Assembly: GCF_004761865.1 (NCBI RefSeq)
Contig: NZ_SJDM01000010.1
Location: forward strand, 342 to 64,341
DNA length: 64,000 nt
Direction: 5' to 3'
Origin: Crenalkalicoccus roseus
Lineage (GTDB): Bacteria; Pseudomonadota; Alphaproteobacteria; Acetobacterales; Acetobacteraceae
In this document: one piece after another, positions 1 through 64,000 of the stretch
Layout: each line of letters starts with the position of its first letter
Position numbering within the stretch: the stretch's first letter is position 1
The notes under the pieces: model-generated
What the model was told of the DNA's origin: nothing
The model's database searches: none
The model's input: the letters and a program-made list of their open reading frames with translations, nothing else
Program-made: the position numbers and the translations under genes

Positions 1-418
1 TGGCCGGCTTCGGCGCCGCCGCGGCGGCGAGCTGCACCGGCGCCTCGCGCGGCAGCAGCGCCAGCACGCCGCCTTCCGGCTCGGGCGGGGCCTCGCGCGC
101 CGCGAACAGGGCCGGCGGCCCCTCATAGGCCACCACCGCCGGCAGGCGGCGCTCGAGGTCGGCGAGGCGCAGGAACTGCGCGGGCTGCATCGGCTCGAGC
201 TGCAGGTGGCGCTGCGCCGCCTGGCGCAGCCGCTCCGGCTCGTTCAGCCAGGCCCACTCCGCCTGCAGGGCGAGGCTGCGCTCGTTCGCCTCCTCGATGG
301 CGCGGACGATGCCGCGCAGCTCGCGGTCGAGCAGCGCGACCTCGTGCTTGGTCTGATAGACGTGCAGCCCGGCGCCCATCGCGGCGACCATGGTGACGAG
401 GGTGAGCGGACGGATCAT
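1..418 (-). CDS. ftsL: Cell division protein FtsL (3' part cut by window edge)
   Basis: The frame begins at an ATG whose first bases overlap the rsmH stop codon (ATGA, 4 nt overlap) and runs off the window at base 1, so about 139 residues are visible. It starts [20 protein letters not shown], a short hydrophobic membrane anchor. A heptad-like stretch follows (residues about 22-60), then a conserved-looking [20 protein letters not shown] segment, as in alphaproteobacterial FtsL. FtsL is a bitopic divisome protein that works with FtsB and FtsQ to activate FtsWI. The place directly after rsmH in the dcw cluster is the standard one, and ftsI would be expected just beyond the window. The tail from about residue 100 is Pro/Ala/Glu-rich. 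The identification rests on position, topology and the short conserved block rather than on catalytic motifs. Confidence 0.85.
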
Positions 419-1386
419 GCGGCCTCCCGGCGGGGCAGGCGTTCGAGGGCGCGCAGCCTCGCGGAGCGGGCGCGCGGGTTGGCTTCGGTCTCGGCCGCGC
501 TGGGGCGGAGCGCCCGCGGCGTGAGCAGGCGGAAGGCGGGGCCGGCGCCCTCCGGGCGGCGCAGCGCCGCCGGATCGTGGCGCGAGGCGCCGGCGCCGCG
601 GCCCGCCGCCTCCTGCATGAAGCGCTTCACGATCCGGTCCTCGAGCGAGTGGAAGGAGACGACGACGAGCCGCCCGCCCGGGGCGAGCAGCGCGGCGGCG
701 GCGGCGAGGCCGCGGCGCAGCTCGCCGAGCTCGTCGTTCACCGCGATGCGCAGCGCCTGGAAGCTGCGCGTGGCGCGGTCGATGCCGGAGGGGTCGCGGG
801 GCGCCGCGGCGCGGATGATCTCGGCGAGGCGGGCGGTGGTCGCGATCGGCGTCTCGCGCCGGGCGGCGACGATGGCGCGGGCGATGCGCCGCGCGTGGCG
901 CTCCTCGCCGAACTCGAAGAGCAGCTCCGCGAGCTCCGATTCGGGCAGGGTGTTGACGAGGTCCGCGGCCGAGCGGCCGGCCCTCTCCATGCGCATGTCG
1001 AGCGGCCCCTCGGCGCGGAAGGAGAAGCCGCGCGCCGCGTCGTCGAGCTGGAAGGAGGAGACGCCGAGGTCGAGCACCACGCCGTCGAGCGTCATCTCCG
1101 GCCCGCCGCCGGGGCCGGCGAGGCCCCGCGCGGCGAGGAGGGAGAGCATGTCGCCGAAGCGGCCCGCGATCAGGTGCAGCCGGCCCGGATGGCGCGCGGC
1201 GAGGGCGGCGCCGCGGGCGATCGCCTCCGGGTCGCGGTCGATGGCGTAGAGGGTGCAGCGGGCGGCGCCGAGGATCGCCTCGGCATAGCCGCCGCCGCCG
1301 AAGGTGCCGTCGAGATAGGTGGCGCCGTCGCGGGGGGCGAGGGTGGAGAGCACCTCCCGCAGCATCACCGGGCGATGGCCGCTCAT
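415..1386 (-). CDS. rsmH: 16S rRNA (cytosine(1402)-N(4))-methyltransferase RsmH (MraW)
   Basis: This 323-residue protein has the full RsmH signature: [13 protein letters not shown] at the start, the SAM-binding block [14 protein letters not shown] at about residues 22-35, [11 protein letters not shown], a GPLDMRM block, and [16 protein letters not shown] near residue 255. It N4-methylates C1402 in the decoding centre of 16S rRNA. The ATG start overlaps the mraZ stop by 4 nt and the stop overlaps the ftsL start, so the three genes are translationally coupled in a dcw operon. The frame stays open upstream of this ATG, but the extra residues are low-complexity readthrough of mraZ in another frame. 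Confidence 0.98.
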
Positions 1387-1805
1387 GCCGCGTCCTCCGC
1401 CTCGTCGGCCTCCTGGGCCTCGCGCCAGCGGGCGGCGTTCCAGATCTGGAAGAACTTGATGCGGCCGGAATAGACGATCTCGCCGTCCAGCCCCGCCTTC
1501 TCGATCAGCTCGCGCGGCAGCACCACGCGGCCCTCGGCGTCGGGCTGGAGCGGATGCACGTTGGCGACCAGTCGGCGCACCTGCTTCTCGTAGTCCGGGG
1601 CGAAGGGATCCAGGCTGGCGACGCGGCGCTGCACCTCCTCCTCGAAGGCCTGCTTGGGCCAGAGGTCGATGCAGGGCGAGTGGCTGGACTTGCGCGCCAT
1701 GAGCTCGTTCGAGTCGAAGCGGGCAAGCACGGCGCGGAACACGGCGGGCACGGAGATACGTGCCTTCTTCGTATCGAACGTCCCGGGCACCGTGCTGGCG
1801 AAAAT
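1383..1805 (-). CDS. mraZ: Transcriptional regulator MraZ, apparent ATT start
   Basis: MraZ is the DNA-binding first gene of the dcw cluster and represses its own promoter through tandem SpoVT/AbrB-like domains. The visible protein (140 aa from the proposed start) has the family pattern [19 protein letters not shown], then a mid-protein repeat ([20 protein letters not shown]), and ends near a FQIWNAARW motif. The only ATG upstream (1934) would add 43 low-complexity residues. The first in-frame GTG (1790) would delete the first conserved beta-strand. The codon aligning with Met1 of the family is ATT at 1805-1803, preceded by a GGAGGGGGG Shine-Dalgarno-like run. I therefore place the start at the ATT, although a sequence error for ATG is possible. 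The stop overlaps rsmH by 4 nt. Confidence 0.85.
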
Positions 1806-1987
1806 CGACCCGCCCCCCTCCGCGCCGACGGCCAGGGGCTGCCGCAGACTGTCGCCGCGCGCTCCGACGCCGCCGGCAACCCCCCTGGGCTGCGACCGGC
1901 GGGGCCCCCCGACCCCGCCGGCTCGCCCGACCACCCGCTTCGGACCACTCGCCCCCCCGAGCTTTCCGGTCCGTCACGGGTGAGCCT

Positions 1988-2017
1988 GGGATAGCACGGG
2001 AGGTTCCGGGATTTCAA
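1988..2017 (-). promoter_or_regulatory. Candidate sigma-70 promoter of the mraZ-rsmH-ftsL operon
   Basis: On the minus strand TTGAAA (2012-2017) and TATCCC (1988-1993) are separated by 18 nt. The same -10 hexamer occurs in the much clearer tRNA-Val promoter of this window. It would give an approximately 180-nt leader for mraZ. The 400 nt between mraZ and rnpB hold no other gene that I can support, and this stretch is visibly less GC-rich than its surroundings. Confidence 0.4.
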
Positions 2018-2176
2018 GCCACTCCTGCTCGTTCCGCTCCACAAAAAAACCGGTACAAACCCGTGAGACCGCAGGCGCTTAGCCAAGAATTCCGCCGGCC
2101 GTACAGAATCCGGGGCGGCCAAGATGGTATTTCCGCCACATACCCCTTTTGTTCTTTCCGCGGGCCGAAGCATCCG

Positions 2177-2207
2177 GTGGACAGAACTGTGGACAGTCTG
2201 TGGACAG
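2177..2207. repeat. Three near-tandem GTGGACAG repeats beside the rnpB 3' end
   Basis: GTGGACAG occurs at 2177-2184, 2189-2196 and 2200-2207, spaced 12 and 11 nt. The repeats lie just past the 3' P1 strand of RNase P RNA. They resemble reverse-complement DnaA boxes (TGTGGATAA) with two changes, and they are also compatible with a processing or termination region. No function is assigned. Confidence 0.6.
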
Positions 2208-2210
2208 TAT

Positions 2211-2627
2211 GCGCCAGGCGGCCTGTAAGCCGGGTTCTGTCCATCCCGTGAATCACGGGGATGGGACGGCCATTCCTCTGCGGCCCGCCTCGCGGCGAGG
2301 CTCTCGCGGCCAACCCGGGCGGCGGGGCGGGAACGCCCCCGCGGCCATCCCCCTCGCGGAGAACGCCGCCGGCCACCCCTATTCGGCCTTGCTCCCGGTG
2401 GGGTTTGCCCTGCCGCCCCCGTTGCCGGGGGCGCGGTGCGCTCTTGCCGCACCCTTTCACCCTTGCCGCGGGGCCGGTCGCCCGGCGCCGCGGCGGTCTG
2501 CTCTCTGTGGCACTTTCCCTGGGGTCGCCCCCGCCGGCCGTTGGCCGGCACCGTGTTCCCGTGGAGCCCGGACTTTCCTCCAGCCCCGGATCGCTCCGGG
2601 ACCAGCGGCCGTCCGGCCGCCTGGCGC
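2211..2627 (-). ncRNA. rnpB: RNase P RNA (bacterial class A)
   Basis: Read on the minus strand, the region carries the conserved RNase P RNA blocks in order: GGAGGAAAGTCCGGGCTCCA near the 5' end, CCACAGAGAGCAGACCGCC, AAGGGTGAAAGGGTGCGGCA, GGGAGCAAGGCCGAATAGGG, and GACAGAACCCGGCTTACAGG at the 3' end. The terminal P1 helix is a 13-bp perfect pairing of 2615-2627 with 2211-2223, which fixes the ends to within a few bases (about 417 nt). The RNA matures tRNA 5' ends together with RnpA. Open reading frames through this interval are not genes. Confidence 0.97.
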
Positions 2628-2633
2628 GCCCCT

Positions 2634-2662
2634 GAGATCGGCCCGCGGCGGCGCCGCGTCAA
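2634..2662 (-). promoter_or_regulatory. Possible rnpB promoter overlapping the amidase stop codon
   Basis: TTGACG (2657-2662, minus) is followed after 17 nt by GATCTC (2634-2639). The -35 is good and the -10 is weak, but the predicted start falls at the 5' strand of P1, exactly where mature rnpB should begin. The -35 overlaps the 3' end of the upstream amidase gene. Confidence 0.35.
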
Positions 2663-3363
2663 CGCCCCCCGGCGCAGAGCGCCGCCACCGCCGCGAGCCG
2701 CGCCAGCGTGCCGGCATCGGCCCGCCCGTCCACCCGCTCCGGCCGCCAGTGGCGCTGGAAGGCGGTGAGCAGCACCGGCACGGGCAGGTCGGTGCGGTAG
2801 CCGATGGCGCCGAGCAGCGGCAGCGCCGCGCCCTCCTCGGCCGGCGCCGCGTCCCCGCCCGGCACGCCCGCGGGCCACAGCCCGACGCCGTTCGCCGCCA
2901 GCCCCTCCCAGTCGAACAGCTCGCCCGGATCCTGCTTGCGGTCCGGCGCGATGTCGCTGTGCGCCACCACGTCGCGCGGCGCGATCGGGTGGCGGGCCAG
3001 GATCTCGAGGCAGAGGTCGCACAGCGCCGCCATCTGCAGCGCCGGGAAGGGGCGGTAGCCCCATTCGTGGCCGGGATTGACCACCTCGATGCCGATGGAG
3101 CGGCCGTTCAGCGCCTCCCGCCCGCGCCAGTGCGAGACCCCGGCGTGCCAGGCGCGCCGCGCCTCCGGCACCAGCCGCCAGACGCGGCCGTCCTCCTCCA
3201 CCACGTAGTGGGCGGAGACGCGCGAATCGGGGTCGCGCAGCCGCGCGATCGCCTCCTTCGCCGTGCGCATGCCGGTGTAGTGCAGCACCAGCGTGTCCAC
3301 CTGCGCGCCCTCGGGGCGCGGATCGTGGTTCGGGCTCGGCAGGTCGCGGATGCGCAGGCTCAT
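2659..3363 (-). CDS. N-acetylmuramoyl-L-alanine amidase (AmpD/AmiD, Amidase_2)
   Basis: This 234-residue zinc amidase cleaves the MurNAc-L-Ala bond of (anhydro)muropeptides. It shows the Amidase_2 landmarks: VDTLVLHYTGM (first zinc His), SAHYVVEEDGRVWRLV, a NGRSIGIEVVNPG block with the structural Glu, and VAHSDIAPDRKQDPG carrying the second His and the Asp ligand. From about residue 185 the C-terminus resembles a small peptidoglycan-binding helical domain (LLTAFQRHWRPERVDGRAD). No signal peptide is visible at the chosen ATG, so a cytoplasmic wall-recycling role is likely. The frame remains open upstream only because an 87-bp tandem duplication lies there; the conserved part starts at MSLRIRDLPSPNHDPR. 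Confidence 0.9.
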   Translation of the reverse strand: MSLRIRDLPSPNHDPRPEGAQVDTLVLHYTGMRTAKEAIARLRDPDSRVSAHYVVEEDGRVWRLVPEARRAWHAGVSHWRGREALNGRSIGIEVVNPGHEWGYRPFPALQMAALCDLCLEILARHPIAPRDVVAHSDIAPDRKQDPGELFDWEGLAANGVGLWPAGVPGGDAAPAEEGAALPLLGAIGYRTDLPVPVLLTAFQRHWRPERVDGRADAGTLARLAAVAALCAGGR

Positions 3364-3403
3364 CGGCGGGAGGGCCGGCCCGTGGCGCGCGGCCGGCGCG
3401 ATT

Positions 3404-3577
3404 CCCGCCGCCCGGCCTGCCGGGCGGTTGCGTGGCGGGCCTGGGACCGCGGCGGATGCCCCACAGCCCGCGCTCGCGCTTGATGCGGTCCCCGCCGCCC
3501 GGCCTGCCGGGCGGTTGCGTGGCGGGCCTGGGACCGCGGCGGATGCCTCACAGCCCGCGCTCGCGCTTGATGCGGTC
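3404..3577. repeat. 87-bp tandem duplication including the 3' end of the DnaJ-like gene
   Basis: Bases 3404-3490 and 3491-3577 are identical except for one position (3461 C versus 3548 T). Each unit contains a strong inverted repeat, CCGCCCGGC-CT-GCCGGGCGG, and then the last codons of the neighbouring DnaJ-family gene. The single mismatch lies exactly in that gene's stop codon: the intact copy reads TGA on the minus strand and the extra copy reads TGG. The duplication sits downstream of the gene and separates it from the amidase, so coding function should be unaffected, but the hairpin (a possible terminator) is doubled. Confidence 0.95.
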
Positions 3578-4303
3578 CCAGGCGGCGTTGATCTCGGCCA
3601 CCTTGGCAGTGGCACGGCGGACGAACTCCTGCGGCACGCCGCGCGCGGCCAGGCTGTCCGGGTGGTTCTCGCGCATCAGCCGCCGCCAGGCGAGGCGCAC
3701 CGCCTCGTCGCTCGCCCCGCGCTCCACGCCGAGCACGGCGTAGGGGTCCGGCCCCTCGGGCACCGGCGCGGCATGCGCGGTGCGGCCGTCCCGCGCCCGT
3801 TCCCAGGCCCGCGCGTCGAGGCCGAAGCCCACCTGCACGCGCTGCAGGAAGGCGACCTCCGCCCGGGTCAGCGGGCCGTCGGCGCGGGCGATCTGGAACA
3901 GCGCCGCCAGCACGTCCTCGAGCATGCCCTTGTTGTCGGCGAAGGCCTCGCCGAGGCGGTCGGCGAAGCCCTCATAGCCCTCGGGCGTCTCGCGGGCGCT
4001 GTCGAACAGCCGCGCCACCTCGCGCAGGTTCTCGGGCGGGATGCGGAAGTGGCGCTTGAAGGCGTCGATCTCCTCCCGCCGCACCGGGCCGTCGCATTTC
4101 GCCAGCTTGGCCGAGAGCACCACGACGCCGATGGAGAAGAGCTGCTCCTTCGAGCCGAGCAGGGCGGCGAGGCTGGCCGCGCCCGGCGGCAGGCCGCGCC
4201 CGGCGTCGGCGGCGTGGCCGAGCGCCGCCCCCACCACGGCGCCGAGCGGCCCCCCGGTGAAGAACCCCGCCACCCCACCGATGATCTTGCCCCAGACTCC
4301 CAC
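3548..4303 (-). CDS. DjlA-like TerB/DnaJ-domain co-chaperone
   Basis: The protein has 251 residues. Residues 1-30 form a glycine-rich hydrophobic N-terminus (KIIGGVAGFFTGGPLGAVVG). Residues about 45-165 form an all-helical TerB-like domain (SIGVVVLSAKLAKCDGPVRR, IARADGPLTRAEVAFLQRV). The C-terminus is a J-domain (DPYAVLGVERGASDEAVRLA, then RENHPDSL with the HPD motif that stimulates DnaK ATPase). This is the DjlA order. Its 3' end, including the stop region, has been tandemly duplicated immediately downstream. It lies on the same strand as the amidase, about 184 nt upstream of that gene's start. Confidence 0.88.
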   Translation of the reverse strand: MGVWGKIIGGVAGFFTGGPLGAVVGAALGHAADAGRGLPPGAASLAALLGSKEQLFSIGVVVLSAKLAKCDGPVRREEIDAFKRHFRIPPENLREVARLFDSARETPEGYEGFADRLGEAFADNKGMLEDVLAALFQIARADGPLTRAEVAFLQRVQVGFGLDARAWERARDGRTAHAAPVPEGPDPYAVLGVERGASDEAVRLAWRRLMRENHPDSLAARGVPQEFVRRATAKVAEINAAWDRIKRERGL

Positions 4304-4370
4304 GCCACCCTCGCGCCGCCCGGCGATGGATTACCACCGCCCCGGCCGCGGCGGGAGGGCCGCGGCGGTA

Positions 4371-5972
4371 TCAGTCCGCGGCCGCCGCCCGGGGCGAGGC
4401 GAGCGGCACCGTCAGCTCGCACACCAGCCCCTCCGGCTTCCAGGCGAGCGAGACGGCGCCGCCAAGCTGGCGGCGCGCCGCGGCGTCGAGCAGGCGCGTG
4501 CCGAGGCCGCGCGCCGCCGGCGGCGCGGCGGGCGGCGGCCCGCCCTCCTCGGTCCAGCGCAGGCGCAGCGACCCGTCCTCGACCTGCCAGCACACCGAGA
4601 CCCTGCCCTCCGGCGCCACGAGCGCGCCGTGCCGCGCCGCGTTGGTGGCGAGCTCGTGCACCGCCATGGCGAGCGGCGGCGCGGCGCCCGCGGGCAGCAG
4701 CAGGGGCGGCCCGTCGAGCCGCACCCGCCGCCCGGCGCCGAGGAAGGGCGCGAGCTCGCCCTCGAGCAGCGCCCGGAGGTCGGCGCCGCGCCAGCGATCC
4801 TCGGCGAGCAGGGTGTGCGCCCGCGCCAGCGCCCGGATCCGCCCCTCCACCGCGCGCACGAAGCCGGCCGGATCCCCGGCCGGGGTCAGCCGCAGCGTCG
4901 CCTGCACCACGGCGAGCAGGTTCCGCGCCCGGTGGTCCACCTCCCGCGCCAGCAGCGCCTGCCGCTCCTCCGCCTCCTTGCGCTCGGTGATGTCGATCAC
5001 CGCGCCGGCATGGCCGAGATAGCTCCCGTCCGGGGCGAGGTGCGGCTCGGCGGCGTCGATCGCCCAGCGCCAGGCCCCGTCGGCGCGGCGCAGCCGGTAG
5101 TCGAGGCGGAAGCCCTCTTGCCGGGCATTGGCGGCCAGGAAGATGCGGCGCGCCTCCTCCCGGTCCTCCGGATGCACGGCGTCGAGCCAGCCGAAGCCGA
5201 GTCCCTCCGCCTCCCCCTGGCCGGTGAAGGCGTGCCAGCGGCGGTTGAGGAAGGTGCAGCGCCCGCCGGGATCGGTGACCCAGACCATCACCGGCAGCGC
5301 GTCGAGCAGCGCGCGCAGCCGCGCCTCCCCCTCGCGCAGCGCCTCGCGCGCGCGGTGCTCGCGCGTGACGTCGTTGCACAGCACCAGCACGCCGCCGATG
5401 CCGCCCGGCGCGGTGTCGTCGTCGATCGGGCTGTAGGAGTAGGTCCACCACACCTCCTCCCGCCGCCCGTGGCGGGTGATCGGCACCAGGTGGTTCTCGT
5501 GCCAGGTGGCGCCGCGGCCCGACATCACCTGCTCGATCTGCGGGCCGATGACCGGCCAGGTCTCCGCCCACACCTCGCGGCCCGGCCGGCCGAGCGCGCC
5601 GGGATGGCGCTCGGGGCCGATGGTGGCGGCGAAGGCGTCGTTGTAGAGGCAGATGAGCTCGGGGCCCCAGAAGACGAACACCGGGTGGCGCGTGCCGAGC
5701 GCCAGGCGGATGGTGGTGCGCAGGCTCTGCGGCCAGGCCCCGGGCGGGCCGAGCGGGGTGGCCGCCCAGTCATGCGCGCGCATCAGCGCACCCATCTCGC
5801 CCCCGCCTTCGAGGAAGGCGGCCGAGGCGGCCTCCCGCCGGCGCTCCTCCCGCTCGAGCAGCAGCAGCGCCGCCCGCAGCGCCTCCGCCGCGCTGCCGTG
5901 GCGGCCGGAGGCGAGCCGGGCGTCGAGAAGCGCCGCGAGCTCGGGCGTGAGCGGCAGGCTGGGGCAGACCAT
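4371..5972 (-). CDS. PAS-PAS-HWE histidine kinase with ParD-like N-terminal domain
   Basis: This is a soluble 533-residue sensor kinase. Residues about 5-45 ([17 protein letters not shown], then [18 protein letters not shown]) match the ribbon-helix-helix pattern of ParD/CopG antitoxins rather than a sensor domain. Two PAS domains follow (about 60-205 and 217-332; the second ends in the PAC motif VIDITERK). The kinase core is of the HWE/HisKA_2 class: phospho-acceptor His347 in [17 protein letters not shown], an N-box [15 protein letters not shown], and the late [10 protein letters not shown] block. No membrane segment is present, so the input is cytoplasmic, probably light, redox or a small ligand. 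No response regulator is adjacent. The gene is divergent from the hydantoinase. Confidence 0.9.
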
Positions 5973-6145
5973 GCTACACCGAACGCGAAGCCACCCGACC
6001 CGTCAATTGTCGCCCCGCATCAAGCCACGGTGTCCGCCGCGGCTGCGCGGGCTTGCGCCGCGGCGCGGCTGGCGCCATCACGCCGGCGCGGCAGGGCGGG
6101 CCGCTCCGCGCGATCCCGCGCGGCCTCCCGCCCGAAGGGGCGGCG

Positions 6146-9775
<3,630 letters not shown>

Positions 9776-9797
9776 GCCGCCGCCCCGGCGGCCCCTG

Positions 9798-12650
9798 ATG
9801 CGCCGCCTCGCCGCGCTCGGCCTCGCCCTGCTCGCCCTGGCCCTGGCGGCGATCTGGGCGGTGCCGCGGCTGCTCGACTGGGAGCATTACCGCGCCGAGC
9901 TCGCCTACATCGCCGGCCACCAGCTTGGCCGCACCGTGACGCTCGACGGGCCGATCACCCTGGCGCTGCTGCCGCAGCCGCGGGTGGAGGCGGCGGCGGT
10001 CTCGATCCTGCCGGAGGGGGACGGCCTCACCTTCACCGCCGAGACGCTGGAGGTGCGCCTCGACCTCGGCGCGCTGCTCGCCGGCCGGCTGGAGCCGCGC
10101 GAGCTGGTGATCGTCAAGGCCGACATCCGCCTGCCCTGGCCGCCGGCCGAGCTGCCGAGCTTCCGCCCGCCCGCCTGGCTCACCACCCTCGACGCGCGGC
10201 TCGAGGACTCCCGCCTCGTCGTCGGCGGGCTGCGGATCGAGGGGCTGGATGCGCGCCTCGTCACCGGCGGGGTGACGGAGGCGCTGGTGGCGGAGGGCAG
10301 CTTCGCCTGGCGCGGCCAGGCGGTGCGCTTCACCGCCCAGCTCGGCCGCGCCGGCTTCGACGGCATCGCGCCCCTCGACCTCAGCCTGGCGGCGGGGGGG
10401 GCGGTGCTCTCCGCCCATGGCACGCTGCAGCCGGGAGGGGGGTTCGAGGGGCGGCTCGAGGCGGCGGGCAGCGACCTCTCCGCCCTGCTGCCCGCCCCGG
10501 CCCTGCCCTTCCGCGCCACCGGCCGGCTCTCCGCCGCGGCCGACCTGATCGCGGCGACCGGGCTCGGCCTCGACCTCGGCGGGCAGCCGGCGCGCGGGGC
10601 GGCGGCGCTGCGCCTCACCCCCGCGCCGCGGCTCGAGATCGCCCTCGCCGCCGGGCGGCTCGACCTCGACGCCTGGGTGGCGGCGGCGCGCGGCGCGCGG
10701 CCGCGGCCGATCCCGGTCGGGATCGACCTCTCGGCCGAGGCCACGGCCTTCGCCGGCATGCCGCTGCGCCGGCTGCGCGGCGCCTTCTTCCTGGAGGGGG
10801 AGCGGCTCACCTTCTCCGACGTCACCGCCCTGCTGCCGGGGGAGACGGAGGTGGCGCTCGACGGCGCCACCGCCGGGCAGCGGATCGAGCTCGCGCTGCG
10901 CTTCGAGACGCCGAACGCGCGCGAGGTGCTGGCCGCCCTCGGGGTGCCGGTGGCGGCCACCGACCCGGCCCGGCTGCGCCGCGCCGAGGGGCGGTTCCGC
11001 CTGGCGCTGCAGGAGGGGCAGGCCACCATTTCCGACCTCGCGGCGGTGCTGGACGGGGCGCGGGTGAGCGGCGCGGGGGTGGTGCGGCAGGGCGCGCGCC
11101 CGGCGATCGGGCTCGGCCTCACCTTCAACCGGCTCGACCTCGACGGGCTGCTGCCGCCGCCCGCCGCCTGGTCCGGCCCGCCGCCGGGATGGGCGGGCCT
11201 CGACCTCAACCTGCGCCTCGCCGCCGAGGAGGTCGCCTGGGGCGGGGTGGGGGCGCGGCGGGCCTCGCTCGACGCCACGCTGGAGGCCGGGCGGCTGACG
11301 CTGCGCCGCCTCGCCTTCCGCCTCGCCGAGCTCGACATCGCCGCCGCCGGCACGGCGGCGCCGGGGGCGGGGCCGACGCGGCTCTCCGAACTCAGCCTGG
11401 AGGTGACGGGCAGCGCCGGCGCCGCCACCCGCGCCCTGCTGCCCGCCGCCTGGGCGGGGCTGCTGCCGGCGGAGGAGGGGGTGCCGGTGGCGCTGCGGCT
11501 CTCGGGCGGCGGCGTGCCGGAGGCGCTGGGGCTGAAGGCGGAGGCCGATCTCGGCGACCTGCGGCTGGAAGCGCAGGGCACGCTGGACGGGCCGGGCCGC
11601 CGGGGCAGCGGCACGCTGACGCTGCGCCACCCCGGCGCGCCGCGCCTGCTCGCGCCGCTGCTCGGGCCGGGGGTGGAGGAGTGGCTCGGCCAGGGCTCCT
11701 TCTCGGTGATCGCAAGCCTCGCCGGCACGCCGCAGGCGGTGGCGGCGGAGCATCTCGACCTGGTGGCGGGGGTGCTGCGCGCGCGGGGGCAGCTTGCCCT
11801 TGCCCTCGGGGCGGCACGGCCGCGCCTGACCGGGCGCCTCGCCGCCGAGCGGCTGCCGCTGCCCGGCGCCGGCCTCTCCGCCGGGGAGCCGCTCGGGTTC
11901 GGCCGCCTCGGCCGCCTCGACGCCGAGCTGGCGCTGGAGGCGGAGCGGCTGGAGATCCCCGGCGCCCCGGCCCTGGAGCAGGCGGCGGCGACGCTTGGCC
12001 TGGCCGAGGGGCGGCTGGGCGTGGAGGGGTTCCGCGCCAGGCTCGCCGGCGGCACGCTGCAGGGGGCGCTCCTGGTCGAGGCCGGGGCCGAGGTGCCGCG
12101 CCTCGCGCTGGAGGCGGAGCTGGCCGGGGCCACGGTGGCGGGGCCCGTGCTCGGCCTGCCGCTCGATCTCGGCGCGGGCCGCGTGGGGGGGACGGCGCGG
12201 CTGCGGGCGGAGGGGCACAGCCTCGCCGCGCTGGCGGCCACCGTCTCGGGCGAGGTGACGCTCCTCGCCGAGGACGGGGTGCTCATCGGCTACGACCTGC
12301 CGGCGATCCTCGCGGCGGCGGCCGAGCCCGCGCTCGACGCCGCCGAGGCGGGGCTGCGCCGGGCGCTGGCGGAGGGCGGCGCCACCGCCTTCGAGCGGCT
12401 GGAGGTCGCCGCCCGGCTCGACGGCGGCCGGGCGATGCTGGACACGGCGCGGCTCGCCACCGAGGGGGGCGCGGAAGCCGTGGCGAGCGGGGAGGCGGAT
12501 CTCGGCCGCGCCGCGCTCGACCTTGCCCTCGCCACCGCGCCGGTGGCCGGGGCGCCACCGGTGGTGCTGCGCCTCGCCGGCCCCGCCGCGGCGCCGCGGC
12601 GCCTGCCGGAGGCCGCCGCCTTCCTGCGCTGGCGGGCGCAGCGGGGATGA
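9798..12650 (+). CDS. AsmA family protein
   Basis: This 950-residue protein begins with an uncleaved-looking signal anchor (ALGLALLALALAAIWAVPRL). The AsmA N-terminal pattern follows: DWEHYRAELAYIAGHQLGRT, then VTLDGPITLALLPQPRVEA. The rest is a long beta-rich, Leu/Ala/Gly-biased repetitive region, and the C-terminus (VSGEVTLLAEDGVLIGYDLP, then a LDLALATAPV block) matches AsmA_2. Family members are inner-membrane-anchored periplasmic bridge-like proteins linked to phospholipid transport and outer-membrane homeostasis. It is 22 nt after the hydantoinase and 94 nt before the M20 peptidase, so a shared transcript is possible without functional linkage. Confidence 0.88.
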   Translation: MRRLAALGLALLALALAAIWAVPRLLDWEHYRAELAYIAGHQLGRTVTLDGPITLALLPQPRVEAAAVSILPEGDGLTFTAETLEVRLDLGALLAGRLEPRELVIVKADIRLPWPPAELPSFRPPAWLTTLDARLEDSRLVVGGLRIEGLDARLVTGGVTEALVAEGSFAWRGQAVRFTAQLGRAGFDGIAPLDLSLAAGGAVLSAHGTLQPGGGFEGRLEAAGSDLSALLPAPALPFRATGRLSAAADLIAATGLGLDLGGQPARGAAALRLTPAPRLEIALAAGRLDLDAWVAAARGARPRPIPVGIDLSAEATAFAGMPLRRLRGAFFLEGERLTFSDVTALLPGETEVALDGATAGQRIELALRFETPNAREVLAALGVPVAATDPARLRRAEGRFRLALQEGQATISDLAAVLDGARVSGAGVVRQGARPAIGLGLTFNRLDLDGLLPPPAAWSGPPPGWAGLDLNLRLAAEEVAWGGVGARRASLDATLEAGRLTLRRLAFRLAELDIAAAGTAAPGAGPTRLSELSLEVTGSAGAATRALLPAAWAGLLPAEEGVPVALRLSGGGVPEALGLKAEADLGDLRLEAQGTLDGPGRRGSGTLTLRHPGAPRLLAPLLGPGVEEWLGQGSFSVIASLAGTPQAVAAEHLDLVAGVLRARGQLALALGAARPRLTGRLAAERLPLPGAGLSAGEPLGFGRLGRLDAELALEAERLEIPGAPALEQAAATLGLAEGRLGVEGFRARLAGGTLQGALLVEAGAEVPRLALEAELAGATVAGPVLGLPLDLGAGRVGGTARLRAEGHSLAALAATVSGEVTLLAEDGVLIGYDLPAILAAAAEPALDAAEAGLRRALAEGGATAFERLEVAARLDGGRAMLDTARLATEGGAEAVASGEADLGRAALDLALATAPVAGAPPVVLRLAGPAAAPRRLPEAAAFLRWRAQRG

Positions 12651-12744
12651 GAAAGGGGGCCTGACGGCGCCGCGCCGCCGTGGGAGAACCCGCCGCGGGC
12701 GGGTGCCGGCCGCATCCGCCCCGCAACGGCAAGGGATCGGGCAG

Positions 12745-14145
12745 ATGGGCACACGCGAGGGCGCGCTGGCGCGCGCGGCGGCGTTCTTCGACGGCGGCGG
12801 CTTCCGCGACCTGCTCGCGGGGCTGGTCGCCATCCCCTCCACCGCGCAGGAGCCAGGCTTCGAGAAGGAGCTCGACCGCTACCTCGCCGAGGCGATCCGC
12901 CCCTGGCTCGCGCGCATGGGCTTCGAGGTCTCGATCCATCCCAACCCGCTGCCCGGCTTCGGCCCGATCCTGACCGCCGCCCGCATCGAGGATCCGGCGC
13001 GGCCGACCGTGCTGCTCTACGGCCATGGCGACACGGTGCGCGGCCTCGACGAGCAGTGGCGCGAGGGCCTCTCGCCCTGGCGGCTGACCGAGGAGGAGGG
13101 GCGCTGGTACGGCCGCGGCAGCGCCGACAACAAGGGCCAGCACGCGCTGAACCTCGCCGCGCTGGAGGCGGTGCTGGCCGAGCGCGGCGGCCGCCTCGGC
13201 TGCAACGTGAAGCTGGTGCTCGAGATGGCGGAGGAGCGCGGCTCCCGGGGCCTGCGGGAGTTCGTCGCGGCGCGGCGGGAGGCGCTGGCGGCCGACGTGC
13301 TGATCGCCTCGGACGGGCCGCGCGTGGATCCGGCGGTGCCGACCATCGCCACCGGCACCCGCGGCACCTGGCATTGCGACCTGGTGGTGGCGCTGCGCGA
13401 GGGCGGGGTGCATTCCGGCCACTGGGGCGGTCTGACCACCGACCCGGCGATCCGCCTCGCCCACGCCCTGGCGAGCATCGTGGATGCGCGGGGCAGGATC
13501 CTGGTGCGGGACTGGCTGCCGCGGAACGGCGTGCCCGCCGCGGTGCGCGCGGTGCTGGAGGGCTGCCCGGTCGGCGGCGGCGAGGGCGCGGCCACCATCG
13601 ACGAGGGCTGGGGCGAGCCCGGCCTGACCCCGGCCGAGAAGATCTACGGCTGGAACAGCTTCATCGTGCTCGCCATGCTCAGCGGCAGGCCGGAGAACCC
13701 GGTGAACGCCGTGGCGCCGGACGCCCGCGCCCACTGCCAGATCCGCTACACCGTGGACACCGACCCGGAGGGCTTCGCCCCGGCGCTGCGCCGCCATCTC
13801 GACGCGCAGGGCTTCGGCGACGTGCGGGTGGAGAACCCCTTCGTCCGCATGCCGGCGAGCCGCACCGCCCCCGATCACCCCTGGGTGCGCTGGGCGCAGG
13901 AGAGCATGCAGCGCAGCCTGGCCAAGCGGGTGCAGATCATCCCCAACAGCTCCGGCGGGCTGCCGGGCGACGTGTTCGTGGACCATCTCGGCGTGCCGCT
14001 GGTCTGGGTGCCGCACAGCTACAATGGCTGCAAGCAGCACGGGCCGGACGAGCACCTGCTGGTCGGCCCGGCGCGGGAGGGGATCCTCGCCTTTGCCGGC
14101 CTGTGGTGGGACCTCGGGGAAGGGGGCACGCCGCCGCGGCGCTGA
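12745..14145 (+). CDS. M20 family metallopeptidase/amidohydrolase
   Basis: The protein has 466 residues with the M20 dizinc pattern: VLLYGHGDTV (first ligand His and catalytic Asp), GRGSADNKGQ (bridging Asp), LVLEMAEERGSRGL (general base Glu-Glu pair), LIASDGPR, and a C-terminal His in YNGCKQHGPDEH. A dimerisation lid containing GVHSGHWGG and TRGTWHCDL lies in the middle. Members hydrolyse dipeptides or N-acyl/carbamoyl amino acids, and the substrate here is unknown. The ATG at 12745 gives a normal M20 N-terminus (LVAIPSTAQEPGFEKELDR). Proximity to a hydantoinase suggests, but does not prove, a role in N-carbamoyl or cyclic-amide catabolism. Confidence 0.9.
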   Translation: MGTREGALARAAAFFDGGGFRDLLAGLVAIPSTAQEPGFEKELDRYLAEAIRPWLARMGFEVSIHPNPLPGFGPILTAARIEDPARPTVLLYGHGDTVRGLDEQWREGLSPWRLTEEEGRWYGRGSADNKGQHALNLAALEAVLAERGGRLGCNVKLVLEMAEERGSRGLREFVAARREALAADVLIASDGPRVDPAVPTIATGTRGTWHCDLVVALREGGVHSGHWGGLTTDPAIRLAHALASIVDARGRILVRDWLPRNGVPAAVRAVLEGCPVGGGEGAATIDEGWGEPGLTPAEKIYGWNSFIVLAMLSGRPENPVNAVAPDARAHCQIRYTVDTDPEGFAPALRRHLDAQGFGDVRVENPFVRMPASRTAPDHPWVRWAQESMQRSLAKRVQIIPNSSGGLPGDVFVDHLGVPLVWVPHSYNGCKQHGPDEHLLVGPAREGILAFAGLWWDLGEGGTPPRR

Positions 14146-14202
14146 GCCGTTCCCACTCGGCGGCGGGTGCGGGAACGGCTCCGGCCCATCGGTTGCGGGG
14201 CA

Positions 14203-14245
14203 GAGTCACGCTCCCGGCCGGTTCCGGCCCTCCGCGATCCGCTCT
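14203..14245 (-). repeat. Dispersed repeat family A, copy 1
   Basis: On the minus strand this reads AGAGCGGATCGCGGAGGG, then CCGGAACCGGCCGGGAGCG, then TGACTC. The same roughly 45-nt word recurs at 21443, 35455, 50379, 51155 and 59754, always outside genes. The 288-nt gap between the peptidase and the EF-hand gene holds little else. A degenerate partial copy (CGCGATCCGCTCC) is at about 15076. Confidence 0.8.
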
Positions 14246-14433
14246 GGCGCCCGGTCCGTGGGGGCGTCCTCGCCGCAGCGGTGGACCGCTTGCCCGACAG
14301 GAAGCGGGCAGGCCAAGCCGCGGGGCGGCGGCGCTGTTACGCTTCCTCACGCGGCGCGGGCCCCGCGGCAATGCGGGCGTTACACGGCGCCCGCACTGTC
14401 TCCCCGGGCCGAAAGGCCGAAGAGGAGAGACGC

Positions 14434-15024
14434 ATGATGAGGAAGACGACCGCCGCCCTGCTCGGTGGCGCGCTGCTGGCCGCGACCGCGCTCCCCGCCC
14501 TGGCGCAGCCTGGGCCGGGCCCCGGCGGGCCGATGATGGGGCCGGGCGGCCCGCGCATGGAGATGCCGCGCGGCCCCGGCCATCATCACGGCCACCACCA
14601 CGGGCGCGGCGGCGCGGCGCGCGGCTTCATGATGGGCGAGATGTTCGCCCGCGCCGACGCCAACAACGACGGCCGGGTGACGGAGCAGGAGGCCTGGGCC
14701 TTCGTGCAGGCCCGCTTCGCGGAGATGGACCGCGACCGCGACGGCGCCGTGACGCCGGAGGAGGTGCGCGCCTGGTGGGAGCAGCGCACGGGCCGGCCGA
14801 TGTCGCCGCGGGCCGAGCAGCGCGCCGCGACCATGTTCCGCGCCCTCGACGCCAACCGCGACGGCCGGGTGACGCTGGAGGAGATCCGCCCCATCGCCGG
14901 CGCGATGTTCCGCGTGCGGGACCGCAACAACGACGGCGTGCTGACCCGCGACGAGGTGCTGCCCGCCCCGCGCCCCGCCCAGGGGCCGGCGGGCGGCCCG
15001 CCGCCCGCGCCGCAGCAGCGCTGA
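14434..15024 (+). CDS. Secreted EF-hand calcium-binding protein
   Basis: The 196-residue protein has a clear Sec signal peptide (MMRKTTAALLGGALLAATAL, cleavage near ALA-QP) and then a Gly/Pro/Met/His-rich linker with a HHHGHHHG cluster. Four EF-hand loops follow: DANNDGRVTEQE, DRDRDGAVTPEE, DANRDGRVTLEE and DRNNDGVLTRDE. All have Asp/Asn at positions 1, 3 and 5 and an acidic residue at 12, so calcium binding is likely. The His cluster could add divalent metal binding. The AGGAGAG ribosome site precedes the first of two consecutive ATG codons. Role unknown; probably a periplasmic calcium buffer or sensor. Confidence 0.9.
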   Translation: MMRKTTAALLGGALLAATALPALAQPGPGPGGPMMGPGGPRMEMPRGPGHHHGHHHGRGGAARGFMMGEMFARADANNDGRVTEQEAWAFVQARFAEMDRDRDGAVTPEEVRAWWEQRTGRPMSPRAEQRAATMFRALDANRDGRVTLEEIRPIAGAMFRVRDRNNDGVLTRDEVLPAPRPAQGPAGGPPPAPQQR

Positions 15025-15251
15025 GCCCGGACGGCGCCGCCCCGCGCAGGGCGGCGCCGCACCGAAGGCCGGGAGCGCGATCCGCTCCACGAGGCTGCCG
15101 CGCCGTTGCCGCGGGCGGGGCCGGGCGGCGCGATCCCCGCAACCGGTTCACGCATCCGCCCCTTGCCCGCGCGGCTGACCCGCCGCTCTGGCGTCAGCGT
15201 CTCCGCGCACGGTGGCGGGCGCCCCGCATGGCATGGAAAGGGAAGGGGGAA

Positions 15252-15326
15252 TGGTGGGCGCGGCAGGGATTGAACCTGCGACCCCCCGCGTGTGAAGCGG
15301 ATGCTCTCCCGCTGAGCTACGCGCCC
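15252..15326 (-). tRNA. tRNA-Val (anticodon CAC)
   Basis: The minus strand folds as a complete 75-nt tRNA with encoded CCA. The acceptor stem is GGGCGCG/CGCGCCC, the anticodon loop TTCACAC gives anticodon CAC, and the T-loop sequence is GGTTCAATCCC. It decodes GUG valine codons. A strong promoter ends about 5 nt upstream. Confidence 0.97.
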
Positions 15327-15337
15327 GGAGAGGCAGC

Positions 15338-15366
15338 GGGATAGGAGGGTAGCGGGGCGGTGTCAA
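15338..15366 (-). promoter_or_regulatory. Sigma-70 promoter of tRNA-Val
   Basis: TTGACA (15361-15366) and TATCCC (15338-15343) on the minus strand are separated by exactly 17 nt. The expected start lies about 5 nt before the mature tRNA 5' end. The -35 is a perfect consensus. Confidence 0.75.
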
Positions 15367-15417
15367 GCCGCGCCGGGCCGCTTGGCGGGGACGGGGAGTG
15401 GCGCCCATATCGGGGCC

Positions 15418-16203
15418 ATGCGCCGCGCCCTGCCGCTCGCCTGCCTCGGGCTTCTCCTGCTTCCCGCCGTTGCCGGCGCCGCCCCCTTCACCGCCCGCTA
15501 CGAGGTGCGCGCCGCCGGCCTGCCGCTGATGCGCGGCGAGGTGGTGTTCGACCTCGGCGAGGCCGAGTACCGCCTCAGCGGCCGCCTGCGCGCCGTGGGC
15601 CTCGTCGGCCTGGTGGTGGGCGGCGGGCAGGAGAGCAGCGTCGAGGGCCGCTGGCAGGGGGCGCGGCCGGTGCCGCGGCACTTCCGCAGCGAATCCACCT
15701 GGTACGGCCGGCCGCAGCGCGTGGCGATGGACTACCCCGTGCCCGGCCGGCCGGAGCCGCGCCTGCTCGACCCGCCGGTCCTGCCCGACCGCGAGCCGGT
15801 GCCGCCGGAGCTGCGGCACGGCACCATGGACAGTCTTTCCGCCCTCGCCAAGCTGACCCGCGCCGTGGCGCTCACCGGGCGCTGCGACGGCGCGGTGGCC
15901 ACCTTCGACGGGCGCTGGCGCACCGACATCGCCGCGCGCAGCCTGGGGACCGAGCGCATCCCCGAGGCCGGGGAGGCGCTGCGCTGCGCCCTGGAGGGGC
16001 GGATGCGCGCCGGCTGGCGCAGGGACCGCGACCCCGCCGACGCCGCCCGCCCGCACCCCGCCACCGCCTGGCTCGCTTCGCTCGGCCCGGGCGGGACGCC
16101 GGTGCCGGTGCGCGTGGACGTGCCGAGCCGCTGGTTCGGCTTCTTCCGCATCGTGCTCGTCGGGCTGGAGCCGGGCGGGGAGGGTCATGCCAGATCCCCC
16201 TGA
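15418..16203 (+). CDS. DUF3108 domain protein, exported
   Basis: A 261-residue protein with a signal peptide (MRRALPLACLGLLLLPAVAG, cleavage after AGAA). The DUF3108 pattern follows: FTARYEVRAAGLPLMRGEVV, then YRLSGRLRAVGLVGLV and VEGRWQGARPVPRHF. The predicted beta-rich fold resembles outer-membrane or lipoprotein-carrier-like barrels, and no enzymatic motif is visible. The chosen ATG starts at the signal peptide; a slightly longer frame upstream adds 12 unlikely residues. The gene is divergent from tRNA-Val. Function in the periplasm is unknown. Confidence 0.8.
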   Translation: MRRALPLACLGLLLLPAVAGAAPFTARYEVRAAGLPLMRGEVVFDLGEAEYRLSGRLRAVGLVGLVVGGGQESSVEGRWQGARPVPRHFRSESTWYGRPQRVAMDYPVPGRPEPRLLDPPVLPDREPVPPELRHGTMDSLSALAKLTRAVALTGRCDGAVATFDGRWRTDIAARSLGTERIPEAGEALRCALEGRMRAGWRRDRDPADAARPHPATAWLASLGPGGTPVPVRVDVPSRWFGFFRIVLVGLEPGGEGHARSP

Positions 16204-16239
16204 GCGCGGCCCGCGCCCGCCGCGCGTGCGGCGACGCCG

Positions 16240-16349
16240 GCGCGGACCCCGGTCGAGCGGGTCCGCCCGAACGGGGGAAGAGGCCCGCACGACCAGCGAG
16301 CCGGAGCATGCTCCGTGGGCCAGGGCGAGCGGACCATGCCCCGGGGCGC
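16240..16349. repeat. Dispersed repeat family C, copy 1
   Basis: This gap between the DUF3108 gene and gph contains an element of about 110 nt, and a related copy lies at 21523-21629. The shared core is CAGGGCGAGCGGA-CATGCCC, preceded by CCGGAGCATG (here) or CCGGGGCATT (other copy). The two copies align nearly without gaps and look about 80% identical by eye. No coding signal was seen. Confidence 0.7.
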
Positions 16350-16395
16350 GCCGGCGTCCGGGGGCGGATCGGGCGCGCTCCGCGAGACCTGAGCA

Positions 16396-17049
16396 TTACC
16401 CCGGCACCAGCCGCTCCAGCAGCGCCGGCAGCGCCGCCGGCGCCGGCGCCACCAGCGCCGCGCCCTCGGCCATCGCCGGCGGGCCGTAGCCCCAGGCGGC
16501 GAACAGGCAGGGCAGCCCGGCGCCCCGTGCCGCCAGCACGTCGTTGCGGTGATCCCCGATCATCGCCGCGCGCCCCGCCTCCCCGCCCGCCGCGCGCAGC
16601 GTGGCGAGGAGATGCGCCGGGTCGGGCTTGCGCACGGGGAAGCTGTCTCCCCCGCCGATCGCGGCGAAGCATCCGGCGAGGCCGAGCGCGCCGAGCAGCG
16701 CCTCGGTCGCCGCCACCGGCTTGTTGGTGCAGATGGCGAGGCGCCAGCCGGCCTGCCGCAGCGCCGCCAGCGCCTCCGGGATGCCGGGGAAGGGCCGCGT
16801 CTTGACCGCCGCATGGGCGGTGTAGTCGGCGGTGAAGCTGGCCAGCGCCGCCGCATCGAAGGGCCGGCCGCGGGCGGCGAGCGCCCGTTCGACCAGCGCC
16901 TTCACCCCGTCGCCGATCATCCCCACCACCTCGGCGCGGCGGAAGGGCGGCAGGGAGAGGCGGGCCATCAGCCGGTCGAGCGCGGCGTGGAGGTCGGGCG
17001 CGCTGTCCACCAGCGTACCATCGAGGTCGAAGACGGCGGTGCGGGGCAT
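16396..17049 (-). CDS. gph: Phosphoglycolate phosphatase-like HAD hydrolase
   Basis: This 217-residue HAD-superfamily enzyme is of the Gph type and dephosphorylates 2-phosphoglycolate. Motif I is FDLDGTLVDSAPDLHAALD (Asp nucleophile and acid/base Asp). The cap region contains GMIGDGVKALVERAL, typical of Gph. Motif II is CTNKP, the motif III Lys is in FPVRKPDPAHLL, and motif IV is MIGDHRNDVLAARGAG. Motif IV reads GDHRND rather than the usual GDSRND, which keeps the acidic residues. The gene is transcribed away from glmU-glmS. Substrate specificity within the HAD group is inferred from the Gph-like cap. Confidence 0.85.
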   Translation of the reverse strand: MPRTAVFDLDGTLVDSAPDLHAALDRLMARLSLPPFRRAEVVGMIGDGVKALVERALAARGRPFDAAALASFTADYTAHAAVKTRPFPGIPEALAALRQAGWRLAICTNKPVAATEALLGALGLAGCFAAIGGGDSFPVRKPDPAHLLATLRAAGGEAGRAAMIGDHRNDVLAARGAGLPCLFAAWGYGPPAMAEGAALVAPAPAALPALLERLVPG

Positions 17050-17199
17050 GTCCCACCCTGGCCCCTCCGGGCCGGGCGCGCAACGCGGGGGGACCACACG
17101 CCGCGCTTGCAACGGCGGCGGCGGCCGGTCACATCCGGCAACGCTTCTTGACCGCGCCGGGCTTGCCCGCGGCCGGACGCCAGGGGAGATCATGGGCCC

Positions 17200-18506
17200 A
17201 TGCCAGCCGCCGCCATCATCCTCGCCGCCGGTCTCGGCACCCGCATGCGCTCCGCCCTGCCCAAGGCGCTGCACCCCCTGGCAGGGCGGCCGATGCTCGG
17301 CCACCTGATCGCCGCCTGCGAGCGGGTGTTCGAGCGCATCGTCGTGGTCGTCGGGCCGGACATGCCGGCGCTGGAGCGGGCCGCCGCCCCCCACGCCACC
17401 GTGGTGCAGGCCGAGCGTCTCGGCACCGGCCACGCCGCGCTGCAGGCGGCGCCGCTGCTGCGGGGCTTTCCGGGCGACGCCGCCGTGCTCTACGCCGACA
17501 ACCCGCTGATCGGGGAGGGGACGCTGCGCCGCCTGCTGGCCCGGCGGGGGCGCGCCGGCCTCGCCCTGCTCGCCATGCGCCCGGCCGACCCCGGCCGCTA
17601 CGGCCGGGTGGTGCGGGAGGCGGACGGCTCGGTTGCGCGCATCGTCGAATGGGCCGACGCGACCGAGGCCGAGCGCGCCATCGGCCTGTGCAACGCCGGG
17701 GTGGTCTGCGCCCCGGCTGCCGACCTGTTCCGCTGGCTCGGCGAGGTGCGCCCCGACAACGCCCGCGGCGAGTACTACCTCACCGACATCGTGGCGCTGG
17801 CCCGCGCCGAAGGCGTGCGGGTGGAGGCCGAGGAGGCGGAGGAGGAGGAGCTCGCCGGCGCCAACAGCCGCGCCGAGCTGGCGGCGCTGGAGGCGCGGCT
17901 GCAGGCGCGGCTGCGCGCCGCGGCGATGGAGGGCGGCGCCACCCTGGTCGCGCCGGAGACGGTGTTCCTCTCCTGGGACACGCGCCTCGGCCGGGACGTG
18001 ACGGTGGGGCCCAACGTGGTCTTCGGCCCCGGCGTCACGGTGGAGGACGGGGTGGAGATCCGGCCCTTCAGCCATCTCGAGGGCTGCGTGGTGCGCCAGG
18101 GCGCCGTGATCGGCCCCTTCGCGCGGCTGCGCCCGGGCACCGAGGTCGGGCGCGGCGCCCATGTCGGCAATTTCGTGGAGCTGAAGGCGGCGCTGCTGGA
18201 GGAGGGGGCGAAGGCCAACCACCTCAGCTATCTCGGCGATGTCCGGGTCGGCGCACGGGCCAACATCGGCGCCGGCACCATCACCTGCAACTACGACGGC
18301 GTCGCCAAGCACCGCACCGAGATCGGCGCCGGCGCCTTCATCGGCAGCGACACCGCGCTGGTCGCGCCGGTCCGCGTGGGCGCGCGCGCCCTGGTCGCCG
18401 CCGGCAGCGTCATCACCGAGGACGTGCCGGAGGACGCGCTGGCGATCGCGCGCGGCCGGCAGGCGATCAAGCCCGGTCGGGGCTTCAGGGGGAAGGGCGG
18501 GCACTG

Positions 18507-18507
<1 letters not shown>
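17200..18507 (+). CDS. glmU: Bifunctional N-acetylglucosamine-1-P uridyltransferase/acetyltransferase GlmU
   Basis: A 435-residue enzyme converts GlcN-1-P to UDP-GlcNAc. The uridyltransferase domain carries AAIILAAGLGTRMRSALPK, LGTGHAAL, LYADNPLI and NARGEYYLTDIVALA. The left-handed beta-helix (from about residue 245) shows hexapeptide repeats, and the acetyltransferase residues are in GNFVELKAALLEEGAKANHL and GTITCNYDGVAKHRTEIG. Length is slightly below the usual 450-460. The stop overlaps the glmS start by one base (TGATG), so the two steps of UDP-GlcNAc synthesis are translationally coupled. Confidence 0.97.
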
Positions 18508-20330
<1,823 letters not shown>

Positions 20331-20451
20331 TCGCGGGCCCCGGCGGGGCGATGCCGGCTATGGCATCCGCCGCCGCTGGGGTATGGTTCGGCGGGAAGAA
20401 TGGCTGCCCCGCTCCCTGGCGGGGCGCCGCCGAAACCAGGGAAATGTCCGC

Positions 20452-21423
20452 ATGCCGACCCGCCGCCAAGCCCTCTCCCTCGCCCTCGCCGCCGGCCTCG
20501 CGCCCTCGGCCCTCCGCGCGCAGTCCTGGCGGCCGACGCGGCCGGTCCGGATGATCGTTCCCTTCGCCCCCGGCGGCTCGAACGACATCGTCGGCCGGAT
20601 CATCGCGGAGACGGCGGCGCAGACCCTCGGCCAGCCGATCGTCATCGAGAACCGCGCCGGCGCCGGCAGCGTGGTCGGCGCCGAGCATGTCGCGCGCGCC
20701 GCGCCGGACGGGCATACGGTGCTGATCAACAGCGCCCATGCGACGGTGCCCGCGATCGTCGCGCGGATGCCCTACCACCCGGTCAACGACTTCGTCGGCG
20801 TCGCGGTGGCCGGCTTCTCGCCGCACGTGCTGGTGGTCAACCCGCAGCTTCCGGCGCGCACGGCGCAGGAGCTGGTGGCGCTGCTGAAGTCCAGCCCCGG
20901 CCGCTACAACCTGGCCTCGGCCGGGCTTGGCAGCGGCGTCCACCTGGCCGGGGAGCTGCTGCGCACCATCGCCCAGGTGGAGGTGGAGATCGTACACTAC
21001 CGCGGCGGCGGCCCGAGCGTCGTCGCCCTGGTCGCCGGCGAGGCGCAGGTCGGCACGCCGACCATGGCCTCCTCCATCGGGCAGATCCGCGGCGGGGGGC
21101 TGCGCCCGCTCGCGGTGCTGGCCGAGCAGCGCAGCCCGGCCCTGCCCGAGGTGCCGAGCGCGCCGGAGGCCGGCCTGCCCGGGCTGATCCACGAGGAGTT
21201 CTTCCCCATCCTCGCCCCCGCCGGCACGCCGGCGCCCGCGGTGGCGGCGCTCGGCGCCGCCTTCCGGGGCGCCATCCAGCAGAACGCCGCGCGCCTCAAC
21301 GAGATGGCCGGGGTCACGCCGCGCGAGGGCTTCGACACCCCCGAGCAGGTGATGACCCTGGTGCGCGAGGGGGTCGAGCGCTACACGGCGATCCTGCGCG
21401 CGGCGGGGGTGCAGCCCGAATAG
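20452..21423 (+). CDS. Bug-family tripartite tricarboxylate transporter substrate-binding protein
   Basis: A 323-residue periplasmic binding protein of the TctC/Bug family. The signal peptide begins with twin arginines (TRRQALSLALAAGLAPSALR, cleavage near RAQ), which suits Tat or Sec export. The mature part shows the family signatures PVRMIVPFAPGGSNDIVGRI, VIENRAGAGSVVGAEHVARA and YHPVNDFVGVAVAG, and later LRPLAVLAEQRSPALPEVPS. No TctA/TctB permease is adjacent, as is common for Bug genes in Rhodospirillales and Burkholderiales. The ligand, probably a carboxylate, cannot be predicted. Confidence 0.92.
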   Translation: MPTRRQALSLALAAGLAPSALRAQSWRPTRPVRMIVPFAPGGSNDIVGRIIAETAAQTLGQPIVIENRAGAGSVVGAEHVARAAPDGHTVLINSAHATVPAIVARMPYHPVNDFVGVAVAGFSPHVLVVNPQLPARTAQELVALLKSSPGRYNLASAGLGSGVHLAGELLRTIAQVEVEIVHYRGGGPSVVALVAGEAQVGTPTMASSIGQIRGGGLRPLAVLAEQRSPALPEVPSAPEAGLPGLIHEEFFPILAPAGTPAPAVAALGAAFRGAIQQNAARLNEMAGVTPREGFDTPEQVMTLVREGVERYTAILRAAGVQPE

Positions 21424-21442
21424 GGCGGAGCGGCGCCGGGAC

Positions 21443-21481
21443 GGATCGCGGAGGGCTGGAAACGGTCGGGGGCGTGACTCC
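21443..21481 (+). repeat. Dispersed repeat family A, copy 2
   Basis: Reads GGATCGCGGAGGGCTGG, then AAACGGTCGGGGGCG, then TGACTCC; it is collinear with the copy at 14203 on the opposite strand. It starts 20 nt after the Bug gene stop. Confidence 0.8.
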
Positions 21482-21522
21482 ACGGCCGTTTCCGCGACCG
21501 CGGCCGCGAGGAAACGGCGCCA

Positions 21523-21683
21523 GGGCAGATCCCGTTCGGGCGGCCTCGCCCGGACGGGTGAGGGTGCCCGCGCGATCAGCGGGCCGGGGCATTTGCCGTC
21601 AGCCAGGGCGAGCGGAACATGCCCTGGCGCCCGATCCACGAGGGTGGGAGCGCCGGAGCGGCGACCCGGCCGCCCGATGAAGG
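21523..21683. repeat. Composite repeat: family C (21523-21629) joined to family B (21627-21683)
   Basis: The first part aligns with the element at 16240. The second, containing GCGCCGGAGCGGCGA and GCCGCCCGATGAAGGG, aligns with the tandem 56-nt unit at 52331 and with single copies at 26231 and 30957. With the family A copy just upstream, most of the 339-nt gap between the Bug gene and suyB is repeat. I see no gene in this gap. Confidence 0.7.
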
Positions 21684-21762
21684 GCGGAGGCGTGATCCGA
21701 CGAGGCGGATCACGCCGCAGGGTGCCGCGGGAAGGGGCGCCCCTCCCGCGGCCGCGGCCCGC

Positions 21763-22938
21763 TCAGGCGCTCTCGTAGAGGCGCGTCATCACGAACTCCC
21801 GGTGGCCGAGCACCTCGGCCGCCGTCAGCTCGCCGTCGGCGGTGCGCAGGATGCAGTCGAGCAGCGCCTCGCCCGCCTCGTCCATGTTCATCCGCTTCTG
21901 CAGCAGGCCCGTCACGTCGAGGTCGATGTGCTCGGACATGGTGCGCTGCGTGCGCGGATTGGCGGTGATCTTGATCACCGGCAGGATCGGGTTGCCGATG
22001 ACGTTGCCCTGCCCGGTCGGGAAGGTGTGCACGGCGAAGCCCGAGGCGGCGCAGAGCGTGACCATCTCGGCGGCCGCGCTCGACGAATCCATGAACCACA
22101 GGCCGGGATGGGTCGGCGTCTCGGCCTTGTCGAGCACGCCGTCCACGGTGCACTTCTTGCCGATCTTCTGGATGTTGCCGAGCGCCTTCTCCTCGATGGT
22201 GGTCAGCCCGCCCTCGATGTTGCCCTTGGTCGGCTGGCTCTCGGAGAGGTCGTTGGTCTTGTTGGCCTCGATCACGCGCTGGTAGCGGTCGAACATCGCC
22301 ATGAACTTCTCGCGGATCTCGGGCGTGCGGCAGCGCGCGGCCACCAGGTGCTCGCCGCCCGTGATCTCGGAGGTCTCGCCGAAGACCAGCGTGTTGCCGT
22401 TCTCCCACAGCTTGTCGAAGGCGTTGCCGACGGTGGGGCAGGAGGCGAGGCCCGAGGTGGTGTCGCTCTCCCCGCACTTGGTGGAGACCCAGAGCTCCTC
22501 GAGCGGCGCGCGGGTCTTCTTCAGGCGGGAGGCGTGCTTCACCATCCGGTAGGCGGCGCGCGAGGCGCTGGCGATGGTGTTGATGTCGCCGTTCTGCTCG
22601 ATGGCGAAGCCCTCGACCGGCTTGCCGCTCTTGGCGATGCCCTCGACCAGCCGCCCGGTCCAGCCCGGCTCGATGCCGATCACGACCACGCCCGCGACGT
22701 TCGGGTTGCGGCCGACGCCGATCAGGGTGCGGAAGTGCAGCTCCAGGTCGGCGCCGAATTGCAGCCGCCCGTAGCTGTGCGGCAGCGCCAGCGCGCCCTT
22801 GATGTTGTTCGCCACCGCCTCGGCCGCGGCGTTGGAGAGGTCGTCCACCGGCAGGATGACGACGTGGTTGCGCACGCCCATCCGCCCGTCCTCGCGCCGC
22901 CAGCCCTCGAAGGTCGCGTTCTTGAGGTTCATGCCCAT
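21763..22938 (-). CDS. suyB: UxaA-family hydrolase, (2R)-sulfolactate sulfo-lyase large subunit-like
   Basis: A 391-residue UxaA/altronate dehydratase-family protein. It begins with [17 protein letters not shown], the family N-terminus. It contains [20 protein letters not shown] with conserved cysteines likely to bind metal or Fe-S, then [20 protein letters not shown] and [18 protein letters not shown]. It is paired with a separate small SAF-domain subunit, as in SuyAB, which splits sulfolactate to pyruvate and sulfite. Closely related two-subunit UxaA proteins act on galactarate/altronate-type or other hydroxy acids, so the substrate is not certain. A GGGAGGG ribosome site precedes the first of two nearby ATGs. 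It is 16 nt downstream of suyA. Confidence 0.8.
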
Positions 22939-22954
22939 GCTCGCGCCCTCCCTC

Positions 22955-23239
22955 TCACCAGCGCTTGGTCTTGACGTTGTGCACGTGCAGGTGCTCGCCG
23001 GCGCCGATGTCGGCGATGGCGCGGCCGATGTCCACGCCGTACTTGATGATGGTGTCGCCCTTGCTGATCGGCTTGATCGCCAGCTTGTGGCCGATCGGGA
23101 TGTCCGACCTGGCGTCGAACTCGATCATCTTGTCCTGATCCATGATCCAGCCGGTGAGCTTCTGGCCGGCCTTCAGGCCCTCCACCACCACCACGCCCAC
23201 GCTGTCGCCCTCGTCGTGGACGACGAAGTGGATCGTCAT
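22955..23239 (-). CDS. suyA: SAF-domain small subunit, (2R)-sulfolactate sulfo-lyase-like
   Basis: A 94-residue SAF domain protein: [19 protein letters not shown], a central [20 protein letters not shown], and the C-terminal signature [14 protein letters not shown]. Such domains form the N-terminal or small subunit of UxaA-type dehydratases, and the pattern fits SuyA best. The open frame extends 40 codons upstream into low-quality sequence, but a GGGAGGG site precedes this ATG. It is cotranscribed with suyB from a promoter that abuts the operator of the divergent GntR regulator, so induction by the substrate or a product is likely. Confidence 0.82.
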
Positions 23240-23330
23240 CGCGCCCTCCCTTCCCCGGTTCGCGGCTGGCCCGCGATCGCCCGAGGCGGGATGCCGGGGG
23301 CCTGGATCGCCGGGTCCAACTGGGACGTCC

Positions 23331-23359
23331 ACCCTAGGGGGCGCTTGACGGGCGGTCAA
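23331..23359 (-). promoter_or_regulatory. Candidate suyAB promoter
   Basis: On the minus strand TTGACC (23354-23359) and TAGGGT (23331-23336) are spaced 17 nt. The -35 ends one base from the operator palindrome at 23361-23380, which would let the regulator block polymerase. Confidence 0.5.
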
Positions 23360-23360
23360 C

Positions 23361-23380
23361 TAGATGACCTAGATCATCTA
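23361..23380. promoter_or_regulatory. Palindromic operator for the GntR/HutC regulator
   Basis: TAGATGAcctagaTCATCTA is a perfect inverted repeat with 7-bp arms and a 6-bp centre that is itself nearly symmetric. It is AT-rich in a very GC-rich background and ends one base before the regulator ATG. It also touches the suyAB -35 box. Position and symmetry fit autoregulation plus control of suyAB. Confidence 0.75.
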
Positions 23381-23381
23381 C

Positions 23382-24116
23382 ATGAATGCCGAGCCGCCCC
23401 TCTGGCGCACCATCCACGCCGCCCTCGCGCGCGACCTCGCCGAGGGCGCCTTCCCCCCCGGCACGCCGCTGCCGGCCGAGCGGACGCTCGCCGCGCGCTT
23501 CGGCTGCGCCATCGGCACCGTGCGCCGCGCGGTGGACGAGCTGGTGGCCGCGCGCGCCCTGGTGCGCCGCCAGGGCAGGGGCACCTTCGTCCCCGACCTC
23601 GGCGGCGACGCCGCGGCGGCCGACCGTACGCAGTTCTACTTCTTCCACATCGCCCGCGCCGACGGGCTGCGCGAGACGCCGCGCACCGAGATGCTGGACT
23701 TCGCCTCGCCGCTGCCCTGCCCGGAGGAGCATGCGGGCCCGCTCGGCCTCGCCCCGGGCGCGCCGATGCACCGCGCGCAGAACCTGCAGCACCTGCAGGA
23801 GCGCCCGGTGATGGTGGAGGAGCTGTGGCTGCCCGAAAGCCTCTTCCCCGGCCTCGACGCCGCCGGCTTCGCCGGGCGCGAAGGCACGGTCTACGGCCTG
23901 TTCCAGCGCCGCTTCGGCATCTCCGTCCTGCGCACCGAGGAGCGGCTGCGCGCCGAGGCCGCCGCCCCCGACATCGCCGCGCTGCTCGGCCTGCCGCCCG
24001 CGCATCCGGTGCTGCGCATCCGCCGCGTCGCCTACGCCATCGGCGACCGCCCGGTGGAGCTGCGCCTGTCCTGGGCGGATACGCGCGCGCACGAGTACTT
24101 CAACCGCCTCGACTGA
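23382..24116 (+). CDS. GntR family regulator, HutC subfamily (UTRA effector domain)
   Basis: A 244-residue regulator. The N-terminal winged helix (residues about 5-72) shows IHAALARDLAEGAFPPGTPL, PAERTLAARFGCAIGTVRRA and the wing RRQGRGTFVPD. The C-terminal UTRA ligand-binding domain includes VMVEELWLPESLFPGLD and ends ELRLSWADTRAHEYFNRLD. It is divergent from suyAB and presumably senses their substrate or product. No Shine-Dalgarno is visible, because the 20 bases before the ATG are the operator palindrome. With TTGACG at 23345 and TAGATC at 23370, the mRNA could be nearly leaderless. Confidence 0.9.
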   Translation: MNAEPPLWRTIHAALARDLAEGAFPPGTPLPAERTLAARFGCAIGTVRRAVDELVAARALVRRQGRGTFVPDLGGDAAAADRTQFYFFHIARADGLRETPRTEMLDFASPLPCPEEHAGPLGLAPGAPMHRAQNLQHLQERPVMVEELWLPESLFPGLDAAGFAGREGTVYGLFQRRFGISVLRTEERLRAEAAAPDIAALLGLPPAHPVLRIRRVAYAIGDRPVELRLSWADTRAHEYFNRLD

Positions 24117-24302
24117 GGCCGGATCCCGCCGGGCGCGACCCACGCCCGCGGCAGCGGCGGAATGACGCCGCTGTGCCTTGGTCCGCCGGTCGCCGCCGTC
24201 CTAGGCTCCGCCGCGCGACGGGGCGCAGGCGCCGCCGCAGGGCGCCGCAAGGGCTCGCCGCGACAAGGGCCCGCGCCCCGGTCGGGAGAGGAACGACTCA
24301 AG

Positions 24303-24626
24303 ATGAGACAGCAGGCCGACAAGGCGGCCGAGATGCTCTCGGCCGCGCTCTGCGGGGACATCGCCCGGCTGCGGGAGCTGCTGCCCCCCACCGGCGACCC
24401 GGCGGAGGACGGCCCGCTCGGCGTGCCGGACTGCGTCACGCCGCTGATGGCCGCCGCCGCCTGCGGGCACGAGAAGGTGGTGGAATACCTGCTGCAATGC
24501 GGCGCCGATCCCTCGCGCCGCGACCGCCGCGGCCGCACCGCCGCCTACTACGCGCGCTGCAACGGCCACCCGCACCTCGCGGAGCGGCTCGATACCGTGG
24601 TGGACAAGGAGAAGATCATCTGGTGA
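24303..24626 (+). CDS. Small ankyrin-repeat protein
   Basis: 107 residues with about two ankyrin repeats: VTPLMAAAACGHEKVVEYLL, then CGADPSRRDRRGRTAAYYAR followed by CNGHPHLAERL. The preceding helix (AEMLSAALCGDIARLRELLP) is a degenerate first repeat. No signal peptide, so it is probably cytosolic and binds a protein partner. The start is set by GAGAGGAACG upstream of the ATG; an upstream extension is composition-driven. It is convergent with the MFS gene, 15 nt away. Confidence 0.8.
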   Translation: MRQQADKAAEMLSAALCGDIARLRELLPPTGDPAEDGPLGVPDCVTPLMAAAACGHEKVVEYLLQCGADPSRRDRRGRTAAYYARCNGHPHLAERLDTVVDKEKIIW

Positions 24627-24641
24627 GGCGGGCGGCGGGGC

Positions 24642-26153
24642 TCACACCCGCCGCACCGGCACCCGCCATGCCAGCCAGGCGCCGAGCGCGGCCAGCGCCG
24701 CCGCCATCAGGAAGCCGACCCGGAAGGCGAGGGAGAGGCCCTCCTGCAGCGCCTGCCGAGTCGCCGCCGGCAGGGTGGGCAGCAGCGCCGCGCCCTCCCG
24801 CACCAGCCGCCCGAACAGCTCCGCCACCTGTGGATCGCCCGCCGCCAGCGTGCCGAACAGCGCCCCGCCGAGCAGCGTCGTGCCCACTGCCGCACCGAGG
24901 GTGCGCGCATACTGCACCGAGGCCGCCGCGGCGCCGAGCCGCGCCGGTCCCGCCGCCACCTGCACCGTGATCTGCGACACCGGGTAGGAGCAGCCGAGCC
25001 CGAGCCCCGCCGCCGCGAAGGCCCAGGCGAGCTGGGCATCCGACAGCGCGGGCGCGGCGAGCGCGATCGCCCCGAGCGCCAGGGCGGCGAGGCCGAGCCC
25101 CGCCCCCGCGATCGGCGCGGCGAGGCCGGTGCGCGCCATCAGCCGCCCCGCCGTCAGCCCGCCCGCGCCGCTGCCGAGGGAGAGCGGCAGCAGCATCGGC
25201 CCCACCTCGCTCGGCGTCAGGCCGCGCACGCTCTGCAGGTAGAGCGGCAGGAAGGTGACCAGCCCGACCACCGCGCCGTGGCCGCAGGCGGTGAACAGGT
25301 TGCTGCGCAGGATGGTGGGCTCGGCCAGCAGCGGCAGCGGCAGCAGCGGGTCGCGCGCGCGCCGCTCCCGCCGCAGCAGCAGCCAGAGCGCGAGCCCGGC
25401 CGCGGCGGCGAGCCCCGCCACCCCCGGCAGCGCCTCGGCCGAGAGCAGCCGCGCCTGCGCCAGCGCCAGCAGCGCCGGCGCGACGAAGGCGGCGAAGAGC
25501 AGCGCGCCCGGCAGGTCGAAGCGGAAGCCCGCGTGGCGGGCGCCGGGGCGCGGCGGCAGGCGCAGCGCCAGCAGGAAGGCCAGCGCCGCCGCCGGAAGCT
25601 GCGCCCAGAACACGGCGCGCCAGCCGGCCGCCTCGGTCAGCCAGCCCCCCGCCACCGGCCCGAGCGAGGAGGCGAGGACGAAGGTGCCGGCGATCCAGGC
25701 CTGGAAGCGCCCGCGCTCCCTGGGCGGGATCGCCTGGCCGATGATCGCCATGGTGAGCGTGGTCAGGCCGCCGCCGCCCGCCCCCTGCAGCAGCCGCCCC
25801 GCCATCAGCCAGGCGAAGGAGGGGGCGGTGGCGGCCACGGCCGTGCCGGCCAGGCTGAACAGCAGCGCCACCAGCAGCAGCCGCCGCAGCCCGAACACGT
25901 CCCCGAGCCGACCATAGACCGGGGCGGCGACGGTGGCGGCGATCAGGTAGCCGACCACCACCCAGGAGATCCCCTCCACCACCCCGAAATCCCCGGCGAT
26001 GGCGGGCAGCGCGGTGGCGACGATGGTCTGGTCTATGGCGCCGAGCAGGATCGCCACCGCCACCGAGGGGAAGACGCGGAAGAAGGCGCGGCGCAGCTCG
26101 GCCGGCGTCATCGGCGGAGGGGCGGGGGCGCTCCCGGCGTCGCGCGGGGTCAT
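24642..26153 (-). CDS. MFS transporter, DHA2 (EmrB/QacA, 14-TM) family
   Basis: A 503-residue permease. It has a first helix VAVAILLGAIDQTIVATALP carrying the family DxT motif in TM1, and the MFS motif A region YGRLGDVFGLRRLLL after TM2. There is also AGRLLQGAGGGGLTTLTMAI, IPPRERGRFQAWIAG, and the drug-antiporter motif C-like stretch ASSLGPVAGGWLTE. Length and hydrophobic segment count fit 14 helices. Likely a proton-driven drug or metabolite exporter; substrate unknown. No TetR-type regulator is adjacent. A downstream in-frame Met (MTPAELRRAF) is an alternative start. Confidence 0.92.
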   Translation of the reverse strand: MTPRDAGSAPAPPPMTPAELRRAFFRVFPSVAVAILLGAIDQTIVATALPAIAGDFGVVEGISWVVVGYLIAATVAAPVYGRLGDVFGLRRLLLVALLFSLAGTAVAATAPSFAWLMAGRLLQGAGGGGLTTLTMAIIGQAIPPRERGRFQAWIAGTFVLASSLGPVAGGWLTEAAGWRAVFWAQLPAAALAFLLALRLPPRPGARHAGFRFDLPGALLFAAFVAPALLALAQARLLSAEALPGVAGLAAAAGLALWLLLRRERRARDPLLPLPLLAEPTILRSNLFTACGHGAVVGLVTFLPLYLQSVRGLTPSEVGPMLLPLSLGSGAGGLTAGRLMARTGLAAPIAGAGLGLAALALGAIALAAPALSDAQLAWAFAAAGLGLGCSYPVSQITVQVAAGPARLGAAAASVQYARTLGAAVGTTLLGGALFGTLAAGDPQVAELFGRLVREGAALLPTLPAATRQALQEGLSLAFRVGFLMAAALAALGAWLAWRVPVRRV

Positions 26154-26230
26154 GCGGCGGGGCGGCGGCGTGGCATGGGGGGATCATGCCCCGGCGCGGC
26201 GGTTTGGCCAGACCCCCCGGCGCATGGCTG

Positions 26231-26286
26231 GCGCCTGATCCGCGGAGGCGCTCGCCGGAGCGGCGAAGCAGCTGCCCGAGGTGGGG
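26231..26286. repeat. Dispersed repeat family B, single copy
   Basis: GCGCCTGATCCGCGGAGGCG followed by CGCCGGAGCGGCGAAGCAG aligns with the 56-nt tandem unit at 52331. It occupies part of the 209-nt gap between the MFS gene and the esterase; the remainder shows no gene. Confidence 0.75.
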
Positions 26287-26362
26287 CGAAAGCGTGATCC
26301 GAAGGGGAGGAGCACCCTGCACCGCGGGAGGGCGATGGGCGCACCCTCCCGCGGACAACGCG

Positions 26363-27412
26363 TCAGAGCAGCACGGCGTCCCGCGCCGCGTCGCTCACCG
26401 TGAAGGCGCCGCCCCACCAGGTCGCGCCGAGCGCCTCGTTCGGCACCTCGTTGTAGGTGGCGGAGGTGACGTAGAGGTTGCGGTCGGTCTCCGGCGTGCC
26501 GTGCCAGAGGTCGTTGAGGAAGGTCACCTCCACCAGGTGCTCGCCCGGGCCCCAGTCGCCGCGCAGCACCACCGTGTCGCTCGCCCCGCTGGCGCGCTCG
26601 GCGGTGGCGGCGAACACCTCCCCGACCTGGCGGCCGTTCACGCGCACGGTGTAGAGCGCATCGCCGAGATAGCTGTCCTGGCTGACCTGCAGCACCAGCG
26701 TGTCGGCGCCGGCCCCGGCCTCCAGCCACGCCCCCGCCGCGGCCTCCGGCGCCGGCGCCACGCCTTCGGGCTGCGGCGGCGGCGTGGCGCCGCTGGCGAG
26801 CGGGGCCAGGATCTCCGTCAGGCTCTCGCCCAGGCGCTGCCCGACCAGCCTGGCATCGGCATCGCCCATGTGGCTCGATCCGGGGAAGCCGTCGCCGTCC
26901 ATGCGGAGGCCCTGGGCGGCATGGGAGATCGAGGCGTTGAACGCCGGATCGGCGGCGAGCTCGCGCATCCCCTCGCCGATCGGCTGCCAGTTCCTGCCGT
27001 GGGGATACTGCACGGGGACGAAGAGGTAGGGCGTGGTGGCGGCGTCCTGGCCGAGCGCGCCGCGCACCAGCGCCGCATCGGCGCGCACCGCCGCCGTCCA
27101 GTCCGCGGCGGTGAAGGAGAGGCCCTGATCGTACTCGTTGTGCATCCACAGGGTGAGGGTCGGGTTGGCCTTCACCTCCGCGGGCAGTGCCTCGATGTGG
27201 CGCAGCAGGCTCTGCTGCTGCCCGCCCGAATCCCACTTCATGAAGGCGGTGGCGGAGTGGATGGTGCTGGTGGGCGTGCCCCATTCGGCGATGAGGTGCA
27301 CATTGACGCCGAGCGCCTGTTCCAGCGCCCGCTCCAGCGCGTGTGCGCCGCCGCGGTCGACGAACAGCAGCGCGTTGCTCTGCCCGCGCACGAGAACATT
27401 CACATCCTGCAA
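26363..27412 (-). CDS. SASA-type esterase with C-terminal xylan-binding-type module, TTG start
   Basis: 349 residues. The N-terminal domain begins MQDVNVLVRGQSNALLFVD; the GQSN block is the serine motif of SGNH/SASA (sialate or acetylxylan) esterases. LTLWMHNEYDQGLSF and GDGFPGSSHMGDADARLV (candidate catalytic Asp/His block) fit that fold. After a Pro/Ala linker, residues about 250-345 (DTLVLQVSQDSYLGDALYTV, FLNDLWHGTPETDRNLYVTS) resemble the calcium-dependent CBM36/60 carbohydrate-binding modules. The start is TTG at 27412: AGGAGGG lies 7 nt upstream, and the ATG further upstream would add arginine-rich sequence. No signal peptide, so export, if any, would be unconventional. Likely deacetylates polysaccharide. 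Confidence 0.75.
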   Translation of the reverse strand: MQDVNVLVRGQSNALLFVDRGGAHALERALEQALGVNVHLIAEWGTPTSTIHSATAFMKWDSGGQQQSLLRHIEALPAEVKANPTLTLWMHNEYDQGLSFTAADWTAAVRADAALVRGALGQDAATTPYLFVPVQYPHGRNWQPIGEGMRELAADPAFNASISHAAQGLRMDGDGFPGSSHMGDADARLVGQRLGESLTEILAPLASGATPPPQPEGVAPAPEAAAGAWLEAGAGADTLVLQVSQDSYLGDALYTVRVNGRQVGEVFAATAERASGASDTVVLRGDWGPGEHLVEVTFLNDLWHGTPETDRNLYVTSATYNEVPNEALGATWWGGAFTVSDAARDAVLL

Positions 27413-27652
27413 GAACAGCCCTCCTGGCGATGCTGCGCACCGGCGCGTGCGGCGCGCCGGCGACAGGCCGATGGTGCGGAATGGCCGCATGCGGCAGGAA
27501 CGCCGCGCGGCGTGCCGGCGGGATGGCGGAGGCGCCCTCTGGCGCGGGGCATCCCGGTCGTGGCCGGCGGCGCAGACTGGCCGCGGCGGCGGCGGAGGGT
27601 CAACCCGCCGGCGCGCACAAGGCCGCGAGAGGCGCCGCCGCGCGCTGCAGGA

Positions 27653-28795
27653 TCAGGTGCTGCGCGCCGCGCGCAGGAAGTCGAGCAGCAGCGTGCTCAC
27701 GCGCTCCGGCTGCTCCTGCTGCACCCAGTGGCCCGCGCCCTCGACGAGGTGGCAGCCGATCATGCGCGCGCAGGCGGCGGTCTGCATGCGCTCGAGCGCG
27801 CCGGGCACCTGGTGGATTCCCCAGTCGCTGCGGCCGGCGATGAACAGCGAGGGCACCTCGATGCGCAGGCCGGAGAAGATCTGCATCTCCGCCTCGAACA
27901 GGCCCGAGGTGCGGCAGCGGTACCATTGCAGCCCGCCCTGGAAGCCGGTGCGCGCGTATTCGGCGGAGTAGACGCGGAGTTCCTCCTCCGGCAGCCAGCG
28001 GCAGGCGGCGATCTCCTCGGGCGAGGGCATGTGGTGCGCCACCGTCTCCGCCATCGTCTCGCCATGATCCATGATGTAGTAGGTCGGCATCTTCGCCAGC
28101 TCCTCCGCGGTCCAGCCGGCGAGGGGGAAGGGGCGGTTCTCCTTCCAGTCGGCGCTCTTGTGGTGGAAATAGGCGCGCAGGAAGGCGTGCACGCCCTGCG
28201 GCGCGCGCCACATGTCCGCGTTCGCCTCGCGCGTCGAGTAGTACCACTGGTAGTGCTTGCGCGGGCGCGGCAGGGCGGCGAGCGCGGCGTGGATGTCGGG
28301 GCGCGGCGCCTGCGGGCCGGAGGTGAGGGCGGGCGGGCCCTGGAAGGGCGCGCTCATCAGCGCGCAGGCGCGGAAGATGTCCGGGCGCACCAGCGCGCAC
28401 CAGGCGGCGACCGAGGCGCCGAAATCATGGCCGATCACCGCCTCCACATGGTCGCGGCCGAGCGCGTGCAGCAGCCCCATCATGTCGCGCACGAGGTTGA
28501 GCAGGCGGAAGGGCGCGAGGTCGCCGTCGTACTCGGCGCTCCATCCCGTGGTGCGGCCGTAGCCGCGCTGGTCGGGCGCGACCACGTGGTAGCCCGCCGC
28601 GGCCAGCGCCGGCATCACCTTGCGCCAGGAATAGGCGAGTTCCGGGAAGCCGTGCAGCAGCAGCAGGCAGGGGCGGCCCGCCTCCTCGAAGCCGGCCTCC
28701 AGCAGGTGCATCCGCAGGCCGTTGATGCCCTCCGCGAAGCGTGCGCGCACGCCCCGCGGCAGCACCGAGCGGTCGAGTGGTTCAAGGTCCGTCAT
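27653..28795 (-). CDS. Alpha/beta hydrolase, epoxide hydrolase-like
   Basis: 380 residues of the epoxide hydrolase/haloalkane dehalogenase branch. The oxyanion block is LLLLHGFPELAYSWRKVMPA, the strand after it reads VVAPDQRGYGRTTG, the nucleophile elbow is VIGHDFGASVAAW with Asp as nucleophile, and the catalytic His is in GAGHWVQQEQPE. The cap region is long (about residues 145-310) with WYYSTREANADMW, which could provide the ring-opening tyrosines. The start ATG lies 11 nt from the upstream aspartate dehydrogenase stop, suggesting a two-gene operon. Substrate unknown; an aliphatic or aromatic epoxide is plausible. Confidence 0.88.
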   Translation of the reverse strand: MTDLEPLDRSVLPRGVRARFAEGINGLRMHLLEAGFEEAGRPCLLLLHGFPELAYSWRKVMPALAAAGYHVVAPDQRGYGRTTGWSAEYDGDLAPFRLLNLVRDMMGLLHALGRDHVEAVIGHDFGASVAAWCALVRPDIFRACALMSAPFQGPPALTSGPQAPRPDIHAALAALPRPRKHYQWYYSTREANADMWRAPQGVHAFLRAYFHHKSADWKENRPFPLAGWTAEELAKMPTYYIMDHGETMAETVAHHMPSPEEIAACRWLPEEELRVYSAEYARTGFQGGLQWYRCRTSGLFEAEMQIFSGLRIEVPSLFIAGRSDWGIHQVPGALERMQTAACARMIGCHLVEGAGHWVQQEQPERVSTLLLDFLRAARST

Positions 28796-28806
28796 CGCCG
28801 CCTCCC

Positions 28807-29619
28807 TCAGCTTCCGACCTTGAGGGTGCTGGTCATGCCGCGGAGGCAGGCGAGGATCGAGAGCGGGGTGATCCTGCCGGTCCGCGGATTCTCCTCGGAG
28901 GGCACGTTCTCGATCGTCATGGTCAGGCGCGCCGCCGCGGCCTCCACCCGGATCGTGTGCATGTTGCGCGACACCGACGGGTCCGCCCAGATCTGCACCC
29001 GCGTGCGCTCCGGCCCGATGCCGGCCAGCGCCAGGGCGGCGGCGACGTTGACGTTGGCGGGGAAGCCGCGCGCGGCGTCGAAGGCGTTCCCCTCGAAGAC
29101 GCGCACCGGCTCCCGGATGCCGAGGAGCGTCACCCTGTTCTCGACCAGGTAGGGGGCGCCCTCCAGCCCTTCCGGCGGCTTGCGCGTCTCGATCGTCACG
29201 CTCTCCACCGCGTCCTCGGCGGCGGCCCGCACGGCGTCGAGGCCGAGCAGCGCGCCGGTCGGCACCACGATGCGGGCGCCGCTCCGCCGCGCCTCCTCCA
29301 CGAGGTGCATCCGCGGCAGGAGGGCCCCGGCGCTGCTCGCGACCAGGATCCGCCCCCGCGCGATGGCGGGCCGCGCGATCTCCTCGAACACGGAGGCAGG
29401 GGCCGCCTCCACGACGATGTCGGCATGCTCCGCCAGGTCGGGCAGCGGCACGATGGCGGGCGGGTGGCGGAACGCCGCGACCGTCTCCTGCGCCTTCCGC
29501 CGGTCGCGCGCCGACACCGCGACCAGGCGCAGCCCCTCCACGCCCGCGTCGAGGGCCCGCGCCAGCCGGCCGCCGATGGCCCCGAGCCCGCCGATCGCAA
29601 CCGTCAGATGCCTCGCCAT
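28807..29619 (-). CDS. nadX: L-aspartate dehydrogenase (NadX-like)
   Basis: A 270-residue NAD(P)-dependent enzyme. It has a Rossmann start VAIGGLGAIGGRLARALDAG, SSAGALLPRMHLVEEA, PTGALLGLDAV, and a C-terminal dimer/catalytic segment with GNAFDAARGFPANVNVAAAL and SRNMHTIRV. These match aspartate dehydrogenase, which deaminates L-aspartate reversibly and can feed iminoaspartate to NadA. No nadA or nadC is in the window; the downstream neighbour is an epoxide hydrolase. Acting instead on an aspartate-like substrate is possible. Confidence 0.85.
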   Translation of the reverse strand: MARHLTVAIGGLGAIGGRLARALDAGVEGLRLVAVSARDRRKAQETVAAFRHPPAIVPLPDLAEHADIVVEAAPASVFEEIARPAIARGRILVASSAGALLPRMHLVEEARRSGARIVVPTGALLGLDAVRAAAEDAVESVTIETRKPPEGLEGAPYLVENRVTLLGIREPVRVFEGNAFDAARGFPANVNVAAALALAGIGPERTRVQIWADPSVSRNMHTIRVEAAAARLTMTIENVPSEENPRTGRITPLSILACLRGMTSTLKVGS

Positions 29620-29745
29620 GCCGCTCTCCTCGCCTGGGGCATGGCCGGGGCGTCATGCCCCGGAGAGGGGGGCAGGGGTCCCGGCCGCGCGCGGGCAGCA
29701 TAGCCCCGCGCCGCCGCCCCCGGCGAGTGGGGGGGAGGAGCGGCC

Positions 29746-30702
29746 CTACAGCACGCTGTTGCGGCCCATCTCCAGGAACTTCTCGCGCCGCCGCGCGCGC
29801 AGCGTCGCCGCGTCGAGGGCGAGCAGCGGCTCCAGGCAGGCCTGCACCTGCTGCCCGACGGCGGCGATGGCGGCGGCCGGGTCGCGGTGCGCGCCGCCCA
29901 TCGGCTCCGGCACCACCGCGTCCACCAGGTTGAGCCGGCGCAGGTCCTCCGCGGTCAGGCGCAGCGCCTCGGCGGCCTGGGGTGCCTGGGCGGCGTCGCG
30001 CCAGAGGATGGAGGCGCAGCCCTCCGGCGAGATCACCGAATAGACCGCGTGCTCGAGCATCAGCACCCGGTCGGCGGCGGCGAGCGCGATGGCGCCGCCC
30101 GAGCCGCCCTCGCCGATGATGGTGGCGACGAAGGGCACGGGCGCCTCCAGGCAGGCCTCGATGGAGCGCGCGATCGCCTCCGCCTGGCCGCGCGCCTCGG
30201 CCTCGATGCCGGGAAAGGCGCCGGCGGTGTCCACGAAGGAGAGGATGGGCAGGCCGAAGCGGCCGGCCAGCTCGATGATGCGCCGCGCCTTGCGGTAGCC
30301 CTCCGGCCGCGCCATGCCGAAATTGTGCCGCACCCGGCTTTCCGTGTCCTTGCCCTTCTCGGTGCCGAGCACGGCGACGGCGCGGCCGCGGAAGCGGCCG
30401 ATGCCGGCGAGCACCGCCTTGTCGTCGGCGAAGGCGCGGTCGCCGGCGAGCGGCGTCCATTCCGTGACCAGGGCGGCGACGTAGTCGCTGGCGTGCGGAC
30501 GGTCGGGGTGGCGGGCGACCAGGGTCTTCTGCCAGGGGGTGAGCTTCGCGTAGGTGGTCTTCAGCAGCGCCTGCGCCTTGTCGCGCAGCCGCGCCACCTC
30601 CTCGGCGACGTCGATGCCGCCCGCATCCGTGGTGCGGCGAAGCTCCTCGATCTTGCCCTCGAGCTCGGCGATGGGCTTCTCGAAATCCAGGAAGTGGCGC
30701 AT
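29746..30702 (-). CDS. accA: Acetyl-CoA carboxylase carboxyltransferase subunit alpha
   Basis: A 318-residue AccA, half of the heteromeric carboxyltransferase making malonyl-CoA. The start MRHFLDFEKPIAELEGKIEE and the blocks LTPWQKTLVARHPDRPHASD, GMARPEGYRKARRIIELAGR, FGLPILSFVDTAGAFPG, IGEGGSGGAIALAAADRVLM and SVISPEGCASILW are all canonical. Full length, with no oddity. Malonyl-CoA is also the expected extender for the PKS 9 kb away, but there is no operon link. Confidence 0.97.
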   Translation of the reverse strand: MRHFLDFEKPIAELEGKIEELRRTTDAGGIDVAEEVARLRDKAQALLKTTYAKLTPWQKTLVARHPDRPHASDYVAALVTEWTPLAGDRAFADDKAVLAGIGRFRGRAVAVLGTEKGKDTESRVRHNFGMARPEGYRKARRIIELAGRFGLPILSFVDTAGAFPGIEAEARGQAEAIARSIEACLEAPVPFVATIIGEGGSGGAIALAAADRVLMLEHAVYSVISPEGCASILWRDAAQAPQAAEALRLTAEDLRRLNLVDAVVPEPMGGAHRDPAAAIAAVGQQVQACLEPLLALDAATLRARRREKFLEMGRNSVL

Positions 30703-31017
30703 GGGGGGCGGGGGTTAGCCGAAAACCCCTGGTTGCGGAAGCGGCGCGGGCGGCCGGAGCCGCCCGGCGGATCCGTTTCACGACGACATCGGAAGCGGGC
30801 TCCACGAAGATTGGGCAACGCCGTATCCTCGGCGCCATGCATGAGGGGGCGGGGCGATGCCGGGCGCGGCGCTGCCGCCCCTCGCGCCGGGGCGGCGCTG
30901 AGGCGGCTGCCCGGCCTGATCCTGGCGGCCTCGGCGGTGAAGCTGGCCCGGCGCCAGCGCCCGATCCGCGGCGGCGCCCTCGCCGACGCGGCGGATCGGT
31001 CGCCCGGCGAGGGTCGG
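30703..31017. other. Gene-free stretch upstream of accA
   Basis: These 315 nt contain short frames on both strands, none with a family motif, credible ribosome site or length. The last 57 nt are a family B repeat. The accA leader and promoter presumably lie at about 30710-30830, where the sequence is least GC-rich, but I cannot name hexamers. Confidence 0.5.
30957..31013. repeat. Dispersed repeat family B, diverged copy
   Basis: GCGCCCGATCCGCGG at the left edge and TCGCCCGGCGAGGG at the right edge match the ends of the 56-nt unit at 52331; the centre has diverged. It ends 4 nt before the stop codon of the lipoprotein gene. Confidence 0.55.
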
Positions 31018-31317
31018 TCAGCGCCGGCGCAGCGGCTCCACCCCGCCCGGCAGGGTGAGGCCGGCGCGGCGCAGGCAGTCGCGGTAGGCGCGCTGCTCCA
31101 GCACGCTGCGCTCCTCGGCCAGGCGCTGCTGGTTCGCGGGATCGAAGGGGTTGGCCTGGCGGTCGAGGGCGCGGATCTCCGGGGCGCGCCGCGCCTCGGC
31201 GCGGCAGGCGCGGTGGGCCGGCGTGTCCTCCCCGGGCGGCAGGGCCGGGCGCGTGGCGGTGCGGGCGCAGCCGGCGAGCAGCAGCAGCGCGCAGAGGGCG
31301 GGAAGGAGGCGGGTCAT
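31018..31317 (-). CDS. Small putative lipoprotein
   Basis: 99 residues with a lipoprotein signal peptide (MTRLLPALCALLLLAGCART; lipobox LAGC, Cys17). The mature part is short and charged: AHRACRAEARRAPEIRALD, then NPFDPANQQRLAEERSVLEQ and YRDCLRRAGLTLPGG. Two further cysteines could form a disulfide. The ATG overlaps the nudC stop by 4 nt, so it is the second gene of a nudC operon. No known function recognised; similar small lipoproteins follow nudC in related bacteria only as far as I recall. Confidence 0.8.
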   Translation of the reverse strand: MTRLLPALCALLLLAGCARTATRPALPPGEDTPAHRACRAEARRAPEIRALDRQANPFDPANQQRLAEERSVLEQRAYRDCLRRAGLTLPGGVEPLRRR

Positions 31318-32255
31318 GATGCCTGGGCCAGCCAGTCCTCGATCAGCCGCCGCGCGATCGAATCCGGGCGGGGCAGGGCGAAGCCGTGCGCCTTCGGGTC
31401 GCGCAGCTCCGCCGGGGCGAACCAGCGCGCATCGCGCAGCTCCTGCGGATCTATGCGGATCTCCTCGCTCAGCGCCTCGGCGTGGAAGCCGAGCATGATG
31501 GAGGAGGGGAAGGGCCAGGGCTGGGAGGAGTGGTAGCGCACCGCGCCCACCTCGATCCCCGCCTCCTCCCGCACCTCGCGGCGCACCGCCTCCTCCAGGC
31601 TCTCGCCCGGCTCCACGAAGCCGGCGAGCGTCGAGTACATGGCGGTGTGGGGGAAGCGGTGGGAATGGCCGAGCAGGCAGCGCTCGCCGCGCACCACCAG
31701 CATGATCACCGCCGGGTCGGTGCGCGGGAAGTGCTGCGCGCCGCAGCCGGTGCAGAGCATCACGTGCCCGGCCGAACGCGGCTCGCAAAGGTTGCCGCAG
31801 ACGCCGCAGAAGCGGTGCTTCGTGCGCCAGTGCATCAGCCCGCGCGCATGGGCGAGCACCGCCGCCTCGCCCTCCGGCAGCAGGCCGGCGACGGTGCGGA
31901 GGTCGGTGAAGCCGATGCCGTCCCACCCGTCCCCCCGCGGCAGCAGGGGCAGCGGGTCGTCGGCGGCGGAGCAGTCCACGGCGAAGACCGGGCGCCGCTC
32001 CCAGAAGCCGAGGAAGCTCCACGGCCCCCCGGCCATGCGCACCGCCTCGGCGGCGGCGCCGGTCAGCAGCACCGCCTCCGGGTGGCCCTCCTGCACGCCC
32101 TTCATCAGGCTGCGCGCGCGCCAGACCGGGACGAAGAGCGTGTCGGGGTCGGCCAGCGCGGCGGCGATGAAGGCCTCGTCCTCGCGCCGGTCGGCGGCGC
32201 GGTCGAGCGGGCTGCCGGTGTAGGCGTTGGGCCGGCTGGCGGGGATGGAGAGCAT
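31314..32255 (-). CDS. nudC: NAD(+)/RNA-NAD diphosphatase NudC
   Basis: A 313-residue Nudix hydrolase that cleaves NADH/NAD to NMN(H) and AMP and can decap NAD-RNA. The zinc ribbon is visible as CGVCGNLCEP followed by CTGCGAQHFPRTDPAVIMLV. The Nudix box is GFVEPGESLEEAVRREVREE, completed by AGIEV, and the NADH-pyrophosphatase motif QPWPFPSSIMLGF follows. The N-terminal NudC domain is complete. It overlaps the downstream lipoprotein gene by 4 nt. Confidence 0.95.
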   Translation of the reverse strand: MLSIPASRPNAYTGSPLDRAADRREDEAFIAAALADPDTLFVPVWRARSLMKGVQEGHPEAVLLTGAAAEAVRMAGGPWSFLGFWERRPVFAVDCSAADDPLPLLPRGDGWDGIGFTDLRTVAGLLPEGEAAVLAHARGLMHWRTKHRFCGVCGNLCEPRSAGHVMLCTGCGAQHFPRTDPAVIMLVVRGERCLLGHSHRFPHTAMYSTLAGFVEPGESLEEAVRREVREEAGIEVGAVRYHSSQPWPFPSSIMLGFHAEALSEEIRIDPQELRDARWFAPAELRDPKAHGFALPRPDSIARRLIEDWLAQAS

Positions 32256-32309
32256 GCGGGCGCGACCGTGCCACGCGGCGCGGCGGGCGGCAACCGGCGG
32301 CGCGGCGGG

Positions 32310-33893
32310 TCATGCCTTGCTGACGTTCCAGAACACCGGCACCGGCCCCTTCAGGATGCCGCTCAGGCTGCTGCGCCAGGCGGCGGAGGGCAGGTACTGG
32401 CCGAGCGGGATGAAGGGCACGGTCTCGAAGGCGCGGGCCTGGATCCGCTCGGAGAGGCGCATCATCTCCGCCTCGTCGGTGCTGTCGATCCAGGCGTCGC
32501 GCATCGCCTCCATCTCCGGGTCGTGCGGCCAGCCGAACCAGGCCTTCTCGCCGTTGCCGCGCAGGTTGGTGGCGAAGAGCGGGTCGCGGTACTCTGCCGC
32601 CGGGAAGCCGGCGGGGAAGATGGACCAGCCGCCACGGTCCAGCGGCTCGCGGTTGGTGCGCCGCTGCACCACCGTGCCCCAGTCCATCGCCTGGTCGTCC
32701 ACGGTGATGCCCACCCTGCGGAAGGCCGCCGCGGCGACCAGCGACATGGCGTCGTAGAAGGTCTGGTCGGTCGGATGCATGAAGACGACGCGCTCGCCGC
32801 CGTAGCCGGCGGCGTCGAGCATCGCCTTCACCGCGTCGGTGCCGCGGCGGTGGCGGACGTTCTCCATCCCCGCCTCGTTCTCGGAGGGCGTGCCGGGCAG
32901 GAAGAAGCCGACCGGGGCGCGGAACAGCGAGCGGTCGCCGCCCATCGCCGCCAGCATCACCTCCTCCTGGTCGATGGCGGCGAGCATGGCGCGGCGCACG
33001 CCGGGGTTGGCGGTGGGGCCGTGCAGGTGGTTGGGCCTGAGGGCGCCGAAGGTGCCGTATTCGTCGATCCGCCCCACCACCACGCCGCGCGCGCGGCGCA
33101 GCCGCGGCAGCAGGTCGGGCAGCGGCTGGTCGATCCAGTCCACCTCGCCGCTGATCAGGGCGTTGGCGGCGGTGGCGGGGTCGGGGAGGAAGTGCCACTC
33201 CACCCGGTCCACCTTCACATGATGCCCGCCGGCGGCGTGGCTCGGCGGCTCGTCGCGCGGGCGGTAGCGGTCGAACCTGGCGAACACGGCGCGGCTGCCC
33301 GGCACGTATTCCTCGGCCACCCAGCGGAAGGGGCCGCTGCCGACGATCTCCGGCACCTGGCGGTAGGGATCGGTCTCGGCCAGGCGCGTCGGCATGATCA
33401 CCGGGCTCGGCTGGGTCTTGGCCAGCGCATAGGGGAGGGAGGCGAAGGGCTTGCTTAGGCGAATGACGACGGTGCGGTCGTCCGGCGCCTCCAGCGCGTC
33501 GAGCCGCGCGGCGATGGTCTGGCCGATCTGGTCGCGCACCATCCAGCGCCTGAGCGAGGCGACGACGTCGCGCGCCAGCACCCGCTCCCCGTCGTGGAAC
33601 ACCATCCCCTCGCGCAGCCGCAGGGTCCAGCGGCGGGCGCCGTCCTCCACCTCGTGGCCCTCGATCATCAGCGGCCGGGGGACCAGATGCTCGTCGCGGC
33701 CGTAGAGCGTCTCGAACAGCATGGTCGCGGCGTTGCGCGTGACCACGGCGGTGGTCCAGACCGGATCGAGGCTGGCGAGGCTCGCCTGCGGCACGTGGAT
33801 CAGCACCTTGCCGCGGCTGGCGAGGGCTGGGCTGGCGAGGCCTGGCGCGGCGGCGAGGGCCGCGCCCCCGAGCAGGAACTGGCGACGCTGCAT
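32310..33893 (-). CDS. ABC transporter substrate-binding protein, family 5 (oligopeptide/nickel type)
   Basis: 527 residues with a twin-arginine-like signal peptide (MQRRQFLLGGAALAAAPGLA, cleavage near ALA-SR). SBP_bac_5 signatures follow: LDPVWTTAVVTRNAATMLFE, LRLREGMVFHDGERVLARDV, IVGSGPFRWVAEEYVPGSRA and GMENVRHRRGTDAVKAMLDA. The family binds peptides, glutathione, heme or opines for ABC import. No permease or ATPase genes are adjacent, so it is an orphan, as with the other binding proteins here. It is separated by 54 nt from nudC on the same strand. Confidence 0.9.
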   Translation of the reverse strand: MQRRQFLLGGAALAAAPGLASPALASRGKVLIHVPQASLASLDPVWTTAVVTRNAATMLFETLYGRDEHLVPRPLMIEGHEVEDGARRWTLRLREGMVFHDGERVLARDVVASLRRWMVRDQIGQTIAARLDALEAPDDRTVVIRLSKPFASLPYALAKTQPSPVIMPTRLAETDPYRQVPEIVGSGPFRWVAEEYVPGSRAVFARFDRYRPRDEPPSHAAGGHHVKVDRVEWHFLPDPATAANALISGEVDWIDQPLPDLLPRLRRARGVVVGRIDEYGTFGALRPNHLHGPTANPGVRRAMLAAIDQEEVMLAAMGGDRSLFRAPVGFFLPGTPSENEAGMENVRHRRGTDAVKAMLDAAGYGGERVVFMHPTDQTFYDAMSLVAAAAFRRVGITVDDQAMDWGTVVQRRTNREPLDRGGWSIFPAGFPAAEYRDPLFATNLRGNGEKAWFGWPHDPEMEAMRDAWIDSTDEAEMMRLSERIQARAFETVPFIPLGQYLPSAAWRSSLSGILKGPVPVFWNVSKA

Positions 33894-34001
33894 GGCGGTT
33901 TCCTCCCGCCGGGGATCTGCCGCCCCGGCTCCGTGCCCGAGTGTTCCCCGCGGGCGCGCGGCGGGCAACACTCGCGGCATGGTCGGTGCAGGAGTGACAC
34001 G

Positions 34002-34580
34002 GTGGACACCATCGCCCCCTTCAGGATCAGCGTCTGCGGCATCGAGGAGCTGGCCGGCCATTGCGAGACCGGCGTCAGCCACGTGCTCTCCATCCTCGAT
34101 CCGGACTGGCCGGTGCCGGAGGCCTTCGGGGCCTTCGGCGAGCACGCGAAGCTGGAGCTGCGCTTCCACGACGTGATCGAGGAGGGGCTCGGCGGGCTGG
34201 CGCCGCAGCCCGAGCACGTGGCCGGGCTGCTCGCCTTCGGGCGCGACCTCATGGCCGAGCCGCCGCCGGAGGCGCACCTCCTGGTGCACTGCCATGCCGG
34301 GGTGTCGCGCTCCACCGCCTCCATGGCGCTGATCCTCGCCCAGGCGCTGCCCGAAACCCCCGCCGAGGCGATCCTCGGCGAGGTGCTGCGCATCCGCGAC
34401 AAGGCCTGGCCGAACCTGCGCATCCTGGAGATGGGGGATGCCATGCTGGGGCGCGGCGGCACGCTGGTCGCCGCGGCGCGCGGCATCTACCGGCTGCAGC
34501 TCGAGCGCCGTCCCTGGCTGGCGGAGCGGATGAGCGCGGACGGGCGCGGGCGGGAGGTGGCGGCGGCCCGCGCGGCCTGA
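34002..34580 (+). CDS. Small protein tyrosine phosphatase (cysteine-dependent)
   Basis: 192 residues from a GTG start with GGAG 7 nt upstream. The active-site loop LLVHCHAGVSRSTASMALIL has Cys97 and Arg103 in the C-x5-R pattern, and the upstream LRFHDVIEEGLGG could supply the general-acid Asp. The start FRISVCGIEELAGHCETGVS, then HVLSILDP, is typical of a proteobacterial group of tyrosine phosphatase family proteins. Cytosolic; substrate unknown. It lies between two binding-protein genes and about 0.9 kb from the KpsS-like gene, so a role in tyrosine-phosphorylated capsule regulation is conceivable but unsupported. Confidence 0.85.
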   Translation: MDTIAPFRISVCGIEELAGHCETGVSHVLSILDPDWPVPEAFGAFGEHAKLELRFHDVIEEGLGGLAPQPEHVAGLLAFGRDLMAEPPPEAHLLVHCHAGVSRSTASMALILAQALPETPAEAILGEVLRIRDKAWPNLRILEMGDAMLGRGGTLVAAARGIYRLQLERRPWLAERMSADGRGREVAAARAA

Positions 34581-34694
34581 GCTCCGCGCCCCGCCGCTTG
34601 CCGGCGCGCGGCAGGCGCGGTGTAATCCCGCCGCCTCCGGCGCGGCGCGGGCGGCCCGCGCCCCTGCCCGCACCCCGACAGACGGAGCCCGCCC

Positions 34695-35432
34695 ATGTCC
34701 CCCGACATCCTCGCCCAGCTCGCCCCGACAGGGGTGCTCCGCGCCGCGATCAACCTCGGCAATTTCCTGCTCGTCACCGGCCGCAGCCCCGCGGGCGAGC
34801 CCGAGGGCGTCTCGCCCGACATGGCGCGCGCCATCGCGGAGCGGCTCGGCGTGCCGGTGCGCTACGTGACCTATCCGCGGCCGGGCGAACTCGCCGACGC
34901 GGCGGGCACCGGCGCCTGGGACATCGGGCTGATCGGGGCGGAGCCGCAGCGGGCGGAGAGGATCGCCTTCACCGCCGCCTATGCCGAGATCGAGGCGACC
35001 TACCTGGTCCCCGCCGGCTCGCCCATCCGCTCCATCGCCGAGGTGGACCGGCCCGGCGTGCGCATCGCCGTCACCGCGCGGGCGGCCTACGACCTCTGGC
35101 TCGAGCGCAACATCCGCCACGCCACCCTGGTGCGCACGGACAGCCTGGACAGCGCCTTCCGGACCTTCGTGGACCAGGGGCTGGACGCGCTGGCCGGCCT
35201 GCGCCCGCGCCTGCTCGCGGATGCGGAGGCCCTGCCGGGGTCGCGCCTCCTGGAGGGGCGCTTCACCGCCGTGCAGCAGGCGATCGGCACCGCGCGCGGC
35301 AACGAGGCCGGGGCGGCCTTCCTGCGCGACTTCGTGGAGGAGGCGAAGGCGAGCGGCCTGGTCGCGCGGCTGATCGAGCGCCACGGGGTGCGCGGCCTTT
35401 CCGTCGCGCCGGCGGCGCGGGACGGGGGCTGA
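34695..35432 (+). CDS. Family 3 solute-binding-like protein lacking a signal peptide
   Basis: 245 residues with an SBP_bac_3 fold: TGVLRAAINLGNFLLVTG, EGVSPDMARAIAERLGVPVR, GAWDIGLIGAEPQRAERIAF and AYAEIEATYLVPAGSPIRSI. Family members normally carry a Sec signal, but here the protein starts directly MSPDILAQLAPTGVLRA, and nothing upstream encodes a hydrophobic leader in frame. It may be cytosolic, or a ligand-binding enzyme such as a cyclohexadienyl-dehydratase-like protein. No ABC partners nearby. The ATG follows ACAGACGGAGCCCGCCC, with GGAG 7 nt upstream. Confidence 0.8.
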   Translation: MSPDILAQLAPTGVLRAAINLGNFLLVTGRSPAGEPEGVSPDMARAIAERLGVPVRYVTYPRPGELADAAGTGAWDIGLIGAEPQRAERIAFTAAYAEIEATYLVPAGSPIRSIAEVDRPGVRIAVTARAAYDLWLERNIRHATLVRTDSLDSAFRTFVDQGLDALAGLRPRLLADAEALPGSRLLEGRFTAVQQAIGTARGNEAGAAFLRDFVEEAKASGLVARLIERHGVRGLSVAPAARDGG

Positions 35433-35454
35433 GGCGGCGGCCGCGCCGCCTTCC

Positions 35455-35491
35455 GATCGCGACGGCCGGAAACGGCCGGGAGCGCGGCTCC
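35455..35491 (+). repeat. Dispersed repeat family A, copy 3
   Basis: GATCGCGACGGCCGG, then AAACGGCCGGGAGCGCGG, then CTCC; collinear with the copy at 21443. It fills the gap between the convergent SBP and KpsS-like genes and could serve as a bidirectional terminator. Confidence 0.75.
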
Positions 35492-35494
35492 TCT

Positions 35495-36775
35495 CTAGCC
35501 GGGCAGCGCCGCCTCCTCCCCCTCCGGCAGCGGGACGTTCACCGCGCCGAGGTGCAGGCGCCGCACCGTCCCCGCCACCGCCGCGTCGAGGCCCGGCCGC
35601 CGGTAGTACACGCCGCGCACGTGCAGGCAGGCGGCGATGGCGCGCAGGAAGGCCGCGGTCAGCGCCGGGTCGGGCGGCGGCGCCTCCCGCCAGAACGCAT
35701 CGAGCGGCCCGCGCCAGACGAGGCCCTCGACGCCGTAGATCGCCCGCCCAAGCGCGCAGGTCGCCCGCCCCATGGCGATGGAGCGGATGCCGACCGTGCT
35801 GTTGACGGTGACGACGCCGCGGCAGGCCTCGATCACCGGGTCCATGTGCAGCGCGCCGTCGAGGACATGCACCCGCCCCTCCACGCCCGAGGCGGCGGCG
35901 ATGCGGCGGATGCGCCGCCCCCAGGCCTTCAGCCCCGGATCGAGCGGATGCACCTTCACCAGCAGGTGCGCCTCCGCCGCCGCGCCGCGCGCGAAGCTCT
36001 CCACCGCCAGCGCGATCGCCTCGTCGTTGCTGCGGAAGTCGGAATAGGCGCGGATGGAGTAGTCGTTCTCCATCTGCATGGCGAAGAGGTAGAGCGGCCC
36101 CCGCCCGCGCAGCGCGTCGAGCGCCGCCGCCGCGCGCCGCGTGTCCCGCCCGCGCCTGAGCAGCCGCAGCGCGGTGCCGAGATAGGCCGGGATCGGGTGG
36201 TGCAGCAGCCAGGTCTCGTAGTGGCGGAACGGGAAGGGCAGCAGGTTCGCCAGGTGGAAGGCCACGTCCCACGCCGCCTGGCGCGGGAAGCTGTCGGCGA
36301 AGCGCGGCGTCATGTCCGGGGCCGGGCAGGCGGCGGCGAGGGCGCGGATCGCCGCCGGCTCGCGCGGGAAGCGGCTCTCCGCGCCCATCCCGTCGCGCTC
36401 CAGCACGACCCAGTCGGGGCGGATGTAGCCGAAATCGGTGACGGTGACGGCGATGCCGCGCGCCCGCGCCGCCTCGATGGCGATGCGGTGATAGGCGCGC
36501 TGCTCGCCGAGCAGCACGAGGTCGGTGATGGCGTGGCGGTCGAGGAAGGCGCCGACGAATCCGGGCCAGTCCCGCAGCCGGCCGCGGAAGTCCACCGCGC
36601 CAGGGCCGCGCCAGAACAGCCGGTCGCCGAGGCAGAGGTTGATGCGGTGCGCGGCGTGGCCGAGCGCGCGCAGCCCCGCCGCCACCTCGGCGAAGAAGGG
36701 CGAGACGGGGCCCTGCAGGAACAGGAAGCGGCGGGGCGGCGGCGGCCGCTCCGGCACGGGGAGGATCACGTTCAT
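35495..36775 (-). CDS. KpsS-like capsule polysaccharide protein (Capsule_synth; putative Kdo transferase)
   Basis: A 426-residue cytoplasmic protein of the KpsS/RkpJ/LipB capsule family. The N-terminus ([20 protein letters not shown]) is typical. It has [37 protein letters not shown], the KVHPLD motif (274-277) and [15 protein letters not shown] (325-329), which are the signature regions of KpsS/KpsC-type beta-Kdo transferases. Such enzymes build the oligo-Kdo linker on the lipid anchor of group 2-like capsules. It lies about 1 kb beyond the PKS/oxoamine synthase operon on the same strand, with radC between. No kpsMTED genes are in view. ATG start; the open frame continues upstream without conservation. 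Confidence 0.85.
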
Positions 36776-36860
36776 CGGGAGTACCGCACGGATCAGGAAT
36801 CTTCCGATTTCGCACCGATCATGGCAGGATGCCCGCGCTCGGCAGGAGGCGGGGCGGGAC

Positions 36861-37748
36861 GTGTGGCTGCGTAGGCTTCTGGGGGGAGCGTCCGGGCGCG
36901 CGGCGCCGGGAGGCGGTGCCCCCGACCATGAACACCCCCATGCGCGGATCCCCGGCCTCGCCGAGGCCGGCCCCGGCCCCATCGAGGGCCTGCCCCGCCC
37001 GGAGGCCGGGGAGCGGAGCGGCAGGGGGTGGAAGCCCGCCGCCCCCGCCGCGGCGGGGACGGAGCTTCCCTTCCCGAGCACCGGCCCGCACGGCCACCGC
37101 GGCCGGATGCGCGAGAAGCTGCTCACCCGCGGCCCCGACGCGCTGGCGGATTACGAGCTGCTCGAGATGCTGCTCTACTTCGCCATGCCGAAGGGCGACA
37201 CCAAGCCGCTGGCCAAGGCGCTGATCAACCGCTTCGGCAGCTTCGCCAGGGTGCTCGCCGCGCCGCAGCAGGCGCTGCTCGACACGCGCGGCCTCGGCCC
37301 GCACAGCGTCGCGGCGCTGAAGCTGGTGCAGGCGGCGGCGCTGCGCATGGCGCGGGCCGAGGTGATGGAGCAGCCGGTGCTGAACAACTGGGACCGGCTG
37401 ATGGACTACCTCACCGCCGCGCTGGCGCGCGAGCGGACCGAGCAGTTCCGCGTGCTGTTCCTCGACCCCAAGAACCGCCTGATCGCGGACGAGGCGCAGG
37501 CGCGCGGCACCGTCAACCACACCCCCGTCTATCCGCGGGAGGTGGTGAAGCGCGCGCTCGAGCTGCATGCGACGGCGCTGATCATGGTGCACAACCACCC
37601 CTCGGGCGACCCCACGCCGTCGCGCGCCGACATCGAGATGACGCGGGAGGTGAAGGAGGCGGCGGCGGTGCTGTCCATCGTGCTGCACGACCACGTCATC
37701 ATCGGCAACGGCCGCTGGCTGAGCTTCCGCCGCGAGGGGCTGCTGTAG
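36861..37748 (+). CDS. radC: RadC family protein (JAB/MPN domain)
   Basis: The conserved RadC region begins at [20 protein letters not shown] (about residue 80) and includes a helix-hairpin-helix ([19 protein letters not shown]). The JAMM metal motif follows: [20 protein letters not shown], then [15 protein letters not shown]. Despite the name it is a JAB-type metalloprotein of unclear role, not a proven repair enzyme. The start is uncertain. The GTG at 36861, behind AGGAGG, gives 295 aa with a Pro/Gly-rich N-terminal extension; the in-frame ATG at 37107 would cut into the conserved core. Confidence 0.88.
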
Positions 37749-37762
37749 GGGCGCCGCCATGC

Positions 37763-38566
37763 TCAGGCGCCCCGCGCGCCGAGCGCCGCGCGCAGGTCGG
37801 CGAGGCCGACCGTCCGCCGCCGCCGCCGCGCCAGCGCGCGCAGCATGTCGGGCGGGGGAAAGGGGCAGTAGGGCAGCGGCGCCGGCGGGGCGGGCTCCGG
37901 CGCGCCCGCGGCGAGGGCGCGGATCGCCTGCTCGAGCAACGCCACCCCCGCCTCGTGCAGGCGCCGCGCCGCGGCGGAGGCGGTGGTGCCGGCCGGCAGC
38001 GCCAGCGCCGCCTGCGCCAGCACCGCGCCGGCGTCGATGCGCTCCGCCAGGCGGTGCACCGTGACGCCGAAGCGCGGCGGGTCCTCGGCCAGCGCCCAGA
38101 GCGTCGGCGCCGGGCCGCGGTGCAGCGGCAGCAGCGAGGGGTGCAGGTTGATCCCGCCCATGGGCGCGAGGGCGAGCGTCTCCGCGGCGAAGATGCGGTC
38201 GAAGTGGAAGGAGACGATGAGGTCCGGCCGCGCCCGGCGCAGCGCCGCGGCGGTGTCCGGCCCGTTCACCTCCTCCACCTCGAGGAGCGGGATGCCGCGC
38301 GTCGCCGCCATCGCCGCCAGCCCGTCCGCGCCGCCGAGCAGCCGCCGCGCCCGCGCCAGCATCTGCGGCAGCGCGTAGTTCACCGCGAGATAGGGCAGCA
38401 GCCGCGGGCCGGAGCGGCGCAGGTGCCGCCAGCCGGCGCGCAGCAGCCCGCCGCGCACGCCGCGCGCGCGGCCGATCAGCACCACCTCCGCCGCGCCGCC
38501 TTCGAGGAAGCGGCGCAGCGCCGCGGCGCTGAGCGCGCTCTCCAGCGTGAACAGGGCGATGCGCAT
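37763..38566 (-). CDS. Formyltransferase-family protein in the PKS operon
   Basis: 267 residues with a methionyl-tRNA/amino-sugar formyltransferase fold. The folate-site triad is intact: Asn140 and His142 in GGINLHPSLLPLHRGPAPT, and Asp178 in RLAERIDAGAVLAQ. It lacks the tRNA-binding C-terminal domain of Fmt and has an unusual basic/hydrophobic insert at about residues 35-75. It is thus more like the WbkC/VioF-type enzymes that formylate an amino group using N10-formyl-THF. It is the last gene of a four-gene operon, and its ATG overlaps the stop of the oxoamine synthase. The likely acceptor is the amine made by that synthase, or an amino sugar; this is inference. Confidence 0.82.
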   Translation of the reverse strand: MRIALFTLESALSAAALRRFLEGGAAEVVLIGRARGVRGGLLRAGWRHLRRSGPRLLPYLAVNYALPQMLARARRLLGGADGLAAMAATRGIPLLEVEEVNGPDTAAALRRARPDLIVSFHFDRIFAAETLALAPMGGINLHPSLLPLHRGPAPTLWALAEDPPRFGVTVHRLAERIDAGAVLAQAALALPAGTTASAAARRLHEAGVALLEQAIRALAAGAPEPAPPAPLPYCPFPPPDMLRALARRRRRTVGLADLRAALGARGA

Positions 38567-39861
38567 CAGCGCGACGCGGCGACGAGCGCGGCCACGGCGC
38601 GCTCGATCTCCTCCGCCGTGTGCTCGCTGCACAGGAAGAAGCGCAGCCGCGCCGAGCGCTCCGGCACCGCCGGGAACAGGATGGGCTGCACGTTCACCCC
38701 CGCCTCGAACAGCGCCGCCGCCATGCGCGCCGCCCGCACCGAGCTGCCGAGGATCACCGGCACGATGCCGAGGCCCGCGGAGCCGCCCGTGTCGAACCCC
38801 GCCTCGCGCGCAAGCCGCAGGAACAGCGCCGCGTTCTCCTGCAGCCGCCGCACCCGCCAGGGCTCGGCCCGCATCACCCGCAGCGATTCCAGCGCCGCGG
38901 CGGCGAGCGGCGGGGCGAGACCCACGGAATAGACGAAGCCCGGCGCGGCGTGGCGCAGCAGGTCCACCAGCGCGCGCCGCCCGGCGATGTAGCCGCCGCA
39001 GGCGGAGAGCGTCTTGGACAGCGTGCCCATCCAGATGTCCACGCGCGCCGGGTCCACGCCGCACTGCTCCGCCACCCCCTGGCCGGTCGGGCCGAGCACG
39101 CCGAGGGAATGCGCCTCGTCCACCATCAGCAGCGCGTCGTGGCGCTCGGCGATCTCGACGAAGCGGGCGAGGTCCGGCACGTCGCCGTCCATGCTGTAAT
39201 GGCCCTCGATCACCAGCAGGGCCCGGCCGTGGCGGCGGCGCTGCGCGGCGAGCTCGCGCTCCGCCGCGCGCCAGTCGTTGTGCGGGAAGGCGACGCGCCG
39301 CGCGCCGGCGAGCCGCGCCCCCTCCGCCACCGAGTTGTGGATCAGCGCATCGTGCAGGATCAGGTCGCGCGGCCCGAGCAGCTGGCCGATGACGGTGACG
39401 TTGGTGGCGTGCCCGCTGACCAGGGCGAGGCAGGCCTCGGCGCCGTGATGCGCGGCGAGCGCCGCCTCCAGCGCGCCATGCACCGGCCGCTCGCCCGAGG
39501 CGAGGCGGGAGGCGGAGGCGGAGACGCCGTGCCGGTCGATCGCCGCCTTGGCCGCGGCGGCGACGCGCGGATCGCCGTTCAGGCCGAGATAGTTGTAGGA
39601 GGCGAAGTTCAGGCATTCCCGCCCGCCGATCACGCTGCGCGCCCCGGCGATGCCCTCATGGGGGCGGAAATACGGGCTCTCCAGGCCGAGCGCGGCGCCG
39701 GCCTCGCGCATCATCGCGATCTCCGCCGCGCCGGGCAGGGTGGAGAGGTCGCGGCCCGGGCTCGCGGCCGGCGCGGCGGGGGCCTCCTCCCCGCGGCGCC
39801 GGGTCAGGCGCTCGAGCAGCGCCGCGCGCGCCGCCGCCGAGAGGCCGCCCATGCCGCTCAC
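38566..39861 (-). CDS. Alpha-oxoamine synthase (AONS/RkpG-like), PLP-dependent
   Basis: 431 residues. A 60-residue N-terminal extension precedes the AOS core: YFRPHEGIAGARSVIGGREC, NFASYNYLGL, VSGHATNVTVIGQLLGP, LMVDEAHSLGVLGPTGQGV, and the PLP lysine in GTLSKTLSACGGY (Lys283). The family joins an acyl thioester and an amino acid with CO2 loss to give an alpha-amino ketone. Translation starts at a GTG overlapping the PKS stop, or at an ATG three codons later. Tight coupling to a PKS with a terminal ACP and no thioesterase implies that it releases the polyketide chain. It resembles rhizobial RkpG and fungal Fum8-type logic. Confidence 0.88.
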   Translation of the reverse strand: MSGMGGLSAAARAALLERLTRRRGEEAPAAPAASPGRDLSTLPGAAEIAMMREAGAALGLESPYFRPHEGIAGARSVIGGRECLNFASYNYLGLNGDPRVAAAAKAAIDRHGVSASASRLASGERPVHGALEAALAAHHGAEACLALVSGHATNVTVIGQLLGPRDLILHDALIHNSVAEGARLAGARRVAFPHNDWRAAERELAAQRRRHGRALLVIEGHYSMDGDVPDLARFVEIAERHDALLMVDEAHSLGVLGPTGQGVAEQCGVDPARVDIWMGTLSKTLSACGGYIAGRRALVDLLRHAAPGFVYSVGLAPPLAAAALESLRVMRAEPWRVRRLQENAALFLRLAREAGFDTGGSAGLGIVPVILGSSVRAARMAAALFEAGVNVQPILFPAVPERSARLRFFLCSEHTAEEIERAVAALVAASR

Positions 39862-42800
39862 GCCGCCGCCTCCACCGCCGCCGGCGCCTCGGGCGGCGGC
39901 TCGTGCGCGGCGATCAGCGCCGCGACGCTCTCCTCCGCCCGCGCCTCGCGCGCCGCCGCCGCGATGCGCCGCGCCAGCGCCTCCACCGTCAGCGTCTCGG
40001 TCACGGCGGAGAGCGGCACCGGCATGCCGAGGCGCTGCTCCAGCGCCGTGCGCAGCTCCATCCCGCCCAGGCTGTCGAGGCCGAGCCCGGCCAGCGTCGC
40101 GTCCGGCGCCACCGCCGCCGCGGGCAGGCGCAGGATGCGGCCGAGCTCGGCGGCCAGCGCCTCGCGCAGCAGGCCGAGGGCCACCTCCTCCGGCGCGCCG
40201 CGCAGCAGGGCGCGCAGATCGGCCTCGCCCGGCAGGGCGGCGGCCTCACGCACCGCCTCGAAGGCGGGCTCGGCCAGGACGGAGAGCGCCGCCCCCGCCT
40301 CGCCCCAGGCGATGCGCGCCACCCCGGCGCAGGCGGTGCCGGCGGCGAGCAGCGCCGGCAGCGCGGCGAGCGCCGCCTCGGCCGGCACCGGCTGGGCGCC
40401 GAGGCGGCGGCGCAGCGTCTCGGCCGTGCGCGCCTCCCGCGCCAGCACGCCGGCATCGGCGATCGGCCCCCACTGCACGGCGAGCGCCGGCCGCCCCTCC
40501 GCCCGGCGGCGCCGCGCCAGCGCCTCCAGCGCCGCGTTGGCGGCGACATAGGCGGCCTGGCCGGGATTGCCGACCGCGACCGTCGCCGAGGAGAACAGCA
40601 GGAACAGCGCCAGCGGGTCGGCGGCGGTCAGGCGGTCGAGGATCTCCGCCGCGCGCAGCTTGGCCGCCAGCACCGGCGCGGCGCGCGCAGGGTCGAGCGC
40701 GGCGGCGGCGCCGTCGGCGAACACCGCGGCGGCGTGCACCACGCCGCGGATCGGCGGCATGGTGGCGCGGATCGCCCGCAGCGTCGCGGCGAGCGCCGCC
40801 TCGTCGGCGGCGTCGCAGGCCAGCAGGCAGGCGGCGGCGCCGCGCGCGGCGAGGTCGCGCAGCGCAGCCTCGGCGCCGGGCGTGTCGGGGCCGCGGCGGG
40901 AGAGCAGGGCCAGGTGGCGCACGCCCTGCGCCGCCAGGAAGCGCGCCGTCGCCAGGCCGAAGCCCTGCGCGCCGCCGACCACGACGACGGTGCCGCGCGC
41001 CGCCTGCCGCAGCGCGTCGCCGCGCGCGGGGGCCGCGCCCGCCGCCGCGGCAGGCGGGCGCAGCACCAGCTTGCCGATCCGGCGGCTGGCCTGCAGCGCG
41101 CGGAAGGCGCCCTCCGCCTCCTCCGCCGCGTGCACCGTGGCGGGCAGCGGGCGCAGCGTGCCGGCGGCGAGGCGCGCGGCGATCCCGGCCATCAGCCGCG
41201 CCGCCAGCGCCGGGCGGGCGCGCGGCAGCTCGTCCACGTCCACGGCGAACCAGGTCGCGTTGCGGCGCAACGGGCGCAGCGCCACGCGGCGGTTCTCGGC
41301 GAAGTCGCGCTTGCCGAGCTCGACGAAGCGGCCGAAGGGCCGCAGCAGGCCAAGCGAGCGCTCCATCGCCTCCCCGGAGAGGGAGTTCAGCACCACGTCC
41401 ACGCCCTCCGCCCACGCGCCGCGCAGCGCGTCGGCGAAGCCGGGGTCGCGCGAATCCAGCACCAGCGCCGCCCCGGCCGCGCGCAGGAAGGCGCGGCGCG
41501 CCGGCGTGCCGGCGGTGGCGGCGACCACGGCGCCGCGCGCCAGCGCCACCTGCAGCGCCGCGAGCCCGACCGCGCCGGCGCCGCCATGGATCAGCACCCG
41601 CTCCCCCGCCTCGACCCGCGCCAGCTCCTCCAGCGCGTGGACAGCGGTGAGGAAGGCGACCGGCACCGTCGCCGCCGCCGCCGGGTCGAGGCCGGGCGGC
41701 AGCGGCGCCAGCGCCTCGGCCCGCGTCACGGCGTGCGTCGCCAGCGCCGAGGGCGCGATGCCGAAGACGCGCTCGCCCGGGCGGAAGGGCACGCCCTCGC
41801 CCACCGCCTCCACCACCCCGGCGCATTCCATGCCGAGGCCGGGGCCGGTGAAGCCGGGCAGCAGCGTCTCCTCCGGCAGCAGGCCCTGCGCCCACATCAG
41901 GTCGCGGAAATTGATCCCCGCCGCCTCGACGCGCAGCGCCACCTCGCCGGGGCCGGGCAGGCGCGGCGCCATCCGCTCCCAGGAGAGCGTCGCGAGCTGG
42001 CCGGGCTGACGGATGGCGAGGCGCAGCGGCCCGGGCGGGCGCGGGGCGGGCGGCAGGCCGGGGCGCAGCCGCGGCACCAGCCGCGCCTCGGCGGTCAGCG
42101 TCACCTCCGCCTCGCCATCGGCCTCGTGCAGCAGCTCGACGGCGAGGCGGCGCGCCGCCGCCTCCGGCGCCAGGGCGGGGCAGAGGTCGAGGCGACGGGG
42201 CTTCAGCCCGGGATGCTCGTTGGCGAGCACGCGGCCGAGGGCGAAGACCGCCGCCGCGGCGGGGTCGTGCCGCCCGCCCTCGGGCTGCTGCCCGCCGCGC
42301 GTCACCAGGCGGAAGCCGGCCGCGTTCCCCTCTGCGGCGGCGGCGAGGCGGGCGAGGGCGGCGAGTGTCGCGGCCAGCGCCTCCGGCGTGGCGCCGCCGC
42401 CGGCCAGCGCCACCACCAGCGCGTTGTGCAGCGCGCGCGGCGGAGGGGGCGCCGCCGCGAGGTCCTCCACCGCCACCGTCGCGCCGCGCGCCTGCAGCGC
42501 CGCGGCGAGCGGCCCGCGCAGCGGCGCCATGGCGGCATCGGCCAGCAGCACCACTCGCCGCGGCAGCGGCGCGGGGAGCACGGCGGCGCCGGCGGGGGCG
42601 CGGGCGGCGAGCAGCACGGCCGGCCAGGGCGCGGCGGCGAGCGGGGTGACGGCGCCCTCCTGCCAGCCCTCTGCCGCCAGCAGCGCCGCCCAGCTCTCGG
42701 CGCCGGGCAGGGGGGAGGCGCCGCCCGGCGCGCTCCACCAGGCGGGATCCTGGCCGCAGGCGAAGTCCCAGAGGCGGCCGGGCAGCGGCTCGGCCAGCAG

Positions 42801-45800
42801 CAGCGCGCCGCCGGGGGCGGCCGCCCGGCGCAGCGCCGCCGGCAGGGAGGCGCCGGCACGCAGCCGCAGCCCGGCGCCGAGGCCGATCACCAGGTCGGCG
42901 GCGACGGGCGGCGGCTCGGCGCCGAGCGGGTCCCAGAGGGCATGGGAGACCTCCACCCCCGGCGCCTCCGGCGGCGGCGCGGCGGCGGCGCCCTCCGGCA
43001 GGCTGGCCGCGCAGTAGAGGATGCGCCGGCCCGGCCCGGCCAGGGCGGCGACGGCGCGGGCGGTCAGGCCGCCCGTCCCGGCGCCGATCTCCAGCACCCG
43101 CAGCGGGCGGGCGCGCGGCCAGCCGGCGGCAAAGACGGTGAGCGCGGCGGCGAGCACCCCGCCCAGCCGGTCGAATCCGGCCATGGCGGCGGGGAGGGCG
43201 GGCTCCGCCGGGTCCGGCGCGGCGCCCGCCAGCGCCTCCGGCAGCCGCTCCGCGGCGCGGGCGAGCCAGGCGAGTTCGGGGGCGAGGTCGGGCTGCTCCA
43301 GCAGCACCTGCCGCCAGATCTCCCCGGCCGGGGGCAGGTCGGGCGCCGGCACCGGCCGGAGCCCCGCCGGGCCCGGCGCGGCGAGGCCGTCCGCCGCCAG
43401 CTCCTCCAGCAGGGCGCGGGCATAGCGCCCGGTGGCCGGGGCGGCGGCGAGGGCGGCATGCGCCGCGGCGGCGCAGTAGCCCTCCAGCAGCATCGCCGGC
43501 TCGGGGAGGCCGAGCTCGGCGTCGCGCGCCCGCGCCGCCTCCACCGCCGGGGCGAGCGGCACCGTCTCCGGCGGCTCGGCGGCGGGGCCGGGCAGGGCGG
43601 GCAGCAGGTCGAAGCGGAAGGCGTCCGCCTCCGGCGCGGCGCGGCCGGGCAGGCGGAGGCGCTGCAGCCAGGCGCCCTCCAGCACCGCCACCGGTGCGCC
43701 GGCGGCGTCGTGCAGCACGAGGTCGGCGGCGACGCTGCGGGTGCCGCGGGCGGCGATGCGGATGGCGGCGCCGGTGGCGGGCGCGGCGTCCCGCCGGAGC
43801 GCGAGGCGGGCGAAGCGCACCGGCACCAGGCCGGTTCCGGGCTCCGCCGCCTCCTCGGCCAGCAGCCCGACCAGCCCCTGCAGCGCGCCGTCGAGCCGCG
43901 CCGGGTGCAGCAGGAAGCCGGCATCGGGCGGCGCCGCCTCCGGCAGGTCCAGCGCCGCCCGGGCGGTCCCGGCGGCGGGGTCGAGCGCGACCGAGGCGAC
44001 GGCGGCGAAGGCGGGGCCGTAGCCGAGCCCGGCGCCGGCGGCGAGCGCGCGCAGCGCCGCGCCGTCCATGCGCGAGCCGCCCGAGGGCGGCGGCGCGGCC
44101 GGCGGCAGGCGGGGCAGCGGGCCGGCGCGGCCCTCGGCGTGCAGCGTCCAGGGCTCGTCGCTCAACCGGCGGCGGCTGCGCAGGGTGAAGCGGCCGGACT
44201 CGTCGAGCTCGCAGCGCAGCTCCCGCGTCACCCCCTCCTCCAGCGGCAGGGCATGCGGCACGGCGAACTCCGCCACCTCCAGCGCCGGCGCCTCCGGGTG
44301 GCGGAGCGCGGCGGCGGCGAGCGCCATCTCCAGCATCGCCGCCGCCGGCAGCACCGGCTCCCCGGCCAGGCGGTGATCGGCGAGCCAGGGCTCCTGCGCG
44401 GTGTCCAGGTGGCGGGTCCAGACCCCCGGCTCCGCCCCCTCGCGGCAGCCGAGCAGGGGGTGGTCGTGGCGCGGCGCGGCGAGCGGCGTGGCCTCCGGCG
44501 TCGGCGCGTACCAGATGCGGCGGCGCGCGAAGGGGGTGCGCGGCACGGCGCGGCGCTCGGCGGGGCCGGCGAAGGCGGGGCCGCCGCGCGGGTCGGCGCC
44601 GCGGACGAAGGCGCGGTCGGCGATGCCGGGGAAGGGGTCGCCCTCCCCGTCGCGGCGCGAGAGGGTGGGGAGGATCGCCGCCTCGGAGCCGGCGGCGCGC
44701 AGGCTCTCGCGCAGGTAGGATTGCAGCGCCGGGTGCGGGCCGATCTCCAGGAACAGCGCCGGGCGCCGCGCCGCCGCGGCCTCGACCGCCGCCCGGAAGC
44801 GCACCGGCTCGCGCAGGTTGCGCCACCAGTAGGCGGCGTCGCAGGCTTCCAGCGCCTCCCCGGTGACGCTGGAGAGGAAGGGCAGGCGCGGCGGCCCGCC
44901 CGCGAGGCCGCCGAGCTCGGCCAGCAGCCCCGCGCGCACCGGGTCCATCGCGGCGCTGTGGAAGGCGTAGTCGAGGTCGAGCGGCACGAAGCTCCAGCCC
45001 CGCGCCTCCGCCGCCTCGGCCAGGCGGCGCAGCGCCGCCTCCGGGCCGGCGATGGTGAGGGCGGCTGGCCCGTTGATCGCCGCGATCTCGAGCCCCGGCC
45101 CGCACGCGGCCAGCACCGGCGGCGCCTCCGCCTCGGGCGCGCCGAGCGCGGCCATGCGGCCCTCGCCGCGGGTGCGGTGCTGGTGGCGGCTGCGCGCCAC
45201 GATCAGCCGCGCGGCTTCGGGCAGGCCGAGCAGCCCGGCGGCCAGCGCCGCCGCCACCTCGCCGACCGAATGGCCGAGGCAGAGGGCGGGGCGGATGCCC
45301 TGCGCCGCCAGCGCCGCGACGATGCCGTGCTGCACGGCGAAGAGCAGCGGCTGGGCGCAGTCCGTCGCCGCCAGCGCCTCCGCTGTCACGCCCTCCGCCA
45401 GCCGCTCCGCCACCGACCAGCCGAGCAGCGGGGCGAGGGCGGCGTCGGCCTCCGCGACGGCGGCGCGGAAGGCGGGGCTGGCGGCGAAGGCGGCGCGGGC
45501 CATGCCGGGCCATTGCGCGCCGTTGCCGCTGAAGACGAAGGCGATGCCCTCGCCGCCGCGCGGCGCCTCCCCCGCGATGGCGGCCTCGGCCTTGCCGCCC
45601 TCCCAGGCGGCGAGGGCGGCGGCGAGCGCTTGCGGGTCCCCGCCGCGCAGCGCCAGCCGGTGCGGCCGCAGGTCGCGGTGCCGCGCCGCGCCGCGGAGCA
45701 GCGCCGGCAGGGCGGGGGCGGGCGTCTCCGCCAGCCGCTCCCGCCAGCGCCCGGCGAGCGCGCGCAGCGCCTCGGCGGAGGGGGCGGAGAGCAGCAGCGG

Positions 45801-47147
45801 CGGCGGGCCGGCCTCGGGCGCCGTGTCCGGCCGGGGCTGGCGCGGCGCCGGGCCGAGCAGCGCGCAGGCGTTGGTGCCGCCGAAGCCGAAGCTGTTGACG
45901 CCGATGACGGCGCGCCCGCGCCGCGGCAGCGCCTCCGCCGCCACCGGCACGCGCAGCCCGAGGCCGGCGAAGTCGATGGCGGGGTTCGGCGTCTCGAAGT
46001 GGAGCGAGGGCGGGATGCGGCCGTGCTCCAGCACCAGCATCGCCTTCAGCAGGCCGACCAGGCCGGAGGCGGGCTCGGTGTGGCCGATATTGGTCTTGGC
46101 CGAGCCGATCGGCAGCGGCGCCTCGCGCCGGCGGCGGCCGATGGCGGCGCCGATGGCCCCGGCCTCGATCGGGTCGCCGGCGGCGGTGCCGGTGCCGTGC
46201 GCCTCGAAATAGGCGAGGCGGTCGGGCGTGACGCCGGCCTCGGCCAGCGCGCGCTCGATCAGCGCCTGCTGCGCCGCCTGGCTCGGCAGGGAGAGGCCGA
46301 CCGTGCGCCCGGCGGCGTTGGCGGCGGTGCCGAGGATGACGGCGCGGATCTCGTCCCCGTCCGCCAGCGCGTCCTCCAGCCGCTTCAGCACCATCACCAC
46401 GGCGCCCTCGGCGCGGACATAGCCGTCCGCGCGGGCGTCGAAGGCGTGGCAGCGCCCGCGCGGGGAGAGCATCCCGGCGCGGGCGAAGCCGATGAAGGGG
46501 AAGGGGGAGAGCAGCAGGTTCACCCCGCCCACCAGGGCGGCGGGCAGGCGCCCCGCGCGCAGCGCCTCGCAGGCCCAGTGCAGCGCTACCAGGGCGGAGG
46601 AGCAGGCGGTGTCCACCGTCTGCGCCGGCCCGCGCAGGTCGAAGACGTTGCCGATGCGGTTGGCGAGGATGGAGAGCGCCGAACCGGTCATGAACCAGCG
46701 GTCGCCCGAGGCGGCGTCGGCCTGGCGCAGGTCGCCGTAGTCGGTGAGCGAGGCGCCGACGAAGACGCCGGTGCCCGACCCGGCGAGCGCGGAGGGCGGC
46801 CAGCCGGCATCCTCCAGCGCCTCGGCGGCGGCTTCGAGCAGCAGGCGCTGCTGCGGGTCCATCTCCGCCGCCTCGCGCGGGGAGATGCCGAAGGCGCCGG
46901 GGTCGAAGCCGGCGACGTCGCCGAGCGTGCCGGCGGCGAAGCTGTAGGACTTGCCCGGCTCGCCGCGGCGCGGATGGGCGAAGCGGGCCTGGGTGAAGCG
47001 GTCGGCCGGCACGGTGGTGACGGCGTCCCGCCCCTCGGCGAGCAGGCGCCAGAAGGCGTCCGGGTCCGGCGCGCCGGGCAGGCGGCAGGCGGCGCCGAGG
47101 ATGGCGATGGCGCCGCCCTGGCGGCGCGGGGGTGGGGGCGGGATCAT
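39858..47147 (-). CDS. Single-module highly reducing type I polyketide synthase
   Basis: 2429 residues, KS-AT-DH-cMT-psiKR-ER-KR-ACP. KS about 12-430: Cys182 in VDTACSSALVAL, His317 in EAHGTGTAAGD, His356 in NIGHTEPASG. AT about 535-830: FSGNGAQWPGM, Ser627 in GHSVGE, YAFH at 727-730 (closest to malonyl-type HAFH). DH about 893-1170: His925 in HRLAGEPVLP, Asp1086 in LDGALQ. Methyltransferase about 1340-1520 with VLEIGAGTGG. A pseudo-KR at 1525-1700. ER about 1710-2028 with HGGAGAVGLAA. KR about 2050-2230: GGAQGFG, Tyr2200. ACP Ser2359 in LGLDSL. No thioesterase. Architecture resembles RkpA, which makes a specialised capsular lipid. The ATG overlaps the GT4 stop. Confidence 0.95.
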   Translation of the reverse strand: MIPPPPPRRQGGAIAILGAACRLPGAPDPDAFWRLLAEGRDAVTTVPADRFTQARFAHPRRGEPGKSYSFAAGTLGDVAGFDPGAFGISPREAAEMDPQQRLLLEAAAEALEDAGWPPSALAGSGTGVFVGASLTDYGDLRQADAASGDRWFMTGSALSILANRIGNVFDLRGPAQTVDTACSSALVALHWACEALRAGRLPAALVGGVNLLLSPFPFIGFARAGMLSPRGRCHAFDARADGYVRAEGAVVMVLKRLEDALADGDEIRAVILGTAANAAGRTVGLSLPSQAAQQALIERALAEAGVTPDRLAYFEAHGTGTAAGDPIEAGAIGAAIGRRRREAPLPIGSAKTNIGHTEPASGLVGLLKAMLVLEHGRIPPSLHFETPNPAIDFAGLGLRVPVAAEALPRRGRAVIGVNSFGFGGTNACALLGPAPRQPRPDTAPEAGPPPLLLSAPSAEALRALAGRWRERLAETPAPALPALLRGAARHRDLRPHRLALRGGDPQALAAALAAWEGGKAEAAIAGEAPRGGEGIAFVFSGNGAQWPGMARAAFAASPAFRAAVAEADAALAPLLGWSVAERLAEGVTAEALAATDCAQPLLFAVQHGIVAALAAQGIRPALCLGHSVGEVAAALAAGLLGLPEAARLIVARSRHQHRTRGEGRMAALGAPEAEAPPVLAACGPGLEIAAINGPAALTIAGPEAALRRLAEAAEARGWSFVPLDLDYAFHSAAMDPVRAGLLAELGGLAGGPPRLPFLSSVTGEALEACDAAYWWRNLREPVRFRAAVEAAAARRPALFLEIGPHPALQSYLRESLRAAGSEAAILPTLSRRDGEGDPFPGIADRAFVRGADPRGGPAFAGPAERRAVPRTPFARRRIWYAPTPEATPLAAPRHDHPLLGCREGAEPGVWTRHLDTAQEPWLADHRLAGEPVLPAAAMLEMALAAAALRHPEAPALEVAEFAVPHALPLEEGVTRELRCELDESGRFTLRSRRRLSDEPWTLHAEGRAGPLPRLPPAAPPPSGGSRMDGAALRALAAGAGLGYGPAFAAVASVALDPAAGTARAALDLPEAAPPDAGFLLHPARLDGALQGLVGLLAEEAAEPGTGLVPVRFARLALRRDAAPATGAAIRIAARGTRSVAADLVLHDAAGAPVAVLEGAWLQRLRLPGRAAPEADAFRFDLLPALPGPAAEPPETVPLAPAVEAARARDAELGLPEPAMLLEGYCAAAAHAALAAAPATGRYARALLEELAADGLAAPGPAGLRPVPAPDLPPAGEIWRQVLLEQPDLAPELAWLARAAERLPEALAGAAPDPAEPALPAAMAGFDRLGGVLAAALTVFAAGWPRARPLRVLEIGAGTGGLTARAVAALAGPGRRILYCAASLPEGAAAAPPPEAPGVEVSHALWDPLGAEPPPVAADLVIGLGAGLRLRAGASLPAALRRAAAPGGALLLAEPLPGRLWDFACGQDPAWWSAPGGASPLPGAESWAALLAAEGWQEGAVTPLAAAPWPAVLLAARAPAGAAVLPAPLPRRVVLLADAAMAPLRGPLAAALQARGATVAVEDLAAAPPPPRALHNALVVALAGGGATPEALAATLAALARLAAAAEGNAAGFRLVTRGGQQPEGGRHDPAAAAVFALGRVLANEHPGLKPRRLDLCPALAPEAAARRLAVELLHEADGEAEVTLTAEARLVPRLRPGLPPAPRPPGPLRLAIRQPGQLATLSWERMAPRLPGPGEVALRVEAAGINFRDLMWAQGLLPEETLLPGFTGPGLGMECAGVVEAVGEGVPFRPGERVFGIAPSALATHAVTRAEALAPLPPGLDPAAAATVPVAFLTAVHALEELARVEAGERVLIHGGAGAVGLAALQVALARGAVVAATAGTPARRAFLRAAGAALVLDSRDPGFADALRGAWAEGVDVVLNSLSGEAMERSLGLLRPFGRFVELGKRDFAENRRVALRPLRRNATWFAVDVDELPRARPALAARLMAGIAARLAAGTLRPLPATVHAAEEAEGAFRALQASRRIGKLVLRPPAAAAGAAPARGDALRQAARGTVVVVGGAQGFGLATARFLAAQGVRHLALLSRRGPDTPGAEAALRDLAARGAAACLLACDAADEAALAATLRAIRATMPPIRGVVHAAAVFADGAAAALDPARAAPVLAAKLRAAEILDRLTAADPLALFLLFSSATVAVGNPGQAAYVAANAALEALARRRRAEGRPALAVQWGPIADAGVLAREARTAETLRRRLGAQPVPAEAALAALPALLAAGTACAGVARIAWGEAGAALSVLAEPAFEAVREAAALPGEADLRALLRGAPEEVALGLLREALAAELGRILRLPAAAVAPDATLAGLGLDSLGGMELRTALEQRLGMPVPLSAVTETLTVEALARRIAAAAREARAEESVAALIAAHEPPPEAPAAVEAAA

Positions 47148-48433
47148 GCCGGGCGCGCCCCGGCGGCGAACGCGGCCCGCCCCGGCAGGGCGAGCGGCGG
47201 GACGGGCAGGGGGCGCTCCGCGGCGCGCGTCGCCGCCACCCGTTCGAGCAGCCCCTCCACCGCCGCGAAATGCGCCTCCCAGCTCGGTGGCCGCCAGGCG
47301 GCGAGGCGGGCGAGCTGCGCCGCGCGCCGCGGCGACTCCGGGGCGGCGTAGTCGAGCACGGCGCGGCGCCAGGCGGCGCCGTCCAGCGGGTCGAGGAACT
47401 CCGGCACCGCGCCGCCCACCTCGCGCAGTGCCGGGATGTCGCTGCAGATCGCCGGCACGCCGAGCGCCAGCGCCTCGGCCAGCGGCAGGCCGTAGCCCTC
47501 GGCGAAGCTCGGGAACAGCAGGGCGCGGCTGCCGGCGAGCAGGGCGGCGGCCTCGGCGTCGGAGGGGGTGCCGAGCTCCTGCACCAGGCCGCGCAGCGCC
47601 CCGCAGCGGTCGAGCAGGTCGAGGATGTTCTCGTTCTCCCAGCCGCGGCGGCCGAGCAGCAGCAGGCGCGGCGCGCCGGGCGCCGGCCGGGCGGCGAATT
47701 CCCGCCAGAGGTGCAGCAGCAGCAGGTGGTTCTTGCGCGGCTCGATGGTGCCGAGGCAGACGAAGCGCGGCGCCTCCTCCGCCGGCGCCGGCGGGGCGGG
47801 CGGCCGCGGATCGAGGCCGAGCGGCGCCACGGCGAGGGGTGGGGCCACGCCACGGGCGGCCAGGTGCGGCCGCAGGCTGGCCTCGGTGGCGGCGGAGTTC
47901 ACCAGGATGCCGTCGGCCAGCGCCGCGGTGATGGCGACGCGCCGCGCATGGCGCTCGACCTGCGGCGGGCGGGCGTATTCGGGATGGGTCAGCGGGATCA
48001 GGTCGTGGATCAGCGGCACGAAGGCCGCGCCCGCGCGACGCAGCGCCATGATCGGCGCGGCGCGGTCGAGCCCGCGATGCGAGACCAGCAGGAAGACGGG
48101 GCGGCGGTGCGCGCCGAGCGTCGCCCTGAGCGCCGTGCGCCCGGCGCCGAGCACCTGCGCGGCGGCAAGGCCGGCGGCACAGCGCCAGCGGCGCGTGGCC
48201 GCCTCGCGCCCCCCGCCTTCCCAGGCTGCCCGCACCGCCTCCACCAGCGCCGCCACCGCCTCCCGCGGCACGGCGGCGAAGCCGCCCCAGGCGCTCTGCG
48301 CGACGAAGGTGCATTCCCGCGCCGGCCGGGCGAGCCAGCGGCGCGCATAGGCCATCTCGACACGGTCGATGCCCGAGGGGGCGGCGCGGTGGACGGAGAA
48401 CAGCAGGCGCGAGATGTCGAGGATGACGTGCAC
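47144..48433 (-). CDS. Glycosyltransferase family 4 (first gene of the PKS operon)
   Basis: 429 residues, GT-B fold. The N-terminus HVILDISRLLFSVHRAAPSG, then IDRVEMAYARRWL, resembles mannosyl/rhamnosyltransferase-like GT4 enzymes. The C-terminal donor domain has FVCLGTIEPRKNHLLLLHLW, RRGWENENILDLLDRC, and the GT4 E-x7-E block LFPSFAEGYGLPLAEALALG. A GTG start with GGGAG just upstream is used. It leads a tightly overlapping operon with the PKS, oxoamine synthase and formyltransferase. It may glycosylate the lipid product, or act in polysaccharide assembly on that lipid. No membrane segment is seen. Confidence 0.88.
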   Translation of the reverse strand: MHVILDISRLLFSVHRAAPSGIDRVEMAYARRWLARPARECTFVAQSAWGGFAAVPREAVAALVEAVRAAWEGGGREAATRRWRCAAGLAAAQVLGAGRTALRATLGAHRRPVFLLVSHRGLDRAAPIMALRRAGAAFVPLIHDLIPLTHPEYARPPQVERHARRVAITAALADGILVNSAATEASLRPHLAARGVAPPLAVAPLGLDPRPPAPPAPAEEAPRFVCLGTIEPRKNHLLLLHLWREFAARPAPGAPRLLLLGRRGWENENILDLLDRCGALRGLVQELGTPSDAEAAALLAGSRALLFPSFAEGYGLPLAEALALGVPAICSDIPALREVGGAVPEFLDPLDGAAWRRAVLDYAAPESPRRAAQLARLAAWRPPSWEAHFAAVEGLLERVAATRAAERPLPVPPLALPGRAAFAAGARPA

Positions 48434-48502
48434 AGTGCTCCCGCCTTATTGGTCCGGAGTGTTGCTGTGTCCGCCGGCGCTTCGCGAAACGGCGAGAACC
48501 GA

Positions 48503-48532
48503 TGAGTAGCTTGTATGCGATCCGATGGTCAA
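48503..48532 (-). promoter_or_regulatory. Possible promoter of the GT4-PKS operon
   Basis: Minus-strand TTGACC (48527-48532) and TACTCA (48503-48508), 18-nt spacing, would give a leader of about 60 nt. The 180-nt divergent region to the thioesterase is less GC-rich than the genes. Weak -10, so low confidence. Confidence 0.3.
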
Positions 48533-48612
48533 CCTGTGCGAGAGATGATGCGCGCGAAAGTTGCACGCCGCTGCCACTCCCGCCGCCTGTGGGGAAGAGG
48601 AGTGCGCGCGCG

Positions 48613-49044
48613 GTGAGCATCTGGAAGAAGCCCTTCACCCAAGACGGCTTCGCCGCGGCGCATGAGGGGACGCTGCCCGGCCTGCTCGGCATCCGCCTGC
48701 TCGAGATCGGCCCCGACTTCGTGCGCGCCGAGATGCCGGTGGATGAGCGCCACATCCAGCCCTTCGGCATCCTGCACGGCGGGGCGAGCGTGGTGCTGGC
48801 GGAGACGATCGGCTCCTTCTGCGGCGTGATGGCGCTGCCGGAGGGCCAGGCGGTGGTGGGGGCGGAGGTGAGCGCGAGTCACCTCGCACCGGTGCGGCGG
48901 GGCGATTCGGTGCAGGCGCTGTGCCGGCCGCTGCGGCTCGGCCGCACCCTGCAGGTGTGGGAGATCGCGCTGCGCCGCGGCGACGGCGCGCTCACCTGCG
49001 TCTGCCGCCTGACTGTTGCGGTGCGCGAGGCGCGGGCGGGCTGA
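48613..49044 (+). CDS. PaaI-type hotdog thioesterase
   Basis: 143 residues from a GTG start, with GAGGAG about 11 nt upstream. The hotdog core is LPGLLGIRLLEIGPDFVRAE, IQPFGILHGGASVVLAETIG (the HGG active-site motif followed by the catalytic Glu), and VGAEVSASHLAPVRRGDSVQ. Best matches by pattern are PaaI/MenI-like acyl-CoA thioesterases. It is divergent from the PKS operon, whose synthase lacks a thioesterase domain. A type II editing role is therefore possible, but the oxoamine synthase can do the release. General acyl-CoA housekeeping is the default. Confidence 0.88.
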   Translation: MSIWKKPFTQDGFAAAHEGTLPGLLGIRLLEIGPDFVRAEMPVDERHIQPFGILHGGASVVLAETIGSFCGVMALPEGQAVVGAEVSASHLAPVRRGDSVQALCRPLRLGRTLQVWEIALRRGDGALTCVCRLTVAVREARAG

Positions 49045-49056
49045 TCCGCGCTCCGC

Positions 49057-49743
49057 TCAGCCCCTGCGGCGCTGGAAGAGGGCGGCGCGCAGGAGGCGGC
49101 AGGCGGCATCGCCGTGATAGGCGGCCCAGGCGCAGATGCCGGCGAATTTCAACCCGTCCTCCAGCAGGATCTGCCAGCGGCCGAGGCCCGGCTCGGCGAT
49201 GTCGAGGAGGATGCTGGCGCCGAACAGGCACAGCGCCGCGGCCATCAGGTCGGCGCGGAAGCCGAGATGCAGGCGCCGGAACGCCCAGAGGTAGCCGAGG
49301 GCGAGCAGCCCGTAGGCGGCGAAGATGGCCTCCTCGGGAATGCCGAACAGGGTGGGCAGCACCACCTCGTGCAGCATCAGCGCGTCGTCCAGCCCGAGCA
49401 GCGCCGAGAGCCCGCCGCCCGCGGCCGCCATGCGCCAGGCGCCGCCGGGGTGGCCGCGCAGGGCGGCGGCCGCGGTCAGCGCCGCGACCGCGGCGGTCCA
49501 CCAGGCGAGCACGCCAAGCTGCGAGAACAGGCCGAGATGCCAGGGCGCCCCCGCCGCCACGGCGGGGTCCCGCAGCGTGAGGTCCGGCTCGAGCCCGAGC
49601 AGGAAGGTGGCGGCGAACACCACCGCCAGCGGCCCCCCGACGACCAGGGGCAGCGGCGCGAGCAGGCCGCCTGGGGCGCCATCTGCCCTGGCGGCCGCGC
49701 CGGCGCGGTGAGGGTGGCTGGCGTTCAGCGTGGCCTCGCTCAT
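49057..49743 (-). CDS. Uncharacterised multi-spanning membrane protein
   Basis: 228 residues with about six hydrophobic segments: LVVGGPLAVVFAATFLLGL, LGVLAWWTAAVAALTAAAA, AIFAAYGLLALGYLWAF and DLMAAALCLFGASILLDIAE. Between TM3 and TM4 lies a polar in-membrane motif SALLGLDDALMLHEVVLP with two Asp, one His and one Glu, followed by LFGIPEE. Such a charged cluster suggests metal binding or catalysis. The ATG is set by GGAGGACAGGC. I recognise no named family. It is convergent with the thioesterase, 12 nt apart. Confidence 0.75.
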   Translation of the reverse strand: MSEATLNASHPHRAGAAARADGAPGGLLAPLPLVVGGPLAVVFAATFLLGLEPDLTLRDPAVAAGAPWHLGLFSQLGVLAWWTAAVAALTAAAALRGHPGGAWRMAAAGGGLSALLGLDDALMLHEVVLPTLFGIPEEAIFAAYGLLALGYLWAFRRLHLGFRADLMAAALCLFGASILLDIAEPGLGRWQILLEDGLKFAGICAWAAYHGDAACRLLRAALFQRRRG

Positions 49744-49915
49744 GCCTGTCCTCCTGTGCCGGGAGGTTACAGGCATATGACATGCCAGTCGGGATCCGCC
49801 CTGGCGTTTCAAGGGCTTGCCCGGCGGCGGGCGGCGGTCGCGAGGGGTGGTGTAAGATATACCGACAGCCCGGTGGAGGGCGCGCTCGGCTCCGCATCGC
49901 CGCCCGCCGCGCCGC
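49744..49915. other. Gap upstream of tRNA-Pro, no gene seen
   Basis: The 244 nt between the membrane-protein start and tRNA-Pro contain no supportable gene. An imperfect palindrome GGTGTAAGATATACC at 49849-49863 is the only AT-rich feature and may be part of the membrane-protein promoter. Confidence 0.4.
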
Positions 49916-49944
49916 TTGCCGGCGCGACGTGGCCTCGCTATATG
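49916..49944 (+). promoter_or_regulatory. Promoter of tRNA-Pro
   Basis: TTGCCG (49916-49921) and TATATG (49939-49944) with a 17-nt spacer, start expected near 49951, 37 nt before the tRNA. Confidence 0.55.
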
Positions 49945-49987
49945 CCTCGCCCCGTCACGGCCGCCCGGCCGTGGCGGCAGCCCCGAC

Positions 49988-50064
49988 CGGAGCGTAGCTC
50001 AGCCTGGTAGAGCACTGTGTTCGGGACGCAGGGGCCGGAGGTTCGAATCCTCTCGCTCCGACCA
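49988..50064 (+). tRNA. tRNA-Pro (anticodon CGG)
   Basis: 77 nt including encoded CCA. The acceptor stem is CGGAGCG/CGCTCCG, the D-arm contains AGCTCAGCCTGGTAGAGC, and the anticodon loop TTCGGGA gives CGG. The T-arm is GGAGGTTCGAATCCTC. It decodes CCG proline codons. Confidence 0.97.
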
Positions 50065-50079
50065 GTCGGGCGCCATGCA

Positions 50080-50108
50080 AGCCCCGCCGGCCCGCCGGCG
50101 GGGCTTTC
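50080..50108 (+). terminator. Rho-independent terminator after tRNA-Pro
   Basis: A perfect 11-bp stem (AGCCCCGCCGG at 50080-50090 with CCGGCGGGGCT at 50095-50105), a 4-nt loop and a short T-run. It also lies 12 nt from the 3' end of the convergent DUF2842 gene and could serve both. Confidence 0.8.
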
Positions 50109-50119
50109 GCCTTCCAGGC

Positions 50120-50311
50120 TCAGCGCGCCCCCGCCGCCCAGAGCATCAGCCGCCGCGCCGGCAGCACCCAGAGGGTGCCGGCGAGGGCGAAATAGGCCAC
50201 TTCCAGCGCCCAGTGCCGGCCGAGCACATGGTCGGCCAGGGCCACCGCGGCGGCGACATAGGCAAGGAAGCCGACCAGCCCGAGCGGCACGGCGAGAGCG
50301 AGGCGCGACAT
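50120..50311 (-). CDS. DUF2842 small membrane protein
   Basis: 63 residues with two predicted transmembrane helices ([20 protein letters not shown] and [20 protein letters not shown]). The [15 protein letters not shown] segment is the DUF2842 signature (AYYVVAGLLWVLPA in relatives). It is an alphaproteobacterial family of unknown function. The ATG at 50311 gives the usual family length; the much longer open frame upstream runs antisense through apt and is not real. Confidence 0.78.
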
Positions 50312-50378
50312 GGCGCGCAGATGCCCCCGGACGCCGCCGCCGCCAAGACGCCGCGGCCGGAACGGCACCGGCGCCGCG

Positions 50379-50412
50379 CCCCGGCGGTTCCAGCCCTCCG
50401 CAATCTGCTCTA
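50379..50412 (-). repeat. Dispersed repeat family A, copy 4
   Basis: Minus strand TAGAGCAGATTGCGGAGGG, then CTGGAACCGCCGGGG; one of the more diverged copies. It lies 89 nt upstream of the apt start, between apt and the divergent DUF2842 gene. Confidence 0.75.
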
Positions 50413-50500
50413 ATACCGGGTGCCGGCCGGGCGGCGCCGAGTGCGGCCCGGCCGCCCGGCAGCCTGCCGCACCCTGTTCCCCGAGCGCAGCGGAGCCACC

Positions 50501-51034
50501 GTGGCGGACACCGAGAGCATCGACCTGAAGGAGCATATCCGGGGCATCCCGGATTTTCCCAAGCCGGGTATCCTGTTCTACGACATCTCCACCCTGCTCC
50601 GGCACGGCCCGGCCTGGAAGGCGGCGATGGCGCGCCTCGCCGCCGCGGTGCGGCCGCACCGGCCGGACCTGTTGGCCGGGATCGAGAGCCGGGGCTTCCT
50701 GGTCGCGGCGCCGCTGGCGCTGGAACTCGGCCTCGGCTTCGTCATGCTGCGCAAGCGCGGCAAGCTGCCGGGGCAGACCATCGGCCTCGACTACGCGCTG
50801 GAATATGGCGCCGACCGCATCGAGATGCAGGCCGACGCGGTGCAGCCCGGCCAGCGGGTGGTGGTGCTCGACGACCTGCTGGCCACCGGCGGCACCATGG
50901 CGGCGGGCATCGCCCTGCTGCGCGAGGCGGGGGCGGTGGTGCCGGCGGCGGCGGCGCTGATCGAGCTGACCTTCCTCGGCGGCCGCGGCCGCCTCGACGT
51001 GCCCTTCGAGGCGCTGCTCCGCTACGACCGCTAG
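50501..51034 (+). CDS. apt: Adenine phosphoribosyltransferase
   Basis: 177 residues from a GTG start ([20 protein letters not shown]). The family N-terminus continues [24 protein letters not shown]-binding is shown by [40 protein letters not shown], and the PRT signature [20 protein letters not shown]. It salvages adenine to AMP. The frame is open for 27 more codons upstream, but those are arginine-rich and GGAG precedes the GTG. The TAG stop lies inside a 14-bp inverted repeat. Confidence 0.95.
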
Positions 51035-51123
51035 AGCGTTTTCCATTCGCCTCGGCTCACGGAAAATGCTCTAGCTCGTTGATTGTGCAGCATCTTCATC
51101 TGTTCGGCTGAGCCCAGCTGAAC
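51031..51123. repeat. Inverted-repeat element at the apt 3' end
   Basis: CTAGAGCGTTTTCC (51031-51044) pairs with GGAAAATGCTCTAG (51061-51074), 13 of 14 matched, 16-nt loop; the apt stop TAG is in the left arm. A second hairpin, GTTCGGCTG/CAGCTGAAC, lies at about 51101-51122. AGAGCATTTTCC palindromes of this type recur in other alphaproteobacterial genomes, to my recollection. It may stabilise or terminate the apt mRNA. Confidence 0.7.
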
Positions 51124-51154
51124 GGGATCTGCTCTAGCGATCCGTGCCTGGGGG

Positions 51155-51189
51155 CGGGTCCCGTTTCCGGCCCCCCGCGATCTGCTCTA
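51155..51189 (-). repeat. Dispersed repeat family A, copy 5
   Basis: Minus strand TTAGAGCAGATCGCGGGGGG, then CCGGAAACGGGACCC. Together with the inverted-repeat element it accounts for about half of the 318-nt gap between apt and the next gene; no gene is seen in the rest (51190-51335). Confidence 0.75.
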
Positions 51190-51352
51190 AGGATGCGCCG
51201 CCGCGTCCGCGCGACGGCGGCCACGAACCGGGCGGGCCGCCCCCGCCCTTCCGGCCGGCGCCTGCCCCGGATGGGGCGGCACCGGCCCCACGGCGTGGTC
51301 CCGGCGAAACCCGCCTCGCCCGGATCATGCGCCAGGGAGGAGGATGCCGCCG

Positions 51353-52330
51353 ATGCACGCGCCGACGCGACGTGCGCTGCTCGCCACCCCCATCGCCGCC
51401 GCTTGGCTGGCACGGCCGGCGGCGGCGCTGCTGCCCGGCGCCGCCACCCTGCTGGTGCCCGGCCCGGCGGAGGGGTCGCTCTCCGCCTGGACAAGGCGGC
51501 TGGCGGAGGCCCTTGCCCAAGGCGCCGGCACCGCAGTCCGGCTGGAGCGCAGCGTGCTTGGCGGGCCGGACGGCGTCACCGCCGCCAACCGCTTCGCCAC
51601 CGCGGCGGGGCCGGACGGGCGGTCGCTGCTGGTGCTGACCGGTGCGGCGGCACAGGCGCGGCTGGTCGGCGACCCCCGTGCCCGCTTCGATCCCCGTGGC
51701 TGGCTGCCGGTCTGCGCCATGCAGGCGCCGGTGCTGGTGGCGGGGCGGGCGGCGATGCCGCGCCCCGGCGGCCGGCCGCTGCGCCTCGGCCTCGGCGCTG
51801 CGGAAGCGCCGGGCAGCGCGGCGCTGCTGGCGCTCGACCTGCTCGGCATCGCCGCCACCCCGGTGCTCGGCCTCGGCCCGGCGGAGGCGGAGGCGGCGCT
51901 GCGCCAGGGCGCCGTGGAGGCCATCGTACTGCAGGGGCCGGGCGCGTTGGCGCGGCTGCGGACGCTGGGGGCGGAGGCGTGGTTCCGCCTCGATGCCCTG
52001 GCCGTGCCGGAAGCCGCGGCCATGCCCCTGCCCGAGCCACTGTCCGGCGCGCCGGCGCCGCTGCTGGCCGCGCTGCGCGCCGCCGGCGCCTGCGCCGGCC
52101 TGCCGGCCTGCCTGGTGCTGCCGGCGCTGACGCCCGCCGACTTGGTCGCGCTCTGGCGCGGCGCGGCGCGGCGCTGGCTGGAGGAGGAGGGGCGGCACAC
52201 CCCGGAGGGGGTGCGGTTGCTGCCAGGGGTGGAGGCGATGCCGTGGCTTGCGGCGCTCGCCCCATCGCCGGAGGCGAGCCTCGCCTATCGCGAATGGCTG
52301 CTGCGGCGGCTGCGCTGGCACCCCGGATAG
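51353..52330 (+). CDS. Diverged Bug/TctC-like substrate-binding protein
   Basis: 325 residues. Signal peptide with twin Arg (TRRALLATPIAAAWLARPAA, cleavage near AAA-LL). The mature part keeps the Bug layout in a weak form: ATLLVPGPAEGSLSAWTRRL (for the usual VPFxPGG block), GGPDGVTAANRFATAAGPDG and RFDPRGWLPVCAMQAPVLV. It is strongly Ala/Gly/Leu-biased and more diverged than the Bug protein at 20452. Two in-frame ATGs exist: 51344 abuts GGAGGAGG too closely, so 51353 is preferred. No transporter genes adjacent. Confidence 0.7.
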   Translation: MHAPTRRALLATPIAAAWLARPAAALLPGAATLLVPGPAEGSLSAWTRRLAEALAQGAGTAVRLERSVLGGPDGVTAANRFATAAGPDGRSLLVLTGAAAQARLVGDPRARFDPRGWLPVCAMQAPVLVAGRAAMPRPGGRPLRLGLGAAEAPGSAALLALDLLGIAATPVLGLGPAEAEAALRQGAVEAIVLQGPGALARLRTLGAEAWFRLDALAVPEAAAMPLPEPLSGAPAPLLAALRAAGACAGLPACLVLPALTPADLVALWRGAARRWLEEEGRHTPEGVRLLPGVEAMPWLAALAPSPEASLAYREWLLRRLRWHPG

Positions 52331-52512
52331 CGCCTGATCCGCGAAGGCGTGTGCGCCGGAGCGGTGAATCAGCCGCCCGGCAAGGGCGCCTGATCCGCGA
52401 AGGCGAGTGCGCCGGAGCGGTGAATCAGCCGCCCGGCAAGGGTGCCTGATCTGCGAAGGCGTGTGCGCCGGAGCGGTGAATCAGCCGCTCGGCAAGGGTG
52501 CCTGATCCGCGG
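52331..52512. repeat. Tandem array of family B repeat (56-nt unit, 3.2 copies)
   Basis: Units at 52331-52386, 52387-52442 and 52443-52498, plus the first 14 nt of a fourth. Each reads TGATCCGCGAAGGCG, then GCGCCGGAGCGGTGAATCAG, then CCGCCCGGCAAGGG, with only a few differences between units. Start (TGATCCGCG) and middle (GCGGTGAATCA) carry partly complementary words, so each unit can fold. It begins right at the stop codon of the Bug-like gene and reaches to 10 nt from the HPt stop. Confidence 0.92.
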
Positions 52513-52522
52513 CTTCGGGGCA

Positions 52523-52882
52523 TCAGGCCCAGGCGGGGCCTTCCTCCGCGGGGGCGGGGGTGGCGGCCAGGGCGTTGAGCGCGACCAGGGCCGCCGCGCC
52601 GTCGGAGCGGGTGCGGGCCACCAGCTCCCGCGGATCGGTCCCGGGGGGCGGGGCGATAAGCTGGCGCGCGGTGCGCTCCAGCGTCAGGGCGCCGAGGCCG
52701 GCGGCGGCGCCGGCGAGGCCGTGCGCGGCGCGGCGACAGGCTTCCTGGTCGCCGCTGGCCACCGCCGCCTCCATCTGCGCCACCAGGCGCTCCAGATCCT
52801 CGGCGAAGGTCGCGAGGACGCGCTGCAGCCCGGGACGCGGGATGTCATTGGCCAATTGGCGGGCGATGATGGGGTCGAGCAC
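52523..52882 (-). CDS. HPt-domain phosphotransfer protein
   Basis: About 119 residues, all helical. The HPt histidine lies in CRRAAHGLAGAAAGLGALTL, preceded by the usual LATFAEDLERLVAQMEAAVA helix. Stand-alone HPt proteins relay phosphate between a hybrid kinase and a response regulator. No kinase or regulator is adjacent; the only kinase in the window is HWE-type and far away. Two in-frame GTGs compete: 52888 abuts the GGGAGG site, so 52882 (5-nt spacing) is chosen. A CtrA-like box lies about 65 nt upstream. Confidence 0.78.
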   Translation of the reverse strand: MLDPIIARQLANDIPRPGLQRVLATFAEDLERLVAQMEAAVASGDQEACRRAAHGLAGAAAGLGALTLERTARQLIAPPPGTDPRELVARTRSDGAAALVALNALAATPAPAEEGPAWA

Positions 52883-52945
52883 GCTCACCTCCCGAAGTTG
52901 GGGTCTGAGGCGCGGAATTTACAACTAAAAGTCGTCTTACATTGG

Positions 52946-52960
52946 TTAAAGTAACCCTAA
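52946..52960. promoter_or_regulatory. CtrA-like binding site upstream of the HPt gene
   Basis: TTAAagtaaccCTAA matches the alphaproteobacterial CtrA consensus TTAA-N7-TTAA with one mismatch. It sits in an AT-rich island (52915-52965), exceptional for this window, which also holds a small palindrome GGTTA-AAG-TAACC. The distance to the HPt start (about 65 nt) suits a promoter-proximal site. Confidence 0.5.
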
Positions 52961-53015
52961 CGAGCATCCGACGCAATTCACACATCCCGCGAGCCTCGCT
53001 CCGGCCAGGGCAGCC

Positions 53016-54044
53016 TCACCCTGCGCCCCGCCCCTCCTTCCCCTCCCGCCAGGCGATCAGCCGGCGCAGCCCCTCCTCCATGTCCACCAGCGGCCGCCAG
53101 CCGATCGCCCGCTCCGCCGCCTCATGCGCGATGCGGAACGCGCCGCCGGAGGTGAGGCGCACCTTGCCCGGCTCCTCGCCGACGAATTCGGGCTCCGGCG
53201 CCGGGTGCCCCCCGGCCCCGGCGAGCCGCGTCACCAGCCGTACCAGCTCGAGCGTGGTGATCGGGGCGGGCCCGGAGCAGTTCACCGCGACATCGGTCGC
53301 CGCCGCCTCGAAGGCCATGCGGTTGGCGCGGGCGAGATCACCGACATAGACGAAGTGCTTGGTCTCGCTGCCGTCGCCGAAGACCTGCGGCCGCTCGCCG
53401 CGCCGCACCCGGTCGTAGGTTTCGATGATGTAGAGGGCGTTGGCGGCGCGGTAGTGCTGCCGCTCCCCGTACACGGTGGAATAGCGCAGCACCACGTAGT
53501 CCAGCCCGTGCCGGCGGTGGTAGTCGCGGCAGAGCTGCTCGCCGATGATCTTGGAGGCGCCGTAGAGGATGGCGGCGGGCGGGGCGCCGACGCTGTGGAA
53601 GGGCGTATCCTCGACGAGCTCGCCCGCCACCTTCGGCCCGTAGCCGTACACCGCGTTGGAGGAGGCGAAGACCACCTTGCGCGCCCGGTTGGCGCGCGCC
53701 GCCTCCAGCGCGTTCTGCACGCCGCGGATGTTGACGTCGAGCCCGCCCCACGGGTCGCGGTCCATCGAGAGGGTCATGTAGGCGGCGAGCAGCAGCAGCC
53801 CCGCCGCCCCCTCGGTGGCGCGCAGCAGGTCGGGCAGGCGCATCACGTCGCCGCGCACCAGCCGGAGGCGCGGGTGGTCCTTCAGGTGCGCGACCGCCTG
53901 CTCGGAGCCGAAGGCGAAATTGTCGAACAGCACCACCTCGGCGGCGCCATGGTCGAGCAGCTCCCCGGCGGTGGCGGAGCCGACGAGGCTCGCGCCGCCG
54001 ACGATGACGAAGCGGTTTCCGGCGACGGGCAGGGCGGCGGGCAT
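53016..54044 (-). CDS. NAD-dependent epimerase/dehydratase (extended SDR)
   Basis: 342 residues. The Rossmann start is RFVIVGGASLVGSATAGELL, a GxxSxxG version of the usual GxxGxxG. Further blocks: VLFDNFAFGSEQAV, VVFASSNAVYGYGPKVAGEL, the catalytic Tyr/Lys in ILYGASKIIGEQLCRDYHRR, and RYSTVYGERQHYRAANALYI. The fold and the SSNAVYG/YxxxK pair indicate a UDP-sugar 4-epimerase-type enzyme; the sugar is unknown. It belongs with the window's other nucleotide-sugar genes only loosely, and I see no operon partner. Confidence 0.88.
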   Translation of the reverse strand: MPAALPVAGNRFVIVGGASLVGSATAGELLDHGAAEVVLFDNFAFGSEQAVAHLKDHPRLRLVRGDVMRLPDLLRATEGAAGLLLLAAYMTLSMDRDPWGGLDVNIRGVQNALEAARANRARKVVFASSNAVYGYGPKVAGELVEDTPFHSVGAPPAAILYGASKIIGEQLCRDYHRRHGLDYVVLRYSTVYGERQHYRAANALYIIETYDRVRRGERPQVFGDGSETKHFVYVGDLARANRMAFEAAATDVAVNCSGPAPITTLELVRLVTRLAGAGGHPAPEPEFVGEEPGKVRLTSGGAFRIAHEAAERAIGWRPLVDMEEGLRRLIAWREGKEGRGAG

Positions 54045-54153
54045 GGGCGTTCCTCCTTGGACCGAGGCATGATTACGCGCCGCGCCCGGACGCGGCCAAG
54101 CCCGGGCGGGGCGCCCGACCCGCCCGGATGATCGCGCCCGAAGGCGGCCCGCC

Positions 54154-55182
54154 TCAGGGTCCCGTGCCGCGCGGGTGCCATTCGCTCCTTGCCACCGGCA
54201 GGAGTTCCTGCACGCTGGCGCAGCGCTTGAGGAGGGGCCAGGCCCGCTCGGCCAGGGTCTCGCCGATCCGGGAATCGCTCGGGTAGTGCACGCCGATCAC
54301 TTCGCGGTTGCGGGCGATGCGGCTGGCAAGGCGCCGCAGCGGCCGGTGATGGGCAGGCGGTGCGGCCACGGCGGCGGGCAGCACCTCCTCGAGCAGCCAG
54401 GCGATCAGATGCGCCTGGGTCGCGTGACCGCTGGGATAGGCCGGATGGCCGGGCGGATCTATCGACGGCATCAGCGCGGGAGAGAGGCGGGAAGGGCGCG
54501 GCCGGTCGAACCGCCGCTTGAAGTGGGTGGCGAGGAAGCTGCCCGCCTGCAGCGCCGCGGTGCAGAGATAGGCGGTCGCCGGATGCGAGGAGCGGTTGAA
54601 GGTGAGGATGCCGGCGAAGTAGTCGAGCATGCCGGCGCGCTGCGCCATCGCCTCCGCCATCACCGCCGGGCGGTACTCCACCAGCGCCCGCAGCTCGGCC
54701 AGCTCCGCGTCCACATCGGCATAGCCCATGGCGGCGAGCACCTGGTTGTAGTGGTCCGGCGAGGTGGGGGCGGTGTCCAGCAGGGCCGTCCATTCCGGCT
54801 GCGCCGGCGCCGCGGGCGGGCTCGCGGGCCAGGGATCCGGCAGCGGCGGCATCAGGGTGACCAGCTCGGCGAGCACGGACTGCGCGAAGTGCCAGCGCGA
54901 CCAGGCGCCGTAGCGGAACGGCAGCAGCGACGCCGCCGCATGCGCGAAGGTCGTGCCGTGCGGCGCCGAGGGCCAGGCGACGTGGGAGGGCAGCGGCGGC
55001 GGCCAGCGCTCGCCCTCGAAGGCGGGGGGATCGAGGTCCGGTATGGCGGCGACGGAAGGCGCGACGCCCATGGGGCGGTGCGCGCCGGCGCCGCGGCGGG
55101 CGGCGAGGGCGAGCGCCGTCCCGTCGGTGCCATCCGTCCCGTCGGTGCCGTCGGTGCCGTCGGTTCCGTCGAATCCGCTCAT
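54154..55182 (-). CDS. PAP2/vanadium-haloperoxidase-like phosphatase with GTD repeat
   Basis: 342 residues with the three PAP2 motifs: KRRFDRPRPSRLSPAL, AYPSGHATQAHLIAWLL, and SRIARNREVIGVHYPSDS. There are no membrane helices, so it is the soluble acid-phosphatase/vanadium-haloperoxidase type. The N-terminus after the ATG carries five to six Gly-Thr-Asp repeats encoded by 9-nt DNA repeats (55130-55170), which may be length-variable. Start set by GGGAGGACAGGG. No signal peptide is visible. Whether it is a haloperoxidase or phosphatase cannot be decided from motifs alone. Confidence 0.82.
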   Translation of the reverse strand: MSGFDGTDGTDGTDGTDGTDGTALALAARRGAGAHRPMGVAPSVAAIPDLDPPAFEGERWPPPLPSHVAWPSAPHGTTFAHAAASLLPFRYGAWSRWHFAQSVLAELVTLMPPLPDPWPASPPAAPAQPEWTALLDTAPTSPDHYNQVLAAMGYADVDAELAELRALVEYRPAVMAEAMAQRAGMLDYFAGILTFNRSSHPATAYLCTAALQAGSFLATHFKRRFDRPRPSRLSPALMPSIDPPGHPAYPSGHATQAHLIAWLLEEVLPAAVAAPPAHHRPLRRLASRIARNREVIGVHYPSDSRIGETLAERAWPLLKRCASVQELLPVARSEWHPRGTGP

Positions 55183-55204
55183 CCCTGTCCTCCCAAGGCG
55201 GGTC

Positions 55205-56998
55205 TCACGGCAGTCCGGCCGCGCGCAGGTCGCGCGCGAAGCGCGCGCGCAGGGCCGGCTCGCGGAACGGCATGCGCGCGCGGACATACTCCTCCAGCCG
55301 GAAGCCGGGCTCGGATTCGAGCATCCGCCGCGCCGCCTCCGCCGCCTCGTCGGTGCGGCCCTGGGCCGCGAGCGCGGCGGCGAGCACCCGCCAGCTCGAG
55401 GCGTGGTCCGGATTGGCGCCGATGGAGGCGCGGCTCCAGCGCTCGGCCCTGGCGAGCTCCTCGTTGGCGTAGTGCGCGATGGAGAGGAAATGGTGCTGCG
55501 AGAAGCGCAGCGGGTCGTAGGGCGAGAGGCGCAGCCCGCGCTCCGCGTGGCGCACCGCCTCCCCGCCGCGCCCGAGATAGCTCAGCGTGCAGCTCGACAG
55601 CGTCCAGGCGAGCGCGCTGTTCGGGCAGGCGGCGAGCGCCTGCTCGAAGCACCGCATCGCGGTCTCGCAGTCGTGCCGCAGATAGGCGGCGAGGTGCCCG
55701 TAGGTGGCGAGGGCGAGGGCGTTGCCGGGGTCGAGGGCGATCGCCCGCTCGGCCAGCGCCATCGCCGCGGCGTTGTCCGCCGCCGGATCGGCCGACCAGC
55801 CGCGGCCGATGTTGAGGCTGTGCCAGCGCGCCGCCCAGGCGAGCGGCAGCGCGAAGCCCGGATCCTCCGCCGCGGCGCGGCGCAGGTGGTCGAGCGCCTG
55901 GCGGAACGGCCCCCGGTCGCGCCCGGCGAGCGCGTGCAGGCCGCGCAGCAGCAGGTCGTAGGAGGTGAGGCTCTCGGGCCGCTTGCGCATCGCCTCGCGC
56001 AGCGCGCTCGCCCGCACGTTCGGCGCGATGCCCGCCACCACCTGGCCGACGATCCGCTCCTGCAGCTCGAAGATGTCCTCCTGCGGCGCGTCGAACCTGT
56101 CGCCCCAGAGCATCGCGCCGCCCGCCGTCTCGGTGAGCTGGACCGAGACGCGCAGGCCGCGGCCGGTGCTGCGCAGGCTGCCGGTGACCACGAAGCGCAC
56201 GCCGAGGGTGCGCCCCACGCGCAGCGGATCGGGGCGCTGCCCGCGGAACATGCGTGCCGAATCCTGCGCGATGACGAACACCTCGTGCAGGCCGGCGAGC
56301 GAGGCGATGACGTCCTCGACGATCCCTTCGGCGAGGTAGTCCCGCGCCGGGTCGCCGGTGCGGTTCTCGAGCGGCAGCACGGCGACCGAGGGCAGCCGCG
56401 CCGGCGGCGGCGGCAGCGGCACCGGCACGACGCCGGCCGGCCCCTCGATGGCGAAGGCCCGCACCGTGCGCGAGAGGTTGCGCAGCGGCAGGTCGCCGAG
56501 GTCGCGCGCCGGCCCCGCCGCGCCTTCCGGCAGCGCCGCCAGCGCCTCGCGCGACAGCACGGTGCCGCCCGGCGTGCCGTATTCCTGCAGCCGCGCCGCG
56601 AGGTTCACGGTGTCTCCGAACACGCCCTCCGCGCTGGCCAGCACCGGGCCGCAGTGGATCGCCACGCGGAAGGCGATGGGCGGGCGCTGCGGCTCCGCCT
56701 CCGAGGCCGCGAGCGAGGCGGCGTGCAGCGCGCGCGCCCAGGCGAGCGCGGCGGCCGCGTCGGGGAACTCGGCCAGCACGCCGTCGCCGCGCAGCTCCGC
56801 CACGCGCCCGCCGTGGCGCCGCGCTTCCGGCGCCACCACGCCGCGGTAGAGCGCGAACCAGCGCTCATGCGTGCCGATCTCGTCCGCCGCGGTCAGGATC
56901 GTGTAGCCGACGATGTCGGCGAAGGCGATCGCCGCATGCCGCCGGCGCATCGGGGCCGGGTCTTCGCCGCCTCCGGGATCGGATGGCTGTGCAAGCAT
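55205..56998 (-). CDS. Class III nucleotidyl cyclase with TolB-like and TPR domains (possible guanylyl cyclase)
   Basis: 597 residues. The cyclase domain (residues about 20-180) has metal Asp28 in FADIVGYT, Asp72 in RGDGVLAEF and the transition-state Asn132/Arg136 in GDTVNLAARLQ. The substrate-selecting positions are Glu68 (GRVAELRGDG, where adenylyl cyclases have Lys) and Gly125 (where they have Asp/Thr), a guanylyl-type pair. A TolB-like segment follows (SVAVLPLENRTGDPARDYLA, FVVTGSLRSTGRGLRVSVQL), then TPR-like repeats to the end. The general layout is common in rhizobia, where the Lys/Asp pair is usual. No transmembrane region. It is divergent from the subtilase. Confidence 0.9.
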   Translation of the reverse strand: MLAQPSDPGGGEDPAPMRRRHAAIAFADIVGYTILTAADEIGTHERWFALYRGVVAPEARRHGGRVAELRGDGVLAEFPDAAAALAWARALHAASLAASEAEPQRPPIAFRVAIHCGPVLASAEGVFGDTVNLAARLQEYGTPGGTVLSREALAALPEGAAGPARDLGDLPLRNLSRTVRAFAIEGPAGVVPVPLPPPPARLPSVAVLPLENRTGDPARDYLAEGIVEDVIASLAGLHEVFVIAQDSARMFRGQRPDPLRVGRTLGVRFVVTGSLRSTGRGLRVSVQLTETAGGAMLWGDRFDAPQEDIFELQERIVGQVVAGIAPNVRASALREAMRKRPESLTSYDLLLRGLHALAGRDRGPFRQALDHLRRAAAEDPGFALPLAWAARWHSLNIGRGWSADPAADNAAAMALAERAIALDPGNALALATYGHLAAYLRHDCETAMRCFEQALAACPNSALAWTLSSCTLSYLGRGGEAVRHAERGLRLSPYDPLRFSQHHFLSIAHYANEELARAERWSRASIGANPDHASSWRVLAAALAAQGRTDEAAEAARRMLESEPGFRLEEYVRARMPFREPALRARFARDLRAAGLP

Positions 56999-57109
56999 GC
57001 GCGGCGATGTCGCCTCGGTCTCGACCCTTCGTGCCAGCCTCCCCCACGCATCTTCCTTTTGCAAGCGTCGCATTGCGTGGCGCATGCTGGCGGCGGAGAC
57101 GAGGACACC

Positions 57110-58543
57110 ATGGCCGATCCCGGACCGATCCGTTTCATCCTGGAACTGGACCTCGCCCGCCAGGAGGGGAAGAACAGGAAGGAGCTGCTCGCCCTCTACG
57201 ACGCGCAGGACATCGCCGGCCTCAGGGCCTGGATCGACCGCCATCTCGGCACGGCGAACCTGCCCTACCGCATCGTCGAGCTGCCCTCCCTCGCGCCCCG
57301 CTTCGTGCAGGCCGAGGACCGGCCGCTGTTCCGCGAGGACGGCGCCGCGCCGGTGCCGGAGCGCCTCGTCTTCGGCCTCTGGGCGGCGGACGAGCCGACG
57401 GTGCGGCGCTTCGAGCGGCTGGCGCTCGACAAGGGGGAGGAGCTGGCGGCCGATGCGCGGATCGGCGCCTTCGACTCCTGGTGCCCGGGCGAGGGCTGGC
57501 CGCCGCTCTTCGCCACGCGCGCCCGCGCCGAGGCGCTGATCGGCGCCGCCGCCCTGTCCGGCCGCTCGCCGCCGCTGAAGGGGGCGAGGGTGAATGTGGT
57601 GGTGGTGGATGACGGGCTTTCCGTCGCCCGGCTGCGCCAGCTCTTCCCCGGCCTGCGCTATGCCGGCGGCTGGCGGCTCCGCCGGCTCGGGGAGCCGGAC
57701 CGGCTGCCGGGTGCCGGCCGCCCGGACGGGCACGGCACCATGGTGGCACGCAACCTCCTTTCGCTCGCGCCGGAGGCACGCCTCTTCGACCTGCCGATGC
57801 TGCCCGACCGCATTCGCCGCGTCCCGGCCTATATCGGCTGGGCCCATGGGGTGCTCTCCTGGGTGCAGTGGCAGATCCGGCTCTGGCGCGCCGCCCATCA
57901 GTTCGCCCGCGATCCCTGGGTGTTCTGCCATGCCTGGGGCATCTACGACCGCCGCAGCGAGACCGTGCCCGGCGCCTACACCAACAATCCCCGCCACCCG
58001 TTCAACCGGCGCGTCGGGCTGATGGACCAGGACGGCCACGACCAGGTGTTCGCCGCCGGCAATTGCGGCCAGTTCTGTCCCAATGCGCGCTGCGGCCCCG
58101 GGGATCGCGGGCCCGGCGAGAGCATCCTCGGCGCCAATTCCCACCCCAGGGTGCTGACGGTGGGGGCGGTGCGCGCCGACGGGCTGTGGCTCGGCTACTC
58201 CTCGCAGGGGCCGGGACAGGAGGGGTTCCTCGAGGAGGCGCCGCGGGACGCCCGGCAGGTGGAGAAGCCGGATCTCTGCGCGCCGAGCCATTTCGTGGAG
58301 GCGGCGGACGGCCATGCGCTGAGCTCCGGCACCTCCGCCGCCTGCGGCCTCGCCGCCGGCGCGGTGGCGGCGCTGCGCAGCGCCCCGAAGCTCGCCGGCC
58401 TCGATCCGGAGAAGCTGCGCGCCCTGCTGCGCGACCGCGCCTGCCGGCCCGCGGGCGCGGGCTGGGACCCGCGTCTGGGCCATGGCATCCTCGACCTCCG
58501 GCGCATGGTGGCGCACCTCGCCGCCGAGGGGCTGCTGCCGTAG
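57110..58543 (+). CDS. Intracellular S8 (subtilisin-like) serine peptidase
   Basis: 477 residues. Catalytic residues are visible: Asp in VNVVVVDDGLS (167/168), His208 in GRPDGHGTMVARN, the oxyanion Asn318 in VFAAGNCGQFCP, and Ser409 in ALSSGTSAACGLAAG. A 155-residue N-terminal domain precedes the protease (WIDRHLGTANLPYRIVELPS, FGLWAADEPTVRRFERLALD) and looks unrelated to inhibitor-type propeptides. No signal peptide, so the enzyme is probably cytosolic. A Cys cluster (CGQFCPNARCGPG) next to the oxyanion site is unusual and could be redox- or metal-responsive. A WD40 protein follows in the same direction, 81 nt downstream. Confidence 0.9.
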   Translation: MADPGPIRFILELDLARQEGKNRKELLALYDAQDIAGLRAWIDRHLGTANLPYRIVELPSLAPRFVQAEDRPLFREDGAAPVPERLVFGLWAADEPTVRRFERLALDKGEELAADARIGAFDSWCPGEGWPPLFATRARAEALIGAAALSGRSPPLKGARVNVVVVDDGLSVARLRQLFPGLRYAGGWRLRRLGEPDRLPGAGRPDGHGTMVARNLLSLAPEARLFDLPMLPDRIRRVPAYIGWAHGVLSWVQWQIRLWRAAHQFARDPWVFCHAWGIYDRRSETVPGAYTNNPRHPFNRRVGLMDQDGHDQVFAAGNCGQFCPNARCGPGDRGPGESILGANSHPRVLTVGAVRADGLWLGYSSQGPGQEGFLEEAPRDARQVEKPDLCAPSHFVEAADGHALSSGTSAACGLAAGAVAALRSAPKLAGLDPEKLRALLRDRACRPAGAGWDPRLGHGILDLRRMVAHLAAEGLLP

Positions 58544-58624
58544 GACGCCGCGGCTCTGGACCGCACTCCCCGGCGGTGGCAGACCGGCCGCGAGGACGCC
58601 GGGACGAGGCGCGGAGGAGGGGCG

Positions 58625-59665
58625 ATGTCGGCAGCGAGCGAGGCGGATTTCCTGCTGGACCGGCGCGGCGTCGGTCGCGACCTCGGCGCCTGGGTGGTCG
58701 GCGTGGCCTTCGCCCGTCGCAGCCCGGCCTGCGCCTTCGCGCTCGGCGACGGCACGCTGCGCCTCGCCGCGCTGCCGGCGATGGGCGAGGCATGGCGCGA
58801 TGCCGCGGCGCATGAGGGCGGCGCCTGCCTCTGCCTCGCGGCCGATGCCGGAGACGGCTTCCTCTCGGGCGGCGACGACGGGCGGCTGGCGCACACCGCT
58901 GCCGACGGTACGGTGCGGGAGGTCGCGCGGCTCGGCACCATGAAGTGGGTCGAGCACGTGGCGGCGCACGAGGCCGGCATCCGCCTCGCCGCGGTCGGGA
59001 AGCTGCTGCACGTCCTCGACGCCGGGGGGGCGACGCTGAAGACCCTGGCGCACCCCTCCGCCGTCGGCGGCATCGCCTTCGACGCCAAGGGCAAGCGCAT
59101 CGCGGCCAGCCACTACAACGGCGTCTCGCTCTGGTTCGTGGCGGCGCGGGAGGACAGGCCGCGCGTCCTGGAGTGGAAGGGCAGCCACGGCGCCGTCGCC
59201 ATCAGCCCGGACGGCAGCCACGTGGTCACCGCCATGCAGGAGAACGCGCTGCACGGCTGGCGGCTGGAGGACGGGCAGCACATGCGCATGTCCGGCTACC
59301 CCTCCAAGACCCGCTTCCTCTCCTTCACCGCGCGCGGCCGCTGGCTGGCGACCAGCGGCGCCGACAGCGTGGTGCTCTGGCCCTTCTTCGGCGGCGGCCC
59401 GATGGGCAAGGCGCCGACCGAGCTCGCCGGCGGCGACGGCGTGCTGTGCAGCGCCGTCGCCGCCCACCCGCAGCACGAGGTGGTGGCGGCGGGCTTCGCC
59501 GACGGGCTGGTGCTGCTGGCCGAGATCGCCTCGGGCCGGGTGGTGCCGGTGGCCGCACCGGGGCGCGGGGCCGTTTCGGCACTCGCCTGGAACGCGGCGG
59601 GGACGCATCTCGCCTTCGGCACCGAGACGGGCTTCGCCGGCCTCGTGGACCTCTCCCGCCGCTGA
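58625..59665 (+). CDS. WD40-repeat beta-propeller protein
   Basis: 346 residues forming about seven beta-propeller blades: VVGVAFARRSPACAFALGDG, GDGFLSGGDDGRLAHTAADG, VGGIAFDAKGKRIAASHYNG, VAISPDGSHVVTAMQENALH, and others ending ALAWNAAGTHLAFGTETGF. No signal peptide and no catalytic motif; a cytosolic scaffold. It directly follows the subtilase, so it may present substrates to it or regulate it. Similar lone WD40 proteins are widespread in alphaproteobacteria with no assigned role. Confidence 0.88.
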   Translation: MSAASEADFLLDRRGVGRDLGAWVVGVAFARRSPACAFALGDGTLRLAALPAMGEAWRDAAAHEGGACLCLAADAGDGFLSGGDDGRLAHTAADGTVREVARLGTMKWVEHVAAHEAGIRLAAVGKLLHVLDAGGATLKTLAHPSAVGGIAFDAKGKRIAASHYNGVSLWFVAAREDRPRVLEWKGSHGAVAISPDGSHVVTAMQENALHGWRLEDGQHMRMSGYPSKTRFLSFTARGRWLATSGADSVVLWPFFGGGPMGKAPTELAGGDGVLCSAVAAHPQHEVVAAGFADGLVLLAEIASGRVVPVAAPGRGAVSALAWNAAGTHLAFGTETGFAGLVDLSRR

Positions 59666-59753
59666 AACCCCCTGGCGGCGCTTGCCGGCGGGCCCTGCCC
59701 ATGCCCAAATCGGCCGGGTCGCGCGGGGCGGGAACCGGCCCCGCCTTCCGCGT

Positions 59754-59801
59754 TAGAGCGGATCGCGGGCGGCCGCAACCGGTTGGGAGGCGACTCCGCT
59801 C
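59754..59801 (+). repeat. Dispersed repeat family A, copy 6 (longest)
   Basis: TAGAGCGGATCGCGGGCGG, then CCGCAACCGGTTGGGAGGCG, then ACTCCGCTC. It lies in the 212-nt gap before the DUF3775 gene and retains both ends of the element. Confidence 0.78.
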
Positions 59802-59877
59802 CGCGAACCACAGGGCGCCGTTGCCGCCGGGTAGGGCGGGAACGGCCCCGGCCGCTCAGGCCAGGGGGACGAAGGCG

Positions 59878-60297
59878 ATGGCGGAGCCCGACGACGACGA
59901 GGTTGATCTCGGCATCAGCCTGGAGACGGTGGCGACGGTGGTGGACCTCGCCCGCGCCGTGCAGGGCACGGAGGAGGGCGATCCCGCCCAGCTCTCCGAG
60001 GACGAGGACAGCCCCGCGGCGCTGCTGCAGGAGCATCCGGAGGACGCCACCGAGGACGCGCTGCACGACTTCATCGCCGATCTGAACGAGGACGAGCAGG
60101 CGGCGCTGATCGCCCTCGCCTGGGTCGGCCGCGGCGACTACGGCCCGGAGGAGTGGGAGGAGGCGGTGCGCCTCGCCGCCGAGCGCAACGAGGGGCGCGA
60201 CGCCGCCCGCTACCTGATGTCCATGGACATGCTGGGCGACTTGTTGTCGGAAGGCGTGGCCGCCTTCGGCCTCTCGATCGAGGATGTGGAGCGCTGA
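59878..60297 (+). CDS. DUF3775 domain protein
   Basis: 139 residues, very acidic (N-terminus AEPDDDEVDLGISLETVATV). The DUF3775 core is DFIADLNEDEQAALIALAWV, then GRGDYGPEEWEEAVRLAAER. It ends with a helical tail (YLMSMDMLGDLLSEGVAAFG). Cytosolic, function unknown. It is about 210 nt from the WD40 gene, with a family A repeat between, so probably a separate unit. Confidence 0.85.
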   Translation: MAEPDDDEVDLGISLETVATVVDLARAVQGTEEGDPAQLSEDEDSPAALLQEHPEDATEDALHDFIADLNEDEQAALIALAWVGRGDYGPEEWEEAVRLAAERNEGRDAARYLMSMDMLGDLLSEGVAAFGLSIEDVER

Positions 60298-60357
60298 GGC
60301 CCTGCCAGGCGCCGCCTCCTTCGGAATGGGCCGGCCGCGCCTCCGCCCGGGCGGGGA

Positions 60358-61098
60358 TCAGCCCCGCGCTGCCGGCTCCCGCGGCGGGCCGGCGATCTCG
60401 CGGATCAGCTTGCGCTTCACCGCCTGGCCGAAGCTCTCGAAATCCTGCGCGACGATCAGGAAGGAGCCGGGACCGCCGATCACGCTGTCGCGGAAGTAGT
60501 CGTCGAGGGCGATCGGCGGCAGGCGCCCGAAGGTCGGGCGGTCGTTCAGGATGGGCAGGCCGTTGATGATGATGCCCTCGGCCAGCGCGCGGTCGCGCGC
60601 CTGCTCCGCCGGAGGGCCGCTGTTGTTCACCCCGTCGCCCGAGACGTCGATGATCCGCCGCGTCGCCTCGAAGGGCGCCTCCGCCATGACGCGGCGCGAG
60701 AAGTCGATGGCGCCCGAGATCGAGGTCCAGGAGAGGGAGACGCGCGGTGCCTGCGCCAGCCGCTCCGCCCAGCGGTCGGCCTCCGCCTGGCTGGCGATGC
60801 GCGTCCAGGGCAGCACCAGGCGCTGATACTCGATGCCGGCCCACTCGACATAGGCGATGCCGATGGCGCCGATCATGCCGCCGCGGATCGCCTCGACGAT
60901 CGCCGGGTCGGAGACGGCGGCGCGGTAGCCCTCCCGCTGCAGCCGCGCCTCGTCCTCGTCTATGGAGCGGGAGACGTCCACTGCCAGCACGATGAGGACG
61001 TCCACCGGCTCGTCCGCGCGCGCGCGCCGTGGCAGCGCGCCGAATTGGCCGGAGACGGCCACGGCGCCGGCCGTGGCGAACAGGGACCGTCGGCGCAT
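60358..61098 (-). CDS. DUF1194 (von Willebrand factor A-like) exported protein
   Basis: 246 residues with a twin-arginine-type signal (MRRRSLFATAGAVAVSGQFG, cleavage near RARADE). The VWA fold starts VDVLIVLAVDVSRSIDEDEA, which holds the MIDAS DxSxS, and continues with SWTSISGAIDFSRRVMAEAP and RRIIDVSGDGVNNSGPPAEQ, a second metal-coordinating loop. DUF1194 proteins are periplasmic VWA proteins of unknown role. GGAGG lies 8 nt upstream of this ATG, preferred over an upstream Met that would hide the signal peptide. Confidence 0.87.
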   Translation of the reverse strand: MRRRSLFATAGAVAVSGQFGALPRRARADEPVDVLIVLAVDVSRSIDEDEARLQREGYRAAVSDPAIVEAIRGGMIGAIGIAYVEWAGIEYQRLVLPWTRIASQAEADRWAERLAQAPRVSLSWTSISGAIDFSRRVMAEAPFEATRRIIDVSGDGVNNSGPPAEQARDRALAEGIIINGLPILNDRPTFGRLPPIALDDYFRDSVIGGPGSFLIVAQDFESFGQAVKRKLIREIAGPPREPAARG

Positions 61099-61180
61099 GG
61101 CCGAGCCCTCCGCGATGAGCGCCTCATGGAAGCGCAGGCGGGGGGCGCGGTTCAACGGTTCTCGCGCCGCGCCGCTCCGA

Positions 61181-62341
61181 TCACAACCCCGACAGCACCG
61201 CGGCGCAGACCCGCTCCGCCTGCGCCTCGTCGAGATAGGGGTGCATGGGCAGGGACAGCACGCGGTCGCACAGCGTCTCGCTCACCGGCAGGGGCGGCGG
61301 GCCGCCGGCGATCGAGGCCGCGTGGTGGCGGGCATAGGCCGGCTGATGGTGCAGCGGCTTCGGGTAGTAGATCGCGCTCGGCACGCCCTGCGCCGCCATC
61401 GCCTGCTGCACCCGCGCCCGCGCCGCGGCATCGGGCAGCAGGATGGTGTAGATGCCCCAGGCGCTCTCCGCCCCCTCCGGCAGGCGCGGCACCGCCACAT
61501 GCGCGCCGAGCCGCTCGGCGTAGAACGCGGCGAGCCGGCGCCGCGCCGCGAGCTCGTCGGCGAGCAGCGGCAGCTTGGCGAGCAGGATCGCCGCCTGGAT
61601 GGTGTCGAGGCGGCCGTTCATGCCGGTGCGCAGCACCTCGTAGCGGGTGCGCCCCTCGCCATGGGTGCGCAGCGAGCGGTAGAGCTCGGCGCGGCCCGCA
61701 TCATTGGTCAGCAGCGCCCCCCCGTCGCCGTAGCAGCCGAGCGTCTTGGTCGGGTAGAAGCTGCAGGCCGTCGCATCCGCCCAGGCGCCGAGGCGGCGCC
61801 CGTGCAGCGCGGCGCCGAAGGCCTGCGCCGCGTCGTCGAGCGCGAACATGCCGCGCCGCGCGCACAGCGCCTCGATCGCCGGCCAGTCCGCGGGCAGGCC
61901 GTAGAGATCGACGCCGATCACCGCGCGCGGGCGCAGCCGCCCCTCGCGCTCCACCAGCGCGATGCGCCGCTCCAAATCCGCAAGGTCGAGGTTGAAGCTC
62001 GTCTCCTCCACGTCCACGAAGACCGGGGTGGCGCCGAGCACCAGCGGCACCTCGGCGGTGGCGGTGTAGGTGAAGGCGGGCAGGAACACCGCGTCGCCCG
62101 GCCCGATCCCCTCCGCCATCAGGGCGATCTGCAGCGCGTCCGTGCCGGAGGAGACGCCGACGCAGTGCGCCGCGCCGGTGAACTCGGCGAGGCGCGATTC
62201 CAGCTCCTCCACCTCCGGCCCCTGCACGAAGCGGCCGGAATCGAGCACCGCGGCGATGCGCAGGTCGATGTCGTCGCGGATCAGCGCCTGCTGCGCCTTC
62301 ATGTCGAAGAAGGCGATGGGACGGGGACGGGGAGCGGTCAT
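61181..62341 (-). CDS. DegT/DnrJ/EryC1 family sugar aminotransferase
   Basis: 386 residues. PLP-enzyme landmarks: IAFFDMKAQQALIRDDIDLR, GVSSGTDALQIALMAEGIGP, VFLPAFTYTATAEVPLVLGA, LDDAAQAFGAALHGRRLG, the Schiff-base Lys in CSFYPTKTLGCYGDGGALLT, and GMNGRLDTIQAAILLAKL. The family transaminates NDP-4-keto (or 3-keto) sugars. Immediately upstream on the same strand is a WbpM/PglF-type 4,6-dehydratase, so the pair should make a UDP-4-amino-4,6-dideoxy-HexNAc or a related sugar (WbpE/PglE-like logic). The last ATG before the conserved start is used. Confidence 0.9.
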   Translation of the reverse strand: MTAPRPRPIAFFDMKAQQALIRDDIDLRIAAVLDSGRFVQGPEVEELESRLAEFTGAAHCVGVSSGTDALQIALMAEGIGPGDAVFLPAFTYTATAEVPLVLGATPVFVDVEETSFNLDLADLERRIALVEREGRLRPRAVIGVDLYGLPADWPAIEALCARRGMFALDDAAQAFGAALHGRRLGAWADATACSFYPTKTLGCYGDGGALLTNDAGRAELYRSLRTHGEGRTRYEVLRTGMNGRLDTIQAAILLAKLPLLADELAARRRLAAFYAERLGAHVAVPRLPEGAESAWGIYTILLPDAAARARVQQAMAAQGVPSAIYYPKPLHHQPAYARHHAASIAGGPPPLPVSETLCDRVLSLPMHPYLDEAQAERVCAAVLSGL

Positions 62342-62511
62342 GCGCGAGCAACCTGATGCGGCCGGGCGGGGCGCCCGCCCCCCAATTACGGTCCGCATCG
62401 TGGCCGCGGAAGTCACCGCTCGTGTCATTCGGCAACGCGAGGAGCGGCGGCGTTGCGGGTCCGGATCGGATCGCGGGCCCTGCCGGAAGGCGGCGCCGGC
62501 CCGCCGCGGGA

Positions 62512-64000
62512 TCAGGGCGCGCGTCCCTCGGCGCGCGCCGCGGCTGGCGCGCTGTCGGCGTTGTGGTCGAACTCCGGCACCAGCCGGCCGAGCTGCGCCA
62601 GCGCCGCGCGCGCATGGCCGGCGCGGCAGGCGGAGGCGATCTCGTCGATCGCGCGCCCGACCAGCGCGGGATCGGCGGTGCGCGGCGTCGCCACCAGCAG
62701 GCCGGGGAAGGCGGTCGGGCGCGGCGGCTCCTGGCCGTGGAACAGCTCCTCGTACAGCTTCTCGCCGGGGCGCAGCCCGGTGAAGCGGATCTCCACATCC
62801 TCCTCGGGCCTGAGGCCGGCGAGGCGGATCATGCGCCGCGCCAGATCGACGATCTTCACCGGCTTGCCCATGTCGAGCACGAAGATGCCGCCCTCGGCCA
62901 GCTCGGGCGGCTGGTCGGCGCGGTCCTCGGCGCCGATCACGCTCGCCTGCAGCACAAGGCCGACCGCCTCGCGCACCGTCATGAAATAGCGGCGCATGTC
63001 CGGGTGGGTGACGGTGAGCGGCCCGCCGCGCTCGAGCTGGCGGCGGAACAGCGGCACGACGGAGCCGGTGGAGCCGAGCACGTTGCCGAAGCGCACGGTG
63101 ACGCAGCGCATGCCGCGCCCGCCGGTGCGCGCCGACATGTCGAGCGCCTGGCAGTACATCTCCGCCAGCCGCTTCGAGGCGCCCATCACCGAGGTCGGGT
63201 TCACCGCCTTGTCGGTGGAGATGAACACCATGGCGCGGCAGCCCACCGCGGCGGCGGCGTCGGCGACGATGCGCGTGCCCTGGGCGTTGGTCAGCAGCCC
63301 CTCCAGCGGATCGTTCTCCACCATCGGCACGTGCTTGAGCGCGGCGGCGTGGAAGACGAGCTCGGGGCGGATCTCCTCGAACAGGCGGCGGATGCGGCCC
63401 TCGTCGCGGATGTCGGCGAGCACGGCGCGGCGCGGCACGTCCGGATGGCGCTCGCGCAGCTCGAGGTCGATCTCGTAGAGGACGTACTCGCCGTGATCGA
63501 GCAGGGTGAGCTGCGCCGGCCCGAGGGCGGCCACCTGCCGCGCCAGCTCGCCGCCGATCGTGCCCCCGGCGCCGGTGACCAGCACGCGCCTGCCCTGCAC
63601 CAGCCGCGCCATGCCCTCGCGGTCGAGCGGCACCTGCGGGCGGTCCAGCAGGTCCTCGATCGCGACCGGGCGCAGGTGCAGGCGGGTGCGGCCGGCGGGG
63701 CCGATCTGGTCGGCAAGGCGCCGCGCCGCGGGATCGAGGGCGGTGACCGAGGGGGCGCGGCGCACCGGCACGCCGTGGCGGTCCGCGGCGTCCAGCAGCC
63801 GTTCCAGCGCCAGCCCCTGCACCTGCGGCGTCGCCAGCACGATCAGCGCCGGCAGCCTGCCCTCCGCGCGCATCCGCTCGAGCACCGGGGCGATGTCGTC
63901 CACCGTGCCGAGGATGGGGTGGCCGTGGATCCGCCGCCCCGTCTGGCGCGAGCGCAGGGAGAGGATGCCGACGACGCGGAAGGTCGGCGCGCGCTCCTGC
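62512..64000 (-). CDS. WbpM/PglF/CapD-type NDP-sugar 4,6-dehydratase, 5' end outside window
   Basis: 496 C-terminal residues are visible; the frame enters from the window end (QERAPTFRVVGILSLRSRQT). The first about 120 residues are the cytoplasmic regulatory Rossmann region that follows the membrane helices in WbpM-type proteins. The SDR catalytic domain has VLVTGAGGTIGGELARQVAA, VFHAAALKHVPMVENDPLEG, FISTDKAVNPTSVMGASKRL (Met in place of catalytic Tyr, as in WbpM/FlaA1) and TGLRPGEKLYEELFHGQEPP. It dehydrates UDP-GlcNAc to the 4-keto-6-deoxy sugar, the first step before the DegT aminotransferase. GlmU/GlmS in this window supply the precursor. The 170-nt gap to DegT holds a degenerate family A-like word at 62468-62489. 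Confidence 0.92.
   Translation of the reverse strand, partial: QERAPTFRVVGILSLRSRQTGRRIHGHPILGTVDDIAPVLERMRAEGRLPALIVLATPQVQGLALERLLDAADRHGVPVRRAPSVTALDPAARRLADQIGPAGRTRLHLRPVAIEDLLDRPQVPLDREGMARLVQGRRVLVTGAGGTIGGELARQVAALGPAQLTLLDHGEYVLYEIDLELRERHPDVPRRAVLADIRDEGRIRRLFEEIRPELVFHAAALKHVPMVENDPLEGLLTNAQGTRIVADAAAAVGCRAMVFISTDKAVNPTSVMGASKRLAEMYCQALDMSARTGGRGMRCVTVRFGNVLGSTGSVVPLFRRQLERGGPLTVTHPDMRRYFMTVREAVGLVLQASVIGAEDRADQPPELAEGGIFVLDMGKPVKIVDLARRMIRLAGLRPEEDVEIRFTGLRPGEKLYEELFHGQEPPRPTAFPGLLVATPRTADPALVGRAIDEIASACRAGHARAALAQLGRLVPEFDHNADSAPAAARAEGRAP

Follow-up and report, generated by a model that had tools for sequence, protein, structure and literature searches.

What kind of molecule would be made by an operon that joins a polyketide synthase (PKS) to an alpha-oxoamine synthase (AOS), a formyltransferase (FT) and a GT4 glycosyltransferase, and to what end? 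Four such genes lie on the minus strand of Crenalkalicoccus roseus contig NZ_SJDM01000010.1, within a 64-kb window (the whole stretch of DNA that was analysed). The answer we favour, with a probability somewhat below 0.6, is a saturated 3-keto amino lipid that would be N-formylated, glycosylated and primed by a KpsS-like enzyme for capsule assembly; we infer both the chemistry and the capsule linkage from sequence.

Organization and conservation of the locus

The first gene encodes the GT4 glycosyltransferase (47144-48433; 429 aa, GTG start; Pfam Glycos_transf_1, 1.7e-13). It is followed by a mono-modular iterative type I PKS (39858-47147; 2429 aa), with the architecture KS-AT-DH-(degenerate cMT)-ER-KR-ACP and without a thioesterase, the AOS (38566-39861; 431 aa from a GTG; Pfam Aminotran_1_2, 3.7e-50) and the FT (37763-38566; 267 aa, without a C-terminal tRNA domain; Formyl_trans_N, 1.2e-21). 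An initial sequence-only reading had described these as four genes that all overlap by 4 nt. Both the genes and the overlaps are real, but the three junctions measure 4, 4 and 1 nt: GT4/PKS (ATGA), PKS/AOS (GTGA, only if the AOS starts at GTG, an ATG at 39852 being a possible alternative) and AOS/FT (TGATG). The same reading, while correct on the four genes, overlooked a fifth member of the unit, a gene for a KpsS-like capsule initiation enzyme (35495-36775, minus strand; 426 aa; Capsule_synth PF05159, 4.8e-61). Between it and FT lies radC (36861-37748, plus strand; PF04002, 3.5e-45), which is outside the system and has no match in the 34 FT loci fetched from relatives. On the other flank is a divergent and possibly related gene for a hotdog-fold thioesterase (48613-49044, plus strand; PF03061, 8.8e-18), which has a counterpart at the equivalent position in 12 of the 34 FT loci.

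Of 200 family genomes, 35 yielded an FT orthologue, set off by a clear E-value gap (9.2e-49 to 1.2e-14), and 58 an AOS orthologue; the thresholds (E<=1e-48 for FT, at least 55% identity for AOS and likewise for the GNAT-like protein considered below) were picked after the scores had been seen. All but one of the 35 FT genomes have an AOS orthologue (34; Fisher 1.3e-21, without correction for kinship). The named scan gave a matching picture, with AOS accompanying FT in 79 of 80 cases (in the locus itself in 42 of the 80, and elsewhere in the genome in 37 of the other 38), the two surveys overlapping in that some of their loci are the same contigs (e.g., L112 and L034). Of the 20 FT loci with 12 kb or more of upstream sequence, 17 retain the whole GT-PKS-AOS-FT block, with the GT4 orthologue upstream of the PKS, in keeping with the earlier view of one functional unit; chance co-location of the genes is ruled out because the block is conserved across the family. 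The expectation that the four genes would stay together in relatives mostly held: in 26 of 34 FT loci, 700 nt or less separate FT from an AOS upstream of it, by gene calls from a codon-score caller with approximate start positions, and the two genes are apart in the other 8. When five genomes were checked for a PKS beyond the locus, it was found in four (G071, G187, G149 and G012; KS 62-73% identical), and neither PKS nor AOS was found in the fifth, the MAG G207. Methylobacterium aquaticum DSM 16371 (L187) and Belnapia rosea CPCC 100156 (L157) are among the strains that carry the genes.

Predicted chain synthesis and release

Pfam recognizes KS-AT-DH-ER-KR-PP-binding in the PKS and, at E<=1e-3, lists no thioesterase, just as had been noted from the sequence alone. 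The motifs of KS, AT, DH, ER, KR and ACP conform to the consensus in an alignment of 65 PKS rows, which contains duplicate loci. The module is complete as previously proposed, with ER and ACP, save for its cMT, which is degenerate. Pfam detects no C-methyltransferase domain at E<=1e-3, and the region matches PKS C-methyltransferase structures only weakly (CurJ, E 6.4e-5). As yardstick we used what we take to be the SAM motif I, the acidic residue and the catalytic His of such enzymes. All three glycines of GxGxG are present in 12 of the 65 rows, C. roseus among them; however, C. roseus lacks both the acidic residue that should follow the second strand (at the nearest column, 11 of 65 rows show an E) and the catalytic-stretch His (found in 9 of 65 rows). 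Active C-methylation is ruled out on these motifs, and the C-methylated chain suggested earlier is no longer expected. The PKS would build, on its own ACP, a chain that is saturated and probably unmethylated.

The AOS, whose best NCBIfam model is bioF (3.1e-101, below the cut-off), is predicted from its sequence to off-load this ACP-bound chain onto an amino acid. Its residues H175, E219, D248, H251 and K283, presumably catalytic, align to E. coli BioF H133, E175, D204, H207 and K236 and, leaving the two E. coli proteins aside, occur in every row of the alignment (77 of 77). A tree made by a quick method, with long-branch warnings, unites it with the Sinorhizobium meliloti AOS (51% identity) in one group (99*) that excludes BioF, KBL and the SPT-like protein of its own genome (36% identity); its separation from the last falls at a point where long branches meet.

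The S. meliloti locus (L192) shows the order PKS-AOS-SDR-capsule gene, and with it the analogy to RkpA/RkpG drawn earlier is upheld. This locus bears no rkp names, and we assume the roles of rkpA (PKS), rkpG (AOS), rkpH (SDR), rkpI and rkpJ. C. roseus shares with the rkp-1 region the PKS-AOS core; it differs in having FT and GT4 instead of the SDR, no RkpH-like SDR ketoreductase being found among its operon genes, whereas both rkp and sga loci have one. The core is not new, because PKS, AOS and KpsS make up the known rkp/wcb-type capsule layout, with sga-type sphingolipid loci as a further precedent; C. roseus has the mono-modular reducing type I PKS, the adjoining RkpG-like AOS and the KpsS/RkpJ-like gene of that layout. 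Passages of PMC7902896 give the composition of the rkp cluster, with capsule biosynthesis and export genes, and passages of PMC3908369 do so for wcb, whose type I PKS they call homologous to rkp. The Burkholderia wcb cluster (wcbR PKS), which we know from the literature only, has its type I PKS inside a capsule cluster, as here. Separately, plasmid loci of Paraburkholderia and Caballeronia carry LTA-synthase and LpxC-type annotations, with no annotated FT in the stretch.

A precedent for the chemistry comes from Pseudomonas fluorescens MYb115, where passages of PMC12134224 describe SgaB as a serine-using, PLP-dependent AOS, assayed with acyl-CoA surrogates, whose neighbour is a sphinganine-making iterative PKS. 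SgaAB(C) has the PKS followed by the AOS as in C. roseus, a likeness by description and not by sequence; the products reported in those passages are sphinganines and phosphoglycerol sphingolipids, and formyl groups or capsules go unmentioned there. By analogy, the C. roseus AOS would free the chain in a decarboxylative condensation; the amino acid used would most likely be L-serine, as it is for SgaB, and the product a 3-keto long-chain base.

The formyltransferase and its exchange with a GNAT-like protein

The novel element of the locus is FT. Its AF2 model (mean pLDDT 94.2) matches the fold of Fmt and ArnA (Z about 21). Among proteins of solved structure its closest relatives are ArnA, which is a sugar N-formyltransferase, and methionyl-tRNA formyltransferase, with ArnA providing the best matches in a PDB sequence search (92.6 bits). 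Residues N140, H142 and D178, to which we ascribe a catalytic role, are the same in all 48 sequences aligned. FT has this Asn/His/Asp site in common with ArnA and Fmt, but stands apart from them in its genomic partner, the AOS, in an extra helical hairpin (a conserved two-helix stretch, residues 40-76) and in the absence of the C-terminal OB-fold tRNA-binding domain, the model ending after two short helices. An intact site without a tRNA-binding domain is what the sequence-only reading had discerned. That FT is a plain methionyl-tRNA formyltransferase is ruled out by the missing domain and by two further Formyl_trans_N genes in the genome that score higher than FT. In the literature we found no paper combining an oxoamine synthase with a formyltransferase, and nothing relevant to N-formyl amino lipids among the matches listed.

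A hint as to its function comes from the swap of FT for an acyl-adding gene in related species. In 15 of the 24 AOS genomes without FT, a GNAT-like N-acyltransferase occupies the FT slot directly after AOS. Close GNAT orthologues (at least 55%) occur in 16 of 200 family genomes, and none of the 16 has FT (naive P 9e-9). When the AOS tree is labelled with FT or GNAT, 6 changes are needed at the best count, 3 of them forced by supported branches. Since the two genes never co-occur and have repeatedly been swapped in the same slot, the amine of the AOS product is the likely substrate of FT, which lends indirect support to the N-formylated amino ketone proposed earlier. The slot may also stay empty, given that 8 of the 24 FT-less AOS genomes have no close GNAT orthologue. 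Distant GNAT homologues (37-43%) are found elsewhere in five FT genomes (G000, G062, G120, G137 and G171). Such a distant homologue adjoins, or is one gene from, the oxoamine synthase in all four further AOS loci fetched, namely the SPT-like-ACP-AMP ligase locus of C. roseus itself (L108) and three AOS-SDR-GNAT loci (L077, L101 and L102). Weak Pfam matches only were obtained for the GNAT-like proteins, in 3 of 7 searched, and a PDB sequence search gave no match.

FT would thus fill the place of the GNAT-like N-acyltransferase of sister species and, as the repeated exchange suggests, would move a formyl group from 10-formyl-tetrahydrofolate onto the new amine; the N-formyl group would shield an unstable alpha-amino ketone. 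A parallel is offered by the canonical sphingolipid pathway (Spt, bCerS, CerR), in which an oxoamine synthase is followed by a proposed N-acylation; in passages of PMC11087976 the 3-keto base is proposed to be N-acylated before reduction, others proposing the reverse order. The C. roseus operon differs from that pathway in having a dedicated PKS in place of an ACP and AMP ligase and a formyl in place of a fatty acyl group, and its genome holds a separate canonical-type sphingolipid locus (the above L108). FT is a pointer to a family of formyltransferases that would use a lipid amine as substrate, and the formyl/acyl swap constitutes a natural experiment, in which the exchange of a single gene should alter the N-cap without affecting the remainder.

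The KpsS-like gene and a probable link to capsules

The KpsS-like protein matches the NCBIfam KpsS model (5.5e-46, 157.6 bits) under its cut-off of 600 and has no match in a PDB sequence search. In relatives its gene lies on the same strand within 2.5 kb downstream of FT in 20 of 34 cases and is not downstream in 14, some of these being contig ends; a KpsS match is found in 63 of 80 named-scan loci, next after GNAT in 13 of 15 GNAT loci, and within the locus in every Methylobacterium case (35 of 35), all of which have an SDR directly upstream of FT. Another contig of the C. roseus genome carries KpsC-like, ABC transporter, Wzz-like and Poly_export genes together. With these capsule export genes, the KpsS-like gene makes a capsule acceptor lipid, and no longer a free glycolipid, the likely purpose of the locus. 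Passages of PMC12220298 describe how KpsS, in capsules exported by ABC transporters, attaches Kdo to the lipid acceptor. Judging from the gene families, GT4 would put a sugar on the head group, KpsS would add the first Kdo, and the KpsC-like protein and ABC-type exporter would build and export the capsule. The PKS-AOS lipid thereby gains a testable role in capsule initiation, and the locus joins two lines, PKS-derived sphingolipids and rkp/wcb capsule genes, that are not cross-referenced in the sga paper (PMC12134224), the main text of which has 0 occurrences of capsul, rkp or wcb.

It is unlikely that the PKS-AOS-FT-GT product is instead a free membrane or secreted N-formyl glyco-amino-lipid, merely co-located with KpsS. 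The SgaAB sphinganines, which are taken to be free lipids of this kind and were described without mention of a capsule, would fit such a lipid, as would loci that lack KpsS beside FT despite room for it (L040 and L048) or have it about 2-3 kb off on the opposite strand (L059 and L060). However, the recurrence of KpsS after both FT and GNAT, its match in every Methylobacterium FT locus and the capsule biosynthesis and export genes in the portrayals of rkp and wcb (PMC7902896, PMC3908369) argue against it.

We likewise consider it improbable that the lipid, made as proposed, only regulates or assists capsule export, with the capsule itself on phosphatidylglycerol as in E. coli. The capsule of S. 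meliloti 1021 reportedly sits on a phospholipid anchor (as Fraysse, cited in PMC5539429, is said to have described in 2005), so that the rkp lipid may not be the capsule anchor, and Muller, in 2009, is said to have described the rkp-1 cluster as required for secretion. In the same direction, passages of PMC12220298 have the KpsS of group 2 capsules working on phosphatidylglycerol. Against this stand the adjacency of the lipid genes to the KpsS-like gene and the distance of the C. roseus KpsS from the curated KpsS family. 

Returning to the acceptor-lipid reading, we tentatively propose, at rather less than even odds, that a dedicated lipid N-formyltransferase would yield an N-formyl long-chain base that both acts as acceptor for an ABC-exported capsule and anchors it in the outer membrane, and that Roseomonas-like and Methylobacterium capsules would be borne on sphingoid lipids of PKS origin, in which either a formyl or an acyl group could serve as the N-cap, and not on phosphatidylglycerol.

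That FT is an ArnA-like sugar N-formyltransferase, acting on an amino sugar in either the capsule or the GT4-added head group, we regard as very doubtful: it would accord with the ArnA matches in sequence and fold and with a WbpM-like dehydratase and DegT aminotransferase at 61181-63999 of the window, but is weakened by FT tracking AOS and trading places with the GNAT-like protein, and by the absence (E<=1e-20) of homologues of the window's DegT, WbpM-like and epimerase proteins, the only queries used, from the 34 + 80 = 114 FT loci, with the window itself as positive control. In a plasmid search with FT, the best 20 of 135 matches comprised one from Methylobacterium, the rest being mostly arnA.

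A conserved operon with a formyltransferase

Gene calls, Pfam and NCBIfam concur with the sequence-only reading on four minus-strand genes in the window (76% GC; source genome of 4.43 Mb in 127 contigs): a GT4 glycosyltransferase (47144-48433), an iterative type I polyketide synthase (PKS; 39858-47147), an alpha-oxoamine synthase (AOS; 38566-39861) and a formyltransferase (FT; 37763-38566). The 4-nt overlap claimed for every junction holds for GT4/PKS and PKS/AOS, but AOS and FT share 1 nt. A divergent hotdog thioesterase gene (48613-49044) adjoins GT4, as in 12 of 34 FT loci fetched from relatives, and could edit the PKS chain.

The PKS domains KS, AT, DH, ER, KR and ACP agree in their motifs with the consensus of a 65-row PKS alignment, and, as predicted, a Pfam search of the PKS found no thioesterase domain. 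The module had also been called complete, C-methyltransferase (cMT) included; this is unsupported, because the cMT region is present yet decayed. It has no Pfam methyltransferase match at E<=1e-3, resembles CurJ and other PKS C-methyltransferases weakly, and in the window lacks the acidic and His positions that are important in such enzymes; the GxGxG motif is retained in 12 of the 65 rows.

The AlphaFold2 model of the FT (mean pLDDT 94.2) matches the folds of Fmt and ArnA (Z about 21 across about 212 residues). Its Asn/His/Asp site is intact, N140, H142 and D178 being invariant in 48 aligned sequences, and the C-terminal OB domain is absent, both in line with the sequence-only reading, which had given it no tRNA-binding domain. 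Residues 40-76 are predicted to form two helices in which Arg and hydrophobic residues abound and H48, G53 and L60 are invariant; we infer that these helices dock on a membrane or lipid. Given the similarity to ArnA, a sugar substrate is possible; none of 114 FT loci contains a homologue of the amino-sugar genes in the window itself. At the right end of the window (61181-63999), genes for a DegT aminotransferase and a WbpM-like dehydratase constitute a surface-sugar pathway, which was not found near FT in relatives.

Among 200 family genomes, the window's own counted, FT orthologues occur in 35 (E<=9.2e-49; next match 1.2e-14) and AOS orthologues, at an identity of at least 55%, in 58. The AOS is present in 34 of the 35 FT genomes, the exception (G012) being 86% complete and retaining the PKS. 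Across the 34 FT loci fetched in addition to the window's own, AOS lies within 700 nt upstream of FT in 26 and a KpsS-like capsule initiation gene within 2.5 kb downstream in 20. The search for four-gene synteny in Acetobacteraceae recovered orthologous GT, PKS and AOS in 17 of the 20 FT loci whose upstream sequence spans 12 kb or more; in the remaining loci linkage is missing, the order is rearranged or the contig ends. Two loci (L054, L055) have AOS-FT-KpsS with no adjoining PKS, its orthologue being on another contig; in two Roseomonas MAGs (L117, L119) FT has no such operon around it and AOS lies elsewhere in the genome, FT in L119 being preceded by a histidinol dehydrogenase gene.

Capsule genes of the operon unit

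The window's KpsS-like gene (35495-36775, minus strand; Capsule_synth, PF05159, 4.8e-61), for which KpsS is the nearest NCBIfam model, under its curated cut-off, is a fifth member of the unit, absent from the earlier four-gene description; radC lies on the opposite strand between it and FT. KpsS puts the first Kdo on a lipid acceptor and KpsC extends it, according to PMC12220298. A different contig of the same genome (C72) encodes a 622-aa KpsC-like protein near an ABC-type capsule export set (locus L109, 2539-9373) of Poly_export, Wzz-like (under the Pfam cut-off), ABC ATPase and ABC-2 membrane proteins. In one relative, Pfam identifies a 2-oxoglutarate/Fe(II) oxygenase between FT and KpsS (L042, 5665-6627), and another has a gene of similar size at the same place (L047, 1360-2319); the oxygenase suggests a hydroxylated lipid variant.

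A scan of named species gave 227 stretches with FT relatives, of which the best 80 were analysed (NCBI families: 35 Methylobacteriaceae, 24 Roseomonadaceae, 12 Acetobacteraceae, 2 Burkholderiaceae, 1 Beijerinckiaceae and 6 unplaced). Among these best 80 of 227, AOS is inside the locus in 42 and elsewhere in the genome in 37 of the other 38, and 63 loci have a KpsS match. All 35 Methylobacterium loci in this set have an SDR-type ketoreductase gene directly upstream of FT, resembling the SDR found after AOS in other PKS-AOS loci, and KpsS in the locus; one of them, examined more closely (L139), also encodes Poly_export and sulfatase-fold proteins and another Capsule_synth protein.

Exchange of FT for a GNAT-like protein

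FT is absent from 24 of the 58 AOS genomes. In 15 of these the gene right after AOS encodes a GNAT-like protein, about 290-400 aa long, and is followed by KpsS in 13; Pfam Acetyltransf_1 was found at E<=1e-3 in 3 of 7 such proteins searched. Orthologues of it (at least 55% identity) occur in 16 of the 200 genomes, in one (G011) away from AOS, and none of the 16 has FT (expected overlap 9.4; naive P 9e-9, uncorrected for relatedness). Mapping FT and GNAT onto the AOS tree takes 6 changes, as against 14.3 when the labels are shuffled; 3 of the 6 are forced by supported branches. Two genera (g4 and g17) each include both states. The simplest reading is that the slot serves to cap the new amine, with acyl or formyl; counting against it, 8 of the 24 FT-less genomes showed no close orthologue of the GNAT (at least 55%) either.

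GNAT homologues at 27-43% identity occur in many more family genomes, including five with FT, and adjoin, or lie one gene from, an oxoamine synthase in all four further AOS loci fetched. One, on contig C106 of the window's own genome (L108, 9560-15112), is of canonical sphingolipid type, with a GNAT homologue 42% identical to the slot GNAT, a serine palmitoyltransferase-like AOS, ACP, AMP ligase and then GT4. In the others (L077, 7138-10472; L101, 4822-8167; L102, 1-3255), genes for an AOS (45-50% identical to the window's), an SDR and a GNAT homologue are neighbours, with no PKS in the fetched stretch; a diacylglycerol-kinase-type gene is also present in L077 and two Capsule_synth-type genes in L101. 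The Caulobacter bacterial ceramide synthase is proposed in PMC11087976 to acylate the 3-keto base ahead of reduction, and the GNAT may be termed ceramide-synthase-like by analogy of gene neighbourhood rather than by sequence comparison with that enzyme.

Proposed pathway and known systems

The PKS chain would be off-loaded by AOS, then N-formylated, glycosylated and primed with Kdo. The first two steps have precedent in PfSgaB of the Pseudomonas fluorescens MYb115 sga cluster, an AOS that lies beside an iterative PKS and condenses acyl-CoA surrogates with L-serine, the cluster making sphinganines (PMC12134224). The ketone may be retained, the operon having no counterpart of the rkp ketoreductase. 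Against the product being the capsule anchor, the Sinorhizobium meliloti 1021 capsule is reportedly on a phospholipid anchor.

PKS, AOS and a capsule gene are already known together from the rhizobial rkp and Burkholderia wcb clusters. Literature searches found neither FT in such loci nor the FT/GNAT exchange. The main text of PMC12134224, which reports 6,101 sga-like clusters, has no occurrence of capsul, rkp or wcb and does not treat the sga neighbours as capsule genes. In a capsule locus on the Pseudomonas plasmid pL21564-1 (L193, 4323-25146), annotation places four genes between AOS, which follows the PKS, and SDR: phytanoyl-CoA dioxygenase (PhyH), capsular polysaccharide biosynthesis, a small GNAT (about 3 kb from AOS) and an LTA synthase family gene; another capsular biosynthesis gene follows SDR, with KpsF-KdsB further on. 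The MYb115 locus tags (PKS 19805, AOS 19800, SDR 19775; PMC12134224) leave room for as many genes between AOS and SDR, and our guess from this spacing is that the published sga cluster may itself be a capsule locus. Plasmid capsule loci of Caballeronia (L194) and Paraburkholderia (L197) have an LTA-synthase gene ahead of the PKS and an LpxC-type deacetylase between PKS and AOS, another tailoring variant; L197 also has a small annotated GNAT right after AOS. On Planktothrix plasmid p3 (L196, 1560-9158), the AOS is at the PKS C-terminus, with glycosyltransferase genes nearby.
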